From Pythium myriotylum (Eukaryota > Oomycota > Peronosporomycetes > Pythiales > Pythiaceae), in contig JALJCQ010000013.1 in assembly GCA_023091665.1 (NCBI GenBank), positions 496,001-560,000 on the forward strand: 64,000 nt of DNA, read 5' to 3'. Position numbers and translations under genes: made by a program. A model generated the notes under the pieces. That model ran no database searches and was not told where the DNA came from. It worked only from the letters and a program-made list of their open reading frames with translations. This document shows positions 1-64,000 of the stretch, one piece after another; the stretch's first letter is position 1; each line of letters begins with the position of its first letter.

Positions 1-568
1 TGGCAGCGACGTCCTCGCTTGTGCCGCAATAGTTTCGCAGGTCTAGCAACTCGAGTCGGTTCATGTGCTGCGCTACGCAGCTCGCGAGGAACCGCGTCAC
101 GCGCTGGATCCACACCGACGTCTGCGCGTTCACGTACACTGAGGGCGGCGAGATCACGAGTCGCAGCTCGCGCAAGAACGGGCGCCGCAGCGTCAATCGG
201 TAGCGGATGTCGAGCATCTCTCGGCGGGAGCCTTTCTTGACTTGGACGATCGCGCGCCCGAGCTTGAGCTGCGCCGCGAGCTCGCTCGTGTGCGCGTACC
301 AGCCCTTGGAGAGCGTCGACACGCCCTGCAGATCCAGCTGCGCGACTTCGATCGACGACTCGGGCGTCGGCGGCACGTTGCTCACGACGAAGCTCAGCAT
401 GTAGTGGAAGAGCGACTCGGGCAGCGTCGCGAGCCGCGAGGGAGGGCATGACGGCGGCGGAGGGCGTTCCGCTGGCCGTGCACGCTGGTAGAACGCGAGC
501 CCATTGGCGTATCTGGTGTGCGCTCGCGGGGCGCTGTTGGAGCGCCCGCCTCTCCCGCGCGCGGCCAT
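1..568 (-). CDS. F-box-like/LRR family protein, 5' part (runs off left edge)
   Basis: An open frame runs on the minus strand from an ATG at 568-566 to the window edge without a stop (189 codons). It begins with a basic, Arg/Pro-rich leader (MAARGRGGRSN...). Then comes an F-box-like stretch (SRLATLPESLFHYMLSFV), the segment YRLTLRRPFLRELRL and LELLDLRNYCG. This order matches the N-termini of the genes at 11572-13665 and 49083-51332. In those, a basic leader is followed by an L..LP..LFH.VMSF motif and then leucine-rich segments. The family role is probably substrate recognition for an SCF-type ubiquitin ligase, but the F-box is divergent and this is inference. The 3' part lies outside the window, so the acidic tail cannot be checked. 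Confidence 0.8.
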   Translation of the reverse strand, partial: MAARGRGGRSNSAPRAHTRYANGLAFYQRARPAERPPPPSCPPSRLATLPESLFHYMLSFVVSNVPPTPESSIEVAQLDLQGVSTLSKGWYAHTSELAAQLKLGRAIVQVKKGSRREMLDIRYRLTLRRPFLRELRLVISPPSVYVNAQTSVWIQRVTRFLASCVAQHMNRLELLDLRNYCGTSEDVAA

Positions 569-1109
569 TTGGGGCGGGACGGTCTCCGAAGGAGGTGCAA
601 GCCACCGATGATCACTTACGAGATCCGATACTGTAGCTATTCGAAAGGTGTGAAATTGGTTTTGATAGAAAATACGAGCAACGAGTGAACTGATGTTATA
701 CAGTCGTTCGGTTCATCCTGGGTCATGGGAGCGCCATCCTGGTGGCCACGACGGTGCCCGCCATTGATGGAAGCCCGGTAGAGGTTTCTTTTATGGAATC
801 TTCCATGCAAGAATTGTTTTTTGTGCTCGCACCCCCAGTTGTCTGCGCACTGATTCGGGTGGCGACCAGACTCTGGTTGGGGCATCAGTCGATCCGTGCT
901 CGAACCGAGATGGATAGGAAGCCAAGCCTCTGAAACTGTTGTCGGTGGGAACGATCAGGGAATGGGGAAATTGGCGGGTTCAGTGGCAGAGGACGAGCGT
1001 CAAAGGCGTCTGGGGATGAAGACGACGGAGGCCATATGAATCTCACTAGGCGGCTGCAATTCATCCTCTCGACTGAGTGAGGACGAGCTTCGGGTTCGCA
1101 AGTAAGCTG
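569..1109. other. Intergenic, shared upstream region
   Basis: This 541-bp gap separates the left-edge F-box-like gene (minus) from the HEPN-like gene (plus), so both promoters should lie here. I see no further coding sequence. A short ATG frame at 1036-1080 ends in a stop and could be an upstream ORF or leader. Confidence 0.4.
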
Positions 1110-1580
1110 ATGGAGCCATTCTTGATTCTTCTCGAATGCCTGAACATGGGTCAAGCCCACTCGAGTAACGATTTTCAGCTGGTCGCCCAATGCTCGACAG
1201 AGTTGGAGAATTTGCTGAGGAACGAACTCGGCGCCACTGGTAACTCGTTGCATGAGTTGTGTGCGTCTGCATCGACTCCGATTCCTAGAACCACGCTCGA
1301 CCATATCTCGTATGTGCGAAAGGTGCGCAACAAAAAACTTCACGAAGGTATGGACATCGATCGAGACAAGTTCATCCACCACTTCACGGAAGCCCGCGAC
1401 GGACTCCAGGCGCTGGCACAGAAACGACGAAACAAATCGCAACCCAGAGCCAACAGCGACGGAAAAGAGACCCCGCTGTCCGGCGGGATGATCATCGGTG
1501 GGCTTCTTGCAGCAGGTGCGATTGCTTTCGCCGCTGCGAAGATAGAAGAGCGAGAGAGAGAGGAGAAGCAGAGACGCTAG
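1110..1580 (+). CDS. Small HEPN-like protein with C-terminal membrane anchor
   Basis: A 156-residue reading frame starts at the first in-frame ATG (1110); the frame is also open upstream to a GTG at 1077, so a longer start or an upstream exon is possible. It is mostly helical. The stretch DHISYVRKVRNKKLHEG contains RNKKLH, which fits the R-x(4-6)-H motif of HEPN-domain ribonucleases and RNA-binding proteins. Near the C-terminus GGMIIGGLLAAGAIAFAAA is a predicted membrane helix followed by a short charged tail (KIEEREREEKQRR), the layout of a tail-anchored protein. The motif and anchor are seen directly; nuclease activity is inference. An antisense frame overlaps 885-1442 but lacks recognisable features. 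Confidence 0.5.
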   Translation: MEPFLILLECLNMGQAHSSNDFQLVAQCSTELENLLRNELGATGNSLHELCASASTPIPRTTLDHISYVRKVRNKKLHEGMDIDRDKFIHHFTEARDGLQALAQKRRNKSQPRANSDGKETPLSGGMIIGGLLAAGAIAFAAAKIEEREREEKQRR

Positions 1581-1688
1581 TAGCGACTGAAACAGAAGAA
1601 AAAAAAGGAACGACCATGGGTCTCATGACGTCGTCAAGAAGAATATATTCTTTTTGTGTGAAGGCGTCTCCAACGATCACGAAAGAAT

Positions 1689-3251
1689 TTACTGAGAGAC
1701 CTTGGCTCCGATGCGTTTGTCAACTGCGTACCAGAATGCACAGCGGCTGTTGTGCAACGGGTCCTGGGCGCCTGTGGTCTCGAGACCAATCTCTTGCTGG
1801 AGGAGGATCTCATTTTTGGCCGGTACGGTATACAGCGGCCACTGAACTTGCGTGGAGTCGTCCGAGTTCGGGTTGGCCGTGTTGATGAAGTTGACCCAGT
1901 AGTTCTGGATCTTCTCCATAAGAGTCTGGGCAGCCGTAGTCTTCGGAAGCGCAGCTTCGTTGAAAACATACAGAAGCTCGGCTTGGTGGGGGGCAACACC
2001 ATCGCTGTTGGGCTCATTGAAGCGGTAGCGATACGTGGGCGACGACGGGTCCTCAGCGAGCTTGGCCGACAACAATTCGCTCGTGCACACGAACGTCGCG
2101 TCGGTTTGCACTTGGGAGACACGGTGGCGTGGGGTCTTGAAGTCAGCCGGATCGTACATCTCCTGGACACGAGCAAACTCCTCGTCTGTCAACAGAGGGA
2201 ACGTCGAACGAACGTATGTATCGAACTGTGACGCTTGAGCAGCGCCCGACGTGTAGATCCAGGCTTCGTCAGTGTTGGTACCGATCAGCGTCGGAATGCG
2301 CGAGATCTTCCCAGCCAACACCAGACTAATTGGAACGTCCTTGATGTACACGTAGTCTACCGTCGATCGCCACAGGTAAGTGCCAACCGCTTTGAAGATC
2401 GCGTCAGCGCTAACAGCGCGGAGGCAGCTCAGTAGATCCGTCTCTGGCGCCGAGCATCCAACGGCTTCTGCGAGCTGATTCGTAATGTTGCGTTGCGCCG
2501 ACTTGGAGGGAGTGTTGTGGGCTGTCGTGTAGCCTCCGCTCTCAATAATGCTACGGTTGAAGAGCTGCTGGTTGCCGTCGCGAGAGATCATATGCAGCGA
2601 GACGGACATCGCGCCGGAGCTTTGAGCGTGGGCGATGATGTCATTCGGGTTCCCGCCAAACTCACGGATGTGCTGCTTGACCCACTGGAAGGCGACTTCC
2701 TGGTCGCGCAGCCCAAAGTTGGCGCCGTCGCCCTGGGCCAAGATCTCTTCGTTTTGCAAGAAGCCGAAGACACCGAGACGGTAGCCGATCGAGACGTAGA
2801 CAATCTTCTGGTCGGCCGCGCCGATCATATTGGTGCCTTCGTGTTGGAAGCTCCAGCCGCGAATGAACTGGCCGCCGTGGACCCATACAACGACGGGCAA
2901 GTTGGAGTCTCGTGTCGCACCTTCCGGCGAGTAGACGTTGAGGAAGAGACAGTCTTCGGACTGCGGTGGGGGAACCACGCCGGGGGCTGGGTTATTGATG
3001 CAGACGTTGCCAAACGCAGTCGCATTGATGTCACCGGTCACGGGCTTGAGCGTGGCTTGCTTCCAGCGCCGCTCTCCAATTGGAGGTTCCGCGTACGGAA
3101 TACCACGGAAGAGACGAACGCCATGGCCTGCGGCATTGGTCGTGAGCGTGCCGGTGATGGTCGCGTTGTTGGGGAACGTGACCGTCGGTGGCTGGGACGC
3201 TGTCGCAGTCGAAGCGTAAGCGGCGAAGAGACTGAGCAGAGCGATGCGCAT
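1689..3251 (-). CDS. Secreted type-B carboxylesterase, copy 1
   Basis: A single-exon protein of 520 residues. I start it at ATG 3251-3249 because this gives a signal peptide (MRIALLSLFAAYASTATA); the frame continues upstream only to a GTG. It is an alpha/beta-hydrolase of the COesterase/lipase family: the SEDCLFLNV signature, an HGG oxyanion loop near residue 125, an acidic residue in GTNTDEAW (about Glu329) and His422 in PHQAEL. The nucleophile elbow reads AQSSG (Ser211) instead of the usual GxSxG, with the first Gly replaced by Ala. It probably hydrolyses extracellular carboxylic esters; substrate unknown. A close paralogue lies inverted at 15071-16636 and shares the same elbow. Confidence 0.92.
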   Translation of the reverse strand: MRIALLSLFAAYASTATASQPPTVTFPNNATITGTLTTNAAGHGVRLFRGIPYAEPPIGERRWKQATLKPVTGDINATAFGNVCINNPAPGVVPPPQSEDCLFLNVYSPEGATRDSNLPVVVWVHGGQFIRGWSFQHEGTNMIGAADQKIVYVSIGYRLGVFGFLQNEEILAQGDGANFGLRDQEVAFQWVKQHIREFGGNPNDIIAHAQSSGAMSVSLHMISRDGNQQLFNRSIIESGGYTTAHNTPSKSAQRNITNQLAEAVGCSAPETDLLSCLRAVSADAIFKAVGTYLWRSTVDYVYIKDVPISLVLAGKISRIPTLIGTNTDEAWIYTSGAAQASQFDTYVRSTFPLLTDEEFARVQEMYDPADFKTPRHRVSQVQTDATFVCTSELLSAKLAEDPSSPTYRYRFNEPNSDGVAPHQAELLYVFNEAALPKTTAAQTLMEKIQNYWVNFINTANPNSDDSTQVQWPLYTVPAKNEILLQQEIGLETTGAQDPLHNSRCAFWYAVDKRIGAKVSQ

Positions 3252-5005
3252 GTTCCTGGCGAAGGGGTCTCGCGGTAGGCGAATCACGCAATGAGCTCCG
3301 CTCTAGCGTGGCCCGATATCCTCGAGATCGAGCCATCCACACACTCCATCCAGCCGGCAGCGGCAACAACGAGACAATGGGTGGTCTCACGCGCCCCGTT
3401 TGTATCAAGATGATGAGTACAGTGCGGTCGAGGAGCTTCAAGGTGGATAGTCGACTGTCTGTCGCGACGATTAGTACAGCGCCCACTCACCCACCTGCGT
3501 TCTTGTACAATGGTCGGCTCGTAAAACGTTGACGTGCACCGAATTCACCAGATGTGCCTTCGATCACGAACTTCGTTGGGAGGTCCACATCCACGCCCAT
3601 CGAGAGAGTCGGTCGGAAGCCACGAATGCATGCACTGCAAGCAAATAAAAACAGTCGCGTTTCTCAGTTTTGGCCATCTCACCAATGATGGCATCCGTTT
3701 TTGAAAGCCTGCGAGCACTCTCGTCGGGAGCTTGCGCACGCGACAGCGGATTTGCAGCAAGACCTAGTACATAGAAGTTGCTGGATTTGGAGTCGTCGAG
3801 TGACGAGTGGTCTGCAAGGGTTTGCGGGGCGTGAGAAAGTACTGCGCGGAACGCGTTAATTAAACACTCCCACAGAGGACAGCTATCACCTCCATAAACT
3901 CGTCAGAGTTCTGTTTTGTGAACGAGGTACAGTACTAGTCGGAATGATTCACCGAGCGACAGTCGATGAGCGTTTTGGATACTCGTGCTCGTGATTTTGA
4001 GTTTGTTTCAAGTCGGGTCGTCGTCGTGTATGCGTTGTCCAGTCCACAAGCGCGAATTTGGCATCTGGGACAAGATGTTGATGAACAAGGCCGATCATCG
4101 CCACCGGTGCAATCGACTGGTCGCAGCGAAGCTCGAGGGCTCATTGGGAAGGATCCACGTGGTCGAACAAAGACAGTGTTGTGAAGGTCCGTGGCCGTCA
4201 GTTCGTTGCACCCACTATCCTTTTTCTGGAACCCCAACGAGACAGGCAGACAAGCAGTCCCTTCTTGTCGCAAATTACGGAAGTAATTGGCAAGTTGCCA
4301 ATTACTGTACCGTACTCTTTTGAGTCAAGGGTGATGGAACCAATCGTAACGACAGGCAACTGCCATTGATAGGATGCGCACAGAGATTTGGTCGCAACAG
4401 ATACTGTATGCGCGTTGAGTTTGTTCTGAATTTCCTGAACAGCTAAACTTGCTCGTCTTATACGTGCGAAGTGTTTTGTCGACATTGCTTCAGCTCGACT
4501 TCAAATCGTCCAACTTCATCTCTGGTTAAAGGCATGAAATCCAAATCTCACTGCAATGCTTGCTACCCCTGTAGTTGCTCGCGTCACGATAACTTCAACT
4601 GCTCTAAGCGTGCCTTTGCCACCGTGCAAATTAATCCGCTACGACCCAGATCGTACTCTCGAACAGAGTGTTCCTCGGCTGTGTAATCGCTGTTGTGACC
4701 GGAAAAGCCTTGATGACTCTCTGTTGCGATTCATGACGTATCACATGATGATGGAGATTGGCGTTCGAGTCAATGCTGCTAATCGCACGGTGAATCTGTG
4801 CCAGATTTCTTTACGAGAATTCAGCGCGGGAAAGATGAGTGTCGGTCAAGGTTCAGGAAACCGTGTGTACAGGTGGGTATCGATTTGATCGGCGTCTTCT
4901 GAATCGGTTGGCTGGCTCGACGGAGTAATTAGGGCTTTCGCTGGCAGCAAACAACACAAACGGCAACTGCCCGCACAGATCAACGCAGACAGGAATCGAC
5001 TTCGA
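3252..5005. other. Intergenic region with no recognised gene
   Basis: The gap of 1.75 kb lies between carboxylesterase copy 1 (its promoter is at the left end) and the 3' end of receptor kinase A. Open frames are short and show no family I recognise. A plus-strand frame at 4556-4888 (110 codons) has no domain or codon pattern I could support. Confidence 0.4.
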
Positions 5006-8000
5006 TTACTTCACGGATTTGACCCCTTGTAGGGTCGCGAAAATCTCGCTCGCTGACGGTCTTTCGGTAGGCTCGAAGCTTAAGCACCGATCAATCAATT
5101 GCGCAACAAGATCTGGACAATTCGCCGATGCCGATGGCCGAAACTTGCCAGAGCTAACTAGCAGAATCATTCGCGTATTTTTCTGAACAACGCTGCCGGA
5201 CTCTAGAATAGCTTTCGATTCCTTGAGAGCAATTGCTGAAGTACTCGCGAACGGATGCTCACACCGATCAAGCTCAACCAGCAAAACTCCAAAAGAGTAA
5301 ATGTCTGCCTTCTCATTGTATCGATCACCTCGTAGTACTTCTGGGGCGATCCATGCAGCTGTGCCCACCTCACTTGTCATCGTTGCGTCCACATTCACTT
5401 CACGGCTGATACCAAAGTCACTCAGCTTGCAGTTTCCGACGGTATCCAGTAACACGTTCTTGGCTTTGAGGTCACGATGGATGATTGGAGGTGTGAATGA
5501 GTGCAAGTACACGACTGCTTCCGCGACATCAACAGCCATCTGAGTCTTGGACCGTAATTTTGATGGAGTCCACGTATCGAACCACTCGCGTCCAGTTGAC
5601 TCAGGGTGCTTGTGGATGAGTGCGTCGAGATCGCCACCAGCCATATACTCGATGATTGCCGATAGATCGCGGATGCTTGTTGAGGTAACACCGATGAACT
5701 TCGTAATCTTCGAGTGGTTCAAGCTGGCACACATTCGGATCTCATCCATGAAACTGGCGAGTGCAGACTCATCACGCCAGGCGTCTGGCAGCATTTGCTT
5801 TATTGCTACAGACTGCCCTTGATATGAGCCTTCGTATACCGTCCCATAGCCTCCACGGGCAATGAGCCGGGTAAGACCGAGGCGGCTTGGGTCGATTCGA
5901 TGCTTGAGAAGCAATTCGTCGTTGTGAAAACCATCCTTGAGAAGCTGCAACCGTCCCCAGTCAGGGCCCGTCGAAGGATTTGTAAAATTACCCGAGCTTG
6001 CCCCGGGTGACCCCAAACTCGTATACTGATTGCTTGACTCGTTCTTGAAATCTTCACTACGCTGCTTACTCGATTGTCTCTTCAGCCGATACGCGATGAA
6101 CGCGATACTTAATATGCAAACTCCGCCAATCGTGGCCCCTACAGTGATGATGGTACTTTTCGATGACGAGGATCCATTGCTCACTCCTTCCGCGCCATTC
6201 GGTCCTGCTCGCGAAGCTGTCCACGAAGATGCGTTTCGGCCTGGACCCCGCGGACCGTCGTTTGAATCATCTGCTGTCCCATCCGCAAGACCGGAATGCT
6301 GAGACGAATCATTTTCTGACGATGTGGCCAAGGAAGATGAAGTGGTAGTCGTCTTCTTGGATGAAGTAGACGATCCATCTTCTTCATTTTGCGATCCAGC
6401 ATCACCATTGCTCCCGTCTACACTTCGCTTACTCGGAGCTTTGGTCTTGCTGGGTGAGCTCTTGGGAGAGGTGGTGGGTGATGCGCCTCCACCGCTGGTG
6501 CCGCCATCACCAGTACCAGCAGCACCGTCGCCACCACTATCACCACCACCACCGCCGCCACCACCGCCGCCACCGCCGCCATTGCCGCTGCCACCTCCAT
6601 ATCGTTCATCAAATAGAGAGTCTACGACGGATAATAGGGTTAGTTCAGGTGGAAGCGGGAACAGTAAGTTCATCCGCTACCTTACCGCTTATAACGCAAA
6701 CCCCTGCCCTATTTGCCGTCAATTTCTCATAGCGCGCATTGGCGTCGCTGCATCCTGAGAACTTGAAGTCTCCTGTCAACGCTATGAGCTTCTTGAAGAT
6801 AGACAGATCAGACTCTCGAATCTCGAAAGCGGTGAATGAGCTCGCCTCAAAATCACTTCAATCGTGCTGTTAGTCCCCACCCTGGATGTATCCAAAGGTT
6901 TACACCAACTTACAGCCGCTGCAGAGAACTTGGCCACGCCACACCTCGAACGGTTGAAAATGGGCACCCTGAACAGCCGCTGTACAATATCCAGTAAGCC
7001 TATCACGTCATCGTAAATAGACATCGTGTCGGCGTACAACACAGTTATGGTACTGGGAAGCTTGAAACCAGAGATGTCGGAGATGGGATTTTGAGTCAGA
7101 TACCTATCGAACGCGAGAGAGATCGGGATGAAAGAAAACGGTCAGACCGCGCCAACCAGGAACGTGAGATAACAACAAATACTTACATTTCCTGAAGTGA
7201 CGCCGGGAAGATAAGATTGCTGAACGTCGTGATTTGTGCGTTCACAATGCTCCTGAAGACAGAAGCCATCAGTTCGAAGCTTCAAATAAATCACGTCAGC
7301 GCAAGATAAATCGCACATTATCTGAAGTCCCGACGGTAGGTTTGCTCCTTTCAGCGACTTCATCTTGCAGTTGGATGCGGGATTCCCGATCGAGCTGATA
7401 GTAGCGATTAGATTCCATAAATGGCCCTCGAAGGCCACGCATCACGCACAATTCCTGGAGCGTACTGGGAAACTTGGCGTTGTTGATGTTCGTAATATCC
7501 CTTGTAGAAGCGACCGTGAGCTTGCGTAGCGCCGGTGGCAACGTTAACGTGTCCAATGGCGCTTGTGAGACGTCGCTAAGGAACCTACGAAACAACGACT
7601 CCCCACGTGAGACCACCTAAGCCTTCAATTTTTCTCTTTATCATGTGGCCCACATTTCCACGACCGATTTTGCCTTGGAAAAGTCCATGTTGGACGGCAG
7701 CGGAAAGGTGACACGCCTGCAACGTGAAAGACTGTCAACGAGATACCAGATTTCAACGGCGCGAGGACGACGCGACACACATGAATGCACAGGAACTTGG
7801 CACGCTGTCGACGCGTGAGAAGGGCCGATCAGAGATAGTGAGCTGTCCGGTGCCTTCGTACATCACCACGGGAACGGTGGCGAGCGTGCAATCGGGCGAG
7901 ACGATCCACGCCTCGCCCGCCGGATTCGTCTTGGAGGCCATGAGCGTGGCCACGGACGGCGCCTCGGCGCCCGTCGACTCGCACACGGCGGCATGCGCGA

Positions 8001-8058
8001 CGCCTGCGCCGGCGAGCGCGGCCAGCGCCAGCGCACGCGGCCACGAGAACGTCGGCAT
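5006..8058 (-). CDS. LRR receptor-like TKL kinase A (catalytically intact)
   Basis: Nine exons on the minus strand: 8058-7781, 7716-7654, 7584-7450, 7394-7317, 7252-7187, 7103-7038, 6979-6914, 6855-6686 and 6621-5006. They sum to 2538 nt (845 residues) in one frame. Exon 1 gives a signal peptide and a Cys-flanked cap (C..TG.EAPSVATLMASKTNP...DC). The small exons each carry an LRR, with exon 3 a fused double unit. The last exon holds a poly-Gly then Ser/Thr/Pro-rich stalk, a membrane helix (TIITVGATIGGVCILSIAFI) and a TKL kinase. Catalytic motifs are complete: GGYGTV, VAIK, an alpha-C Glu in FMDEI, HRDLKAKN, DFG and APE. It probably senses an extracellular ligand and signals to the cytoplasm. 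It lies head-to-head with gene B. Confidence 0.92.
6538..6602. repeat. Trinucleotide repeat coding poly-Gly in kinase A
   Basis: A CCG/CCA-type run on the plus strand encodes about 13 consecutive glycines in the extracellular stalk of kinase A. Its length is probably variable between strains. Confidence 0.7.
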
Positions 8059-8479
8059 GAGCTTGCTGCGTTCACGGTCTCTTGTTGATTTGGCGGAAAA
8101 ATGCCATTTTCACCACCAATCTGAAAAGCCGAAAATATCGTTTTTAAGGAGTTGGTCACTTTTTGATCGTCCTCGAAATTGTAACAAGAAGAGCAAAATC
8201 GGTTTTTGAGCGGTAATTTTCGGAGAATAATGCTGTTTTTCGTGGTCAAATGCGAGGGGAAGCGGCCCGGCTATGCTCACGGTCCACGTGTGACTCACGT
8301 CCTGCTGTCTCCTGTGCTGACAGAATCGGTCATTTCCAGACGCTTCTCCATTGGCTAAAACTGTATCTTGTACATAAACGGTCCGCACAGCCGCTGGCTT
8401 TCCAAGAAGAGGTGAATCCAGTGGTGGGCACACCGACCCCTGCATTGTGCTCTCTCCCTCCCACACGGCTCCACGCAAC
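8059..8479. promoter_or_regulatory. Shared intergenic promoter region of kinases A and B
   Basis: Only 421 bp separate the start codons of the divergently transcribed receptor kinases A (minus) and B (plus), so both promoters and 5' leaders must fit here. I could not assign a specific initiator or TATA element. Confidence 0.5.
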
Positions 8480-11400
8480 ATGCAGCGTTTGGCTCGCGTG
8501 CTCGTCTCCGTGGCCGCTTTCGCATCATCGAGTGTCGATGCAGCCGCACTCGAGTGCCCGTCGAGTCCTCCGGACGTGGCGACGCTCGTGGCCTCACGAA
8601 CGAATCCAGCGAGCGAGGCCTGGATCGTTTACCCCAATTGCACAATCGAAGAGGTCCCGCTCGACTCGGCCGGCACGCTCACGATATGGAACCACGATAT
8701 CGAGCGGGTCGACAGCGTGCCGACACAGATGACCAGAGTGTAATGCGGTCGCTACTATTCTACGGGGGTGGTGGACTGGTCTCACTGATTTCATGTCTCG
8801 GGTGTTTCTTTCTCAGAGAACTAACCTACGCCCCGCTTTCACGCGGCGGCGACTTCTCGAACGCAAAGCACCTGAAGGAGTTGTACGGTGGCAATGTTGT
8901 TCTGGATTTGGTTCCGATGGATTCATGAGTTCATTTGTTAGGTTTCTTGATTCAAGTCGCCCCGGTTCTTTGGACATCTTCGTCTGGCCTCCGACGATCG
9001 AAACACTGTAAGTTTGAGCTCACTAAACGGAAAAAGAACGTTCCTCTAACAGATTTGGAACACTTTCTAGCAAGATCCGCTGCGATCCTCGATGCGACAT
9101 TGATTCGATGCGTGGGATCGAGTTTCCTGAAAGTGTGGAGTACCTGTAGGTAACTGATGTCGTAATGGTCTGGCGATCTTGCGTTGACAGTGCGTTTTGT
9201 AGAGCGATTCTGCAAACAAAAATCTCATCGCTGGACGGCGCCAAGTTCCCGAGCAGGCTAAAGGAACTGTAAGTGCTCTCCAGATCTCAGAGCTGCCAAA
9301 TCGGACTGACCTCCAAGTCGCAGATTGGTCAATGACGGTTACTTCACGAGTCTTGTCGATGTGGATTTCGGAACTCTTGAGCGACTGTGAGGATTTTACA
9401 TTGACGAAATTGGTACTGGTTCGTGGAGACTCACTCAATGTAATGTATGGATCGCAGGGTGTTCAGTGAGAACTCGATCACAACTCTCACGGGTGTTACC
9501 TTTCCGAACTCGATGACTGTCTTGTGAGTAATTTCAAGTCAACACGCTCGATAAAAACAGGTATCCTGACTGGGTTTGTAGTGAGTGTGCCGAATGTCCC
9601 ATCGTCCGCGTGCAAGGAGTCAAATGGCCGAAAGACCTCAAAGCATTGTGAGTACACGAGATTTCGAACTCGTCCGCCAAGGTGGCTATCTAATTGTCGA
9701 AACCCTTTCACAGGAACTTTTACGATGACAAGATCTTGTCGTTTGAGATTCGGGAGTCCGATCTCCCGGCCTTCATGAGCCTGGAGTTCTTTGGTGCTGA
9801 TGAAAAATTCCAACAGACCACCTGCGAAGATCAGACTGCAAACATTACAGCGCTCAAAGTTAACCCGGACATCAGTATCTGTGTCATCAGCGGTAAGATT
9901 GCGACAAAGTCTCACATAAGAATCGGCATATCTAATCGCTCTCTGACGACTCGACGTGTAGACGAGCGATTTGAGGAGTTGTACGCTGTATACCCTTCTC
10001 CTACTCCAGTCCATCCATCGTTGCCATCTCTGTCGCCCAGTGGAAGTCGCGGAGATGGTAGCGGCTCGCAGTCGGATTCCTCTATCGTCGGTGATGATGA
10101 AGTTGTGGGCCAGGAGACTGGAGCAGACTCTGGCATCAAGAAGCCGCGCAGCGCGAGAGGTACTTCGATTCCATCACCTGATGTGGATAGCGGCGACGCG
10201 ACTGGTGGTGTGTCCATTCAATCGGAGAACTTGACATCCGGATCAAGTGGAGAGGCAGGGAACAAAAGATCATCTTCTTTGACACGACAAGGTATCGACC
10301 GTTCTCAAAACTCTCCATCTCTGTCGTCTACCGACTCTTCAGGCGCTGGACAGTCATCGGAAACTAAATCCAGTTCACACGAGCACACCGTCCTTATTGG
10401 ATCACTCGCCGGTGGAATCTGTGTTCTCGTCGCCGGTTTCGTTTTGTATCGAGTAGGTGGAGCCGCAAAGAAACGAAGAGGCAAAGACCTCAGCGACAAT
10501 GACTACAGAGGGCTTGATTCCCCTGTGGATCTCTCAACAGAAGGAGCTTCCGAGCCAGACTGGAGTGTACTTGAGTCTCTCACAGAATCGTTCCGCAACG
10601 AGCACGTCCTCGCTGGGTACCGCATCGACCAAAATGCTATTGCTCTGCAGACTTTACTCGCGAAAGGAAAATCGGGGGTGGTCTATCGTGCAGCGTACCA
10701 TGGACAGCCAGTTGCAATCAGACAGATGCTACCCAACGCGTGGCGTGACGAGGCTGCGCTATCCAGCTTCATGGATGAGATCCGAATGTGTGCCACGCTC
10801 AGCCATGCGAAGATCACGGTGTTTATCGGTGTCGCTTCTACAAGTATCCGAGACCTGACTGCAGTGACCGAATACATGGCCGGTGGAGACCTTGCCACGC
10901 TCATTCACAAACACCCCGAGTCAACAGGACGCGAGTGGTTTGACACGTGGACGCCGTCACAATTGCCAGGCAAGGCCCAAATGGCTGCAGACGTCGCAGA
11001 AGCCATCGTTTACTTGCATTCGTTCACCAATCCGATCATCCATCGCGACCTCAAAACGAAGAAAGTTCTACTTGATGGGAATGGTACCGCTAAGCTGGGC
11101 AACTTCGGCATCGGTCGCGAAGTGAATGTGGACGCGGTGATGGCGAGTGAGGATGGCGCGCCTGTGTGGATGGCGCCGGAGGTATTGCGAGGCGATCGGT
11201 ATGACGAGAAGGCAGACATTTACTCGTTCGGGGTCCTCCTAGTGGAGCTTGACCGTTGCGAGCACCCGTTCAAGAACGATCCTACCTTGGCGTCAGCGGA
11301 TTCAAATGCCGTTGAAAGGAACTCGCGGATGGTGCGGTTGGTGGGATCAGGACAGTTGCAGCCTTCGCCATCGCAGGAATGTCCAGAGACCATCAAGGCT

Positions 11401-11493
11401 TTGATTGGCCGCTGCGTGAACTTCGAGCCCAGCGAGCGCCCGACTGCGATGGAAGTGTTTTACGGGCTTCGGATAGCTCAGAAGTCAGTTTAG
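8480..11493 (+). CDS. LRR receptor-like protein B with pseudokinase domain
   Basis: Ten exons: 8480-8739, 8817-8882, 8942-9007, 9071-9145, 9203-9268, 9324-9386, 9458-9523, 9561-9647, 9714-9892 and 9962-11493. The total is 2460 nt (819 residues) in frame. Exon 1 encodes a signal peptide and Cys-flanked cap; exons 2-8 encode one LRR each with phase-2 introns. Exon 9 carries the conserved SFEIRESDLPAF segment, and exon 10 the stalk, membrane helix (VLIGSLAGGICVLVAGFVLY) and kinase fold. Catalytic residues are lost: VAIK reads VAIR, HRDLKxxN reads HRDLKTKK, and DFG reads NFG, while HRD, the alpha-C Glu and APE remain. This predicts a pseudokinase, perhaps partnering kinase A. The 69-nt intron 9893-9961 has no stop in frame. 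It converges on the F-box-like gene with 78 bp between stops. Confidence 0.92.
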
Positions 11494-11571
11494 CTAGAAA
11501 TCTTCACACATACAGATTGAACTACAAAACAAAAAGTCGAACAGGCTGATCATGGTTGGTCGATCAGCAGG

Positions 11572-13665
11572 TTAATCCCAGCCGTGGCCGCCGTAGTAGT
11601 ACTCGTCCTCTTCGCCGAAGTTTTCGTCACCATCGTCGCTATTGTAGTCATCCCCCCAACCTCCGTTCCAATCCCCATCCCAGCCACCACCCCAATCGTC
11701 ACCGAACTCGTCGTCATAGTCGTCATCATATTCGTGGTCTTCATCGTCCAGCGCCTCAGCAAGAACGAACACATCGTCTTCAAGCGCGTACTCCGGCACG
11801 GCACTCCACGGGGAATCGTCAGGGACAGTAGCTTTCGCAGTGTAAAAACCGAACGACACAATCCTGTCGAAGATATCGTCGTGGAGTCCTTCTACCTCGA
11901 CTCGGAAAGTCAGGCTGGGATTTTTGCGCCGAACTCCCTTTAATGCAGCCTTAAACCTCTTGAAATACCCAACACACCACTCATGCTCCACGTCGATGTC
12001 ATTCCCATTCTTTATCTCAACGTAAACGCGCTTGGACGGAATGCGCTGAGTTTGTTTTGGATCCAACATGCTTTGCAAGAGTTTTTGGATCGCATTATAG
12101 AAGCGTTTCTGGTCCTCGTCCGTTTCATGGCCGAGCGTGAGGCAGTAGCACTGTGTGGAGTGGGCTTGGTTTGCCTTCATGTTGACAACGTCAAAAATTG
12201 CCTTGCCAGACACTTCAACTTTGGGCAGTTTCAACTGGGTGAGCCGTTCGAGTTTGCCTAATGTGTAAAGAGCGCTGTCACGGAAACGCGCGTTGGGTGC
12301 ATCCGAACCCAAGCAAGAGGCGAGCGAAGCATAGTCTTCAGTCACAGAGAATTCTTCCAAGAGAGGACAGCAACGCACGAGCGCCTTGCAGAAACTATCG
12401 CCAACTACTTCCGTTGACAGCCGGTTTTCGGGTTTGAAGTGGGGAGGATCGATATCGGGGCGATCGAGTGGATCCATGTCATCGATGGCCTCGAGCGTCG
12501 AAGCACTATCGTCCACGTCCGAGTTGGCGATAATCGACAGCCTTTTCAATGACGGGCACGCACTCAGAACTCGAGACAGGTTCTGAGCAGTGGCGCCAAA
12601 ACCGTGCCGCCGAATCACGGCTGCTTCTTCGCGTCCAATATCTTCAAAGTACCAGTCCCAGTTCCACTCCATCGAAGTTCTCAACGTCAGCGACGTGAGC
12701 AGGGGCTTCATGTGGCTCCCAAAGATCTCAAAGAAATCAGTGCTCCAGGGCACTGAGATCCAATCAAACTCGCGAAGGTTCGTGCACGTCGCGCAGAAGT
12801 CCGCCCATGTTGTGCGATTAATGATCCACCGATCACGACTTTGCGGTGGATCAGGCTCATGCATGTACGAGCCATCGATGAGTTCAATATTGGGGCAGTA
12901 CCTCACGACTTGCTCCACAAAATTTGTCGAGTTCTTGAACTTGTCTTCGCTCTGGCGGTCTGGTAGACGAAGTTGCAACAACCCTCCATTGCTCTTGTGC
13001 CACTGCTCCATGCCTGCATACAGAGCTTCCACGAGCGGGTTGGTGACATCCCACACCCCATCTTCCACATACGACCGAAAGAGCAGCACTTTGAGCTTGG
13101 GGCAGCTCCGCGCGGCCACGTCCACGACCTCCTTGGTGTCACCTTCGAAAGACCGAAGGTCGAGCATCTCCAAATTGGTCGCCAAGCTCACGATCGTCGC
13201 GACCTCGCGGTCGATCTTGAGTTGCCACTCACGCGTGCTTGCGCCCTGCGGAGCGACCGCGTGGATCTTGATCTCGCGCAGGTACGCGCGCCGCTGCATC
13301 ACGCGGTGTCGCGTTTGCACGAGCTTGGCGCGCGTCCAGTATTCGCCGACGTTCACGCAGAGCTTGCCGAGTGCGAGCTGGCCGCTGATCTCGAGAGTGT
13401 GCAAGCGAAAGGCCTTGGACACGAACGCGAGCTCCTCGAGCTCGTCCTCGGCCTCGCTGCGGTCGTTCCACACAAACGGGCGCCGGCCGCTCAAGCAAAA
13501 GCTCATCACGAGGTGGAACAGCGTCGACGGCAGCAGCTCGAGCGGCGCCGCGCCGGGCAGACGAGGCGGCCGCTTGGCCTGTGCAGCTCGTCGGCCGCAT
13601 CGTCGGCCGCCGCGAGGCGCTCGCGCTCGCGTGGCGCCGTCAATCGCGCGTGGGCGTGGAGGCAT
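11572..13665 (-). CDS. F-box-like/LRR protein with acidic C-terminal tail
   Basis: A single-exon protein of 697 residues, started at ATG 13665-13663. It opens with a basic Arg/Pro-rich leader. An F-box-like segment follows (LELLPSTLFHLVMSF ... LAFVSKAFRLHTLE), then a long series of irregular leucine-rich repeats (for example LEMLDLRSFEG, FDWISVPWSTDFFEIFGSH, LTRLTQLKLPKVEVSG-type segments). The last ~70 residues are strongly Asp/Glu/Gly/Tyr-rich (DDDYDDEFGDDWGGGWDGDW...). The family could recruit substrates to a cullin-RING ligase; the acidic tail may mediate electrostatic binding to basic proteins. Both roles are inference. Paralogues are at 1-568, 49083-51332 and 55882-57714. Confidence 0.85.
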   Translation of the reverse strand: MPPRPRAIDGATRARAPRGGRRCGRRAAQAKRPPRLPGAAPLELLPSTLFHLVMSFCLSGRRPFVWNDRSEAEDELEELAFVSKAFRLHTLEISGQLALGKLCVNVGEYWTRAKLVQTRHRVMQRRAYLREIKIHAVAPQGASTREWQLKIDREVATIVSLATNLEMLDLRSFEGDTKEVVDVAARSCPKLKVLLFRSYVEDGVWDVTNPLVEALYAGMEQWHKSNGGLLQLRLPDRQSEDKFKNSTNFVEQVVRYCPNIELIDGSYMHEPDPPQSRDRWIINRTTWADFCATCTNLREFDWISVPWSTDFFEIFGSHMKPLLTSLTLRTSMEWNWDWYFEDIGREEAAVIRRHGFGATAQNLSRVLSACPSLKRLSIIANSDVDDSASTLEAIDDMDPLDRPDIDPPHFKPENRLSTEVVGDSFCKALVRCCPLLEEFSVTEDYASLASCLGSDAPNARFRDSALYTLGKLERLTQLKLPKVEVSGKAIFDVVNMKANQAHSTQCYCLTLGHETDEDQKRFYNAIQKLLQSMLDPKQTQRIPSKRVYVEIKNGNDIDVEHEWCVGYFKRFKAALKGVRRKNPSLTFRVEVEGLHDDIFDRIVSFGFYTAKATVPDDSPWSAVPEYALEDDVFVLAEALDDEDHEYDDDYDDEFGDDWGGGWDGDWNGGWGDDYNSDDGDENFGEEDEYYYGGHGWD

Positions 13666-13980
13666 CGTCTGGCTGGTGCTGGAAGGCAAGGTGAGACCGT
13701 GAGGTTTAAAAGCTCCTCTGAGAAACTCAGAATCAGATACGAGATCACATTATCAGCCAATGACAAAATGGTTGTCAAATGGCTACACGAGAAGGACTCG
13801 CGCCAGGACAATGTCGTCTGGAGAGAATGCATCTGCCATGAAGTGCAATCGTGGTCGCTTGCAAGACAGAACGGGATGGTGCGAAGACATCCACTGACAA
13901 AATAATATATTAAATAGATTTGATGGCTACCTGAATATTTCTTATGTGATACAAAATTGAAAACAAACCCAGAAGGACAA

Positions 13981-14020
13981 GTGTGTGTGTGTGTGTGTGT
14001 CTCTGTGTGTGTGTGTGTGA
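13981..14020. repeat. GT microsatellite
   Basis: An imperfect (GT)n run interrupted by TCTC lies in the intergenic space downstream of a short AT-rich stretch. Confidence 0.9.
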
Positions 14021-14278
14021 TACGAGGGCGAAAGACACGTGAACAGAGGGCCTGAAGGACGAGAACTCTGAGCCAACACCAACCAGATTGGATGTGGCAG
14101 ATGAATATTTGTCATCTGTTTCGCCATGGAGGTCCGGTTCACAGTTAGTGAAAATTCTCCAATGGGGAAAAAGATCGTTATGTGACAACTTGGCACACCG
14201 TCGCGCCTGACGATGAAGACAATCGAAGACGGCTGGTGTCTGCGGTTCTAGGGTTGAACCCCTAGATCGCATTGCAAG

Positions 14279-14803
14279 TCAGCGGATCAACATGTTGAAA
14301 CGATCTCTCATCTTCCGGTGAGCAACCACAATGAGCGCATCCTTGGTGAGGAGTCGTGTTCTCCAGCAATGCTTACTGTCTCCTTCAAGTTGAAGAAGAC
14401 AAACTTCCGCACAGAAACAAATCACCGCGGTTGCGGCGCCTCGAGCGGGTGCCGACTCTGCAGCCGGCAAGGACGAGTGCCAATCCGTCTCTTTCAATCG
14501 GAAATGCACTCTCTGAGAGCTTCTCTGTATGCATTTCTGATTGAGAGACGGTTTGGTGCCCAGCTTCAGTAGAACAAGATCAACTGTCTCTTTCCCAGGA
14601 TGCAGGACCGTCTCACCCAGAGGAGCTGGGTCCATTGTATGGACACCTGCACGAAACACTCGTGCGTTCCAGTGAACAATCGGACTATCCAAGTTGAAGC
14701 TGCTCGCTCGTAATCGCTTTGTTCCCAGCTTTGCGATTATTCCTGGAAGGGTCACTCCCACCGAACATTCGTCAATTTGCTGCGGAATGAAAGGCCCTAG
14801 CAT
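14279..14803 (-). CDS. Hypothetical protein (weakly supported)
   Basis: A 174-codon ATG-initiated frame with no family I recognise. The segment from the start to about residue 75 (PGIIAKLGTKRLRASSFNLD...) has a plausible protein composition, and a diverged repeat of its first part lies just upstream (about 14840-14960, frame broken). It may be a genuine small gene, a fragment of a decayed one, or chance. No signal peptide or membrane helix is evident. Confidence 0.25.
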   Translation of the reverse strand: MLGPFIPQQIDECSVGVTLPGIIAKLGTKRLRASSFNLDSPIVHWNARVFRAGVHTMDPAPLGETVLHPGKETVDLVLLKLGTKPSLNQKCIQRSSQRVHFRLKETDWHSSLPAAESAPARGAATAVICFCAEVCLLQLEGDSKHCWRTRLLTKDALIVVAHRKMRDRFNMLIR

Positions 14804-15070
14804 TGGGCCCGAGCGCAGATGCCTCTTGTCACCAACGGTGTCCGCCTATGCTTCGAGAGACTTCATCTATCGTAATCGTTATGCTCCCACCCTAACGATT
14901 ATTCCTGGATGGGTCGGCCCGGGGATATGCTCGTCTGCTTTCCTGTACAATGAACGGCCACTATACTGCGACCTAGTCGGGGATGTCTCGTGGTCGATGC
15001 TATCCGCTCATGCTTGAACAAGCTTCATTGCACAACTCGCCTCCGCCCACGCAAGCTTCTCACCCACACC

Positions 15071-16636
15071 ATGCGTATCGCTCTACTCAGCCTCTTCGCT
15101 GCTTACGCTTCGACTGCGACAGCGTCCCAGCCACCGACGGTCACGTTCCCCAACAACGCGACCATCACCGGCACGCTCACGACCAATGCCGCAGGCCATG
15201 GCGTTCGTCTCTTCCGTGGTATTCCGTACGCGGAACCTCCGATTGGAGAGCGGCGCTGGAAGCAAGCCACGCTCAAGCCCGTGACCCACGACATCAACGC
15301 GACCGCGTTTGGCAATGTCTGCATCAATAACCCAAGTGCCGGCATGATTCCTCCACCGCAGTCTGAAGACTGTCTCTTCCTCAACGTCTACTCGCCAGAG
15401 GGTGCGACGCGAGACTCCAGCTTGCCCGTCGTTGTGTGGGTCCACGGCGGGCAATTCATCCGCGGCTGGAGCTTCCAACACGAAGGCACCAATTTGATCG
15501 GCGCGGGCGACCAGAAGATTGTCTACGTCTCGATCGGCTACCGTCTCGGTGTCTTCGGCTTCTTGTCAAACGAAGAGATCTTGGCCGAGGGCGACGGCGC
15601 CAACTTCGGGCTGCGCGACCAGGAAGTCGCCTTTCAGTGGGTCAAACAGCACATCCGTGAGTTTGGCGGGAACCCGAATGACATCATCGCCCACGCTCAA
15701 AGCTCCGGGGCGATGTCCGTCTCGCTCCATCTGATCTCTCGCGACGGCGACCAGAAGCTCTTCAACCGTAGCATTACCGAGAGCGGGGGCTACACGACAG
15801 CCCACGACTCGCCATCCAAGTCGGCGCAACGAAACATCACCAATCAGCTCGCAGAAGCCGTTGGATGCTCGGCGCCTCAGACAAGCCTTCTGAGCTGTCT
15901 CCGCGCCGTCAGCGCCGACGCGGTCTTCAAAGCGGTCGGCACCTATCTCTATCGTCCGACCGTCGATGGTGTTTTTCTCAAGGATGTCCCGATTCGTCGG
16001 GTGTTAGCTGGAAAGATCTCGCGCGTTCCGACGCTGATCGGTGCCAACACTGACGAAGCCTGGTTCTACACTGCCAACTATGCGGAGGCATCGCAGTTCG
16101 ACGCGTACGTTCGTGCTACGTACCCGCTTTTGACAGAAGCAGAGTTCGCTCGCGTCCAGGAGATCTACAACCCCGCCGACTTCAAGACCCCACGCCACCG
16201 CGTCTCCCAAGTGCAAACCGACGGAACCTTCGTGTGCCCGAGCGAATTGCTTTCAGCTAAGCTCGCTGAGCAGCCGTCGTCGCCCACGTACCGCTACCGC
16301 TTTAACGAGCCCAACAGTGACGGTGTCACCCCCCACCAAGCCGAGCTCCCGTACGTATTCAACGAACCCGCGTCTCTCCCAAACACCACGGCTGCTCAGA
16401 CTCTCGTGAACAAGATCGAGAATTACTGGGTCCACTTCATCAACACTGCCAACCCAAACTCGCACGACGCGACGCAAGTCCAGTGGCCACGCTACACCGT
16501 ACCGGCCAAGAATGAGATCCTGCTCCAGCAAGGCATTGGCCTCGAGACCACAGGTGCCCAGGACCCGTTGCACAACAGCCGCTGCGCATTCTGGTACGCA
16601 GTAGACGAGCGCATCGCAGCCACAGTATCCCAGTAA
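15071..16636 (+). CDS. Secreted type-B carboxylesterase, copy 2
   Basis: A single-exon protein of 521 residues starting at ATG 15071, with the same signal peptide as copy 1 (MRIALLSLFAAYASTATA). SEDCLFLNV, the HGG loop, the AQSSG nucleophile elbow, the acidic GANTDEAW and the histidine in PHQAEL are all present. Most of the first 370 codons match copy 1 almost residue for residue, with differences concentrated around the segments TYLYRPTVDGVFLKD and FYTANYAEASQ. The two copies are inverted relative to each other and bracket kinases A and B and the F-box-like gene. The gene converges on receptor C, with 123 bp between stop codons. Confidence 0.92.
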   Translation: MRIALLSLFAAYASTATASQPPTVTFPNNATITGTLTTNAAGHGVRLFRGIPYAEPPIGERRWKQATLKPVTHDINATAFGNVCINNPSAGMIPPPQSEDCLFLNVYSPEGATRDSSLPVVVWVHGGQFIRGWSFQHEGTNLIGAGDQKIVYVSIGYRLGVFGFLSNEEILAEGDGANFGLRDQEVAFQWVKQHIREFGGNPNDIIAHAQSSGAMSVSLHLISRDGDQKLFNRSITESGGYTTAHDSPSKSAQRNITNQLAEAVGCSAPQTSLLSCLRAVSADAVFKAVGTYLYRPTVDGVFLKDVPIRRVLAGKISRVPTLIGANTDEAWFYTANYAEASQFDAYVRATYPLLTEAEFARVQEIYNPADFKTPRHRVSQVQTDGTFVCPSELLSAKLAEQPSSPTYRYRFNEPNSDGVTPHQAELPYVFNEPASLPNTTAAQTLVNKIENYWVHFINTANPNSHDATQVQWPRYTVPAKNEILLQQGIGLETTGAQDPLHNSRCAFWYAVDERIAATVSQ

Positions 16637-16759
16637 GTCGTGAGCCGTTAGTTCATATCTAGTGTCTCAGCACACATCAGACGCATACAACTACACGATA
16701 GGTCTGCTGAGAGAGTTCTTGGACGACCAGATTGGAAAGTTGTAAACGATATCTGAATA

Positions 16760-19700
16760 TTACTGAGGTTTCACATCAGCTGATTTTTGCGCCTTCCGTA
16801 GTTCGTAGAACATCTCCATCGCTGTTGGACGATCGCTCGGTTCGAAACTCACACAACGACTAATCAACGCCGATACCGCCTCCGGACAGGTCGGCGATGG
16901 CGAAGGCCGCAGCTGACCAGTTCCCACCAATCGTACCAGACGAGAATTCCTTTCAACTGCACTCGACTCGGACGATACGAACGTAGGGTCGTCCGCGAAT
17001 GGATGACCACAACGATCCAGCTCCACCAACAGCACGCCGAACGAGTAGATGTCTGCCTTCTCATCGTACGCCTCGCCTCGCAACACCTCTGGCGCCATCC
17101 ACGCTGCCGTGCTCTTCTCACTCGCCATCATCGCGTCCACGTTCACGTCACTACTAATACCGAAATCGCTCAGCTTGCACTTCCCGCTCGCATCCAACAG
17201 AACGTTCTTGGCCCGGAGATCTCGATATACGATCGGCACTTCGAACGAATGCAAGTACACCACAGCTTCCGCGACGTCTGCAGCCATCCGAGCTTTGCAT
17301 GGCAGTTGCGATAATGTCCACGTGTCGAACCACTCGCGTCCGGTCGACTCGGGATGTTTGTGAACGAATGTGTCGAGATCTCCACCAGCCATGTACTCGG
17401 AGACAGCGGCCAAGTCGCGGATGCTCGTGAAGGTGACGCCGACGAACTTGGTGATCTTTGGGTGCTGTAACTTCGCGCACATTCGAATCTTGTCGACGAA
17501 GCTACGAAGCACTGACTCATCGCGCCATGCCCCTGGCAGCATAAGTCTGATCGACACCGGCTTGCCATGGAATGAACCACGATACACAGCGCCGGGACCC
17601 TCACTAGCGATTCGAGCCTGAAGTTTCACGGCGTTGTGGTCGATTTGGTATCCTGCCAAAACGTGTTCGTCACGAAACGATTGAACGAGTGACTCTAGCT
17701 GGCTCCAATCCTGCTCTGACATGTCGTTGACTTCGGTTGGCGAGTCAATACGGGAGTATTTATCCCCATCGGCTGCCTTCTCTCGGCGCCTCTTGGCTAC
17801 TACGACCACGCGATAAATGATCACGATTGTGATAAAAACACAGAGACTGCCGAGAAGCGAGCCCACGAGAAGAATGGTGTTGGCCGACTTGGTTTTTGTC
17901 TTGACAACATTTGCCTCGTCACCGCCGCGTGAGTCATCTGGAGATATCGTCGTCGGAGTTTGGGATGCGCCTCGAGTTTGAGGTGAAGAATATGATGAGG
18001 ATTTAGGGGTCGAAGCGTTATCGTTTGAGTTGGGTTTTGATGACTTGACGTCTGAAGTACTGCGAGATGCCCCATCATCGAGAATTGGCGAGATCGCACC
18101 AGATGAACGCTTCGGGCGAGAAGTAGTCGCGGCTCGATCTTCAGTAGTTTCGTCTCCCACATCGACGGAGTTCGAGCTCGCGTCGGAGCCACTCACATCA
18201 CCCCGGCTTCCATCCGACTTTTTACTTGGGCTTGAGCTTGGGCTTGGGCTTGGACTTGGGCTTGGACTTGATGGTAGGGACGGTAAGGGTGGGACCGTGT
18301 TTGGCGGAGGAGTGGTGGTGTAGAGTTCGTCGAATCGTTCGTCTTCGCCAAAAAAAATAACTCATTGAGCAACAAATAACAAAAGTGGTCTGCATGAGCT
18401 GCTCACTTACCACTGATTACGCAGACGCCAATATCCGGATCAATTTTGAGAGCTGTCAGGTTTGCTGTTGGCTCATCGCAACTTGTCTGAAGAAACTGAT
18501 CGGCACCAAACATCTGAAGGCCCAAGAAGGCAGGAAGATCGGATTCGCGGATCTCAAACGACAATATCTTGACGCTGTATAAATTTCTATCGAATATTTG
18601 TGCAATCAGAGAACATAGCCTGCGGGCCATTCCGGACCAAAAACCACTTACACAGCGATGAGATTCTTAGGCCACTTGACTCCGCGCACGCTCACAAACG
18701 GACATTCAGAGCACTCACTGTACATGTGTATTCCAGAGAGTCAAACGTTGCCAAACTCGACAAAAGGTCAGTTCAAAAGATAAACTCACAACACTTCCAT
18801 GGAAATGGGAAATGGTGCGCCCGTGAGAGTGACGATCGGGTTTTGGCTGAAGCTTCTACATATTTGAGCAAAACAATAGCGCTTAGGTTATGGGGGCCGG
18901 TGGTGTGGAACGATATCGTACATTTGTTCGATAGACTGAAAATCAATACCATCCAGAGTCGTAAATTGGTTGTCCTCGAAGTTTCTACGTACAGCGGTCG
19001 AAACGTAAGTGGTTTGTGTGAAAATCCTTTCAATAGCTCACGTGGAAAACGGACATCGTCTTTAGTCCGCGTGGCAGTTTTGCACCATCAAGCGACGATA
19101 ACTTAGCAGTCTTGATAGATCTAAACCACAACCCGTGTAGGTTTCTTTTTAAACACTTGAGTGATAACAAATCAAGACTTACAAATAGACGAGCGTTTCT
19201 GGGAACGTGATGTCACGCAGGGTGTCGATGCCGCATCGCGACCAACACAAGACCGACCTGCTCGAAATTGTCAGCCAAAAGCTCGCGGTATCAGATTTCT
19301 TTGATGAACGCACAGTCGCTCAAGTCCAGGAGGCCACAAGAAGATGTCCAGCCGATCCGCGGCGATGTTCGAGAGAGACCTGTCACGCATATTTAGTTGT
19401 TAGTGTCACACTCAACAGGACTCTTCGAGTCTCAACTTACAACTGCTTGAGGTTCTTGGCATTCGAGAAATCACCTCCAAGCTTGAGTGGTGTCGTTGAC
19501 AGGACTCTGACAAGCAGTGGAAACCCAGTTCAGACGACCGTGAACCCACTATGACAAAAGCAGCACAAAGAGTTCGCACATCCTGATTGACTCGGTCGGG
19601 AGACTATCGACGCGACCTAAGACTGTGTTGCTCACTGCGAGCACGCCATCTTTGTCGAGCGAGAACTCCTCAGTCGTGCAGTTCGGGTAGACGATCCACG

Positions 19701-19839
19701 CGTCTGTCGCTGGGTTCGTCTTGGCGGCCATGAAGGTGGCCACCGCCGGAGCATCCTGCCCCGTGTTGCGACACACGGCGGCCGGGCTCGCGCGAACGAG
19801 AGCGGCGATGGCGACCCAAGCGACTGCTCTCAGCTGCAT
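16760..19839 (-). CDS. LRR receptor-like protein C with predicted pseudokinase domain
   Basis: Ten exons: 19839-19580, 19506-19441, 19379-19314, 19257-19183, 19120-19055, 18984-18922, 18855-18790, 18717-18652, 18586-18411 and 18342-16760. They give 2487 nt (828 residues). I start at ATG 19839-19837, giving signal peptide MQLRAVAWVAIAALV. Seven single-LRR exons follow, then the SFEIRESDLPAF exon. The final exon has a stalk with a Ser-Pro dipeptide run, a membrane helix (ILLVGSLLGSLCVFITIVII) and a kinase fold. VAIK reads VSIR, the alpha-C Glu is Lys (FVDKI) and HRDLK reads YRDLR; DFG and APE remain. This predicts weak or no catalysis. Its kinase end is almost identical to gene D over about 0.7 kb. 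Confidence 0.9.
18225..18271. repeat. Hexanucleotide repeat coding Ser-Pro run in receptor C
   Basis: Tandem CTTGGG/CTTGAG/CTTGGA units on the plus strand encode about eight Ser-Pro dipeptides in the extracellular stalk of receptor C. Such a run is expected to form a stiff, possibly glycosylated spacer. Confidence 0.8.
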
Positions 19840-20475
19840 GGCACGTTCGGGAGTGACGAGAAAACCCCAAAGCCTATTGGGAGCCGAGTCCCAGCGTGCG
19901 CCAATCACTGTTGGCGTTCAGAAAACCACAACGTACGTTTTCTGTCCTCGTGACAAATGGACAACACCTTCTATCGGCGCATAAACGGTACGCTCGCGAT
20001 GGACATTGACCGTTTTCTGCGATATGGCCTGGTTTTGTACCAAAAGCCTGCTAGACCCCGAGATCGGAGCAAGTGTGCACTGTATGCACAGCGCATCGAG
20101 GCGAGCGAGGTTAGCCGCCTCCATGTCTACGACTCTCAGCACTGCAAAAGCACATGAATAGGTTTCTTTTGGAAATCCTCCCGTCTTCGCTGCGTTGAAC
20201 TTGTTTGGAAAAAGACGTCGTCTATCCCGAAGGTCACCTAACCGCGGCGTTATGATTGGCTACGTCAATGAAACAGGATGCTTCTAGATTTTCGGCTCGT
20301 GCGGGAATGACCTGGCCATGATTTCAAATTCGAACTTGATTCACTAAGCCGTTTGAGCGTCAACTTCATTCCCCAGATCACGATCGAAATGTACAGGAGA
20401 TCGTCTTGACTTCAACATACATCACTATTTAAACCCACTGAAACTTATATCTGCGCTCATTGCATCCAAGCCATC
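19840..20475. other. Intergenic spacer between tandem receptors D and C
   Basis: This 636-bp spacer should contain the 3' end signals of D and the promoter of C (both minus). No other coding sequence or repeat was recognised. Confidence 0.4.
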
Positions 20476-23472
20476 TCACTGCGCCTGACTTGACCTCTGC
20501 GCCTTCCGTAGTTCGTAGAACATCTCCATCGCTGTTGGACGATCGCTCGGTTCGAAACTCACACAACGACTAATCAACGCCGATACCGCCTCCGGACAGG
20601 TCGGCGATGGCGAAGGCCGCAGCTGACCAGTTCCCACCAATCGTACCAGACGAGAATTCCTTTCAACTGCACTCGACTCGGACGATACGAACGTAGGGTC
20701 GTCCGCGAATGGATGACCACAACGATCCAGCTCCACCAACAGCACGCCGAACGAGTAGATGTCTGCCTTCTCATCGTACGCCTCGCCTCGCAACACCTCT
20801 GGCGCCATCCACGCTGCCGTGCTCTTCTCACTCGCCATCATCGCGTCCACGTTCACGTCACTACTAATACCGAAATCGCTCAGCTTGCACTTCCCGCTCG
20901 CATCCAACAGAACGTTCTTGGCCCGGAGATCTCGATATATGATCGGCACTTCGAACGAATGCAAGTACACCACAGCTTCCGCGACGTCTGCAGCCATCCG
21001 AGCTTTGCATGGCAGTTGCGATAATGTCCACGTGTCGAACCACTCGCGTCCGGTCGACTCGGGATGTTTGTGAACGAATGTGTCGAGATCTCCGCCAGCC
21101 ATGTACTCGGAGACGGCGGCCAAGTCGCGGATGCTTGTGAAAGTGACGCCGACGAACTTGGTGATCTTTGGGTGCTGTAGCTTGGCGCACATTCGGATCT
21201 TGTCGACGAAGCTTCGAAGCACTGACTCATCGCGCCATGCATCCGGAAGAATTTGCCTGATGGTGGCTCTGTTGCCTTTGAACGAACCACGATACAGAGC
21301 GGTTGCACCGTCGGTTGTGATGCGATCGCCAAAACGTACCGCGGTGTGATCAACCTGAAATCCAGCAAGAGCGTGATCACCGCGGAATGCTGCGGCGAGT
21401 GTCTCGAGCTGGCTCCAATCTGGCTCTGTTGTGTCGTTCATGGAAATCGGGGAGTTCATTCGCGTGTACTCATCTCCATTAGCTGCGTTCTTTCGGCGCT
21501 TCTTGGCCGCTGCAATCATTCGGTAGATGATGAAGATGGCGAGAAGGACGCACAGGCCGCCGGCAATCGAGCCCACAAGGACGATGGTACGACTCGAACT
21601 GGAACTGATAACACTCGCTTCGTCACCACCGCGTGAGTCATCTGGAGATAGTGCCGTCGGAGTCTGAGATCCGCCTCGGACTTCACGGGCAGAAGAAGAT
21701 GGTTTCGGGGTCCCAAGGATACTGCTGGAGTTGGTTCTTGGTGGCTCGGAGTCTGAAGAACCACGAGAATCCTCGTCTTCTAAAGTAGGCGAGCCTGGAG
21801 CTGGTACAGGTTTTGGGCGAGAAGTAGTCGTGGTTCGACCATCCGAAGTCTCGTCTCCGACATCAATGGAATTTGAGCTCGCGTCCGAGCCACTACCAGC
21901 ATCCTGACTTCCACTAGGTGGCAGTGATGGAGCCGGTGTAACGGTGACTGGTGGAGGTGTGACGGTATAAAGTTCGTCGAACCGTTCATCTACGACAGAG
22001 AGCCGAAGTCAATTCGTCTCGTGTGAAGGAGTACCTTTACTCTCGAGTACACACACCAGTGATCACACAAAGGCTGATGTCCGGATTAATTGTAAGCGCT
22101 GTCAGATTTGCAGTTGGTTCGTCACAGCTCGTTTGCTCAAACTGTTCAGCACCGAACATTTGGAGGCCCATGAAGGCAGGAAGGTCCGATTCTCGGATCT
22201 CAAACGATATGATCTTGTCGTCGTAGAAGTTGCTACCAAGATCCAGAGTCGTTAGTATTCGAGTCACACGGTTTTAGTCACCACTGCCTCGTACACTGCA
22301 ATGAGATTTTTTGGCCACTTGACTCCGCGCACGCTTATGATGGGACACTCGGAACACTCGCTGCAATTGCAATTGAAATGGTCACATTTCATCAGATATC
22401 TAAGCATATTGAGGCACTCACAAGACATTCATGGAACTGGGAAACATTGCGCCGGCGAGACTCGAGATAGGATTCATGCTGAAACTTCTACAAGGACGAA
22501 CAAATCAGTGTAACCACGCTGTGTGAAATGAGGGTTTGATAAGTCCTCTCACATAGCCTCGATCGATTGGAAATCCAGCCCGGCTAGGGTCGCGAACTGG
22601 TTGTCGTTAAGATATCTATTTGTAGACATCGAGATTTCTGAGGTTAGTCGAAGATTTTTGCGACATATCGTAAGGGAGACTCACAGCGACTTCAGTCCGC
22701 GTGGCAGATTCGCGCCGTCGAGGTTTGATGTCTTGGTCCTCGAGATTGATCTACTCATGATTCCGCGTCAGATCGAATTGTCTCCCTAATTGTTTCGGAC
22801 GTACAACTCGGCGAGAGTCTCTGGGAACGAAATACCCTTAAGCGTGTCGATATCGCACAGCTGCAAGCATCTAACCGACCTAACAAACCACGATCCTTCT
22901 TTAGCCCACAGAGCAATGTATAATATCCAAAGGGTCTAGCCACGAACAATACTTCAAGACCCGAAACCCATTCGAAGATGTCCAGTCGGTTAGCGCTGAT
23001 GCCGGATAGAAACCTATCAGCAGACTCCAGTTGTCAGAATCGTAGAAGATCTATGGGTTTGAGGCCTCACATACAGCCTTTTGAGATCCCTGGCGTTCGA
23101 GAAGTCGCCTCCACGCGTGAGAGGAGTTAGACTGAAAACTCTGATGCACGGTGCGAAACGTCACTCAGACACCTGGGGAACCATTCATACACACGCACAA
23201 ACAACTTCGTACATTTTGACCGATTGGGTCGGGAGACTATCGACGCGCTCGACAGCTTCGCTGCGCACCTCTAGCTCGCCATCAGCATCGAGCGCGAACT
23301 GCTCAACCGTGCAGTCCGGGTAGACGATCCAGCCATCACTCTCTGGGTTCGTCGGAGAGGCCATGAAGGTCGCTACCGCGGGAGCTTCCTTCCCGGTCTC
23401 TGGACACATGGTAGCCGCGGTCACACGGGCGACAGCAACCACGGCGAGACCAGAGAACGCTGCCAGACGCAT
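20476..23472 (-). CDS. LRR receptor-like protein D with predicted pseudokinase domain
   Basis: Ten exons: 23472-23213, 23140-23075, 23013-22948, 22879-22805, 22750-22685, 22615-22553, 22487-22422, 22360-22295, 22232-22057 and 21989-20476. They give 2418 nt (805 residues). Exon 1 encodes signal peptide MRLAAFSGLAVVAVARVTAA and the Cys-flanked cap; then seven single-LRR exons, the SFEIRESDLPAF exon, a Ser/Pro-rich stalk, a membrane helix (GSIAGGLCVLLAIFIIY) and the kinase fold. The Gly-rich loop is degenerate (ITTDGATALYRG). VAIK reads ATIR, the alpha-C Glu is Lys and HRD reads YRD, with DFG kept. It is tandem to gene C and shares exon sizes with it exactly for exons 1-9, which points to duplication. 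Confidence 0.9.
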
Positions 23473-24464
23473 GGCAGATTCGGAAGTGAGCAGAATCCTT
23501 TCGTGCAGGTTGTGCCAATCGTAAAGAACTTTCTTTACTCGTGGACAGTACGACGAGAGTTGCGCGAGCTGGTGCTTAACCGTTGTCTTTTCTGGTGGAA
23601 GGGCGTTTCTGCGCGAAGCATCTGTGTGAGCAATTGTTATTCTCGTATGTCGCTGGAGGACTTGGAGGCCAGGAACGAAGTGTCAACCGCGCAGATGCCC
23701 CAGACAATCGGTCGCTTCTTTGGAATTCTAGAATGAAATACAGTGTGGCATGCTCTCCGTGCCATCACTCGTCTGTGGGTGTGGTAAAATGTCGCCCTCA
23801 AACGTGGACATTACCGTGTTGCACACGTCATGGACTCTACGCTAAGGTGGCCATGCAACTTCCGACACTTGTGCTGGCTACTGTACTCTCGGTTGCCTGC
23901 CTACTGACACCGAATCACGACATCGGTGGGATCAATTAAAGATGCCGTGATTGGGTTTGATTCAGGGCCATTTCCAACCGAAGCCTTAACCTTACCCTGT
24001 CGCTCTCCGTCAACTCAAACAGAATGCGTAGGTTACGTCGGCGGTGCACCTGTCTGTCCATGCCTCATCTTTCTTTCGGGTGCCAACGTCATCGCCACGA
24101 CTTGATCGAACTGGAAAGTCCTCGAGTAATGGGTGCCAAATGGCACAGCACCCACAACAACGTCGTCCGCGTTGTGCGCCAAGAACGCGAGCGCGAGCAA
24201 CGGCGACATGAACGGATCTCCAAACTCAGCCAGGGTGTGGGGGGGACCACAACACTGGCGAGCATGCGGGTTACATTGGTTCGGTCAGGCTGCACTGAAC
24301 TGATTGCGGGTAACCCAAGTCTGGAACGAATCGCTCAGATCCCTCTGCTAATCAAGGAGGGTGAACACTCACTATTCACCGGTTTTCAAGAGCCGCGGAG
24401 ATTGAGGCCATCCGAGTCTTGTCATTCGATGATACTCATGCCTTCGATGCCTGGAGTATGTGCC
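23473..24464. other. Intergenic region, possible decayed gene
   Basis: About 1 kb upstream of receptor D. A plus-strand ATG near 23852 begins a hydrophobic, signal-like stretch (MQLPTLVLATVLSVACLL) that soon meets a stop. On the minus strand around 24245-24050 one frame reads like protein (for example SPLLALAFLAHNADDVVVG), but I found neither a start nor a family. These may be remnants of a decayed gene. Confidence 0.3.
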
Positions 24465-24752
24465 TTAGGAATCCCATAGAACATCTCAATCGCTGTCGAC
24501 TAATCAATGCCTTGATGGTCTCAGGACAGTCCAGTAATGGCGAAGGCAGCAGCCGTCCTGGCCCGACCAATCGTACCAGCCAAGTATTCCTCCCAGCCAC
24601 ACTCGATCCCGCCGATGCTAACGCATGGTCAATTTGATGATCACAACGGCTGGCTACGCCGATCGAATAGGTGTCTGCCTTATAGTCGCACTGCTCACGC
24701 GCAACACCCGTCTGGTATGCCTACATAACCAAGCCCACACAAGCTATTAGGA
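24465..24752 (-). pseudogene. Receptor-kinase relic, kinase C-terminal part
   Basis: The plus-strand text follows the antisense of the C/D kinase end: TAGAACATCTC.ATCGCTG, then CTAATCAA.GCC, GGCGAAGGC.GCAG, CCAATCGTACCAG, GATCACAACG.. and GTGTCTGCCTTATAG, with many indels and stops. At the position corresponding to the APE region it runs into an unrelated segment ending AAGCTATTAGGATCC. That segment is also present in the second relic at 44.8 kb. Confidence 0.7.
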
Positions 24753-25596
24753 TCCTCATTAGAGCTTTGCCTGCTGGTCCTGGCCACTCGGCGGAAAACT
24801 CTGGCGTCTCCGGAAAGTGCCCATAATTTTTCATCAACTCGAGCTTCAACATCCAATATCCCCATGAAGAATTGCTCATTTGCGACTGAAAAATAGTTTG
24901 GGAGCAGCTATCTATGTGAACTTTATGATCCGCGTGCTCTTTTCTGCCAGAGGCAAAATGTATTTTTTTGCGGGGCATCAAAATGTTACCAGTCCTTGGT
25001 AGCAAATCGTACTTGAGACACTGGTGATCTTCAGGCATAGATCTACCCGAAGACACACCTGGATAGAGACCGTGGATACCGGACGCCGTTGCGGTCCAGG
25101 ATGAAGTAGTGACCCCTTGATTCTGGCATGCCGAGCACGGAAATTGACGACTATGCGTCCACGACTGCACCTCTATCGAAACCTATTGACACCTCTTCCT
25201 CGATTTTTCCGATTGCTAACCGGAAATGGAGATAGTTGCTTCCTGCCTGGGGACCGATATTCAACATTGCGATCGATATGTTGTGTCGACTGAAATTTCA
25301 ATCACGGTACTGCTTCCAAAAAGTTGAAGTCTGCGGCTATCGTGTGTCACAAGATCTTTGCACGCCAACCAGCGAATAAATCGCACACTGAGAATAGCAG
25401 GCAGCGTAAAACACAAGGAAGACACAGTAAAACTCAAGCAACTAACTTTTCTCTTTGAGTAGCGCTGCCGCGGTTGGCTTTTCGTTGGACGTCCATGCCA
25501 AATCTTCTCCTAAAATGCATCGAGCTCCGGCAATCGAGATCCTACGCCTCAGGGCAAGCGTGAACCGAGGTGATTCTCATATTGTGCGAGTTTGAT
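24753..25596. other. Intergenic region, nothing firmly recognised
   Basis: A minus-strand frame of 149 codons spans 25170-24721 and overlaps the relic to its left. It has scattered Cys and His residues but no motif I can name. The rest is AT-rich and without supported features. Confidence 0.3.
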
Positions 25597-27426
25597 CTAT
25601 TGCCGACTGATCATTCCGACATATTGCGTCACACTGATACTAATTTTCGTTGTGCGGTCCTTCTTCCCGTCTGCATTCTTGTAGGATTGAACGATAAAAC
25701 TGTCCTTTATTTCGTTGGAGACGACAAAAAGTTGTATGTGTGTATAACCTTGATAGACATTGTTCAACAGTTGATATTTGATGGGATGTGCAGTGGCCAG
25801 TGTCGATTTGGCGTAGATGATACGATTTTTTTGTAGGACAACAAGAATACCATCAATTACTGGAAAAGTCTTCGATAGCGGGATCTACAACACGAATTTA
25901 TTCTGGATTTCGGATGTCGCTTGAATGACCTCGGACGTTGCATTCAATGGACCATGTTGCGTGACGATTCCAACACCGCTTCCTTCAAGTACACTCATAC
26001 AAAACTCGCTGGTGGCAAGTTCTTCCGGCAGAAATTAATTCCTCGATTTCTTTGCCTACGACTGCAAACTCGGGGCTGGAGTGTGCAATAATGCGCGAAT
26101 TTCATTGGCGGAACCAACTTTATAACGCGCGTTCATGATCGCCTCGACCGCCAAAGATGCATACGCCAAGTAACAGACACTGGGATTGGTTTCATCACGA
26201 TACAAACTGAACGTGATGTGCTTCATTCGATCATCGAACACATTTTGCTCGAAAAGCCGAACTTGGTCCTTGAGCTCGTCGATACTGTGGGGAACCTCGT
26301 CCTTCACACGTTTCGCCAAGAGATCAAAAGTCTCAGACGACGAAAACATAAATCTTGGTTTGCCCCCAACGAGATTGAATCTTCGTAACCACTCGTCGTG
26401 GTCCTCCAACTTCATCGCATCGGCGAATCTCTGGCACTCGTCTTTGGTCCATGGGTTCATATACACCTTGAAACACTTCTCCTTGACAAATTGCTTGTAA
26501 TTCCTAGTGCGTGGACTGGCGAACAGAAATGCATGTTTGAAGACATCCGCGTCCAATGCTCCGAAAGCTTCCCTTCCGTCAAAAAAGCCCTCGTATTTAA
26601 TCCCAGCAAGTGCGGTATCCGAAACAGAGTAGCCATTCGTGCTCCAAGTGAAATAATGGACCTGTGAACGAGCAAGAGGGCGGTAGGCGACATGCTTTTT
26701 CTCCAGCATGAAGAGCAGTAGCAAGAACACCCCGAACACCGACTTCCCGATTCCCGGGCTGCCAACCACAAGAACTCTACGTAGCGTTGAATCTGACGCC
26801 AATCGTTGTTGAATAATTTCATGGAGGTCCCAATACTCCTGTCGGACGTACAAGCCGAAGTCGAATGCTGCACCAAAGATTATCGACGGGGTATCCAGCA
26901 GATTCTCAGGCTTGAGTTCCTTCACACTGCTAAATTTGTGTGTGATTGCGACCAATGCATTCAATTCATTCAAATGACGAGGATTGACGGCGTCTGTGCG
27001 CTGCCTTTTCACGTCTGGCAACAAAGGCTTCGGTTCAATCCAAACGGTGTCGGCGGGAAGCTCCGCCGATGGCAACTCCACAAGCACATGGATGTCTCCC
27101 TTGGCTCGCTCGAAGTTTGTACCAAAGTAGTTTTCGTCGTTGAGGTCCCACGCCTCCAGCATTTGTAGTTCTTCGCGCATGAGATCCTTGATTCGATCAG
27201 GGGTCTCTCCTCTCTGCAGAGCCTTGACGTCATTGCTGTCGATCTTTAACCAAGAACTGTTGCCCTCCCGCGCGAGATACAGCTTCAGCAGATCTGCATC
27301 GAAGGAGATCAAACCTGGCATTCTCTCCTTAATCTTGTTCTTCAGATCGCCAACCGTCTCGCTGAGCTCAGTGTTCACAAAGAAGACGCTCCCGACGCCA
27401 ACCACTGCGCAGAACAGCTTCACCAT
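25597..27426 (-). CDS. Crinkler (CRN) effector with P-loop, 3' part interrupted by stops
   Basis: The uninterrupted reading frame runs from ATG 27426 to a TAG at 26058-26056 (456 residues). It starts with the ubiquitin-like CRN header (MVKLFCAVVG...), an LYLAR motif at residues 49-53 in place of LFLAK, and the HVLVELP boundary at 113-119. A P-loop NTPase domain follows with Walker A GSPGIGKS at 222-229. CRN proteins are oomycete effectors delivered into host cells, often to nuclei. Downstream, in the same frame after three stop codons, the sequence again reads like a CRN C-terminal domain (clearest at about 25890-25600, ending at TAG 25599-25597). The gene is either a recent pseudogene, spliced in a way I cannot resolve, or a truncated effector. 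No classical signal peptide is seen. Confidence 0.8.
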
Positions 27427-27649
27427 CGTTTTTCTTTTTTTGGATCCTTCTCTAAGCGCAATCGTTCTTGCAATTCATTCTAAAATTCATTCCACAATTC
27501 ATCGTGCAACTCAGTTGATCGAAACGAGGACAATTTCTTAAGGGGGGTCATTCAATGACGCCTTCCAGAATCGACTGGTTCGCTTCCAAATGAAGGCGCC
27601 GTGAAGTGCTGGTATCAAACGAATCCATGTCATCCGTGCTAGCACTTGG
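27427..27649. other. CRN upstream region
   Basis: The 223 bp upstream of the CRN start is bounded by the target-site duplication of the outer retrotransposon. Several ATTCATTC/ATTCAT repeats lie between 27470 and 27505. The retrotransposon insertion therefore sits about 230 bp from this effector's start codon. Confidence 0.4.
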
Positions 27650-27654
27650 AAATC

Positions 27655-27885
27655 TGTAGTAGGTCCAAGGTTCACCAACACAGTCACTAGGGAAGCTGGC
27701 GGCTTCCTTTGATCTCGTTGTCTATTGTAGAATGAATAGGAGCAACTCAATTCCTACTCTCTGTAACCCCGTTGGGGTACTCAAGTACCCCACGGGTCTG
27801 TTCTTATCGCCAGCCAGCTCAGCTGCGGGCACCAGCCCGCTGCACAGTGAGTGGGCAACGTCTTGGTCGTCCTCAGCCCGCTACA
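27655..27885 (-). repeat. Outer element 3' LTR
   Basis: 231-bp LTR, TGTAGTAGG...CCCGCTACA on the plus strand, flanked on the left by target duplication AAATC. Confidence 0.92.
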
Positions 27886-27917
27886 CCGCCCTTCCAAGAC
27901 TTGTCCACCACGAGTGT

Positions 27918-28673
27918 CTACGCTAGCTGCTCAACACGTCGTTGAAGAGCTTGATCCGTGCTCGCCGCGGTGTATGTCTTGATCATCACCGGGATGTCCT
28001 TGTAAAGGGAAGCAAGGGTCTTCCACGAGTTCTCGATTGGCTCAAGGCCCTTCCAGGCCACCAAGAGTTCGAAATCCTTCTTGCCCTTGTGCCACCGATG
28101 CTCTAACAGCTTGTCCACTGCCATCACTGTTCCTTGGCTAGCAACATGCTCCCGAACTTCTTCCGTCACTTCAAAGCTCGAGTCCGCATAGAACTTTAAT
28201 CGTGAGGGATGCACGTCCGATTCTACCCCACTGATCAAATGGCGCACGCGGAACGACGTTTCGTCTGCGCGCACGACTTGGTACGGTCCCACCCACGTGA
28301 CCAGTAGTGTGTCCCACGTGACCAGTAGTGTGTCGTAGTGCTTCTCATCGACTCGCGATCTCAGAACGAAGTCGCCGACGTCAAAGTTGGGTTTCGCCGA
28401 ATGGCGCTGGTTGCGCTCGTTGCGCTCGTTGCGTTTAGTCTGTGCTCCTCTTTGAGCTTCGATCGCTTTATGCATCAAACGTACGCTTTCTTGCAGAGCC
28501 TCCAATTTGCTCTTGATTTGGTCAGAGTCCAACCCGATGTCGACCAGTTTCTTCTGTCGCTTGTCTAGCACGAAGTCCAACGGAGACACGGCAGGCAGCA
28601 CGCAGAACACTTCCACAGGAGCATGGTGACCGAACGACGGGACAGGAGTATGATTTAAACTCGCCTGCAGCAC
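27918..28673 (-). CDS. Outer element integrase C-terminus with chromo-like domain
   Basis: An open frame of about 250 codons continues the integrase after a frameshift near 28665. It carries the spacer helix region (KLEALQESVRLMHKAIEAQR), an SH3-like segment (FDVGDFVLR...WVGPYQVVRA...HPSRLKFY) and a C-terminal chromo-like module (DKLLEHRWHKGKKDFELLVAW..LEPIENSW). A 21-bp tandem duplication doubles the peptide DTLLVTW just before VGPYQV. Chromo modules in gypsy integrases direct insertion to particular chromatin; this one lacks part of the aromatic cage and is of the divergent type. Confidence 0.8.
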   Translation of the reverse strand: MLQASLNHTPVPSFGHHAPVEVFCVLPAVSPLDFVLDKRQKKLVDIGLDSDQIKSKLEALQESVRLMHKAIEAQRGAQTKRNERNERNQRHSAKPNFDVGDFVLRSRVDEKHYDTLLVTWDTLLVTWVGPYQVVRADETSFRVRHLISGVESDVHPSRLKFYADSSFEVTEEVREHVASQGTVMAVDKLLEHRWHKGKKDFELLVAWKGLEPIENSWKTLASLYKDIPVMIKTYTAASTDQALQRRVEQLA

Positions 28674-30169
28674 ACTGGTACATAGTACGTCCAGTCGCGG
28701 ATGTCAACCTTGTCCTCAAGACACATCGCCCGTAACACCTGCTTGATGTCTTTGTTCACTCTCTCCACCGACCCATTCACCCATGGTGAGTACGCCACGA
28801 TTAAGTTCTGCTCCGCACGCAGTCTCTGGCTGATCTCCTTCAATACCTCGTTCTTGAAATGCGAGGCGCTGTCGCTGATCCATACCCTCGGAGCGCCAAA
28901 CCTACTGTGCCAGTCCAGTATCGCTTCCGCTGCTACGGTGCTCGTGGGTGTCGCACATGGCACGAGCTCGCAGTAGTGGGTCGCGTCGTCCTTGAGCACC
29001 AAAAGGTAGGCGTAGTTCCCGTAAGACTTGCCGAGATGCACGAAATCCCAGTGGAGCGCCTCATTCCGTTCTTGGCTTCTGTAGGTTTCCCCCCATGGTC
29101 TGCGGACCATCTTCCCCCCTTTCACATGCTTGCAAAGCAAGCATTTGGCCAGGAAGGCGTCGACACGCTGCCGGAGGTTACCAATTTGGAATCGTCGCTG
29201 AAGCGCTGTCATCAGAGCGTCGCGACCTCTGTGCCCTTGTGGTCCACAGTGAGCGATCACAAGGAGCCGGTAGATAACGTCTTTCGCGCGATCTGGTATC
29301 CAGATACGATCCGCGTCACACAAGAGGCCGTGCTCATCCCGCTTCAATGACCTTGGGTGGTTCACTCCCTCAGCTTGCTGCGCCAACAAGATCGAGTTTA
29401 TTGTTGGCCACTCGAAATCATCAGCGTGGAGCGGCCGCATTCGTGGTTGACGCGTGGCAGCATCGGCGCCGCCATCCTCATCGTCATGCCCCGCCGCCCT
29501 TCTGCGCTTTCGTCGTAGTCGCTCGATCGCTACGCCACCATGTCGTGCTGTTCCTGCCCACCGAGACACCATATCGGCCCAAACGTTCTTCACTCCATCG
29601 ATATGTTCGATAGAATACCGGTACTCCATGAGCTTCATTGACCATCTCAACAACTTGCCTCTCACGTGTTTCTTCATCTCCTGTGCAGGAGCGAACACGT
29701 GGATCAAGTTCCGGTGGTCACAGAACATCCGAAAGCCCTTTGGCCGCATTAGCAAGTAGCTCAACTTGTCGCAAGCAGTCACGATTGGGTAAGCCTCCTT
29801 CTCGATCACGCTCCAGTTTCGCTGAGCGCCAGTGAACGATCCACCCATGCATATGAGAAGCTCATGCTGTTGCTCTGATACAGGGAGATCCACATTCCAC
29901 TCAGCCACTTGTGTCACAATCACCGACCAGCCCACGTCCGATGCGTCCGTCAACAGGCAGGTCTCCGCAGCGGGCTTCGGGAACGCCAACGTAGCTGCGT
30001 CCGCAAGCCTGCGCTTCACCTGCTCAAAAGCATCTTGTTCCTGTCGTGAGAGAGTGATTGGGATCTTTGTCCCCACGCGCTTGGTCCGCTTCTTGGACGT
30101 CGCCAACACCGCGTCCAACTTATCTTGCAGCGGTCGATGACCGAATTCCTCATCCAGTTTGTCGAGCAA
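28655..30169 (-). CDS. Outer element RNase H and integrase
   Basis: This frame covers the RNase H (LLTDASDVGWSV, IEKEAYPIVTAC and FCDHRNL carry the three acidic residues) and the integrase. The integrase has an HHCC zinc module (HCGPQGHRG ... CLLCK) and a D,D,E core (HWDFVHLG, WISDSASHF, NGSVERVNKD). It is out of frame with the reverse transcriptase upstream, with the shift near 30150, and with the chromo-like end downstream. The pol polyprotein must therefore once have been continuous. Confidence 0.88.
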   Translation of the reverse strand: MLDKLDEEFGHRPLQDKLDAVLATSKKRTKRVGTKIPITLSRQEQDAFEQVKRRLADAATLAFPKPAAETCLLTDASDVGWSVIVTQVAEWNVDLPVSEQQHELLICMGGSFTGAQRNWSVIEKEAYPIVTACDKLSYLLMRPKGFRMFCDHRNLIHVFAPAQEMKKHVRGKLLRWSMKLMEYRYSIEHIDGVKNVWADMVSRWAGTARHGGVAIERLRRKRRRAAGHDDEDGGADAATRQPRMRPLHADDFEWPTINSILLAQQAEGVNHPRSLKRDEHGLLCDADRIWIPDRAKDVIYRLLVIAHCGPQGHRGRDALMTALQRRFQIGNLRQRVDAFLAKCLLCKHVKGGKMVRRPWGETYRSQERNEALHWDFVHLGKSYGNYAYLLVLKDDATHYCELVPCATPTSTVAAEAILDWHSRFGAPRVWISDSASHFKNEVLKEISQRLRAEQNLIVAYSPWVNGSVERVNKDIKQVLRAMCLEDKVDIRDWTYYVPVCCRRV

Positions 30170-31533
30170 ATGAACTGCTGTAACTCTCCAGCGTTGCTCG
30201 GAACGGGTAGGTTCACCAGCGCCTCAATTCGCGCCGGGTCATGTCGTACCCCGTCGCCGTTGATAATCCGACTACACCACTTCACCTCCTCTTTGTAGAC
30301 CGATGACTTCGTCGCGCTCAACTTGAAACCAAACCGGTCGACTAGCCCAAACAACTCCTGCGATTTGTCTAGGTATGTGTTCACATCCTTCGCGTAGAGC
30401 AACAGGTCGTCGATCCACACTAACAGGTGCTCGTACAGCAGCGACGCAAAGCATCGCTCCATTGTCGCTTGGAAGTACAGAGCTGCATCGGAGCATCCCT
30501 GCGGCACTCGCCTGGGAGTGTAGATCTTCCTATGAGTCATGTACGAGAGGATCTCTTGCGATTCTTCATCGAGGGGCAGCTGCCAATAGCCCTTGATGAA
30601 GTCGAAAAGTCCGAAGCACACGCATCCCATCACCCGCTCGAGGTCCACGTCCAGGTTCGGCATCAAACCAGCAAGTGGCTCTACCTGGACGTTGGTTGGC
30701 TTGCAGTCGGTCGTCTGACGGTATTCACCGCCTGCCTTCCTGACCGGCAGCGCTGGACACGCCCACCTCGAGTTCAGGTTCTCGTACACCCAACCCAACT
30801 TGACCAACTGCCCATTAAAGTTCTCAAGGAACCGCTGCAGCTCAGGTGAGTACTTGCGTGCCTTGCTCTTGTATGGCACCGCGTTCTTCTTGAGCCTGAT
30901 CTTCAGTGGTTCGACTCTTGCAGGTGGGTCGTCACCCAGCTTCACCCTCCAGATATCATACATGCTGATCACAGTTCGCAAGCGCTCGATCTTTGCCACA
31001 GGAAAGCCCTCCTCGATCGCGCGCTGCACCATGTCCTCGATAGCCTTCCTGATCTCGTCGTCGTCACGAGCACCAGTCACCGTGGCGTCATCCTTCGTGT
31101 CATCATCATCATCATTTGATGGGCCTGCGAGCATCTCAAGCTGCCGCTCTACGTCGATACCAAGCATCGCTAGAACGTCCTTCCCCAACAGGAGCTCACC
31201 ACCTCCTTCGATTACCAAACACTCGACAGGCGACTGGATGTTCACCATACCGGCCGCCGTACGCAACGCCATCTTCACATTCACCGTCTCGGAAACACGC
31301 ATCGTCCGACCACCAGCCAGTTCACACACGATCGGCTGCTGTAAGAAGTTGACCTTGACAGATTCGTCGAGGGTCCTCAACTTACTAACATCCTTCTGGC
31401 CGATGCAGGACTTGTAAGCACCACTATCCGCACAATATGCAAGCTCCAGGACACCGTTCACAGTGACCTGAGGCTGATCGAGCGGTAGGCACTCCCTAAT
31501 CCTTCGGATCTTCGCGTTGCCTCCCTTCCTCAC
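30016..31533 (-). CDS. Outer element protease and reverse transcriptase
   Basis: The aspartic protease core is CADSGAYKSCIG with LLLGKDVLAMLGI as the second signature. The reverse transcriptase follows with GYWQLPLDEESQEI, VPQGCSDAALYFQ and the catalytic box WIDDLLLYA. The frame is lost after QQFICSTNWMRN, where other gypsy elements continue into the RNase H. The start overlaps the 3' end of gag by 38 nt in another frame, the usual arrangement for gag-pol frameshifting. Confidence 0.88.
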   Translation of the reverse strand: MRKGGNAKIRRIRECLPLDQPQVTVNGVLELAYCADSGAYKSCIGQKDVSKLRTLDESVKVNFLQQPIVCELAGGRTMRVSETVNVKMALRTAAGMVNIQSPVECLVIEGGGELLLGKDVLAMLGIDVERQLEMLAGPSNDDDDDTKDDATVTGARDDDEIRKAIEDMVQRAIEEGFPVAKIERLRTVISMYDIWRVKLGDDPPARVEPLKIRLKKNAVPYKSKARKYSPELQRFLENFNGQLVKLGWVYENLNSRWACPALPVRKAGGEYRQTTDCKPTNVQVEPLAGLMPNLDVDLERVMGCVCFGLFDFIKGYWQLPLDEESQEILSYMTHRKIYTPRRVPQGCSDAALYFQATMERCFASLLYEHLLVWIDDLLLYAKDVNTYLDKSQELFGLVDRFGFKLSATKSSVYKEEVKWCSRIINGDGVRHDPARIEALVNLPVPSNAGELQQFICSTNWMRNSVIDRCKISWTRCWRRPRSGPSAWGQRSQSLSHDRNKMLLSR

Positions 31534-32494
31534 GCTGTTTCCTCTTGGCAGCTCTCACCTTCGACTTAGCGCTCTTACTGAGCTTGGTGCAATTCATGAG
31601 CGAATGGCTGCCGCCGCAGTCGTAGCAACCATCGCTGTGAAGTACCCCGTCCCAGCTCGAGCCACCGTTATCCGTCTTTCTCGCCGCGGAGTCCCCGAAG
31701 GTCACTCGCTTCACGACACGCTTCTCATCACCGTCTTTCGACCCATGGACTTCGCTCCGAGACCGCGCACCACCACCTTTGCCGCCATTACGCAGTCGTT
31801 TGGCACTAGGTGAGTCACCATTATCTTCGCGTTGGCGCTTCACCTGGCGCAAAACTTGATCCTCCTTGGCTTGTTCCAGAGCCATACGAAGGACCAACTG
31901 GTACAGTGCAGGCACGTCACGCTTCGGGTTACCATCTTTGCCAAAGTCGATTTCATTCTTCACACGCTTCTTCAGCTTTTCTGGTAAGCACTTCACCAGA
32001 ATTTTGCACTTCTTCTCGTCGTTACCGTTGAACAGTGAGGCTAAACCGTTCGTCCGAATAATCGTGTTACAGGAGTGGAAGTAGTCGAGAACCTGTGATT
32101 TCACGTCGTTCGAACCCGTACCGAACTTGAGCTCTTTCTGAAACAGCCCCTCGATGTCCGGCATCGTCTGGTTCTTGAAGGTCTCAACCTCCGACTTGAT
32201 CCATTGCCACAGAAAGTCATCCGTGAGGTCGTCTTTGTCCATCCTCCACTCGATCTCGCAGAGTGTACCCAAGTACGCTTCGTCAAACGAGTTGCGCAGT
32301 GACACCATAAGTGAGTTCGGATCCCCACCCGTGTTCTTGCACTGCGCCCTAACCGCTTCTTCGTACTCGAACCGCAGATCCATCCACTTGGTCAGGTTCT
32401 CATGCGCCACTCGGTCCAGCTTGGGTGCGCCGATTGAGGTCAGCACGTACTGCGGCACCGTGGGGTGTCCAACAACACGCGGATGCATCGGCAC
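31496..32494 (-). CDS. Outer element Gag-like protein with zinc knuckle
   Basis: An open frame of 332 codons; the first in-frame ATG is three codons in, and an in-frame stop lies upstream at 32623-32621. It contains a capsid-like helical region and a zinc knuckle of variant spacing CYDCGGSHSLMNC (CX2CX3HX4C), followed by a basic tail. The inner element has inserted at 32728, upstream of this frame. A candidate ATG for the original Gag start lies on the other side of that insertion near 44417, apparently in a different frame, so the 5' part looks broken. Confidence 0.75.
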   Translation of the reverse strand: MPMHPRVVGHPTVPQYVLTSIGAPKLDRVAHENLTKWMDLRFEYEEAVRAQCKNTGGDPNSLMVSLRNSFDEAYLGTLCEIEWRMDKDDLTDDFLWQWIKSEVETFKNQTMPDIEGLFQKELKFGTGSNDVKSQVLDYFHSCNTIIRTNGLASLFNGNDEKKCKILVKCLPEKLKKRVKNEIDFGKDGNPKRDVPALYQLVLRMALEQAKEDQVLRQVKRQREDNGDSPSAKRLRNGGKGGGARSRSEVHGSKDGDEKRVVKRVTFGDSAARKTDNGGSSWDGVLHSDGCYDCGGSHSLMNCTKLSKSAKSKVRAAKRKQREEGRQREDPKD

Positions 32495-32528
32495 CGCCTC
32501 TCCAGTTCCACGCGTGAGCCGAGTCGCC

Positions 32529-32606
32529 GCTGCCGACGTCGTTTTGGACGCTTCTGATCGCTGCGGTGCTGCCGACGTCGTTTTGGACGCTTCTGATCGC
32601 TGCGGT
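32529..32606. repeat. 39-bp tandem duplication in 5' gag region of outer element
   Basis: Two perfect adjacent copies (32529-32567 and 32568-32606) of a 39-bp unit beginning GCTGCCGACGTCG. The length is a multiple of three. Confidence 0.9.
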
Positions 32607-32728
32607 AGCTCCTTGTGCCACTAGTACCACCACCAGCACCCGCTGCGGCTTCTGTCGCCGCTGCACCGGTCGCTACTACCGGTGCGGAGTCGCTTGTCGA
32701 ACTCTGGCGTGGCTGACGCGAGCGCAGC

Positions 32729-33579
32729 TGTGGTGATGCGGATTGAGAAAGAGAGGTCGCGGTCTCTCACCACCGTCTACCCCGTGGATCCGACGGTTAA
32801 ACCGTCCCGCAGGAGCTCCGGTTGGGGATCCAGAGGGCCCTAATGTCCCTCATTGTGGGTCCCGAGTCTCAGAAGGAAAGGCGAAGTTTAAGCTAGACTA
32901 GGCTAATTAGGCTAATATGTAGGGTACAGGTAGTAGGCGTAGGATAGGTGCTGGATCTCGTGTCTCATGGTCTGATTTTGTGTGGAACACCCGGATCCGG
33001 GGTTAAAATCGGATTTATGTGGACCACATAAGTTGGGTCCGGACACGTTCTGGCCGATAACAAACAAGTTGCGATTTTCCCCCCTCAAGCTCAAGTCCCC
33101 GGGCCAAGCGGCGAACAAGAGGGAAGGTCAGAGGCACGCGTCAGCTGCGGTCAAGGTCAGGAGAACCCAGCGCGCCCCCCGCCTCGTGCAGCTTCAACCC
33201 CCAAGTCCCGTGGGTGGCAAGCAGCCCACGTTAAAGTTCCAGTGTCCCGAGACACTGTGGGAAGGTCAAGGTCGTTTTCAAGGTCGGATCCAAGCCTCGC
33301 GGCGCGGATCCCGTGTCAAGTCCTGCCGGCCGCGCTACGCACCGGATCCAGGCCACGCCGCGCGTGTAACCGTTGCGGCGCGTCTCTTCCGCTCAAGGCT
33401 CAACGGATCTTGTCTTCTCCGCGCTTGCAACGCGGGATCTCGAGTCCACGGTCCCAGAACGGGTACAAGACCAAAGAACTGGGGCGTTTGTGTCCAGGGT
33501 GCGGTCGTTACCGAATCCTGCACAGACGCTGACGTGGGAAGCGCCCAGCAAGAGTAATTTTGCTGCCCGCTACACCACA
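32729..33579 (+). repeat. Inner element 5' LTR
   Basis: 851-bp LTR, apparently identical to 43527-44377; six GGATCC sites lie within it. Open frames inside it are duplicated in both LTRs and are not genes. Confidence 0.94.
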
Positions 33580-33641
33580 ACTGGAGCACGAGACCGGTTC
33601 TTGCGTTTTGGACCGTGTTCGTTCCGGATCCCTCAGTAACG

Positions 33642-35219
33642 ATGTCGTCTGAGGTGAAGATCAAGGTTGAGCCCGGAACTCTTCCACCCGACGTGGCTGG
33701 ATCCGTCGGTGTCGGAACTATTGCTAGATCCGCCAGTGGAGAGCGTCGGGGGGTGCTCGAAGCTGAACAAGAACCAAAGGTCAAGGTGGAGCATGACGCT
33801 GGCGAGCGCGCCGTTGAGCGCACTCTCAGCTTCAGTAGTGAGGAAACCAAGGCTGAAGATGTAATTCCCCCCAAGTCCAAGCAGATCTCCAAGCGGATCG
33901 AAGCCAAGAACACTCAGGCAGCCAAGCGTGCCGCGGATCGCCGGTCCAGTGCTCGCCAAGGTGCCTCAGAGGCTAGATCTGGTGATGGATCTGCTCAAGA
34001 GGTCGTAGACAACGTGGATCCAGGGCCTGAAGGTCCCTACGTCCCGGATCTGGTGTCTCCTTACAAGGCCACGCACTCATCTGTCATCATCTGGAACGCT
34101 GGTCAGCTTGCAAACCTCACGAAGTCGCACAAGGTCTTGAAGCCGCTCAGGATCCGGCTTCCTCCGAGGATCTGGGGCCCTGTGCCGAAGCCAGAGTTCG
34201 AGAACATCGTCGGAGAAGACCGTGATCTGGCCATGAGCTTCATCGTGCACACGCTTCTGTGTGGTGGCTTTGGTGTCAAGCAGTCGGATCTGCCGCTGAC
34301 CGCCGATGGGGCGCCGTACTACCACGCTTTCACGTTTGCCGAGCTTCGTGGCGTCGGTATGGCGGTGTTCAACGCGCTAGCCAACTTGGTTGGGTCGATT
34401 CTGTCGAACTTTACCCCTCGTGTGGCCGCCAGCCACGCTGGATCCGACCTGGGGTCTCTCACGGACCGCCTCGCTGAGGTTGCAGTGCAGGATCCGTACT
34501 CTACACCCGTCAAGATCGAGAATTCGCATGATCTCGACGTGGTCATGGAGTCTGTGCAGCGGATTCCCGCTCCAGAAGGCCGTCCGAAGGCTATTCGCGT
34601 GTCTACAGTCGAGGATCCGCGTGCTGCACGCCCGATGTTGCCAGGTCATACCCTGATCTCGGTCAAGTCGAAGGATCAAGTCGATCGTGAGAAGGAAGAG
34701 AAGCGGAGGTCGAAGCCCAAGAAGTCCAAGGCGAAGCCCAAGTACGAATCCGGATTTGGGTCCGACGACGACGGTGAAGACCCATACGACGAGATCTACC
34801 TCGGTCAAGACTCGGGTGATGAACGTTATCAAGCTCCCGTCATCCGTGCCGCGTCCACGATGGAGATCAAGAACTTCTCAGGACGTGACATGGATGCCGA
34901 GCGAGCCAAGGCTTGGATCCATCGTCTGTGCCGTAAGGGTCGTATGGACCGCCTCTCACCACGAGAGATGAGGGATCTCTTCTCGGATCGACTCACTGGA
35001 GGTGCTAAGAGCTGGTACCAACAGCTTCCACAGAAGATCACTCGCGACTGGTCTTCTACGGTCGACGAGTTCATGTATCAGTACTGTGAGATCGGCGTCA
35101 AGCCGGCCGAGCACTACTATACCATGACGCGGCGCGATGGCGAGTTGCCATTGAGTATCTCTACCGCCTCAATGTCGCTGCCAAGAAGGCTAAGGTTCAG
35201 ATTCGAGGCCGGATTGTGA
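33642..35219 (+). CDS. Inner element Gag, N-terminal part
   Basis: ATG at 33642. A charged, Lys/Glu-rich N-terminus precedes a retrotransposon Gag-like region ending in IKNFSGRDMDAERAKAWIHRL and WYQQLPQKITRDWSS. The frame is lost at about 35141: one missing base in GAGTTGCC moves the conserved continuation (EYLYRLNVAAKKAK) into the next frame. That frame is open through 35941. Confidence 0.85.
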   Translation: MSSEVKIKVEPGTLPPDVAGSVGVGTIARSASGERRGVLEAEQEPKVKVEHDAGERAVERTLSFSSEETKAEDVIPPKSKQISKRIEAKNTQAAKRAADRRSSARQGASEARSGDGSAQEVVDNVDPGPEGPYVPDLVSPYKATHSSVIIWNAGQLANLTKSHKVLKPLRIRLPPRIWGPVPKPEFENIVGEDRDLAMSFIVHTLLCGGFGVKQSDLPLTADGAPYYHAFTFAELRGVGMAVFNALANLVGSILSNFTPRVAASHAGSDLGSLTDRLAEVAVQDPYSTPVKIENSHDLDVVMESVQRIPAPEGRPKAIRVSTVEDPRAARPMLPGHTLISVKSKDQVDREKEEKRRSKPKKSKAKPKYESGFGSDDDGEDPYDEIYLGQDSGDERYQAPVIRAASTMEIKNFSGRDMDAERAKAWIHRLCRKGRMDRLSPREMRDLFSDRLTGGAKSWYQQLPQKITRDWSSTVDEFMYQYCEIGVKPAEHYYTMTRRDGELPLSISTASMSLPRRLRFRFEAGL

Positions 35220-35941
35220 CGGAAAAGGCTCATGTGGATCGCTTCGTTCGCTCGGTTGATGACGAAGATCTGGTGCGAAGCCTCTCTCTGCACCGGATCC
35301 GCTCGGTCGATGAGCTTGAAGACGCGTTGAAGGAGCTAGCACGCCATACTCGTCGTCCACAGGGGCGCGAGCGTGATTCCGACGCGCGGATCCCGGCTCA
35401 GAAGAACTTCGCATCGTCCAAGACGTCATATCCTGGTAAGAAGCCTGCCTCGGAGCCTGGATCCAAGGCTAGACCGATCCCTGTGAAGAGTCTACGATGG
35501 CCGCCAAAGGGGGCGACTGTTAGTCGCTCGGATCCTCGGAGCAGCGATAGTGAAGGCGAAGATCAAGGCGATTATGGGTCTGGTGACAGCGATGATGCTG
35601 GATCCAGCGACGAGGATCGTTATGAGGCTCGTCAGGTCGCTGTGGCCCAAGAATCTACCGATCCGAGCTCTCGCGGTCACGGTAGACCAAGATCCCCGTG
35701 CACGATTTGCGGATCCGAGCGCCACAGCGATGCCAACTGCTGGAAGAATCTCCGTTGTGATCGCTGCGATCGCATGGGTCATCCCTCGGATCGGTGCCGA
35801 GAAGTGTGCAGGGCTTGTGATCAAGTCCATGCGAAGGGAGAGTGCGCCCTCGTGGCCCTCTACAACAAGCTCGCCGCTTGGTACAACCCTTCACGCCATG
35901 CCGGACTTCTCCCACCTGAAGTCGAGAAGGCTATAAACTAG
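35216..35941 (+). CDS. Inner element Gag, C-terminal part with three zinc knuckles
   Basis: This frame continues Gag after the single-base loss. It carries an acidic stretch and three successive zinc knuckles: CTICGSERHSDANC and CDRCDRMGHPSDRC (both CX2CX4HX4C) and CRACDQVHAKGEC (CX2CX3HX4C). Three knuckles are more than the one or two usual in gypsy Gag. It ends at 35941, just before the protease frame. Confidence 0.85.
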   Translation: MTEKAHVDRFVRSVDDEDLVRSLSLHRIRSVDELEDALKELARHTRRPQGRERDSDARIPAQKNFASSKTSYPGKKPASEPGSKARPIPVKSLRWPPKGATVSRSDPRSSDSEGEDQGDYGSGDSDDAGSSDEDRYEARQVAVAQESTDPSSRGHGRPRSPCTICGSERHSDANCWKNLRCDRCDRMGHPSDRCREVCRACDQVHAKGECALVALYNKLAAWYNPSRHAGLLPPEVEKAIN

Positions 35942-35966
35942 AACGCTCGCTAGCTCGGGGGCTAGT

Positions 35967-37016
35967 GTGCGCCGAGCGTTCACCCGTGATGTAGGCAAGA
36001 AGGGGACAGTTAAAGCTAATACATTTGTTGACGCTGAGACTGGTGTGGTGGAAGTCAAGTCGGATCCAAGTCCAGTGGCGGACGAGTTCGATCGATCGTC
36101 TGTGAAGAAGGTCATGAAGATCCAACTTCGTCCTCACGAGAGGAAAGGATGGTGGAAGTCGGTGAAACCGGAGCAATGGACCTATCGGGCTAAAGCTCTG
36201 GCCAAGATCAACGATACAGGGGCGAAGGTGCTGTTCGATACAGGGGCGGAAGTCTCTCTCATCAGTTCTAGCTTTGCGCACAAGCTAGGAGTGAAGATCG
36301 ACAGTTCCCAAGCCGAGGTATGTGAAGGAATCGGTGGATCCCAGTACCAGACCGACGGATCCTGTGTGGTGAAGCTGACCTTGGCCAATGAGCTCGTCTA
36401 CGAACTCACGCTCTTGGCTGGTCCGATGGGAGGACAGGATCTGATCCTGGGTCTAGACTTCATGACAAGGGCAGCCGTTCGTGTTGATGCCGCAGACCGA
36501 TCCGTTTGTCTGCCTGGTGATGTCTATGTGCGATTCGAGGGGCGTCGACAGCTCTTCAGTTCGCATGCGAGGCCGATCTATCCGGATTCTGTTCGGATTT
36601 TGGATGTTGGGGCGTCAGTCGACGTCAAAGCAGGTCGTCACAACGATCAGGTTCTCTGGATTCGGCGAGATCCAACGTGGGTTACGTCTATTGTGCACTC
36701 ACAGGCGGGAATTCCCATTATCGTTCGCGTAACGAACGTTTCTGACAGAAGGATCCGACTCAGTACGCTCGATTTGGTCGGAGTGTGGATGTCGAGGGGT
36801 TCTGTGCCGAGGAAGCCGGGTTTTGTCATGGATGGGTCGCGGAGGAGTGCTGAGTGGAAGAATTTTGCATATTCTGCTACTCAGGATCACGACGAAGAGG
36901 ATTTACCGATGGAATCGGTGGATACTACTCCCATGGTCGAAAGACGCGAGTATCCTGCTCCTAAGAGTATTCTACGACGTGATCCTAACCAGATCCGCGT
37001 TCTGGGTCGCCAATAG
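35967..37016 (+). CDS. Inner element aspartic protease
   Basis: The core VLFDTGAEVSLIS and the second signature DLILGLDFM identify a retropepsin-like protease. The frame is open from before 35967 and ends in TAG at 37014-37016. The same frame then continues open for about 60 codons before a shift near 37185, so the TAG may be a single disabling mutation. The protease is one frame away from Gag, consistent with gag-pol frameshifting. Confidence 0.85.
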   Translation: MRRAFTRDVGKKGTVKANTFVDAETGVVEVKSDPSPVADEFDRSSVKKVMKIQLRPHERKGWWKSVKPEQWTYRAKALAKINDTGAKVLFDTGAEVSLISSSFAHKLGVKIDSSQAEVCEGIGGSQYQTDGSCVVKLTLANELVYELTLLAGPMGGQDLILGLDFMTRAAVRVDAADRSVCLPGDVYVRFEGRRQLFSSHARPIYPDSVRILDVGASVDVKAGRHNDQVLWIRRDPTWVTSIVHSQAGIPIIVRVTNVSDRRIRLSTLDLVGVWMSRGSVPRKPGFVMDGSRRSAEWKNFAYSATQDHDEEDLPMESVDTTPMVERREYPAPKSILRRDPNQIRVLGRQ

Positions 37017-37198
37017 AAGGTTCAAGACGAAGGAGAGGCCGGTTCTGGGCTTTCGACGCAGTCAATATTGTCGAAGCAGTCGAATCCGACGTCTGTCAAC
37101 TCGGATCTCCAACGTAGTAACCAGGATCTGGACCTAGAAGCCGCAAAAGTCGCTTCAAGAATTGATTCTGTGGTCGACAGGGACGGTTTGACTCGGAC

Positions 37199-40100
37199 GT
37201 GGATCTCGGGGTTCGCAGTGTGGATCCATCGCTAGCGGGTGTTTCTTCCACTCCATATGGTCGTTTGTGTGCTTTGGGCACTGACTCGGTGGTCAAAGGG
37301 GTGTACTCGGCTGGGTCTGGCTGTACGCGAAAGGAAAACACCACAAATCCATCGCAGAGTATTTCTAGTGCGACCTCAGAGACTCGAATCCCACCTCACG
37401 TCGAAGATTCTGCCGTTGGTGCTGCTATTCTTACGGTTTCTGATCCTCGGAATGACTTAGCGTCGCATTCGGGCTCGGATCCCCGCCTCAGAGCGATGAA
37501 TCGGCCTTTTGGTGGAGTTAACGTGGTGAAAAATATTCAGATCCCTGTCAAGAGGGTCGATTTTGCCGTCAAGGATGCTCATCTAGCTGGATCCTGCGTG
37601 GATCTTGCATCTAGTGTCTCTAAGACTTCGCATGAGTATGTTCCTGCTACCTCAGAAGACCAAATCCATGCTCAGGAGGAAGATCCATCCCTCAAATACG
37701 TTGATTTGGCTATTTCCGAGCTCCAAGGGGCCTCATCTGCAATTTCCGGTTCGGATCCCACTGTTCCAGCCGTAGTTCATCATCATGCAGGTGTTGTTCG
37801 GTCTTCTAGTGCTCAGATCCATGATCCAGACGGTGATTTTATTGCTTGTGACGTTCAAGAGGGTGTATCGGCTGTAAATCAGGTGTCCAGCGGTGTTGAT
37901 TTGCTCAAAAAGTGCTTAAGATCGACTTTGGAGGCTGAATTCCCCGTTTCCGGTGTGGACCCACACATTCGAGAGACTCAGCAATCGGATCCCAACGTTC
38001 AGAATAATATTTCGGTGCTTAACTGTGTGGATCCGGCGTTTTGCAACTCAGATCTGTCGTCTTATGACTTAATCGAGGCCTCCGAGGTCCCACGTATCAT
38101 GCTTGTGTCGAAAGTAACGGACCTCGACCTGGATCTGGCCGGCGCAGTTGATGAAGTAGTGATTATCGAAGGTTCTGATCCTCTGGTGGAGGATTTAGAA
38201 GCAGGGTTTGCAGTTTTACCGGATATCGGTCATGGATCCGATGGTGAGAGCCGAAATCCGCTCCGAAAGGAAGATCTCAACGTCGGAGACCCGTCTGTCA
38301 GCTCTAAGGAGAATCTGGATCGTCTCAGGGATATTATTTGGCGTAGATCCCAGGTTCTGATGGGCAAAGGCGATGCTATGCCGCCGGCAGCCAACGGCGT
38401 CATCTGTGATATTGATGTCGGCAATGCCAAGCCAGTGGCTCAGCCTGTACGCAAGGTCCGCCCAGAATTTCTGGAGAAGCTGTTTAAGTTGCTCAAAGGT
38501 CTGCTTAAGAATGGTCTGATCCGTCCTTCGAAGTCTCCGTGGGCCTCGCCGATCGTAATCATCAAGAAGAAGAACGGAGAGATTCGACTCTGTATTGACT
38601 ACCGGGTAGTCAACGCCCTGACGGTACTCATGGTGCATCCGATGCCTCTAGTCTCGGATCTGCTCGAAAACCTTGAAGGAATGCTGTGGTTTTGCTCTCT
38701 AGACATGGCTAGTGGTTTTTGGGTCGTTCGGATGACGCCACGGGCTCAGAAGATCTCAGCATTCATTACTCCCTTCGGTTTGTATGAGTGGACCCGTATG
38801 CCCTTCGGTTTAAAGAATGCACCTCAGATCTACCAGCGGATTGTCGACAATGTGGTCTATAATACCTTCAGGATCTCTAATAATGGCGGGTCTGAGGTTT
38901 ACCCAGCGGATCCTGTCGATAGAAGCCCGGATCCCATCGGATCCCACTCCTCGGACGTGTTTGAGGACGGAAAGGTCGCGGATCCAAGCGAAGGATCGCT
39001 CATGCAGCGCCGATCCTACATTGATGACTTCTTGTTGCCGGCGAAGACCTGGATCCAGCTCTGTGACCTTGTTGAACGCTTTCTGGACGCGTGTGTCTAT
39101 TGGAACCTGTCTATCAGTGTCGAGAAGAGTGTCTGGGGCGTTCCCGTGGTAGAATACCTCGGACACAAAGTGGATCCTCAAGGAATCCTTCCAAATCTCA
39201 AGGATCCCTTTGCGCTGAAGGATCTGGCGTTCCCGACAACTCTACGTGCTATGCAGTCCTTCCTGGGAAGTGTCAACTACTATAGTCGCTTTGTGGACGA
39301 CTTCGCGACGGTTGCGGCCGTCCTCTATGCGTGGAAACCCTTATTGAGCTCGAATGGACATTTATCCGGTCAATTACAACGTCAAGATCAATATAGACCT
39401 CGGTCGATATCGGATCCGGCACCTGTCACAGGTTCTGTAACCGTCGGGGGTCCGGGATCTGTCACAGATCCTGAAACTGTCACGGATCTGGATCCGAGAT
39501 CCATGGAAAGATCCCTGCAGCAGGAGAAGGCGGAACGTGCTTTCGAGATGCTCAAACGACGAATCCTTGAGGCTCCAAGGCTGAGGCACTTTGATCCTGC
39601 CCGTGATGTGGTCGTCGCTGTGTACGCGACAAAATGGTCCATCTCAGGTGCAGTACTTCAGGCTTACGACGATGTGTACGAACCTGTCCGTTTCACTAGT
39701 CGCGTGACCAAGCAGCACGAACGAAACTACTCGGAGGCCGAGGGCGAGATCCTCGCCCTGCTCAGAGTCCTCGATGTCTGCTATAATATGCTTGCTGGTA
39801 GGAAGATCCGCGTGCTCACAGCGTCGTCGACGCTGGGTTGGCTCTGGAAGACCAAGGGTCTACAGGGCCGACTAGCTATATGGGCCGCTATGTTATCAGG
39901 CTGGTCATTGGAAATCCAGAAGGGGGTCGAAGAGATCCACGGCTTTCTAGGACTTGTCGCCACAGGATCCTCTCCTAGAGACCACATGAATGAAGCTCTC
40001 GAGGCCATCTCGCCGCTCACGGTCAAGCGGAGGCCACGGATCCAGGTCCCAGTGCCGACCCTGCCGTCAGATACAAGAGTGATTGTCGCTAGCTTTGATG

Positions 40101-41569
40101 GCTCGGCGAGATCTAAGCGAAAGGGCGGCTCCTGTAGTGCGATCCTGTGGAAGTTCCCTGAGTGGACAGTGATTCTGAGTGCGTCCGAGTATTTCGACGA
40201 CATCACAGTGAATGAGGCCGAGTATCGTGGATTTTTGCTCGTCCACAAGATGGCTACAGAGCTGAACCTCAAGGATCCAGTCATTTGTGGTGACTCAAAG
40301 CTGGTAGTCAGTCAGATCCGAGGGGAGATGGAGTGTCGAGCCCCAGGACTACAGTTGCTCCATGCAGAGGCCTGCAAAAAGGTCCAGACCCTGAGACGGT
40401 GCGACTTAGTACACGTGAAGAGAGAGTGGAACGCCGCGGCGGATCTACTTGCTACAAGGGCTCTACAGACGCAAAGTGGGACGGATACAGTGGATCCAGA
40501 GCTGAGAAAGGACCTAGAGACAGTGAATCGTCTCGGTGAGGTGATCCAAGTGGCAGATCCGGTGTCTGATGTGAACAGAGTGTATGCGGTCCAAACGAGA
40601 CGACAGAAACACCGGGAAATGAGGGATCTAAGCACTGCTGACGGGGATCCGGCTCAGGATCGACGCGTGAATGAGGTTCACAACCCTGGAATGATTGCGA
40701 AGCTGCGTATCGACCGGATCCGCGTTGCACAAGAGGAAGAAGTGTGGATCCAAGACCTAAAACTCTTTCTAGCCGGAGATCTGACTCGATTGGACAGTGC
40801 AAGGCTCCAGAGGTGTGCTAAGGTAGCAGATGACTTCGAAGTTGACGAGGATGGACTACTGTATTACGTGAGCCGCCCGAAACGTCACGGATCCGAGGAT
40901 CTAGACGTGCGACTGGTAATTCCGACTACGTTAATCGACGATGTGCTCCACCACTACCACACGAGTGTTGAGGGAGGTCACCAAGGAGTCACTCGTACCT
41001 ATGCGAAGATCCGACGGTACTGTTATTGGAGATCTATGTACAGGGATGTACAGCAGTATGTGGGGAGCTGTCAAGACTGTCAGACAGGCAAGGGAAGGCC
41101 GTGGATCCGAGGTCCATCACCTGGGAATGTACAAGCTACGTATCCTTTTCAAGTAATTGCAATGGATCACGTCCCCTCTATGCCCAAGAGTCATCGAGGC
41201 AACACAGAACTGCTACTGTGGGTGGATCTATTCTCCGGATACGTGATCGCGAAGGCAAATAGCAGCAGATCCGCCCCGGTGGTGGCTGAGGCGTACGAAG
41301 AGTGTGTGTTTCGAAGATTCGGAGCGAGTGAATGTATCCGCCACGATCGAGAACCCGGATTCATGGCTGAATTCTTTGCAGCCTTCAACAAGCTGATGGG
41401 CCAGCGCCAGACGGATCCGCGGAGAGGATGGTACAGACACTTACAAGGGCACTACGTATGTACGTGGAGGACGAAGGACAGCGAGACTGGGATGATTACG
41501 CCGAGCGATTGGTGTTTGCCATCAACACGTCGCACGATCGGATCCGTAACGAAACGCCGTTTTACTTGA
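37199..41569 (+). CDS. Inner element RT, dual RNase H and integrase polyprotein
   Basis: About 1450 codons. The first ~380 residues are low-complexity and rich in SDP/VDP. The RT has LIRPSKSPWASPIVIIKKK, MPFGLKNAPQIYQ and YIDD near 39017, with an unusual insert of about 60 residues before YIDD. The first RNase H-like domain (39.6-39.9 kb) has lost two acidic residues (VYATKWS for the DAS box, LTASSTL for TDH). A second, RNase HI-like domain (40.08-40.47 kb) is intact: SFDGSA, NEAEYRG, GDSKLV, WNAAADLLA. The integrase has HH-CC (HHYHTSVEGGHQG, CQDC) and the first two catalytic Asp. The frame breaks near 41410, before the catalytic Glu. Confidence 0.9.
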   Translation: MDLGVRSVDPSLAGVSSTPYGRLCALGTDSVVKGVYSAGSGCTRKENTTNPSQSISSATSETRIPPHVEDSAVGAAILTVSDPRNDLASHSGSDPRLRAMNRPFGGVNVVKNIQIPVKRVDFAVKDAHLAGSCVDLASSVSKTSHEYVPATSEDQIHAQEEDPSLKYVDLAISELQGASSAISGSDPTVPAVVHHHAGVVRSSSAQIHDPDGDFIACDVQEGVSAVNQVSSGVDLLKKCLRSTLEAEFPVSGVDPHIRETQQSDPNVQNNISVLNCVDPAFCNSDLSSYDLIEASEVPRIMLVSKVTDLDLDLAGAVDEVVIIEGSDPLVEDLEAGFAVLPDIGHGSDGESRNPLRKEDLNVGDPSVSSKENLDRLRDIIWRRSQVLMGKGDAMPPAANGVICDIDVGNAKPVAQPVRKVRPEFLEKLFKLLKGLLKNGLIRPSKSPWASPIVIIKKKNGEIRLCIDYRVVNALTVLMVHPMPLVSDLLENLEGMLWFCSLDMASGFWVVRMTPRAQKISAFITPFGLYEWTRMPFGLKNAPQIYQRIVDNVVYNTFRISNNGGSEVYPADPVDRSPDPIGSHSSDVFEDGKVADPSEGSLMQRRSYIDDFLLPAKTWIQLCDLVERFLDACVYWNLSISVEKSVWGVPVVEYLGHKVDPQGILPNLKDPFALKDLAFPTTLRAMQSFLGSVNYYSRFVDDFATVAAVLYAWKPLLSSNGHLSGQLQRQDQYRPRSISDPAPVTGSVTVGGPGSVTDPETVTDLDPRSMERSLQQEKAERAFEMLKRRILEAPRLRHFDPARDVVVAVYATKWSISGAVLQAYDDVYEPVRFTSRVTKQHERNYSEAEGEILALLRVLDVCYNMLAGRKIRVLTASSTLGWLWKTKGLQGRLAIWAAMLSGWSLEIQKGVEEIHGFLGLVATGSSPRDHMNEALEAISPLTVKRRPRIQVPVPTLPSDTRVIVASFDGSARSKRKGGSCSAILWKFPEWTVILSASEYFDDITVNEAEYRGFLLVHKMATELNLKDPVICGDSKLVVSQIRGEMECRAPGLQLLHAEACKKVQTLRRCDLVHVKREWNAAADLLATRALQTQSGTDTVDPELRKDLETVNRLGEVIQVADPVSDVNRVYAVQTRRQKHREMRDLSTADGDPAQDRRVNEVHNPGMIAKLRIDRIRVAQEEEVWIQDLKLFLAGDLTRLDSARLQRCAKVADDFEVDEDGLLYYVSRPKRHGSEDLDVRLVIPTTLIDDVLHHYHTSVEGGHQGVTRTYAKIRRYCYWRSMYRDVQQYVGSCQDCQTGKGRPWIRGPSPGNVQATYPFQVIAMDHVPSMPKSHRGNTELLLWVDLFSGYVIAKANSSRSAPVVAEAYEECVFRRFGASECIRHDREPGFMAEFFAAFNKLMGQRQTDPRRGWYRHLQGHYVCTWRTKDSETGMITPSDWCLPSTRRTIGSVTKRRFT

Positions 41570-42303
41570 TCCACGGCTGGGATCCAAAGACTACGTTGGA
41601 GAGCACGCTGCTGTGTGGCAGTACAGAGACCCAGGACCTGGATCCACGACGATGGAGGTTCCGGATTCAACGACAGTACACTTATGCGCGCCGTGAGGCC
41701 AACGCCAGGATCCAAGCTGCACAAGCCGAGAGAGCAGACAGGGCGAACGCTGACGTGACGGTACATCCTCTGGAGGTCGGATCTCAAGTGTGGCTGTATA
41801 TTGAACGAGTTAAGGAGGGTTTGGCAAGGAAATTAGCTCACAAGTGGCACGAACCCTTCCGTGTGTGCGAGATCCGAGACGGCTTCATGTATAAGCTCGA
41901 GATTGACGGATCCGGCTACCAATTGTCACCGTGGGTACATGTGTCGCGTCTAAAACCTTGTCGGGAAGCTCCAATGAGACCTCAAGTGCGGATCCGTGTA
42001 CCAGAAGACCAGAGGTTCGATTTCGACGAGGCTCTTCTGCCAGAGGACAGTTTCGAGCCAGATCCGGAGGATGGAATGTACGAAGTGGAAGAACTGTTGG
42101 ATCGGCGTGTTGTTAGACCAAGGACAAGGAACGCACGGAGTTACGTCGAGTTCCACGTCAAGTGGAAAGGGTATGATGATCCGACGTGGGTTCGTGAGGA
42201 GGATCTGAACTGCGGAGGCCTGATCTACGATTTTAATCGTCGGGAACGTGCTCGTAATCGGTTTCAGATGATGCAGTCGACCGAGGAGCCGTCGGTGGGG
42301 TAG
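41428..42303 (+). CDS. Inner element integrase C-terminus and chromodomain
   Basis: This frame resumes the integrase; the frame is open slightly upstream, where AER just before MVQTLTRALRMYV supplies the catalytic Glu. The usual YRPQANG segment is missing at the junction, so a small deletion accompanied the frameshift. Then come the GPY/F-like region (FRVCEIRDGFMYKLEI) and a canonical chromodomain (YEVEELLDRR...FHVKWKGYDDPTWVREEDL). Chromodomains of this class bind methylated histone H3 and steer insertion. Confidence 0.9.
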   Translation: MVQTLTRALRMYVEDEGQRDWDDYAERLVFAINTSHDRIRNETPFYLIHGWDPKTTLESTLLCGSTETQDLDPRRWRFRIQRQYTYARREANARIQAAQAERADRANADVTVHPLEVGSQVWLYIERVKEGLARKLAHKWHEPFRVCEIRDGFMYKLEIDGSGYQLSPWVHVSRLKPCREAPMRPQVRIRVPEDQRFDFDEALLPEDSFEPDPEDGMYEVEELLDRRVVRPRTRNARSYVEFHVKWKGYDDPTWVREEDLNCGGLIYDFNRRERARNRFQMMQSTEEPSVG

Positions 42304-43526
42304 ATCCGCGAGGATCCATGGGGTCTGAGAGGGCCCTTGACTTTTGTGTGCACATGGGAAGAGCAGAAGTCAGAATGTTGAAGAAGCATGTGTATGTATA
42401 TGCATATGAAGTGTCGTATGGGGAATCGTACTGGATCTACAAGTCGAAGTGGTGCTAGCAGCTAGATCCGACGCAGAGAGGTTGAGATCAGTGAATTTCA
42501 TGGCCGATCCAGGGGAAGGGACGACGACAGCCGCGGATCCAAGGCAAGACGTGATAAGTTGCGAGGATCCAACGCGAGGAGACAAGATGAGACCAGGTCT
42601 GCGGAGATACGGCTGGGGACGGATGGAATACGGCCAAGTTGACTCGACAACGGCATGCAGAGTGAGAATCCGCAGGAAGACGGCCTCAGGAGCGTGGATC
42701 CAAAGAGATGAAGGGTGAACACGGCGTGTGAAGTAAGAATCGACAAGAACCAAAGCCGAAGAGTGAAGATCCGTCGCTAAGGTGTCAAGGCAAGCGAAAG
42801 TCGTGCCGATTGAAGACTAAGGACGTGTGTTGTGGATTACACAGCCTCACAGCGGACGATGCGACGAGAATCAACGAATCGACTCGACGGCTTGGTCCAC
42901 GGTGCTGCTTCTGCTGTCAGAGCCGCTGCCTTCGTCGTTGTTGGGCTATGTAGCGTCAAGATCTGGATCCAACGCGTCAACCGCGCAACCTGAGTAGCAT
43001 CTACGCGAACGCTTGCAGATTCTGGTGCGGCCGATGCAAGCTACGCCTCAAGGGTGTGGATCTGGCCTACCCGTTCACGGACAAGACGGAGTCGACGGTC
43101 TGCTGCATCCTGCAAGTCCCCAACCGAGCGCATGAAGATCTGCTGCGCTGCGTCGTGAGCCTGATGCACCGTGAAGACGTGGCGACGAAGAGCTTCGTGT
43201 CGAGCATCGTAGAACTGTGCGAACTGTGCGAAGGAAGCTCCAGGAGGAGGATCCGCGCCGCCAGCGACGCAGTCCGGGCAGATCAACGAAGCAACGCTGC
43301 CGGCGTCTTGAGTTGATGCGGCAGGCGGAGGAGGCGAAGGTTCCGGACCTGGCAGTAAGCGTGGAGCCCCACGGTCTCTTCCTGGCGTTCGAGGAGGCGG
43401 ATCTTGCGCCGGCGGTGTGCTCGAAGGCGCTGGAGGTGGCGGATCCGACATGTGCGCGGGTGCGCCGGCCGATTGAAGAATGGAGCAAGGTCGACGCGCT
43501 CGTTGTGCACCAACCTTGGGGGCGGA
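42304..43526. other. Inner element 3' non-coding segment
   Basis: A 1.2-kb stretch between the end of pol and the 3' LTR with no sense-strand protein. It keeps the GGATCC enrichment (about seven sites) and contains an antisense ORF at its right end. Confidence 0.6.
43041..43451 (-). CDS. Antisense ORF in the 3' region of the inner element
   Basis: A 136-codon ATG-initiated frame opposite to gag-pol. The N-terminal half is Pro-rich (MSDPPPPAPSSTPPAQDPPP...). The second half looks helical (ARHEALRRHVFTVHQAHD..., GDLQDAADRRLRLVRERVG) and has a CPDC motif. Some large plant gypsy elements carry antisense ORFs in this position. No family is recognised and expression is unknown; the sense strand also has an open frame here, so GC-rich chance remains possible. 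Confidence 0.4.
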   Translation of the reverse strand: MSDPPPPAPSSTPPAQDPPPRTPGRDRGAPRLLPGPEPSPPPPAASTQDAGSVASLICPDCVAGGADPPPGASFAQFAQFYDARHEALRRHVFTVHQAHDAAQQIFMRSVGDLQDAADRRLRLVRERVGQIHTLEA

Positions 43527-44377
43527 TGTGGTGATGCGGATTGAGAAAGAGAGGTCGCGGTCTCTCACCACCGTCTACCCCGTGGATCCGACGGTTAAAC
43601 CGTCCCGCAGGAGCTCCGGTTGGGGATCCAGAGGGCCCTAATGTCCCTCATTGTGGGTCCCGAGTCTCAGAAGGAAAGGCGAAGTTTAAGCTAGACTAGG
43701 CTAATTAGGCTAATATGTAGGGTACAGGTAGTAGGCGTAGGATAGGTGCTGGATCTCGTGTCTCATGGTCTGATTTTGTGTGGAACACCCGGATCCGGGG
43801 TTAAAATCGGATTTATGTGGACCACATAAGTTGGGTCCGGACACGTTCTGGCCGATAACAAACAAGTTGCGATTTTCCCCCCTCAAGCTCAAGTCCCCGG
43901 GCCAAGCGGCGAACAAGAGGGAAGGTCAGAGGCACGCGTCAGCTGCGGTCAAGGTCAGGAGAACCCAGCGCGCCCCCCGCCTCGTGCAGCTTCAACCCCC
44001 AAGTCCCGTGGGTGGCAAGCAGCCCACGTTAAAGTTCCAGTGTCCCGAGACACTGTGGGAAGGTCAAGGTCGTTTTCAAGGTCGGATCCAAGCCTCGCGG
44101 CGCGGATCCCGTGTCAAGTCCTGCCGGCCGCGCTACGCACCGGATCCAGGCCACGCCGCGCGTGTAACCGTTGCGGCGCGTCTCTTCCGCTCAAGGCTCA
44201 ACGGATCTTGTCTTCTCCGCGCTTGCAACGCGGGATCTCGAGTCCACGGTCCCAGAACGGGTACAAGACCAAAGAACTGGGGCGTTTGTGTCCAGGGTGC
44301 GGTCGTTACCGAATCCTGCACAGACGCTGACGTGGGAAGCGCCCAGCAAGAGTAATTTTGCTGCCCGCTACACCACA
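43527..44377 (+). repeat. Inner element 3' LTR
   Basis: 851-bp LTR matching 32729-33579 without a difference I could see; followed by target duplication CAGC. Confidence 0.94.
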
Positions 44378-44503
44378 CAGCGTACGCCCAGAGGTCACAC
44401 TGGTCGTCGAGCTAGCCATGGTTTAGCGTCGACGGTCTTCGCTTGATCGATCTTCTTGACGAGCCTTGGTAGTTGCACACCGGCAAACCACTAAAGCTAG
44501 CTT

Positions 44504-44734
44504 TGTAGTAGGTCCAAGGTTCACCAACACAGTCACTAGGGAAGCTGGCGGCTTCCTTTGATCCCGTTGTCTATTGTAGAATGAATAGGAGCAACTCAAT
44601 TCCTACTCTCTGTAACCCCGTTGGGGTACTCAAGTACCCCACGGGTCTGTTCTTATCGCCAGCCAGCTCAGCTGCGGGCACCAGCCCGCTGCACAGTGAG
44701 TGGGCAACGTCTTGGTCGTCCTCAGCCCACTACA
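44504..44734 (-). repeat. Outer element 5' LTR
   Basis: 231-bp LTR matching 27655-27885 except for about two substitutions (GATCCCG for GATCTCG, and CCCACTACA for CCCGCTACA at the end); flanked on the right by target duplication AAATC. Confidence 0.92.
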
Positions 44735-44754
44735 AAATCACAAAAAAAAAAATC

Positions 44755-45235
44755 TGCAACCATTGCCGATCACCTCGCAATACCCGTCTGGTAAGCCTGC
44801 GCATCCAAGCCCACACAAGCTATTAGGATCCACAAGATTCACTCGTCAGCCTTATTAACATAATCGCAGCAGCTCTGGCGCCATCCACACAACCATGCTC
44901 TCCTCACTCGTTACCGACACGTCACCGAGTAAACAAGCATTTACGGGGAAACGATGCCGCTTAGGGTGTCGATACCGCATCGTAACCACCTCAAGGCTGA
45001 CTGACCTACGCACTGAGATCATTGTTACAGTACAGGACCCATACACGTGACAAGTCTAAGGCGTTTGAAGCAGTCCAAGTCTCGGGGCCGTACAACCGTG
45101 TCCAGTCAGTTAAGCTTCACCGTGGCCGAAGATCCGAAGGAGCTCGCACAGCTCCTTGGGATCTTTGGCGTTCGAGAAATACTTCCTCGCGCACACCAGA
45201 TACCGCTGCAAAATGGGAAGAAACTATAACAGCAC
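44755..45235 (-). pseudogene. Receptor-kinase relic with LRR exons
   Basis: The right-hand relic of a C/D-type receptor. CTCTGGCGCCATCCAC and GCTCTCCTCACTCG match the antisense of the kinase APE region. AGGGTGTCGATACCGCATCG matches an LRR exon of C and D, and GATCTTTGGCGTTCGAGAAA matches LRR exon 2 antisense. Intervening parts of the kinase and stalk are deleted. A segment of about 85 bp ending with CCAAGCCCACACAAGC..GGATCC is inserted at the APE region, as in the 24.5-kb relic. Confidence 0.7.
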
Positions 45236-45362
45236 TACATGCATGTTTCATCATTTCAATGACGATGATACTGTAGCTAGCAAGAGTAGGGGTGTCACTA
45301 TGGCTGTCAGAGTTTGGACTTCCTATTAGTGCAAATAAGACTCTTTCGCTCGTTACCATGAC

Positions 45363-46649
45363 TTAAAGACCACTCCAGTAAGTGGCGAGGCCGTTGCCAA
45401 ACGCCAGGAAGGCCTTGTACATGTTGTTGCCGGCCGAGCGGATCGTCGACTCAGACGCAATGAAACTGGAGCCAGCCATCTCGATCGTGAACACGGGCTT
45501 GTTGAGAACCTGAAACACGGCGTCATCGAAGCAGCCGTACGCCACGTAGAGCTGCGCGCTGGTCTGGCTTCGGTACTGGCTACCAGCGGCGGCCGTCATG
45601 GCGTCACCGAGCACTTTGAGCTTCGGGCCATATGGAGCTGGCGGCGTGCCTTGCTGGTTGCCGTAGGCACGAAGAATGAGACCAGCGTACGAGTGCATGT
45701 CGATAGCGCCGTAGGCATTGATGCTCTTGAGGTACGCCCACGAGCCCGAGGTCTCAGGCTCACTCAGCACGGCTGTGCCCGGATAGGTCTCGGCCGTCGG
45801 GCCGGCGCCTTCCTTACCGAAGAACGAAGCAGGTCCGTAGTTGCGGTTAAGGTCCACGCCGTAGGTGGAACCCGAGATCTTTCGGCGGTTCTTGCGCCAG
45901 AGACGCTCCGTGCTCCACGAGTAACGGTAGCCGTCGAGGTTCAGAATCGGCACAAAGTGCCAGTCGTAGAGCTTGAAGAGGTTCGTGACTGTGGCGTCGC
46001 CAGCACGGAGACCATCGAGCATCGCGGCAATGACGTAGAATGTGGAGCTGCCTGCGATCCACTCGCGCGCGTGGATGAGACCTTGCGTGTAGACAGCCTT
46101 GCGACCCGATCCAGTGGAGATTTTGTAACCGGGCACGGTGCGACCTTCGTACGTGGTCGTAACCTTGGCGATCTTGGTGAAGATCGTCGGGTTCTCGGCC
46201 ACGAGCGCGTCGAAGAACGCGTACACTTCGTCCGACGTGCGGAAGCAGTCGAAGAACGCGTTGTCGACGTACTTGGTCGTCGCGAGCTGCTCGAGGTGGC
46301 GACGCGTCTTGGTCGCGCACGTTGCTCGGACCACAGCACGCTCGGCGAGAAGCTGCTGCGTGTTAACCGGGTCGCGTACGATGAGCGTGTCGTTCGCAAA
46401 GAGGCGGAACTTGCCGTTGTGCGACTGCTGGAACTGAGCCACATCGGCTTCGGTCGCGTAGATGTCGGCCGTGATCTTGTCACCTTCGACGGGCAACATG
46501 GCCCAGACATCGAGCTCGCCCTTGAACTTTGGCAGCGTCGCGTCGAAGACCGACTTCGGTGCCGTGACGTGGTAGAGCTGCTTCGGCTCGGCGATGGTAA
46601 CGCCGACAAAGGCCGTGGCCACGAGCAGGATCGACTGGAGGGTCTTCAT
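45363..46649 (-). CDS. Secreted zinc carboxypeptidase (M14A), copy 1
   Basis: A single-exon protein of 428 residues with signal peptide MKTLQSILLVATAFVGVTIA and a propeptide of about 100 residues. The M14 catalytic domain is complete: zinc ligands His193 and Glu196 (HAREW), His319 (DMHSYAG), the substrate-binding NRNYGP segment near 268-273 and the general base Glu390 (FTIEMAG). It should remove C-terminal residues from peptides outside the cell after removal of the propeptide. An inverted, nearly identical copy begins at 63257. Upstream sequence is shared by the two copies as well. Confidence 0.95.
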   Translation of the reverse strand: MKTLQSILLVATAFVGVTIAEPKQLYHVTAPKSVFDATLPKFKGELDVWAMLPVEGDKITADIYATEADVAQFQQSHNGKFRLFANDTLIVRDPVNTQQLLAERAVVRATCATKTRRHLEQLATTKYVDNAFFDCFRTSDEVYAFFDALVAENPTIFTKIAKVTTTYEGRTVPGYKISTGSGRKAVYTQGLIHAREWIAGSSTFYVIAAMLDGLRAGDATVTNLFKLYDWHFVPILNLDGYRYSWSTERLWRKNRRKISGSTYGVDLNRNYGPASFFGKEGAGPTAETYPGTAVLSEPETSGSWAYLKSINAYGAIDMHSYAGLILRAYGNQQGTPPAPYGPKLKVLGDAMTAAAGSQYRSQTSAQLYVAYGCFDDAVFQVLNKPVFTIEMAGSSFIASESTIRSAGNNMYKAFLAFGNGLATYWSGL

Positions 46650-47194
46650 GGCTTGGCTCTTTTAGGGCGATTTGGAAAATGGCCCAACGTATTGCTGAGC
46701 CTGAACACCAAGCTTGGCTCTCGTCTGGCTCAGTCATCATAGTCGTTTGTTACTCGAGGCGATTTTACGCCGTTCTCAGATTGCGCACCCATGGAGTGCT
46801 GATTGAAGATCGCAAAGATACTGCGTAAACGAGTTCGAGGTGACGACTAAAGACAGTCGACCATAGCCTAGGATAGTGGATCCACATCGACATCCTTGAC
46901 GGCAACAATCCATGCCACGCAATCGTTGAACCATTCTGGGTACACGAGCTGCATCCTGTTGCGCTCGTGGAGAACTTGACGTAGTACATGAATCGACGTG
47001 GGATTCACCACGCAGCTTCTTCTTGTGGGTTTATGTATCTTGAATTATGTATCCTCTTTGAGTTGCGGGTTTGTGCTAATGACCGACATCGAGCCCGTTT
47101 GGTGTGGATGGGCAAAATCAACGAATCCGCGTCTGATTTCGTCGATCTTTCGAACCTCCACCCGGATCTGCTAATCTGATCCATCGAGCAAACT

Positions 47195-47278
47195 AACGTC
47201 GACTGAGTCAGTCGACGTTGATGACGCCGATTGCTCAGATTTGTCAATCACTGACAGATCTGAGCAATCGGTGTCATC
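47195..47278. repeat. Adjacent palindrome and hairpin
   Basis: A 25-bp palindrome (47195-47219, AACGTCGACTGA/G centre) is followed directly by 21-bp inverted arms (47220-47240 and 47258-47278, one mismatch) separated by a 17-bp loop. Confidence 0.9.
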
Positions 47279-47435
47279 AGCTATGTGTACACTGTACTGT
47301 ACGCGTCTTGCAGTCTGCAACGCGGGTCCACATAGCTGAACATCCCCATCTCCATTGGTGTGCCAAAATACAGCATCCTTAGCTAAGAATGACTGTTTCT
47401 ATAATACTTCGAAGTACTTGAGACCCCACCTTCAA

Positions 47436-47464
47436 GCAAAACCCCACCGACGGTGGGGTTTTGC
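47436..47464. repeat. 29-bp palindrome
   Basis: Perfect 14-bp arms around one central base: GCAAAACCCCACCG, then A, then its reverse complement. It abuts the first foldback unit. Confidence 0.92.
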
Positions 47465-47799
47465 GATCTCGACACGAGACATCAAGTGAGGTCTGTCGAC
47501 CACGGGGTTGATGGCCACGTTTCGCCACGAGCGAGGCCAGAAACAGTCATTCTGACGGTGGGCCACCGTCAGAATGACATGGGCGATCTCGACACGAGAC
47601 ATCAAGTGAGGTCTGTCGACCACGGGGTTGATGGCCACGTTTCGCCACGAGCGAGGCCAGAAACAGTCATTCTGACGGTGGGCCACCGTCAGAATGACTG
47701 TTTCTGTCAGAATGACTGTTTCTGGCCTCGCTCGTGGCGAAACGTGGCCATCAACCCCGTGGTCGACAGACCTCACTTGATGTCTCGTGTCGAGATCGC
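47463..47799. repeat. Tandem plus inverted 116-bp foldback units
   Basis: Two direct copies of a 116-bp unit (47463-47578 and 47583-47698) are followed, after 7 bp, by an inverted partial copy (47706-47799). Each direct copy ends in its own short inverted repeat (GTCATTCTGACGGTGG ... complement). The arrangement would form a long hairpin in single-stranded DNA or RNA. Confidence 0.9.
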
Positions 47800-47989
47800 C
47801 CATGTGATCACGGAGCCATGTCGAATACTAATACAGCCGATTGCCAACAAGAAAAATACATGTATTATCTCGATGTCTACCTCGCTCCTACCCCCGTCCT
47901 TTGTCCAGTACTGGCGATCATCGTTCCAGTTTCCAAGGACACAGTTGACGCGAATGTCGTCAGCGGCCACGGCCTACGACAAAACCCCT

Positions 47990-48245
47990 CCATCACCAAC
48001 AGTATGACGGCCTCATCTCCGGACTCGTCGCTGCAGGCGAGAACCGCGCCCCTATCGGTTATCGGCGACAGCATGCTCATCATTCAACAAATGAAGCACG
48101 ACAAACCCCTGCTCAACTTTGCGTTGAAAGGCAAATATGCTCGAGCGCGACGATTAGCCGGCACCCTCGGCATTCGCAGTTGGCGTCACCACCCTCGCGC
48201 GGCAAACAAGATGGCGGATGCAGCAGCCAATCTCGCCATGGACTC
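47990..48245 (+). pseudogene. Relic of a retroelement RNase H domain
   Basis: The plus-strand sequence reads GLISGLVAAGE in one frame and then VIGDSMLIIQQM ... HHPRAANKMADAAANLAMD in another. This is the order of the last helices of an RNase HI-like domain (GDS and AADAA catalytic surroundings). A frameshift lies between the two parts. No RT or integrase remains nearby. It resembles the second RNase H of the inner gypsy element only in general fold. Confidence 0.6.
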
Positions 48246-49082
48246 GTACGACAGCAGCCACACACGTCACCCCACCGACGACGTGCGGCATCAGCGCATA
48301 AGCGGCTCTTCTTCCCGGGCACCTCGCGCACTGGAGAGAAGGCAACGCCCAACTTGGACTTGGGCTCCAGGCGGCTATAGGTATCTAGATAACTTCTAAC
48401 TTGGGCTCCGGCCGACTATAGGTTTCTAGATGAGCAAATCTATCGACCTCAGTTGAGTCGCAGTCCTGGCGATCACTGGGAGCCGAGTCGATTACAAGTG
48501 GGTGGTCATCAAGGACTCGAGATCCTGACCTCGTTGAAGGACCTTCACTCTGGATGGGTCTAGGTTGCTGAATGAGGGGGTTTACACTGAGGAAGAAGGA
48601 AGCCACAGTTGCTCAAACGAAGGCTTTATGGTTATTCAACGTAGTTTCATATTACTAAGTGAGCATTATTGTAATTTAGAGGTACATTATATACTATTGT
48701 GGTAATATAACAGATCTTAATGTGCTATATTCGTTAATTAATGCCCCGTTCATTCGCCTCCATTCCTCTCACTCCTCTTGGACGAGCGACCTCTCTCTGG
48801 ATCCGACGCCACAGCCGTGCATTCCACACACGAAGCCACCTCCACGACTGCTCCGCATCCGCCTGCTCGTTCTTCTCTTCAGCCACCGTTCGCTTTCGAA
48901 ACGTTTGACTCGCGACAGGCAAAGCCACCGCATTGGCTAATATCACGCGCTCCGATCCCTCATCAACACGATGATTCGTCAAAACCCCACCCCCACCTCC
49001 CATTGGCTGATAAAATCAACCTCTTGACTTCCTCGACCCATTTGCCAACAACTCATTGGCTCTCCCATCTCTTCCCGTGCCC
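48246..49082. other. Intergenic region upstream of F-box-like gene
   Basis: Holds AT-rich sequence around 48640-48740 and a short dispersed motif near 48378-48470: GGCTATAGGTATCTAGAT, then GACTATAGGTTTCTAGATGA. The motif recurs in diverged form near 55218-55270. No gene was recognised; the promoter of the next gene should be at the right end. Confidence 0.4.
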
Positions 49083-51332
49083 ATGACGCCGCCACCGCCG
49101 TCGTCGCGCCGCGCCACCAGCGCCACGCGCGGCGCTCGACCGAGCAGACGAGGCGGACGGGGCCGACCACGCGGCGGTGCTCGAGGCAAGCCCCGCGGCG
49201 CCGCGCCCGCTGCGCGAGAGCTCTCGCGGCTCGAGCTCTTGCCGCCGGCGCTTTTCCACCACGTCATGTCGTTCTCGCTCTCGTGCACGCACCAGTCGCC
49301 GCACCACGCGACGACGCCCGCCGAGGAAGATCTCCAGGAAGTCGCGCTCTGGTCCAAGGCCGTGCGCGGGCCCGCGCTCGAGATCAGCGGCCAGATCGCG
49401 CTCGGCAAGCTGCTGCTCGACGTGGCCAAGTGCTCGCGCAGAGAGCTGCTCGAGGCGCGCCGCCAGCTCACGCTGCGCCGCGCGTTCGTGCGCGAGCTCG
49501 AGATCCAAGTTGCGCCGCCGAGAAGAGGCTCGGTACTCGGCATTGTCACGGGGCAGCTCGAGAAGCGAGTCGGAGCGACCGTGGCCGCCATGATGGCGCA
49601 CGCGCCAAAGCTCGAGCTGCTGGATCTGCGAGGCTGTTGGTTCGACGTCGGACCGGTCGTGGAAGCTGCCAGTAAGTACTGTCCGCAGCTGCAGTCGCTA
49701 CTGCTTCCAGGGGACCCGTTCGAGCTCACAGGGTACTCGCCGGACCGCCAGCCGCTCATGGACGCGCTCTTCGCCGGTATGCAGCAGTGGCATCGACTCA
49801 ACGGCGGCCTTCGCCAACTCCGACTGCCGCTGCGACAGAAGCCAAGCAGTTTTTCCTCGTCAGTCGATTTCTTATTGCGGGTGTACACGTACTGCCCGAG
49901 GATCGAGTACCTCGACGACTCTGTGAGAGGCCGGAAACGGTACCTCTGGAGCGGAGGTGACCAGTGGATCGTCGACCGCACGGCCTGGGAGCGGTTCTGT
50001 GAGACGTGCACGCAGTTGCGCGAGTTCCACTGGATTTCAGTGCCGTGGGCCACCGAGTTCTTCGAGATTTTTGGCAGACACGAGAAACCACAGCTCACCG
50101 AGCTCACGCTCGCGGCGAGCATGAAGTGGGATTGGAACAGGTACTTTGAGCAGGTCGGCCGCAGTGAAGCGTCAGCCATGAAGTTAAGCGGCTTTGGTGC
50201 GACGGCCAACCGCGTGCATCGCATACTGCAGGCCTGCCCAGCGCTAAAGGTACTAACGGTCATGGTCAACTCTCGGGTGGGCACAGACGAAGAAAGCCTC
50301 GATACGATCCTTGACTTGGAGGAGTACGATACTCGCCCGCCTCCGCCTCCATTCAAGAAAGAGAACGCGATGAACCAAGGGCTGATTAGTGACAAGTTTT
50401 GCGAAGCACTCGTCCGCCACTGTCCGTTGTTGGAGCAATTCTTAGTCTTTGAAGACCACCACGAGCTTGCTCTAACGATGAAACGAGTCCGTCCGATCAT
50501 GCGATTTACAGACGGCGCACTTCAGTGGCTGGCGAAGCTGAAGCACCTAACTCGCGTCGACGTCAAGGCCGTCAACATCTCCGGAGAAGGACTGTTCGAT
50601 CTCGTCAACTCGAGCGCTATTGAGGCAGCGGGTACGAGACAATATGACCTTGCGATTGGTGATGAGCAAGGAGAGACCAGGCAAAATTTCTATAAATCGA
50701 TGCAAGACTTCCTGCAGCGATTGCTGAACCACAAAGAAGAGCTGGCTCTGCCGTCCCAGAAGGTGTACCTGTGTGTGGTCAACGGAAACGCGTCGCCGGT
50801 GGATGCTCGCTGGAGTGAAAATGTCCTCAGACGGCTCAAGGGCACAGTTCGAGCTTTGCGACGCAAGTTCCCAACCATCACTTTCCGTATCGAGGTTGAA
50901 GGGCTCACGAACCGCGAGTTCTCGACCATCTTCGCGTTCGGTCTTTACACGAAAGATGCGACCCAGCCGATTGACTCACGGTGGATCGATGTGCCTGACG
51001 ATGCGCTCGAGGAAAACATTTTTGTTCGCGAAGAGATGATGGACGATTTTACAGACGAAGACGGAGATGTCGAAGATGAAGAGGGTGGAGACGACGAATT
51101 TTTCGATGACGACGACGGTGGCGAAGATTACGACGACGACAACCATTTCAACAATGGTCGTCGCCACGGTTTCCCCCGCAACTTGCACCACGAACTAGGC
51201 AACTTTGCCGAAGGCGACCTCGACGTAATGCATGCCCAAATGCCGGACATTGGGCTGTTGCGAGTTCGTGAGGATGACGACGTTTACGGGCAGGATCACG
51301 ACTATTATGACCACGCTGGCTACGATTATTAG
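49083..51332 (+). CDS. F-box-like/LRR protein with acidic C-terminal tail
   Basis: A single-exon protein of 749 residues, started at the first ATG (49083); the frame is open slightly upstream from a TTG. It has a basic Arg/Gly/Pro leader, an F-box-like LSRLELLPPALFHHVMSF, then irregular leucine-rich repeats. Shared landmarks are LTLRRAFVRELEI, LELLDLRGCWF, FHWISVPWATEFFEIFGRH and LTRVDVKAVNISGEGLFDLV. The C-terminus has a long acidic tract (about residues 660-700) and a His/Tyr/Asp-rich end. Function is probably adaptor-like, as for its paralogues at 1-568, 11572-13665 and 55882-57714. Confidence 0.88.
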   Translation: MTPPPPSSRRATSATRGARPSRRGGRGRPRGGARGKPRGAAPAARELSRLELLPPALFHHVMSFSLSCTHQSPHHATTPAEEDLQEVALWSKAVRGPALEISGQIALGKLLLDVAKCSRRELLEARRQLTLRRAFVRELEIQVAPPRRGSVLGIVTGQLEKRVGATVAAMMAHAPKLELLDLRGCWFDVGPVVEAASKYCPQLQSLLLPGDPFELTGYSPDRQPLMDALFAGMQQWHRLNGGLRQLRLPLRQKPSSFSSSVDFLLRVYTYCPRIEYLDDSVRGRKRYLWSGGDQWIVDRTAWERFCETCTQLREFHWISVPWATEFFEIFGRHEKPQLTELTLAASMKWDWNRYFEQVGRSEASAMKLSGFGATANRVHRILQACPALKVLTVMVNSRVGTDEESLDTILDLEEYDTRPPPPPFKKENAMNQGLISDKFCEALVRHCPLLEQFLVFEDHHELALTMKRVRPIMRFTDGALQWLAKLKHLTRVDVKAVNISGEGLFDLVNSSAIEAAGTRQYDLAIGDEQGETRQNFYKSMQDFLQRLLNHKEELALPSQKVYLCVVNGNASPVDARWSENVLRRLKGTVRALRRKFPTITFRIEVEGLTNREFSTIFAFGLYTKDATQPIDSRWIDVPDDALEENIFVREEMMDDFTDEDGDVEDEEGGDDEFFDDDDGGEDYDDDNHFNNGRRHGFPRNLHHELGNFAEGDLDVMHAQMPDIGLLRVREDDDVYGQDHDYYDHAGYDY

Positions 51333-52041
51333 AGACTTTCCCTTGAAGGATTAAATTACTTCAGTTTTGACACATGTGGTTGAGCTCAAATCGTTGTTAA
51401 TACCTTGCATCATTGAGAAATCTGCAATGGTTTCTTGACGGACCCAAGTGGGAACTTGCAGCAATCTCACAGCACAAGATCGGAGGGTCGTGTTATAGTG
51501 AGTTCGTATTACTACTTCTGCGTAAAGGCAACCAGCAGATGACAACGCTGTTATGGCAAAAAAAAAGACCCTTTGGTTTGAAACTTTGCCACTTCCGCTC
51601 TTCTTGGATCGCTCAATAAGGTCACTCTGAGACCACCACTGGCGAAAGCGGCCCAATGTTTTTGTCAGAGCTGGTCGAACAATTGCAGAGTATCACTTAA
51701 AATTTTTGGCTAAACAAGGCGTCGTAGTCGACGTACTACTCGTTGTAACGACTTCGACCACACGAGCACGACTCGAAGCAATGTTGGGTCATGATCATGC
51801 GAGGAAAACTTCCTAGACGCTTCCCATCAGATCGGCCTTGTCGAATAAGGAACTCACAAACTCGTGGACAGATTTAATACCGGTTCAGTTTGATACTGTT
51901 TGCATTCAATGGTCGCTTTGCTTGACCAGAATATCGTACGACGTTGATGACAAGTTCATTCCACATGGCAAACTAGCTCATTTTCCGGAGCCAATCTGCG
52001 TCGAACCACCGAGTCTCTGAGAAGTCTACATACTATATATC
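51333..52041. other. Intergenic, convergent 3' ends
   Basis: 709 bp between the stop codons of the F-box-like gene (plus) and the GH5 gene (minus). No coding sequence or repeat recognised. Confidence 0.4.
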
Positions 52042-53975
52042 TTACGATGTGGTGCTGGTCTTTGGGAAGCATGGGAATGGCTGGAGTCCCTCCATGTCGT
52101 CCATGGCTGCCATACCCTTGAGGAACTCAGGGTTTGCGCCGAGCCAGTCTTTCTGAAGCACGCCCTCAAAGAAACGTCCTGGGGTGTCTGCCGGGTTGTA
52201 TTGGTACTCACTCTCCGGATTTAGCGACCACACGAAGCCGCCAGCCCATCCTGGCTGCTTGATGATCTCGATTGTAAAGTCCGTACACCGCTTCGTGGTC
52301 TTCTTCGGGTGTTTGTCCTCGGCGTAGAGCCCGCCAAACTCGCCCAACAAAAGCGCTGGACCTGTTTCAGACGCCAGAAAGCCAAACATGTCGTCCATCG
52401 TGACTTTGATGCGGTGGCGGAGCTTATCATCGTCCAGTTCGACATACTTGGTGATGGCGTTGCCGACGACTTTGCCACCACCGAAGAGGTAGTACTGGGG
52501 GAAGACGGCAGGCGTGTAGTAGTGCGGTGCCCAGACGATCTTATTGGGCACGCTGAACTCGAGAGACTTGGTCTTTGCACCCTGCAGCCCCCCGCCGAAC
52601 CAGTCGTAGTAACCAAACTCCTGACCGTCGATGGTGATCGTGTGCTGCGCGTTGACGCCCTCGACAAAGCCCATCCAGTTTGGACAGCCCTTGAGCATGC
52701 GGTCGGCGATGCGGCGGGCACCAGCGCGGAAGTCGCGTGCCGATCCGTCACCCCATGTGCCGTCGTATGGCTCGTTCTTAAGATCGATGCCCATGATATT
52801 CCAATACTCGCTCGAGCACAGCTGCTTGGTGAGCACGTCAATGGCGGAGAGGAAGTCGTCCTCCGAGATCTCATCGTTGTACCAAAGCTTGCCGTTGTCC
52901 TTGTATGTGAGTGTGTGCATACTGAGCAGCACGCCGATGTGGCGGTATTGAAGTGTCTTGACGATACCCTTGAGAAGGGACATGTACGATGTCGCGTCGA
53001 TCGCACGGTTCTCGTTGCGGTTGAAGATGTAAATGTTGGGTGTGCGGCCGTTGATGATCGAGTCGGCCATGAGCGGCAACCGCACGGCATTGAACTTGTT
53101 ATTTGACAGGAACGACGCGATTTGGTACGCGCTTGTACCGTTGTCGCTGTTCTCCCAGAGCCCAAAGGGCATGGCCTGACCACTGCAGCATAACATCTCT
53201 CCAAATCAGAAATCTCGGACGATGATTGATGAGGTGGAAATCGAAACCACGTACGTCTCCATGCCGAACCAGTTGATGCCTTTGATCTTGAGGTTGACCT
53301 CGGTGCCGTTCTTGGACACAGCGACGATGTGACCGTTCTTGCTCTGGTAGTCAGGCAGCTCGCACTCGCTCTTGGGGTACTTCTTCGGGTTCCCGACGGC
53401 GCCATCGTCCTCGATGATGTCCTTTGTCTTTGAGGTCGTGGAGTTGCTGCCATCACGGATCTTGGTCGATTCGAAAAGGGCTTGTTCGTACGCCTGAGCA
53501 CGTGCCTGGCTGGCGGTATGAGCTTTCGAGGCGAAGTGGGTCCCGGCAACAGCGGCTGTCCCCACCAGCAAGACCAGTAGCAGGACACCGGGCCATCGCT
53601 ACAAAGATTTCCAGCACCGTTAGATGAATGTCGATGTCGACCAGCTTACGAAGAAGAAAGCGGTAGATTACTTACCCGAAGTCGGCCTCTGTAGTTCTTG
53701 GGCAGCTCAGGAGACGATACCTCGAGCGGTAGCACTTCAATGTCGCGGTCCTTCAGTGTGCCTCTCACGAACACGTCGCTCACAGCTGAGTTGCGCGGTG
53801 TCATGTTCGAGTTATTGTACGTAGCCTCATCCTTGATCTCAGGTCCAGGAGCCTCGACGGCCTCTGGCTGCTTCATGACGATCATGTCGTCAAACGAGTC
53901 GAGGGCCGAAGACACGGGTGAGGCGACACGGTCGGTCGCACTGGGCGTCGGGAAGTCGAGGTCTCTGCTAGACAT
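52042..53975 (-). CDS. Membrane-anchored GH5 glycoside hydrolase
   Basis: Three exons: 53975-53676, 53598-53255 and 53182-52042, joined by 77-bp and 72-bp introns, giving 1785 nt (594 residues). The first ~100 residues are a Ser/Asp/Pro-rich cytoplasmic tail. A membrane helix follows (WPGVLLLVLLVGTAAVAG, about 102-119), so this is a type II membrane protein with an external catalytic domain. GH5 hallmarks: KGINWFGMET, RLPLM, the acid/base Glu in LKNEPYDG (about 352), HYYTP and the nucleophile Glu in LLGEFGG (about 496). It should hydrolyse beta-glucans at the cell surface, either host cellulose or its own wall. The exact GH5 subfamily is not assigned. Confidence 0.92.
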
Positions 53976-55881
53976 GCTTTATGCGAGACCCGAGGAGGAA
54001 TAGAAAATGAGTCGTCGGCTTGTGACTACATGTATCTGGCGGTTGCAATGACTCGCGATGGATGTGGCGACGACATGATTTTCGAAGTGGTGAATGGATC
54101 GGATGGCCAGAAGTGACCCACAAACCCAATGCGACCTGCGAGACTGAATGCTGTAGCCACCCAAAGCTACTCTCAACAACACAACTCCTTTTGAAAATGA
54201 CCTGTATAAATGAGTATGTCAGCGAGAGTGCATGAGTGAATCTGCACCCAAGCGACACGGTGGCGGATGAGCCAGCTGACTGCGAGTTGATTTCTGCAGC
54301 CAAAGCAAAAAATTCATAGGATTACACCTTTGAGCTCGTCACTGGATCTTTGCGTGAGGACCCACCGTTCCAATTCGAAAGTCAGTCTCAGGTATCCCAA
54401 GCCACTGGTTTGAAGGTCTTGCTTGGTTCAGAATCCGTGCATGAACAGATATGAGAGGGCTTTGGTCAGCCGCAACGACCGAGTCCAATTCGGAATTCAA
54501 GTGAACTGTTCGGTCGATGGCGTCCGTCTCACTAAAATGACACGCCTCAACATCTTTTTTATCCCAGCGAAGTACATGTACTGTACGGTAAGCGATTTCC
54601 GCGACTGTTGTGTAAAAGTTTAAGTCCCCGCGGTTATGATTTAGCGGCATCGAAACCCAACCACTTCTTGTGGGATCGTGGGATGTTTGCGTAGCATCAC
54701 CCACATGAGTATTTTCAGCGACGCGAGGATACTCTGTCCTCCAGACGCGACGCAGTATCTCATTCCGAGAACTATTTGCGCAGTCGTTTCATGCCGAGTT
54801 CCGGGTGATGGCCGATTCCTCATTTGCTCGACCAGTTCTTGTAGATCTCTACGATAGGCCGGCGTACGGCTGTAAGGCATACAGTAGGCTCAAGCAAGCT
54901 CACTTGTCTCATGGGCATATCGAGCGAATGTGAGTGAGCTTGAGAAGATAAACAAATCATAGTGAACGACTGCCAGCAAGCGAAACGAACGACTCTCGAT
55001 TCTATCTCGACTCGTTGGAAAAACTCTTGATAACGCTATGAGGTGAACAAAGAGTTGGTAAACGCACAGCCGATTATGTCTTGCATCATGCTGCTTGAGT
55101 TGGCTGTGAGTGGCAGGGATGCCCGTGGCCAATAGAAGGTCTCGACTAGTCCACTAGCACAGAGCGCGCCCCATCAGATGAGTGTCTGTTCCGTTTTCGG
55201 TGTGTTGACCAAGATTCCTAAACGCCGGCTACAGGTTTCTAGATATGCAAACCAATAGACCTCAATTGAATTGAAACTATTGATCCAAATCTGTCGTTCG
55301 ATTCGAGGATATTGCAACCAAGCCAAGCAGTGGTGATGACCAACTGCTCGCATAACCGTTTGCACCGACATCAATTTGTGAGTGCGAGGTTGATGACGGT
55401 GTTCGACTGCGACGAGCACTTGTTGGAAACTAAACAGAGACGATCGACTTCTCTGTTGGTCGAAGAGACTACTATGAGTAAACAACACAATCGAACCGAA
55501 AACGAAGCCATTGAATAGTGCGACAACGACCGTGTGAGACTGCCCGTTTTGATGCCCTATTTATAACTTGGTGTGTCTCAACATACTCGCCGGAAATGTG
55601 TCTCTTCCATCGGCAAACTATGATACGGGCGCCAACGCGACCCTTCTTCGGTCAATCTCGAGCAAGTTGTCACTTGAAGTGCCAAGTCGAAGTGACTCAC
55701 TTCGACTAAGAACTAATCAAAAGACCTCCAACACCAGATTCCAGCGAACAACATAAATGCTCGCAGTTTCTCCGCAGCGATTGGTTCGAAGGGAGATCGT
55801 CTCAGGTCAAGTGAACCCACAATTTCCTTCTCGTCCTTCTTGGCGTCCTGCTCGTCACTCGCAGATCGTCTCTTTTGCCTC
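53976..55881. other. Intergenic region without a recognised gene
   Basis: The 1.9-kb gap contains the divergent promoters of the GH5 gene and the next F-box-like gene. Minus-strand frames at 54339-54704 and 54890-55132 are short and match nothing I know. A diverged copy of the GGTTTCTAGAT motif from 48.4 kb lies near 55229. Confidence 0.4.
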
Positions 55882-57714
55882 ATGACATCGCTCGCGCGGC
55901 TCCCGCTTCCGCTCGTGCGCCATGTTCTCGAGTTCTTGGTGTCTCCAACTAACTTGGATGCGTATCATGCCTTTCCTCGCCCACGGTCTCACTTGGCCGA
56001 CCTCTCGCTCGTCTCGAAAGAATGGAACGAGTACGCCGACGACATCGGTAGCCTCCGGGTGCTCGAGAGGCTTATCATGACTGGATACGAGACTACTCAC
56101 ATTGTGACGAGCCGCTCGGGCCTTCTCGAGCTGCGCCGCCTTGCGACTCTTCAAGGTAAATACCTGCGCGAGTACGCGATCGAGGCGTTCCCGTTTGCGA
56201 AGGCCCCGTACTGGTTGCGCTTGAACGCCTGGTGGTCTGTGTTGAGCCTAATGCCCAAGCTCGAAGTTCTGGATCTACGCCATATTCCGCGTGATGAGCC
56301 CAATCGCATCGCCTTCGTGATCCGCGCAGCGGGTGAACTCTGTCCGAATATCCGTGCGCTGCTACTTCCTCGCCTTGTGCCGTCCGTGACTGTGGACGAA
56401 GTGCCGCTAATTATTGCGGTCATGAACGCGATGTACAAGTGGAACGTGAACAGTGTACATGGCGGAGACCTGCGTGTGCTTGACGCGCCGATGCAGTTCA
56501 CGATGTGTCCTCCTCTTGACGAAAACACGTCGACATGGGTTCGAGCGATCGCGGACTACTGTCCGCGCATCGAAAGGATTCCGGGTTATGAAGGCATGCT
56601 CGAGAAAGGAGATATGTGGGCGTGTCGTGAGTTGTGGTATATCGACACAGCCTTGTGGACGGAATTCTGCAAGAATTGCAGTGAGCTACGTGAGTTTGCG
56701 TGGGTTGTCGTGCCGTTCGCAACGAGTTTTTTCGAGATCTTTGGCAAGTACCCGAAGCCTCGACTTGAATACTTGAACCTCACGCCAGCTATGAACTGGG
56801 ACTGGTATACATACCGAGAAGCTTACAACATCCCAAAGGACGAGAAAGGCTACGGCCCGACGGCGCGCAACATTCATGCCATACTGAAGGCCTGTCCAGC
56901 GCTCACAGAGCTCGTGATATTTGCTTATGTGCGTAATACACTCACCGAGCCGGAATCGGAACTGCTCACCCTCGTGAGACCCGATTGGCCTCCCCGAAGC
57001 GTGGTGGAAGCGAATATGATGATGGATCAAGAGATCTTCGGCGATGAGTTCTTCGAAGCACTAGCTGTTTGCTGCCCGAATCTTGAGCGCCTCCAGCTGT
57101 GGCGTGCTGGTAGTGGCCGGCCGATTGATTATACACTGATGAGCTTTACAGATAACTCGCTGCGCGCCCTCGCGACCCTACCTCGACTTGCGAACGCCAG
57201 GATTAAGTCGGTCAACGTCACGGGCGATGGTCTGTTTGATCTCATTGTAAACTTCGAGAAAGGTCAGTGGTTGCGCCCACGCTGCTTCGAGATAACAGTC
57301 GGTGACGGACCTGGAACGGCGACGGAGTTGGCGTTCTATCATGCTGTCGAGCAATTTTTGAAGCGATTGGTGGATTTTCCAGACGGAGAGCTATTGCCTT
57401 GTGTCGGGCAGGACGTTCAGTTGCACATTGTCCACGGAGGAGCACCGAAAATAGTGGATCGGGCGTGGGGTGCCGGTTACTTGGAGACATTGCGAAGTCT
57501 ACTGCGTATAGCTCGGCGAAAGCACCCAGAAATGAAGTTTCGCGTATTGGTGCAGTTTTACAACGGCGGTTCGAACCCGAGTTTTGGAAGGATTCTGAAC
57601 TTTGCTTTTTACTCCGAGGGATCCCAAATACGAGATTACTATGAGTGGAACCGGTCGAACGATCGACGAATTGACGACGTCTTCGTGGAGTATCAGCACG
57701 CGCGTGAATATTAA
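55882..57714 (+). CDS. F-box-like/LRR protein without acidic tail
   Basis: A single-exon protein of 610 residues, started at ATG 55882 (the frame is open upstream only from a TTG). The F-box-like region is LARLPLPLVRHVLEFL ... LADLSLVSKEWNEYADDIG, closer to a canonical F-box than its paralogues. Leucine-rich repeats share landmarks with the other copies: LEVLDLRHIP, FAWVVVPFATSFFEIFGKY, LANARIKSVNVTGDGLFDLI. It lacks both the long basic leader and the acidic tail, so those parts are family-specific add-ons. It converges on the pepsin-like gene, 170 bp apart. Confidence 0.88.
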   Translation: MTSLARLPLPLVRHVLEFLVSPTNLDAYHAFPRPRSHLADLSLVSKEWNEYADDIGSLRVLERLIMTGYETTHIVTSRSGLLELRRLATLQGKYLREYAIEAFPFAKAPYWLRLNAWWSVLSLMPKLEVLDLRHIPRDEPNRIAFVIRAAGELCPNIRALLLPRLVPSVTVDEVPLIIAVMNAMYKWNVNSVHGGDLRVLDAPMQFTMCPPLDENTSTWVRAIADYCPRIERIPGYEGMLEKGDMWACRELWYIDTALWTEFCKNCSELREFAWVVVPFATSFFEIFGKYPKPRLEYLNLTPAMNWDWYTYREAYNIPKDEKGYGPTARNIHAILKACPALTELVIFAYVRNTLTEPESELLTLVRPDWPPRSVVEANMMMDQEIFGDEFFEALAVCCPNLERLQLWRAGSGRPIDYTLMSFTDNSLRALATLPRLANARIKSVNVTGDGLFDLIVNFEKGQWLRPRCFEITVGDGPGTATELAFYHAVEQFLKRLVDFPDGELLPCVGQDVQLHIVHGGAPKIVDRAWGAGYLETLRSLLRIARRKHPEMKFRVLVQFYNGGSNPSFGRILNFAFYSEGSQIRDYYEWNRSNDRRIDDVFVEYQHAREY

Positions 57715-57884
57715 TAGTGCATGCAGAGCCTAGCCTCATTTATCATCTGTCGTGCCTGAAGAATCAAATTTAGGATGTGAAGTTCCATTAACTGAGCGTA
57801 TCTCCTTCGTATCAATGCGATTTGTTAGTTCTTGGGTAACGAGTGAGACCCTTTAATTTTGATGGGACGCACTCCTCACCGAGA

Positions 57885-58991
57885 TCATTGCTGTTTCTTG
57901 AGATTTGCAAAGCCGACGCGGTCCGGCTTGTCGCCCTTGTTGAACTCGAGGACCGAGTACACACGGCTCAGAAACATTCGACCGAAGATCCAGTGTGGCT
58001 TGTTCGTTGGAAACAGCGTGACGATGCAAATCCCAGGACTGATCTCGATGGTGTAGTCCTTCTTTTGCATTGTCACACGAACATTCTCGCCAACGGTGAT
58101 CCTGATATCGTGGCCAGGACCTCGACATGGCAGGATGCCGTTGACAACGTCGAGCGCAGCGAGAGTCGCCTGGAAGATTGTGTTGGGTACAAAGATATAC
58201 GGACTATTGCTGAGAACGAAATCGCTTATCGAACCAAATCTTCTAACCACCTCGACTTCTGCTGCTGACCCCGTCCACTGCATGGCGGTTGCATCTTGAT
58301 CATAGAATGAGAAGTCGCCAGGCTCGTACGCGCCATTGACGCCGCCAAACACTACCTGGGCAGAGTCTTCAGCGAACTGGAGACCGATGACTTGTGGATC
58401 CAACTGTGACATTGATCGGACAATGGATCCTCGCTGGTCTTCTCTAGCCCTCGCAGGGCCGAGACCGAGAACTCCGTCGGCGCCGGCGGCGAGATGCACA
58501 CTCAAGGACTTGTCCGCACCTTCCAGCTCGACAAACGAATAGTTGGGAACTCTTATCGCCCCAATTGTTACGTCGTCTTGCGAAAGAGAACCGTAGTACT
58601 CAGCACCAGTGTCGTATTTGTCGACAATATCGACGACCTTCCCGTTAGCTATGTACGTGGAGGACTTTGCATGGTTGTAGAAGTGGTGCTTGGCCGGAGA
58701 TCCCTTCGGTGAGTGGCTCAAGGCCAAGACGTCGGTCGAGATCAGATCCAGAGCGAGCGAGACGACCTGTGGAGGTGTCCCGATCGATACATTGGTAACG
58801 ACCGTCCACTCGGCAGCGATGAAGTCAACGGGTACTGGTTTGATGGGATCGACTCGATGGGACAGCTCAGCCTCCCACACGTGAGCGTGGCTGGTGGCCG
58901 ACTGATCCGAGCGAAGTGGATTCTGTCGCCCGTTGACACCAGCGACGATCACGACAATGAAGCATCCGACGAAGCTCAACGTTCGGAGCAT
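57885..58991 (-). CDS. Secreted pepsin-like (A1) protein, predicted inactive
   Basis: A single-exon protein of 368 residues with signal peptide MLRTLSFVGCFIVVIVAGVNG. The pepsin fold is recognisable: VSIGTPPQ at about 68-75, DGVLGLG at 172-178, VVFGGVN and HWIFGRMFL near the C-terminus. Both catalytic motifs are changed. The first DTGS reads DLIS (residues 82-85, Asp kept, Thr-Gly lost). The second, expected before VPNTIF, reads LSNSPYIF and has no Asp. The protein is therefore predicted to be a non-catalytic homologue, perhaps a binding protein or inhibitor. It lies tandem to a trypsin gene. Confidence 0.88.
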   Translation of the reverse strand: MLRTLSFVGCFIVVIVAGVNGRQNPLRSDQSATSHAHVWEAELSHRVDPIKPVPVDFIAAEWTVVTNVSIGTPPQVVSLALDLISTDVLALSHSPKGSPAKHHFYNHAKSSTYIANGKVVDIVDKYDTGAEYYGSLSQDDVTIGAIRVPNYSFVELEGADKSLSVHLAAGADGVLGLGPARAREDQRGSIVRSMSQLDPQVIGLQFAEDSAQVVFGGVNGAYEPGDFSFYDQDATAMQWTGSAAEVEVVRRFGSISDFVLSNSPYIFVPNTIFQATLAALDVVNGILPCRGPGHDIRITVGENVRVTMQKKDYTIEISPGICIVTLFPTNKPHWIFGRMFLSRVYSVLEFNKGDKPDRVGFANLKKQQ

Positions 58992-59513
58992 TGTGACACT
59001 TGGTGGGTTGACGATCTTGGGCTGACGTCTGAGACGTCGAGCAAATTCGAAAATGGTTAGGAGAAGGCAACGAGGATCGAAAATCGTAGGAATGTCGGTG
59101 CAACATCAAAAAGAATGCTGGTGACGAAGAAGATCCCCATCCTCGATGGATACGGGTGGTGGTACTTCTCGAGCAACTCTTCTCGAGAATGCCGGTGTGA
59201 GGTGCATGAGTGTTTGCGACCAGAAACGGCAGCCGCTTTGTCGTCCATTAAACAATGGGGTTCTTTACGACCCCTGATATCCACTATTGATGGTGGTGCA
59301 CAACAGAATCTGTCGTCGGCTACACTAAAAAGCTATCCAGTGCAGGGGGCCTCTATGGTCTCTGTTCAGCCTGGGAGGTAAGGACTGCTCGCTTTGACCA
59401 GGCAGTCTGTGAACAACTCGTCACGAGTGGTGTTCGTGAGCTCAGGCCCATGGACGACTCTCCGCCCACGCTACCTTAGCGTCGAGTTACTGTGTGCTCG
59501 TCCTCGGCTTCCA
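58992..59513. other. Intergenic between trypsin and pepsin-like genes
   Basis: 522 bp holding the promoter of the pepsin-like gene and the 3' end of the trypsin gene. No further feature recognised. Confidence 0.4.
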
Positions 59514-60341
59514 TCACACAAGCGTGACGTTCATGGCAATGCCCTGGATCCAGGTCTTGACCGCCGATACCTTTGCGTACACGCCGGGCTTCCCAGCCAC
59601 GCCGCAGTCGTTGCCCCACGACACAGCGCCAATCAGCACGTCACCAGAACTTTGTTCGAGGATGATCGGCCCGCCTGAGTCACCCTGGCACGCGTCTCGG
59701 TCGCGCGCACCGCCCGCACAGAACATGGTCGACGTGATCGAGTGGCTCAGCCCCGCGGCCTTGCACTTGGTGGCGGATAACACCGGTACATCTACGCGGC
59801 GCAGCTCCTTGGACTCGGAGCCGCCTGACGACGTCGCTCCCCATCCTAATACAGTGGCGGTCGAGCCGGCGAAGGTCTCTGTGTCAGCGGAATACAATTT
59901 CACCGGCGTGTATCTCGTGACTGGCGCCGCGAGCTCGATGATGTTGAAGTCGTAGTCGAGCGTGCGAGCATTGTACCTCGGATGCCGCGTCTCGCGTTTG
60001 ATGGCCACGCGAACGCCGTCCGAGTCTCCGCTGGCGTAGTGCGTGCCCACAGCCGCGTACCTGGCGAGTCCGTAGCAGTGGGCAGCCGTGAGCACGTGAG
60101 TTGCCGAGATGAGCGAGCCTCCGCAGACGTCAGTGCCCGTTGCCGTCTCGCGCAGGCCCACAGCGTACGTCTTGGAGCCGGCAGGAACGACCGAGCCGCC
60201 GATGATTGCCTTGGAAGTGTTTCTTCCGTTCTCGTCAAAGCCGAGAAACGACGGTTCCCACACATCCGTGTGCTTTTCCGTCGTGGTGGCCGTCACGAGG
60301 GCAATACATAAAGACACCGACAGCAGCAGCACAGGAGCCAT
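59514..60341 (-). CDS. Secreted trypsin-like serine protease (S1A)
   Basis: A single-exon protein of 275 residues with signal peptide (MAPVLLLSVSLCIALVTA) and a short propeptide up to the activation site before IIGG (residues 46-49). The catalytic triad is complete: His88 in LTAAHC, Asp131 in DYDFNII and Ser222 in GDSGGP. Asp216, six residues before the serine, predicts trypsin-like cleavage after Lys or Arg. The residue preceding IIGG is Ala after Lys, so activation may need another protease. It lies between the pepsin-like gene and the methyltransferase gene, all on the minus strand. Confidence 0.95.
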   Translation of the reverse strand: MAPVLLLSVSLCIALVTATTTEKHTDVWEPSFLGFDENGRNTSKAIIGGSVVPAGSKTYAVGLRETATGTDVCGGSLISATHVLTAAHCYGLARYAAVGTHYASGDSDGVRVAIKRETRHPRYNARTLDYDFNIIELAAPVTRYTPVKLYSADTETFAGSTATVLGWGATSSGGSESKELRRVDVPVLSATKCKAAGLSHSITSTMFCAGGARDRDACQGDSGGPIILEQSSGDVLIGAVSWGNDCGVAGKPGVYAKVSAVKTWIQGIAMNVTLV

Positions 60342-60695
60342 CTACACGTCGTGGGTTCTCTTTGAAAGAGACGGAAAGTTGGAGAGTGAGACAGCAACTC
60401 CAGGTGCCAAGTGGTGAGGAGGGGCCGAAGCGAAGAGTCTGAGTCGGAGACTTGGGCCATCCACGAAGATACAGCAGTGCAACTCTTCCATTCAGCGAGC
60501 TGTTCGAAAAAAATCAGCATGGTTGACGCAGCTGCGAAGGAAAAAAGCGGCGCTCGGCAACAAATCACTACGTGACCCAGTCATATCAGGTGACTGCAAG
60601 TATCAGCACATCTGGTTTGAACGGTTGTCGGACTGGGCATCCAACTCAACTCGGGGGACTGTGGTGATACAGATATATGGTGGTTTCATTGGTGG
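60342..60695. other. Intergenic between trypsin and methyltransferase genes
   Basis: 354 bp containing the trypsin promoter. No coding sequence recognised. Confidence 0.4.
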
Positions 60696-61944
60696 CTACA
60701 GTCTCCCGAAGATAATGCGATCGCGCTCGTCGTCGCCGAGTGGCCTTTCGCACTCGAGTCGCAGCACTCGTGTCCTTCCGTCGGCTGCTTCACTTTCACG
60801 TCTGGGCGGAAGCCCAACGAGCACGTCGTTCTTGGGCGTCGCGTTGTTCGGGTGCATGACAAAGAGGAACGTCTCGTAGCCGTGTTCGCTCGCGAGCGCG
60901 TTGCGGTCGCTCTCGAGCAGGCTCTTGCAGAGCCGGCGGCGTTTGTTCACAGGCGTGGCGCTCACAGCTGCGTCGCTCGAGTGGCCAAAGTCAGCCGCGC
61001 GTGCCAGCACTTCGTACTCGGCGCGTTTGAGCTTGCGTCGCAGCGTCTGTGAGCGTGGGTACTCGAGTGCGCTGAGCTTGATCTTGCCGACGCAGCAGGG
61101 CGCGAGCACGAAGGCTGCTCGTGCATCGAGACACTTTTCCATGGCCATGTCGGTGGCCTCGCCGCACGCGTGGAGCGCGATGCCAACGTCGAACGGCGCC
61201 GTGTACTCGTCGATATACCCGCAAAAGATCTCGACGTTCGTGAGCTGTGCCGCCGCGATGCGCTCTTGGGCTGCAACAAAGCCAACCATGAGTCCGTGGA
61301 AAAAGAGAACAAGAGAGCGACCATACCACGCACCGATCCCGAGCGACGGCTCTTTCTTGTCGAGCACCACGAACGTACACTGCGGGAACATGCACGCGAG
61401 CGGGAGCGCGACGTACCCACTCCCGGCGCAGAACTCGACCACGCGGTCCCCGGGACTAATAGTTCATCAGACCACAACCGCCATGAGTACACCACATCCA
61501 CACATACTTCTCCCACTCCTCTTACCGCAGCATGCGCTGGAGAAACACGGCGAGGTTCTCGACCTGGTGGCGCTTCTTGCGGATCCGCTCTTCGGGCAGC
61601 TTGCCATCTCGCGGGTGGATGCCCTGGGGCAGCTCGTCCCACGGGATCACATTGGCATCGCATTCGCGGTCGTCTGCGTGCACGCAGCGCAGTGGGTTGC
61701 ATCGGTAGACGGCGCGCTGCGTCGCGAAGGCGTCGCTGTCGACGCGCGCGAGCAGCTCTTCGAACCACAATGGCGAGGCCCTGGGCGCGCGCAGGCCCTT
61801 GCGCTGCAGCTTCTGGCGGCTGCGAGCGCTCGTGGCCGTCGCGAAATCCTGAGACGAGCCATCGGAGCCATCGGACGCGAGCGCTTGCGGCCAGCACAAG
61901 TCGTCCCACGTGCCCCACGTCCGCTCGGGCAGCACGCCATTCAT
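60696..61944 (-). CDS. GSTCD-like class I methyltransferase
   Basis: Three exons: 61944-61526, 61455-61334 and 61270-60696, giving 1116 nt (371 residues). Exon 1 ends WDELPQGIHPRDGKLPEER ... ENLAVFLQRML. The methyltransferase core follows: motif I VVEFCAGSGYVALPLA, then FVVLDKKE and GIALHACGEATDMAMEKCL with APCCVGKIK. This layout is that of GSTCD/METTL25-type proteins, an SAM-dependent methyltransferase family that probably acts on RNA or protein; the substrate is not established here. The 63-nt intron 61333-61271 is a multiple of three without a stop, so it reads through. I call it an intron because its translation interrupts the conserved core and has GTGCGT/TTGCAG borders. Confidence 0.88.
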
Positions 61945-62052
61945 GGGTGGCGAGCCAAATGATGAATTTATCGGAAACCATCAATGCCCAGTAGGGAGCT
62001 AATTGATTTCGGAGGAAAACTAACCTAATGAGAGATACGAGCGTTTGAGCAC

Positions 62053-62118
62053 CGAAGACGAGAGATTACTTACATCATGTAAGTAATCTCTCGTCTTCGA
62101 CATGTAAGTTACATGTCG
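62053..62118. repeat. 47-bp perfect palindrome with overlapping 21-bp palindrome
   Basis: 62053-62099: 23-bp arms beginning CGAAGACGAGAGATTAC around one central base, with no mismatch. 62098-62118: CGACATGTAA, G, and its reverse complement. The two share bases 62098-62099. Confidence 0.95.
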
Positions 62119-62396
62119 ATGGTCAGGCTACCCTGCTCAGTGCTCCGGGGACAGGAAACGGCGTTCTCCATTACGACCCTGCCAGTCTTAGCTTCATTGG
62201 CCCAAAATGCTAAACCAAGACCGCAGAAGCGCTCGTTATCCTGGAATCCGGATCGTACACTCCACCATCCTACCAACGCGTGATAGATTGCAAGTGTAAT
62301 GTGATCGTGGGCGTTTTTCGGCGGGAACGCGGACGCTTTGTATGCACCGACGTGTGGGCGCGATTCAGTTGGAGTTCAATTAACACCCGCTACAAC

Positions 62397-62438
62397 AAAT
62401 CCTGCGAAACGCACATCAAATCCTGCGAAACGCGCATG
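62397..62438. repeat. 21-bp tandem repeat
   Basis: Two adjacent copies of CAAATCCTGCGAAACGC plus CAT ending, differing at one base. Confidence 0.8.
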
Positions 62439-63256
62439 GCCCATCTTCCTCAACTGCACTGGAGAGTTCTCGCTGGACGATGGAAGGTGAGCAACGAAGC
62501 GCCCGCACACGCCGACAATCTCTCAACCGATGGTGTTGGCTTTGAGTGCCAGGCTGAATAATTCCGCAATGGACCTCACGCTGACGAGTATTACTTTTTG
62601 ATTGTGACGGTGGGAGGCGAGGTCGGCTGAAGCATAATTGGATACACATTCATCTTACTCTCGAGGTTTGTTGCAGCAACCCGAGCTGGTGCCACCAATT
62701 CTTCAGTGGCGTTTGCTTGATGGATCAGATCAGCAGATCTTGGCGTTGGCAAAAGAAATCCGGATAGGAATTTATGATTTGCCCCACCACAGAAAATGGG
62801 CTCGGCACGGGTCATTACCACAAACCTGCGACTCAAACTCAAAATGCATGCAGTATTTGTGGTAAGTAAACCCACAAGAAGTTGTGTAGACAGAGCACAA
62901 ACCCACGTCGTCTCGTGCACACCAACAATTCCTAATTAGAGTGTAATCCGTACCCGGAATACCCACAATGGCTTCCGATTGGAATGTACACTCGAGGATG
63001 CCGGCGTAAAAGATCCAACATCCGTGACTCTCACAGAAAGACAGCCGAAGAAAGTGTTCGACTGTCTTTCTATTGTTATTTGTCCTCTCGACATCGTTTA
63101 CGCAGGATCTTTACAATCTTCAATCAGCACTCGAATCTGAGAACGGCGTGAAATAACAAACGACTATGATGACTGAGCCAGACGAGAGCCAAGCTTGGTG
63201 TTCAGGCTCAGCAATACGTTGGGCCATTTTCCAAATCGCCCTAAAAGAGCCAAGCC

Positions 63257-64000
63257 ATGAAGACCCTCCAGTCGATCCTGCTCGTGGCCACGGCCTTTGT
63301 CGGCGTTACCATCACCGAGCCGAAGCAGCTCTACCACGTCACGGCACCGAAGTCGGTCTTCGACGCGACGCTGCCAAAGTTCAAGGGCGAGCTCGATGTC
63401 TGGGCCATGTTGCCCGTCGAAGGTGACAAGATCACGGCCGACATCTACGCGACCGAAGCCGATGTGGCTCAGTTCCAGCAGTCGCACAACGGCAAGTTCC
63501 GCCTCTTTGCGAACGACACGCTCATCGTACGCGACCCGGTTAACACGCAGCAGCTTCTCGCCGAGCGTGCTGTGGTCCGAGCAACGTGCGCGACCAAGAC
63601 GCGTCGCCACCTCGAGCAGCTCGCGACGACCAAGTACGTCGACAACGCGTTCTTCGACTGCTTCCGCACGTCGGACGAAGTGTACGCGTTCTTCGACGCG
63701 CTCGTGGCCGAGAACCCGACGATCTTCACCAAGATCGCCAAGGTTACGACCACGTACGAAGGTCGCACCGTGCCCGGTTACAAAATCTCCACTGGATCGG
63801 GTCGCAAGGCTGTCTACACGCAAGGTCTCATCCACGCGCGCGAGTGGATCGCAGGCAGCTCCACATTCTACGTCATTGCCGCGATGCTCGATGGTCTCCG
63901 TGCTGGCGACGCCACAGTCACGAACCTCTTCAAGCTCTACGACTGGCACTTTGTGCCGATTCTGAACCTCGACGGCTACCGTTACTCGTGGAGCACGGAG
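63257..64000 (+). CDS. Secreted zinc carboxypeptidase (M14A), copy 2 (runs off right edge)
   Basis: ATG at 63257; 248 codons are present, covering signal peptide, propeptide and the catalytic domain through HAREW and the segment LYDWHFVPILNLDGY. It is almost identical to copy 1 (45363-46649) over this length; one clear change is Ala to Thr at residue 20 (VTIA to VTIT), right at the predicted signal-peptide cleavage site. The remaining zinc ligand and catalytic Glu lie outside the window. Confidence 0.93.
   Translation, partial: MKTLQSILLVATAFVGVTITEPKQLYHVTAPKSVFDATLPKFKGELDVWAMLPVEGDKITADIYATEADVAQFQQSHNGKFRLFANDTLIVRDPVNTQQLLAERAVVRATCATKTRRHLEQLATTKYVDNAFFDCFRTSDEVYAFFDALVAENPTIFTKIAKVTTTYEGRTVPGYKISTGSGRKAVYTQGLIHAREWIAGSSTFYVIAAMLDGLRAGDATVTNLFKLYDWHFVPILNLDGYRYSWSTE

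Follow-up and report, generated by a model that had tools for sequence, protein, structure and literature searches.

A young Ty3/Gypsy retrotransposon of Pythium myriotylum carries GGATCC sites phased with a nucleosome-type sequence rhythm

Results

Identity and setting of the element

The window, i.e., the whole stretch of 64,000 nucleotides of the oomycete P. myriotylum analysed here, contains at 32729-44377 an LTR retrotransposon nested inside another gypsy element (outer part 27655-32728). Pfam profile matches placed protease, reverse transcriptase (RT), two RNase H domains, integrase and chromodomain, in this order, between two LTRs of 851 bp each that are 100% identical (Table 1). Protease, RT, RNase H and integrase follow one another in the order typical of Ty3/Gypsy elements, and by its predicted domains the element is a Chronos-like member of this superfamily; it is also young. 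The available part of the description of Chronos, an oomycete Ty3/Gypsy group, lists protease, RT, an original plus an aRNH-type RNase H, integrase and chromodomain, all common to the window element (PMC5348765), and the chromodomain lies at the C-terminus of pol, as expected for Chronos. The second RNase H, downstream of the original one, matched RVT_3 (E 5.7e-12) and is putatively of the archaeal/plant type, while the original domain appears to have lost catalytic residues, the expected first D being missing in the translation as read by eye.

No homologue of the gag-like ORF was found at E <= 0.001 among 7998 scored candidates, no known sequence-specific DNA-binding domain in those of the element's ORFs that were scanned with profiles, and no confirmed relative among the viral contigs checked. 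GGATCC was rejected as an integration target, since the duplication at the window copy, the one copy considered, is CAGC.

Table 1. Coordinates of the features recognized in and around the retrotransposon (positions of the window).
Feature	Position	Strand	Remarks
Whole element	32729..44377	.	69 GGATCC tied to 10.15-bp WW/SS rhythm
Target-site duplication CAGC	32725..32728, second copy 44378-44381	+	by-eye reading
5' LTR	32729..33579	+	851 bp, TG..CA, 6 GGATCC
Gag-like ORF	33558..35219	+	first ATG near 33642; Retrotrans_gag E 0.011, under its cut-off
ORF with zinc-knuckle-like CCHC motifs	35090..35941	+	by-eye motif; Pfam zf-CCHC_4 only E 0.17
Aspartic protease	36201..36461	+	PF13650, PF08284, PF13975
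Pre-RT spacer	37166..38400	+	7 GGATCC; rhythm z 21.5
Reverse transcriptase	38561..39172	+	profile match
Original RNase H, apparently degenerate	39524..39898	+	PF17917, PF17919; residues by eye
Second RNase H (RVT_3 type), D-E-D-D residues	40094..40462	+	PF13456; residues by eye
Integrase zinc-binding domain and core start	40919..41401	+	PF17921, PF00665 (core under Pfam cut-off)
Chromodomain	42079..42243	+	PF00385, E 7.4e-9
3' non-coding part	42304..43526	+	7 GGATCC; rhythm z 11.0
3' LTR	43527..44377	+	6 GGATCC

Abundance and preference of the sites

The preliminary description had counted about 69 GGATCC sites by eye, and the exact count in 32729-44377 is indeed 69, with 16 in the remaining window. 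Within one LTR plus the internal part (10,798 bp), GGATCC is the top 6-mer (z 26.6), with 63 sites observed where a first-order Markov model predicts 4.8. The variants described as very common are so as well, GGATCT occurring 28 times (expected 4.8) and AGATCC 24 times (expected 4.6), with 113 GGATC and 109 GATCC, and the next most raised palindrome is AGATCT (13 observed vs 4.6 expected). GGATCT and AGATCC are raised about equally on both strands, and the preferred context is YGGATCCR, with RGATCY words as weaker variants; this symmetry and the graded variants fit a palindromic site. Summed from the 6-mer table, GATC outside RGATCY is not enriched (57 observed, ~62 expected). As had been claimed, the surroundings lack the excess, with 1 GGATCC (0.9 expected) in the outer gypsy part, 7 (6.9 expected) in the left flank and 8 (4.5 expected) in the right one.

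The sites occupy all three codon frames (13 GS, 23 xDP and 13 xIx among the 49 assigned to ORFs) and extend into both LTRs and the 3' non-coding part (Table 1). A concentration in spacer-like expansions, proposed earlier, failed on counting: regional density varies from 4.8 to 7.2 per kb, and the LTR, RT and integrase stretches are as dense as the pre-RT spacer. A variable pre-YIDD insert was also present in the aligned relatives (consensus), so that the insert is not peculiar to the window element. Examples of the spacing are the CCHC ORF, with GGATCC at 35388, 35459, 35530 and 35600 (71, 71 and 70 bp apart), and the RT region, with sites at 38908, 38929, 38939, 38980 and 39051 (offsets 0, 21, 31, 72 and 143 bp).

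Helical phasing and the WW/SS rhythm

Mutual distances of GGATCC (8-160 bp) follow a period of 10.14-10.15 bp (bootstrap 10.09-10.19) that is clear to ~155 bp, and 0/3000 jittered site sets reached the observed periodicity. At 10.15 bp, the mean cosine was 0.86 for 8-55 bp, 0.58 for 56-105 bp and 0.62 for 106-155 bp, vs -0.53 in the last bin with a 10.5-bp period; the phasing turned negative at 306-355 bp (-0.42). GATC outside GGATCC was not significantly phased (p 0.097).

Furthermore, with GATC masked, WW steps are in phase with the GGATCC centres (cos z 11.4, sin z -0.2) and SS steps in antiphase (z -8.4); AA/TT, AT and TA peak together and GC lies half a turn off, i.e., a ~10-bp rotational pattern like that of nucleosomal DNA. 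After masking of all GATC, 50/63 site centres were no more than 2 bp away from the local WW phase, vs 39% of all positions. Rhythm z values, which assume independence and are approximate, reached 25.2 for the element (25.7 with GATC masked), vs 1.6 in the outer gypsy part, 2.8 in the left flank and 4.9 in the right flank. The 10.15-bp rhythm is strongest in the 1235 bp of the pre-RT spacer and unclear in 39400-40300 (z 1.0) and 41471-42303 (z 1.2), and its phase borders are unevenly spaced. This ~10.15-bp site phasing, together with the nucleosome-type WW/SS rhythm, is the main feature of the element and was absent from the preliminary description.

Synonymous shuffling of the pol frame, with protein and codon usage fixed, left 8.3 +- 2.3 GGATCC vs 26 observed, and a rhythm of 3.3 +- 1.7 vs 19.3 observed; for gag (analysed part 33630-35140), the rhythm fell to 0.3 +- 1.4 vs 8.3 observed. 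The deficit of sites after shuffling, together with the sites in LTR and 3' non-coding DNA, argues for selection at the nucleotide level, and by site count and rhythm alike the shuffles rule out a purely protein-level cause. The earlier wording, nucleotide level and not protein level, thus holds in its first half, whereas a protein-level part also exists, as DP dipeptides are in excess in the pol frame (25 observed vs 6.1 expected). An RNA-level motif is opposed by the near-equal GGATCT and AGATCC numbers and by the 10.14-bp period, that of an A-form helix being about 11. Moreover, a phase-aware Markov model predicted 3.3-5.4 GGATCC vs 63 observed, far too few for the rhythm to explain the excess.

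Copies, other elements and relatives

Conservation of the site positions was followed by aligning 20 LTR loci to the LTR of the window element, with hits on both strands. All six LTR sites were kept in 15/18 loci in which all six were alignable, and retention elsewhere was 4/6 (L016), 5/6 (L021 and L032), 2/3 (L034) and 1/4 (L071). Differences affected 8/690 site bases and 550/15,674 other bases, counts that are not independent because the copies are related. Changes private to one insertion (n=649) removed 24 GGATCC and created 7, and those shared by insertions (n=231) removed 5 and created 6. The effect of private changes on the rhythm was -0.031 +- 0.057 on both strands; without the minus-strand hits (on L009, L011, L015, L021, L032, L039 and L041), it was -0.059 +- 0.076 vs -0.145 +- 0.069 for random placement. 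Other copies carry GGATCC at 14 positions lacking it in the window copy, or 12 distinct ones, since two LTR positions are counted in both LTRs, with a mean cosine to the local WW phase of 0.36 (few positions of unknown polarity). In small samples, 4/6 of those present in at least two insertions lay within 1 bp of phase (33035, 37957, 42666 and 43058; 39509 and 43339 being out of phase), as did 2/6 of those in single insertions.

Three clustered GGATCC were found at 40 places in the genome, vs 3 for the reversed pattern; assigned by coordinates, 31/40 fell in the family of the window element or its LTR-derived array and 9 elsewhere. Seven other gypsy clusters of this genome were sampled, of which five had no clear rhythm and one (L067) was borderline. 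The largest, a sister cluster, was mixed, part of it showing a weaker rhythm and no GGATCC, so that the two layers, rhythm and hexamer, are separable; none of the loci L042-L064 had more than two GGATCC. A comparison of the RT phase of sister elements with that of the window element gave mixed values: cos z was 1.9-4.1 for L043, L046, L062 and L072, but reached 3.6 in L052 as well, a locus that itself lacks a rhythm, and was negative in L047 (-1.2) and L053 (-1.4). The best-scoring database relatives were Phytophthora, Peronospora or metagenome proteins, ~50-53% identical over the 501-residue query. At the protein level, two P. fragariaefolia homologues (P0050 and P0076), picked post hoc from 42 scorable ones, have DP-rich spacers and linkers with ~10-bp spacing, and Phytophthora may have related GGATCC-bearing elements.

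Discussion

With a probability of about 0.55, we favor an explanation in which the element carries a selected nucleosome-wrapping code and a palindrome displayed with its major groove outwards for a putative DNA-binding protein, the wrapping, the binding and the function being what we infer from the sequence pattern. The first layer would be a nucleosome-type rotational code, with A/T-rich steps every 10.15 bp and G/C-rich steps offset by half a turn, written mainly into synonymous codons and non-coding bases, around histones that would wrap the DNA. The second would be the palindrome GGATCC, mostly placed with its central AT at positions whose minor groove is predicted to point inwards, towards the histones. 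Given the site phase and the known WW rule, the major groove of in-phase sites should then point outwards and be readable on the nucleosome surface, where a putative sequence-specific dimeric protein, of host or element, would read the sites along the integrated element. The likely effect, the least supported step, would be a copy kept open or transcribable, in a VANC-like anti-silencing or pioneer-factor-like role. Selection on active copies would keep sites and rhythm, which would decay in inactive copies. A broader version, put forward tentatively as possible rather than probable, is that an autonomous-type retrotransposon has turned most of its length into a nucleosome display, with a synonymous-site wrapping code and outward palindromes that together offer a dedicated self-recognition (anti-silencing) protein a multivalent array to land on.

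Selection for nucleosome affinity and rotational setting alone, GGATCC being just the best bending word with no reader protein, would suit the strong WW/SS rhythm that persists with GATC masked, the rhythm without GGATCC in the sister-cluster part, and the in-phase lean of other palindromes in small counts (GAATTC 4 in/0 out, GCTAGC 5 in/1 out). We regard it as rather unlikely, however, since phase-aware modeling yields 3-5 GGATCC vs 63 and no other palindrome is comparably raised, AGATCT coming next with 13. If instead fixed nucleosomes and position-dependent damage or repair had written the 10-bp rhythm, host DNA and most families should show it, whereas among the sequences examined it is pronounced in a single family, with a weaker form in part of a sister cluster; a single hexamer is not predicted either, and losses of GGATCC outnumber gains among private changes (24 vs 7). 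Such mutational feedback is improbable here, even though nucleosome-dependent mutation periodicity is documented, as the part of the source available states (PMC8228248).

We also give little credence to a non-histone protein (Gag/capsid or integrase) that wraps or compacts the element cDNA and is itself bound by the palindrome. The element is copied into dsDNA, its rhythm covers most of its length and the gag-like ORF lacks a homologue at the threshold given above, all in favor of such a protein. Against it, the 10.14-bp period is nearer to that of histone-wrapped DNA (~10.2) than to that of free B-DNA (~10.5), and the WW/SS pattern agrees with the nucleosome rule. This rule is taken from the accessible section of a study of nucleosomes (PMC6735720). 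A 6mA methyltransferase marking nucleosome-exposed RGATCY, for or against the element, has a slight chance at best: the sites have a GATC core and, in the excerpt available, Phytophthora is reported to have 6mA, with enzymes assayed at GATC in vitro (PMC6211444), but GATC outside RGATCY is not enriched and PF02086, the one enzyme family searched, had no match in the genome. The same two results disfavor a Dam-type form of the GATC methylation target suggested at first. Short-repeat copying by slippage, gene conversion or insertion, which would explain the recurrent spacings (71 bp four times), is scarcely credible, as site flanks are about as unlike each other as random flanks (identity 0.267 vs 0.257), no tandem repeat was detected within the element and the three 70-71-bp intervals look mutually unlike. 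Overall, the preliminary interpretation is supported on nucleotide-level selection, unsupported on a self-propagating repeat and disfavored on a methylation target of the Dam type, and overlooked the helical phasing; the protein-binding site that it listed for GGATCC is possible.

In comparison with known systems, the motif arrays of Arabidopsis VANDAL elements likewise consist of a short motif that is much more concentrated in a single transposon family than elsewhere and are read by a sequence-specific anti-silencing protein (PMC5735166, in the part available), a reader that is only putative in the window element. According to the same partial source, VANC21 motifs form same-orientation arrays, mainly in non-coding DNA, that spread by tandem repeat formation (PMC5735166); in contrast, the window palindrome lies in coding and non-coding DNA, is helically phased and shows no repeat copying. 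The element thus has the dense family-specific motif of VANC-type systems and lacks their tandem-repeat origin in non-coding DNA. Periodic An/Tn Clusters (PATCs) of Caenorhabditis elegans have a period of about 10 bp. In the portion of the literature available, they are a periodic A/T pattern of non-coding DNA that can prevent transgene silencing (PMC7725773), whereas the rhythm of the window element is present in coding DNA, with GGATCC as its key word. AA/TT are phased in the element, yet runs of four or five A or T residues are rarer there than in either host flank (AAAA per 10.8 kb: 14, vs 38-43 in the flanks and 8.5 in the outer element). The rotational setting of Alu nucleosomes is thought to expose p53 sites, as stated in the available section (PMC6735720); Alu is ~300 bp long in the excerpt of another report (PMC8228248), and the window element is 11.65 kb, autonomous-type and bears 69 sites. 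Neither GGATCC saturation nor a 10-bp rhythm, both features of the window element, is mentioned for Chronos in the part of its description available (PMC5348765). Among literature titles and abstract openings, no paper on such an element was found, and none combined retrotransposon, GGATCC and oomycete. No other long coding sequence is known to us into which a nucleosome-type rhythm of this strength is written, a statement of general knowledge rather than of a survey.

If the favored explanation is true, a mobile element is able to shape how it is wrapped in chromatin via synonymous sites and to display a recognition word there, and silencing escape, the positioning of nucleosomes and codon choice would be joined in one testable system. 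The element would also be a natural source of long nucleosome-positioning DNA, and oomycete transposon biology would gain a concrete target, the GGATCC binder.

Structure and affiliation of the element

The ORFs of the retrotransposon, five of which overlap in different frames in the window copy, encode a gag-like region, an aspartic protease, RT, two RNase H domains, an integrase and a chromodomain, and this predicted domain set matches that of the Chronos group among oomycete Ty3/Gypsy elements (PMC5348765). Among the best 120 of 1591 matches to the RT-RNase H query, the top-scoring relatives were Phytophthora, Peronospora or unnamed metagenome proteins (~50-53% identity). Genomic loci were taken from the P. 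myriotylum assembly (58.7 Mb, 55 contigs). The antisense frame (Table), for which no Pfam match was found, has counterparts of 92-98.5% identity in three other copies; in two it is partly absent.

Table. Features of the element, its surroundings and other loci (window positions unless a contig is named)
Feature	Position	Strand	Description
LTR retrotransposon	32729-44377		two 851-bp LTRs, identical to each other; TG..CA ends
Target duplication	ends of 32729-44377		CAGC
Outer gypsy element, enclosing 32729-44377	27655-27885, 44504-44734		231-bp repeats
Antisense reading frame	43041-43448	minus	136 aa; upstream of 3' LTR
Hairpin-capable long repeat	47463-47808		two perfect 120-bp tandem copies, then inverted copy; arms 103 nt, 99% complementary
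LTR-derived array of the element's family (L022-L029)	C9:1960382-2006852		97% over 129-851, in at least 8 places; five pieces share one orientation ~2.1 kb apart, three the other
Different gypsy relative (L065)	C30:2177500-2183500		ACGGCT 25, GACGGC 24 in 6 kb; spacing of period 3, so perhaps a coding repeat
GGATCC triplets outside the element's family	C17:651278, C17:664340		12 bp apart, not multiples of 10.15 bp

Enrichment and helical phasing of GGATCC

The preliminary description had estimated about 69 GGATCC sites in the element, and the exact count is 69. Counted with one LTR only, the element holds 63 against 4.8 expected under a first-order Markov model (z 26.6), and GGATCC ranks top among all 6-mers. 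RGATCY, which comprises GGATCC and its graded variants, totaled 128 against ~19 expected, and GATC in other contexts was not raised (57 against ~62; both are sums over the 6-mer table). Y directly preceded 49 of the 63 sites and R directly followed 47. As had been proposed, sites occurred in all three frames, the LTR and the 3' non-coding DNA, and the outer gypsy element and host DNA stayed near expected counts; spacers had been held to be densest, but counts by region gave an about even density along the element.

Sorted, the successive spacings run 10, 20, 21, 21, 30, 30, 30, 38, 40, 40, 41, 42, 50, 60, 68, 70, 71, 71, 71, 71, 73, 73 and on. Across all pairs 8-160 bp apart and periods of 2.5-25 bp, the distance spectrum peaked at 10.15 bp, a peak attained by 0 of 3000 sets in which each site was moved by up to 20 bp; the fitted period was 10.14 bp (10.09-10.19 by bootstrap over pairs, which are not independent). 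For the 10.15-bp period the mean cosine was 0.86 at 8-55 bp, 0.58 at 56-105 bp and 0.62 at 106-155 bp, then 0.24-0.40 to 305 bp, -0.42 at 306-355 bp and -0.03 to -0.26 beyond, and a 10.5-bp period gave -0.53 at 106-155 bp. RGATCY sites shared the peak; GATC outside GGATCC was not significantly phased across all periods (p 0.097).

A WW/SS rhythm beneath the sites

Around the sites, with GATC masked, A/T-only dinucleotides (WW) ran in phase with the site center (cosine z 11.4, sine z -0.2) and G/C-only ones (SS) in antiphase (-8.4); with only GGATCC masked, AA/TT, AT and TA had their maxima at the site phase and GC half a turn off. In sequence this matches the WW/SS pattern known from nucleosomal DNA, in which WW falls at positions whose minor groove is turned toward the histones (PMC6735720). 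The WW-SS autocorrelation of the element hardly changed on masking GATC (z 25.2 unmasked, 25.7 masked), so the rhythm is independent of GATC. Outside, z was 1.6 in the outer element, 2.8 in the left flank and 4.9 in the right (at 10.45 bp); 1-kb windows reached 22.3 in the element against at most 4.9 elsewhere. These z values are approximate, the true controls being synonymous shuffles and other gypsy families. Amplitude, initially 0.035, had dropped to 0.018 by 161-211 bp and was 0.005 in the next bin. The rhythm was strongest in the pre-RT spacer (z 21.5) and 3' non-coding part (11.0), followed by 35100-37166 (10.5), RT (9.4), gag (8.5), 40300-41470 (6.4) and the LTR (5.9), and was not clear in 39400-40300 (1.0) or 41471-42303 (1.2).

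GGATCC forms a second layer on this rhythm: a Markov model informed of the local phase predicts only 3.3-5.4 sites against the 63 observed. With all GATC masked, 50 of the 63 centers lay no more than 2 bp from the local WW phase, a zone that takes in 39% of all positions; over all 69 sites the mean cosine to that phase was 0.57.

Origin and maintenance of the sites

Spread as a self-propagating short repeat was not borne out: copying is disfavored, since the flanks differ from site to site roughly as much as random ones do (mean identity 0.267 against 0.257). The sites had also been attributed to the nucleotide rather than the protein level. With protein and codon usage fixed, the pol frame averaged 8.3 +- 2.3 GGATCC after shuffling and in fact contains 26, which upholds the nucleotide part; DP exceeds expectation in pol (25 against 6.1), so the protein sequence also contributes, and its exclusion did not hold. 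The excess was clear in segment 35141-35938 (6 against 0.9). Gag (7 against 2.8), the protease (4 against 1.7) and the last segment (6 against 2.4) showed a weaker one, with maximum shuffled counts equal to or above those observed. The rhythm was likewise largely synonymous: shuffling cut z for pol from 19.3 to 3.3 +- 1.7, for gag from 8.3 to 0.3, for the protease ORF from 10.0 to 0.5 and for 35141-35938 from 2.8 to -0.7; the integrase-chromodomain segment showed none before shuffling and hence had none to lose.

Site positions, whose conservation between copies the preliminary description had wished to see checked, were mostly kept in the LTRs. All six sites persisted in 15 of the 18 loci where all were alignable (five in L021 and L032, four in L016), and over 20 LTR loci compared with the window LTR, 8/690 site bases differed (1.2%) against 550/15,674 others (3.5%). 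The ~91% identical copies L030 and L031 kept 6/6 and bore two further sites each, L070 kept 12/14 gag-side sites at 94% identity, and older fragments kept fewer (L034 2/3, L071 1/4). Private changes, seen in one insertion each (n=649), removed 24 GGATCC and created 7, although site abundance alone may make them strike intact sites; shared changes (n=231) removed 5 and created 6. Scored for the rhythm itself, private changes gave -0.031 +- 0.057. The losses and gains are compatible with active copies being under selection and inactive ones decaying, but the copies are related and intact sites many.

Other gypsy families and homologues

Among the matches listed, 28 other gypsy loci (L042-L069) formed seven clusters at the thresholds used. 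In the largest, L043, L044, L046, L050, L058, L059 and L062 carried a weaker 10.2-bp rhythm (z 5.6-7.3), L045 and L064 less (3.0, 3.7), L042 2.3, and L048, L049, L052 and L055 none (-0.5 to 0.8). Shuffling mostly removed it from the ORFs of L043, L046 and L062 (6.2, 7.0 and 9.2 to 1.0-1.4), with the maximum of 200 shuffles for L043 (6.9) above the observed 6.2; the L058 ORF was not clearly different from its shuffles (3.3 against 1.6 +- 1.7). L067 was borderline (3.6; ORF 4.2 against -0.1 +- 1.3, maximum 5.0), and no clear rhythm was found in the clusters of L047, L057, L065, L066 and L069. L072, part of the largest cluster, had the weaker rhythm, strongest in ~1.5 kb, and no GGATCC excess. 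Since rhythmic sister loci hold few sites (0 to 2 GGATCC per locus across L042-L064), rhythm and GGATCC are separable, and among the gypsy families sampled GGATCC saturation is specific to the family of the window element.

In the database homologues GGATCC was read at the protein level, as GS, DP or [RWG]I[RQPH]. P0050 and P0076 of P. fragariaefolia, chosen from 42 scorable homologues among 120, were DP-rich (22 against 6.8, 16 against 6.2), with spacing near 10 bp (jitter p 0.0055, 0.03), and look like one family; the window element's own protein gave p 0.012 and a peak of 10.35. Other homologues speak against a general rule: P0117 and P0045 were DP-rich without phase (p 0.66, 0.17), P0004 (p 0.04) peaked at 12.2 bp, P0046 scored highest for phase but had no DP excess, and scores averaged 0.51 (sd 1.1). 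GGATCC-like phasing in P. fragariaefolia elements is a lead only.

Biological meaning

The observation is real and stronger than first described. The element's proteins are those of an ordinary Chronos-like retrotransposon; its DNA is unusual in carrying, along with the genes, a nucleosome-type rotational rhythm and a palindrome locked to the phase of that rhythm. Under the WW rule, GGATCC would turn its central minor groove inward and its major groove outward, so that a putative dimeric protein could recognize the sites at the surface of the nucleosome. If the element is wrapped this way in vivo, such outward display and a binding protein may have a role in its escape from silencing.
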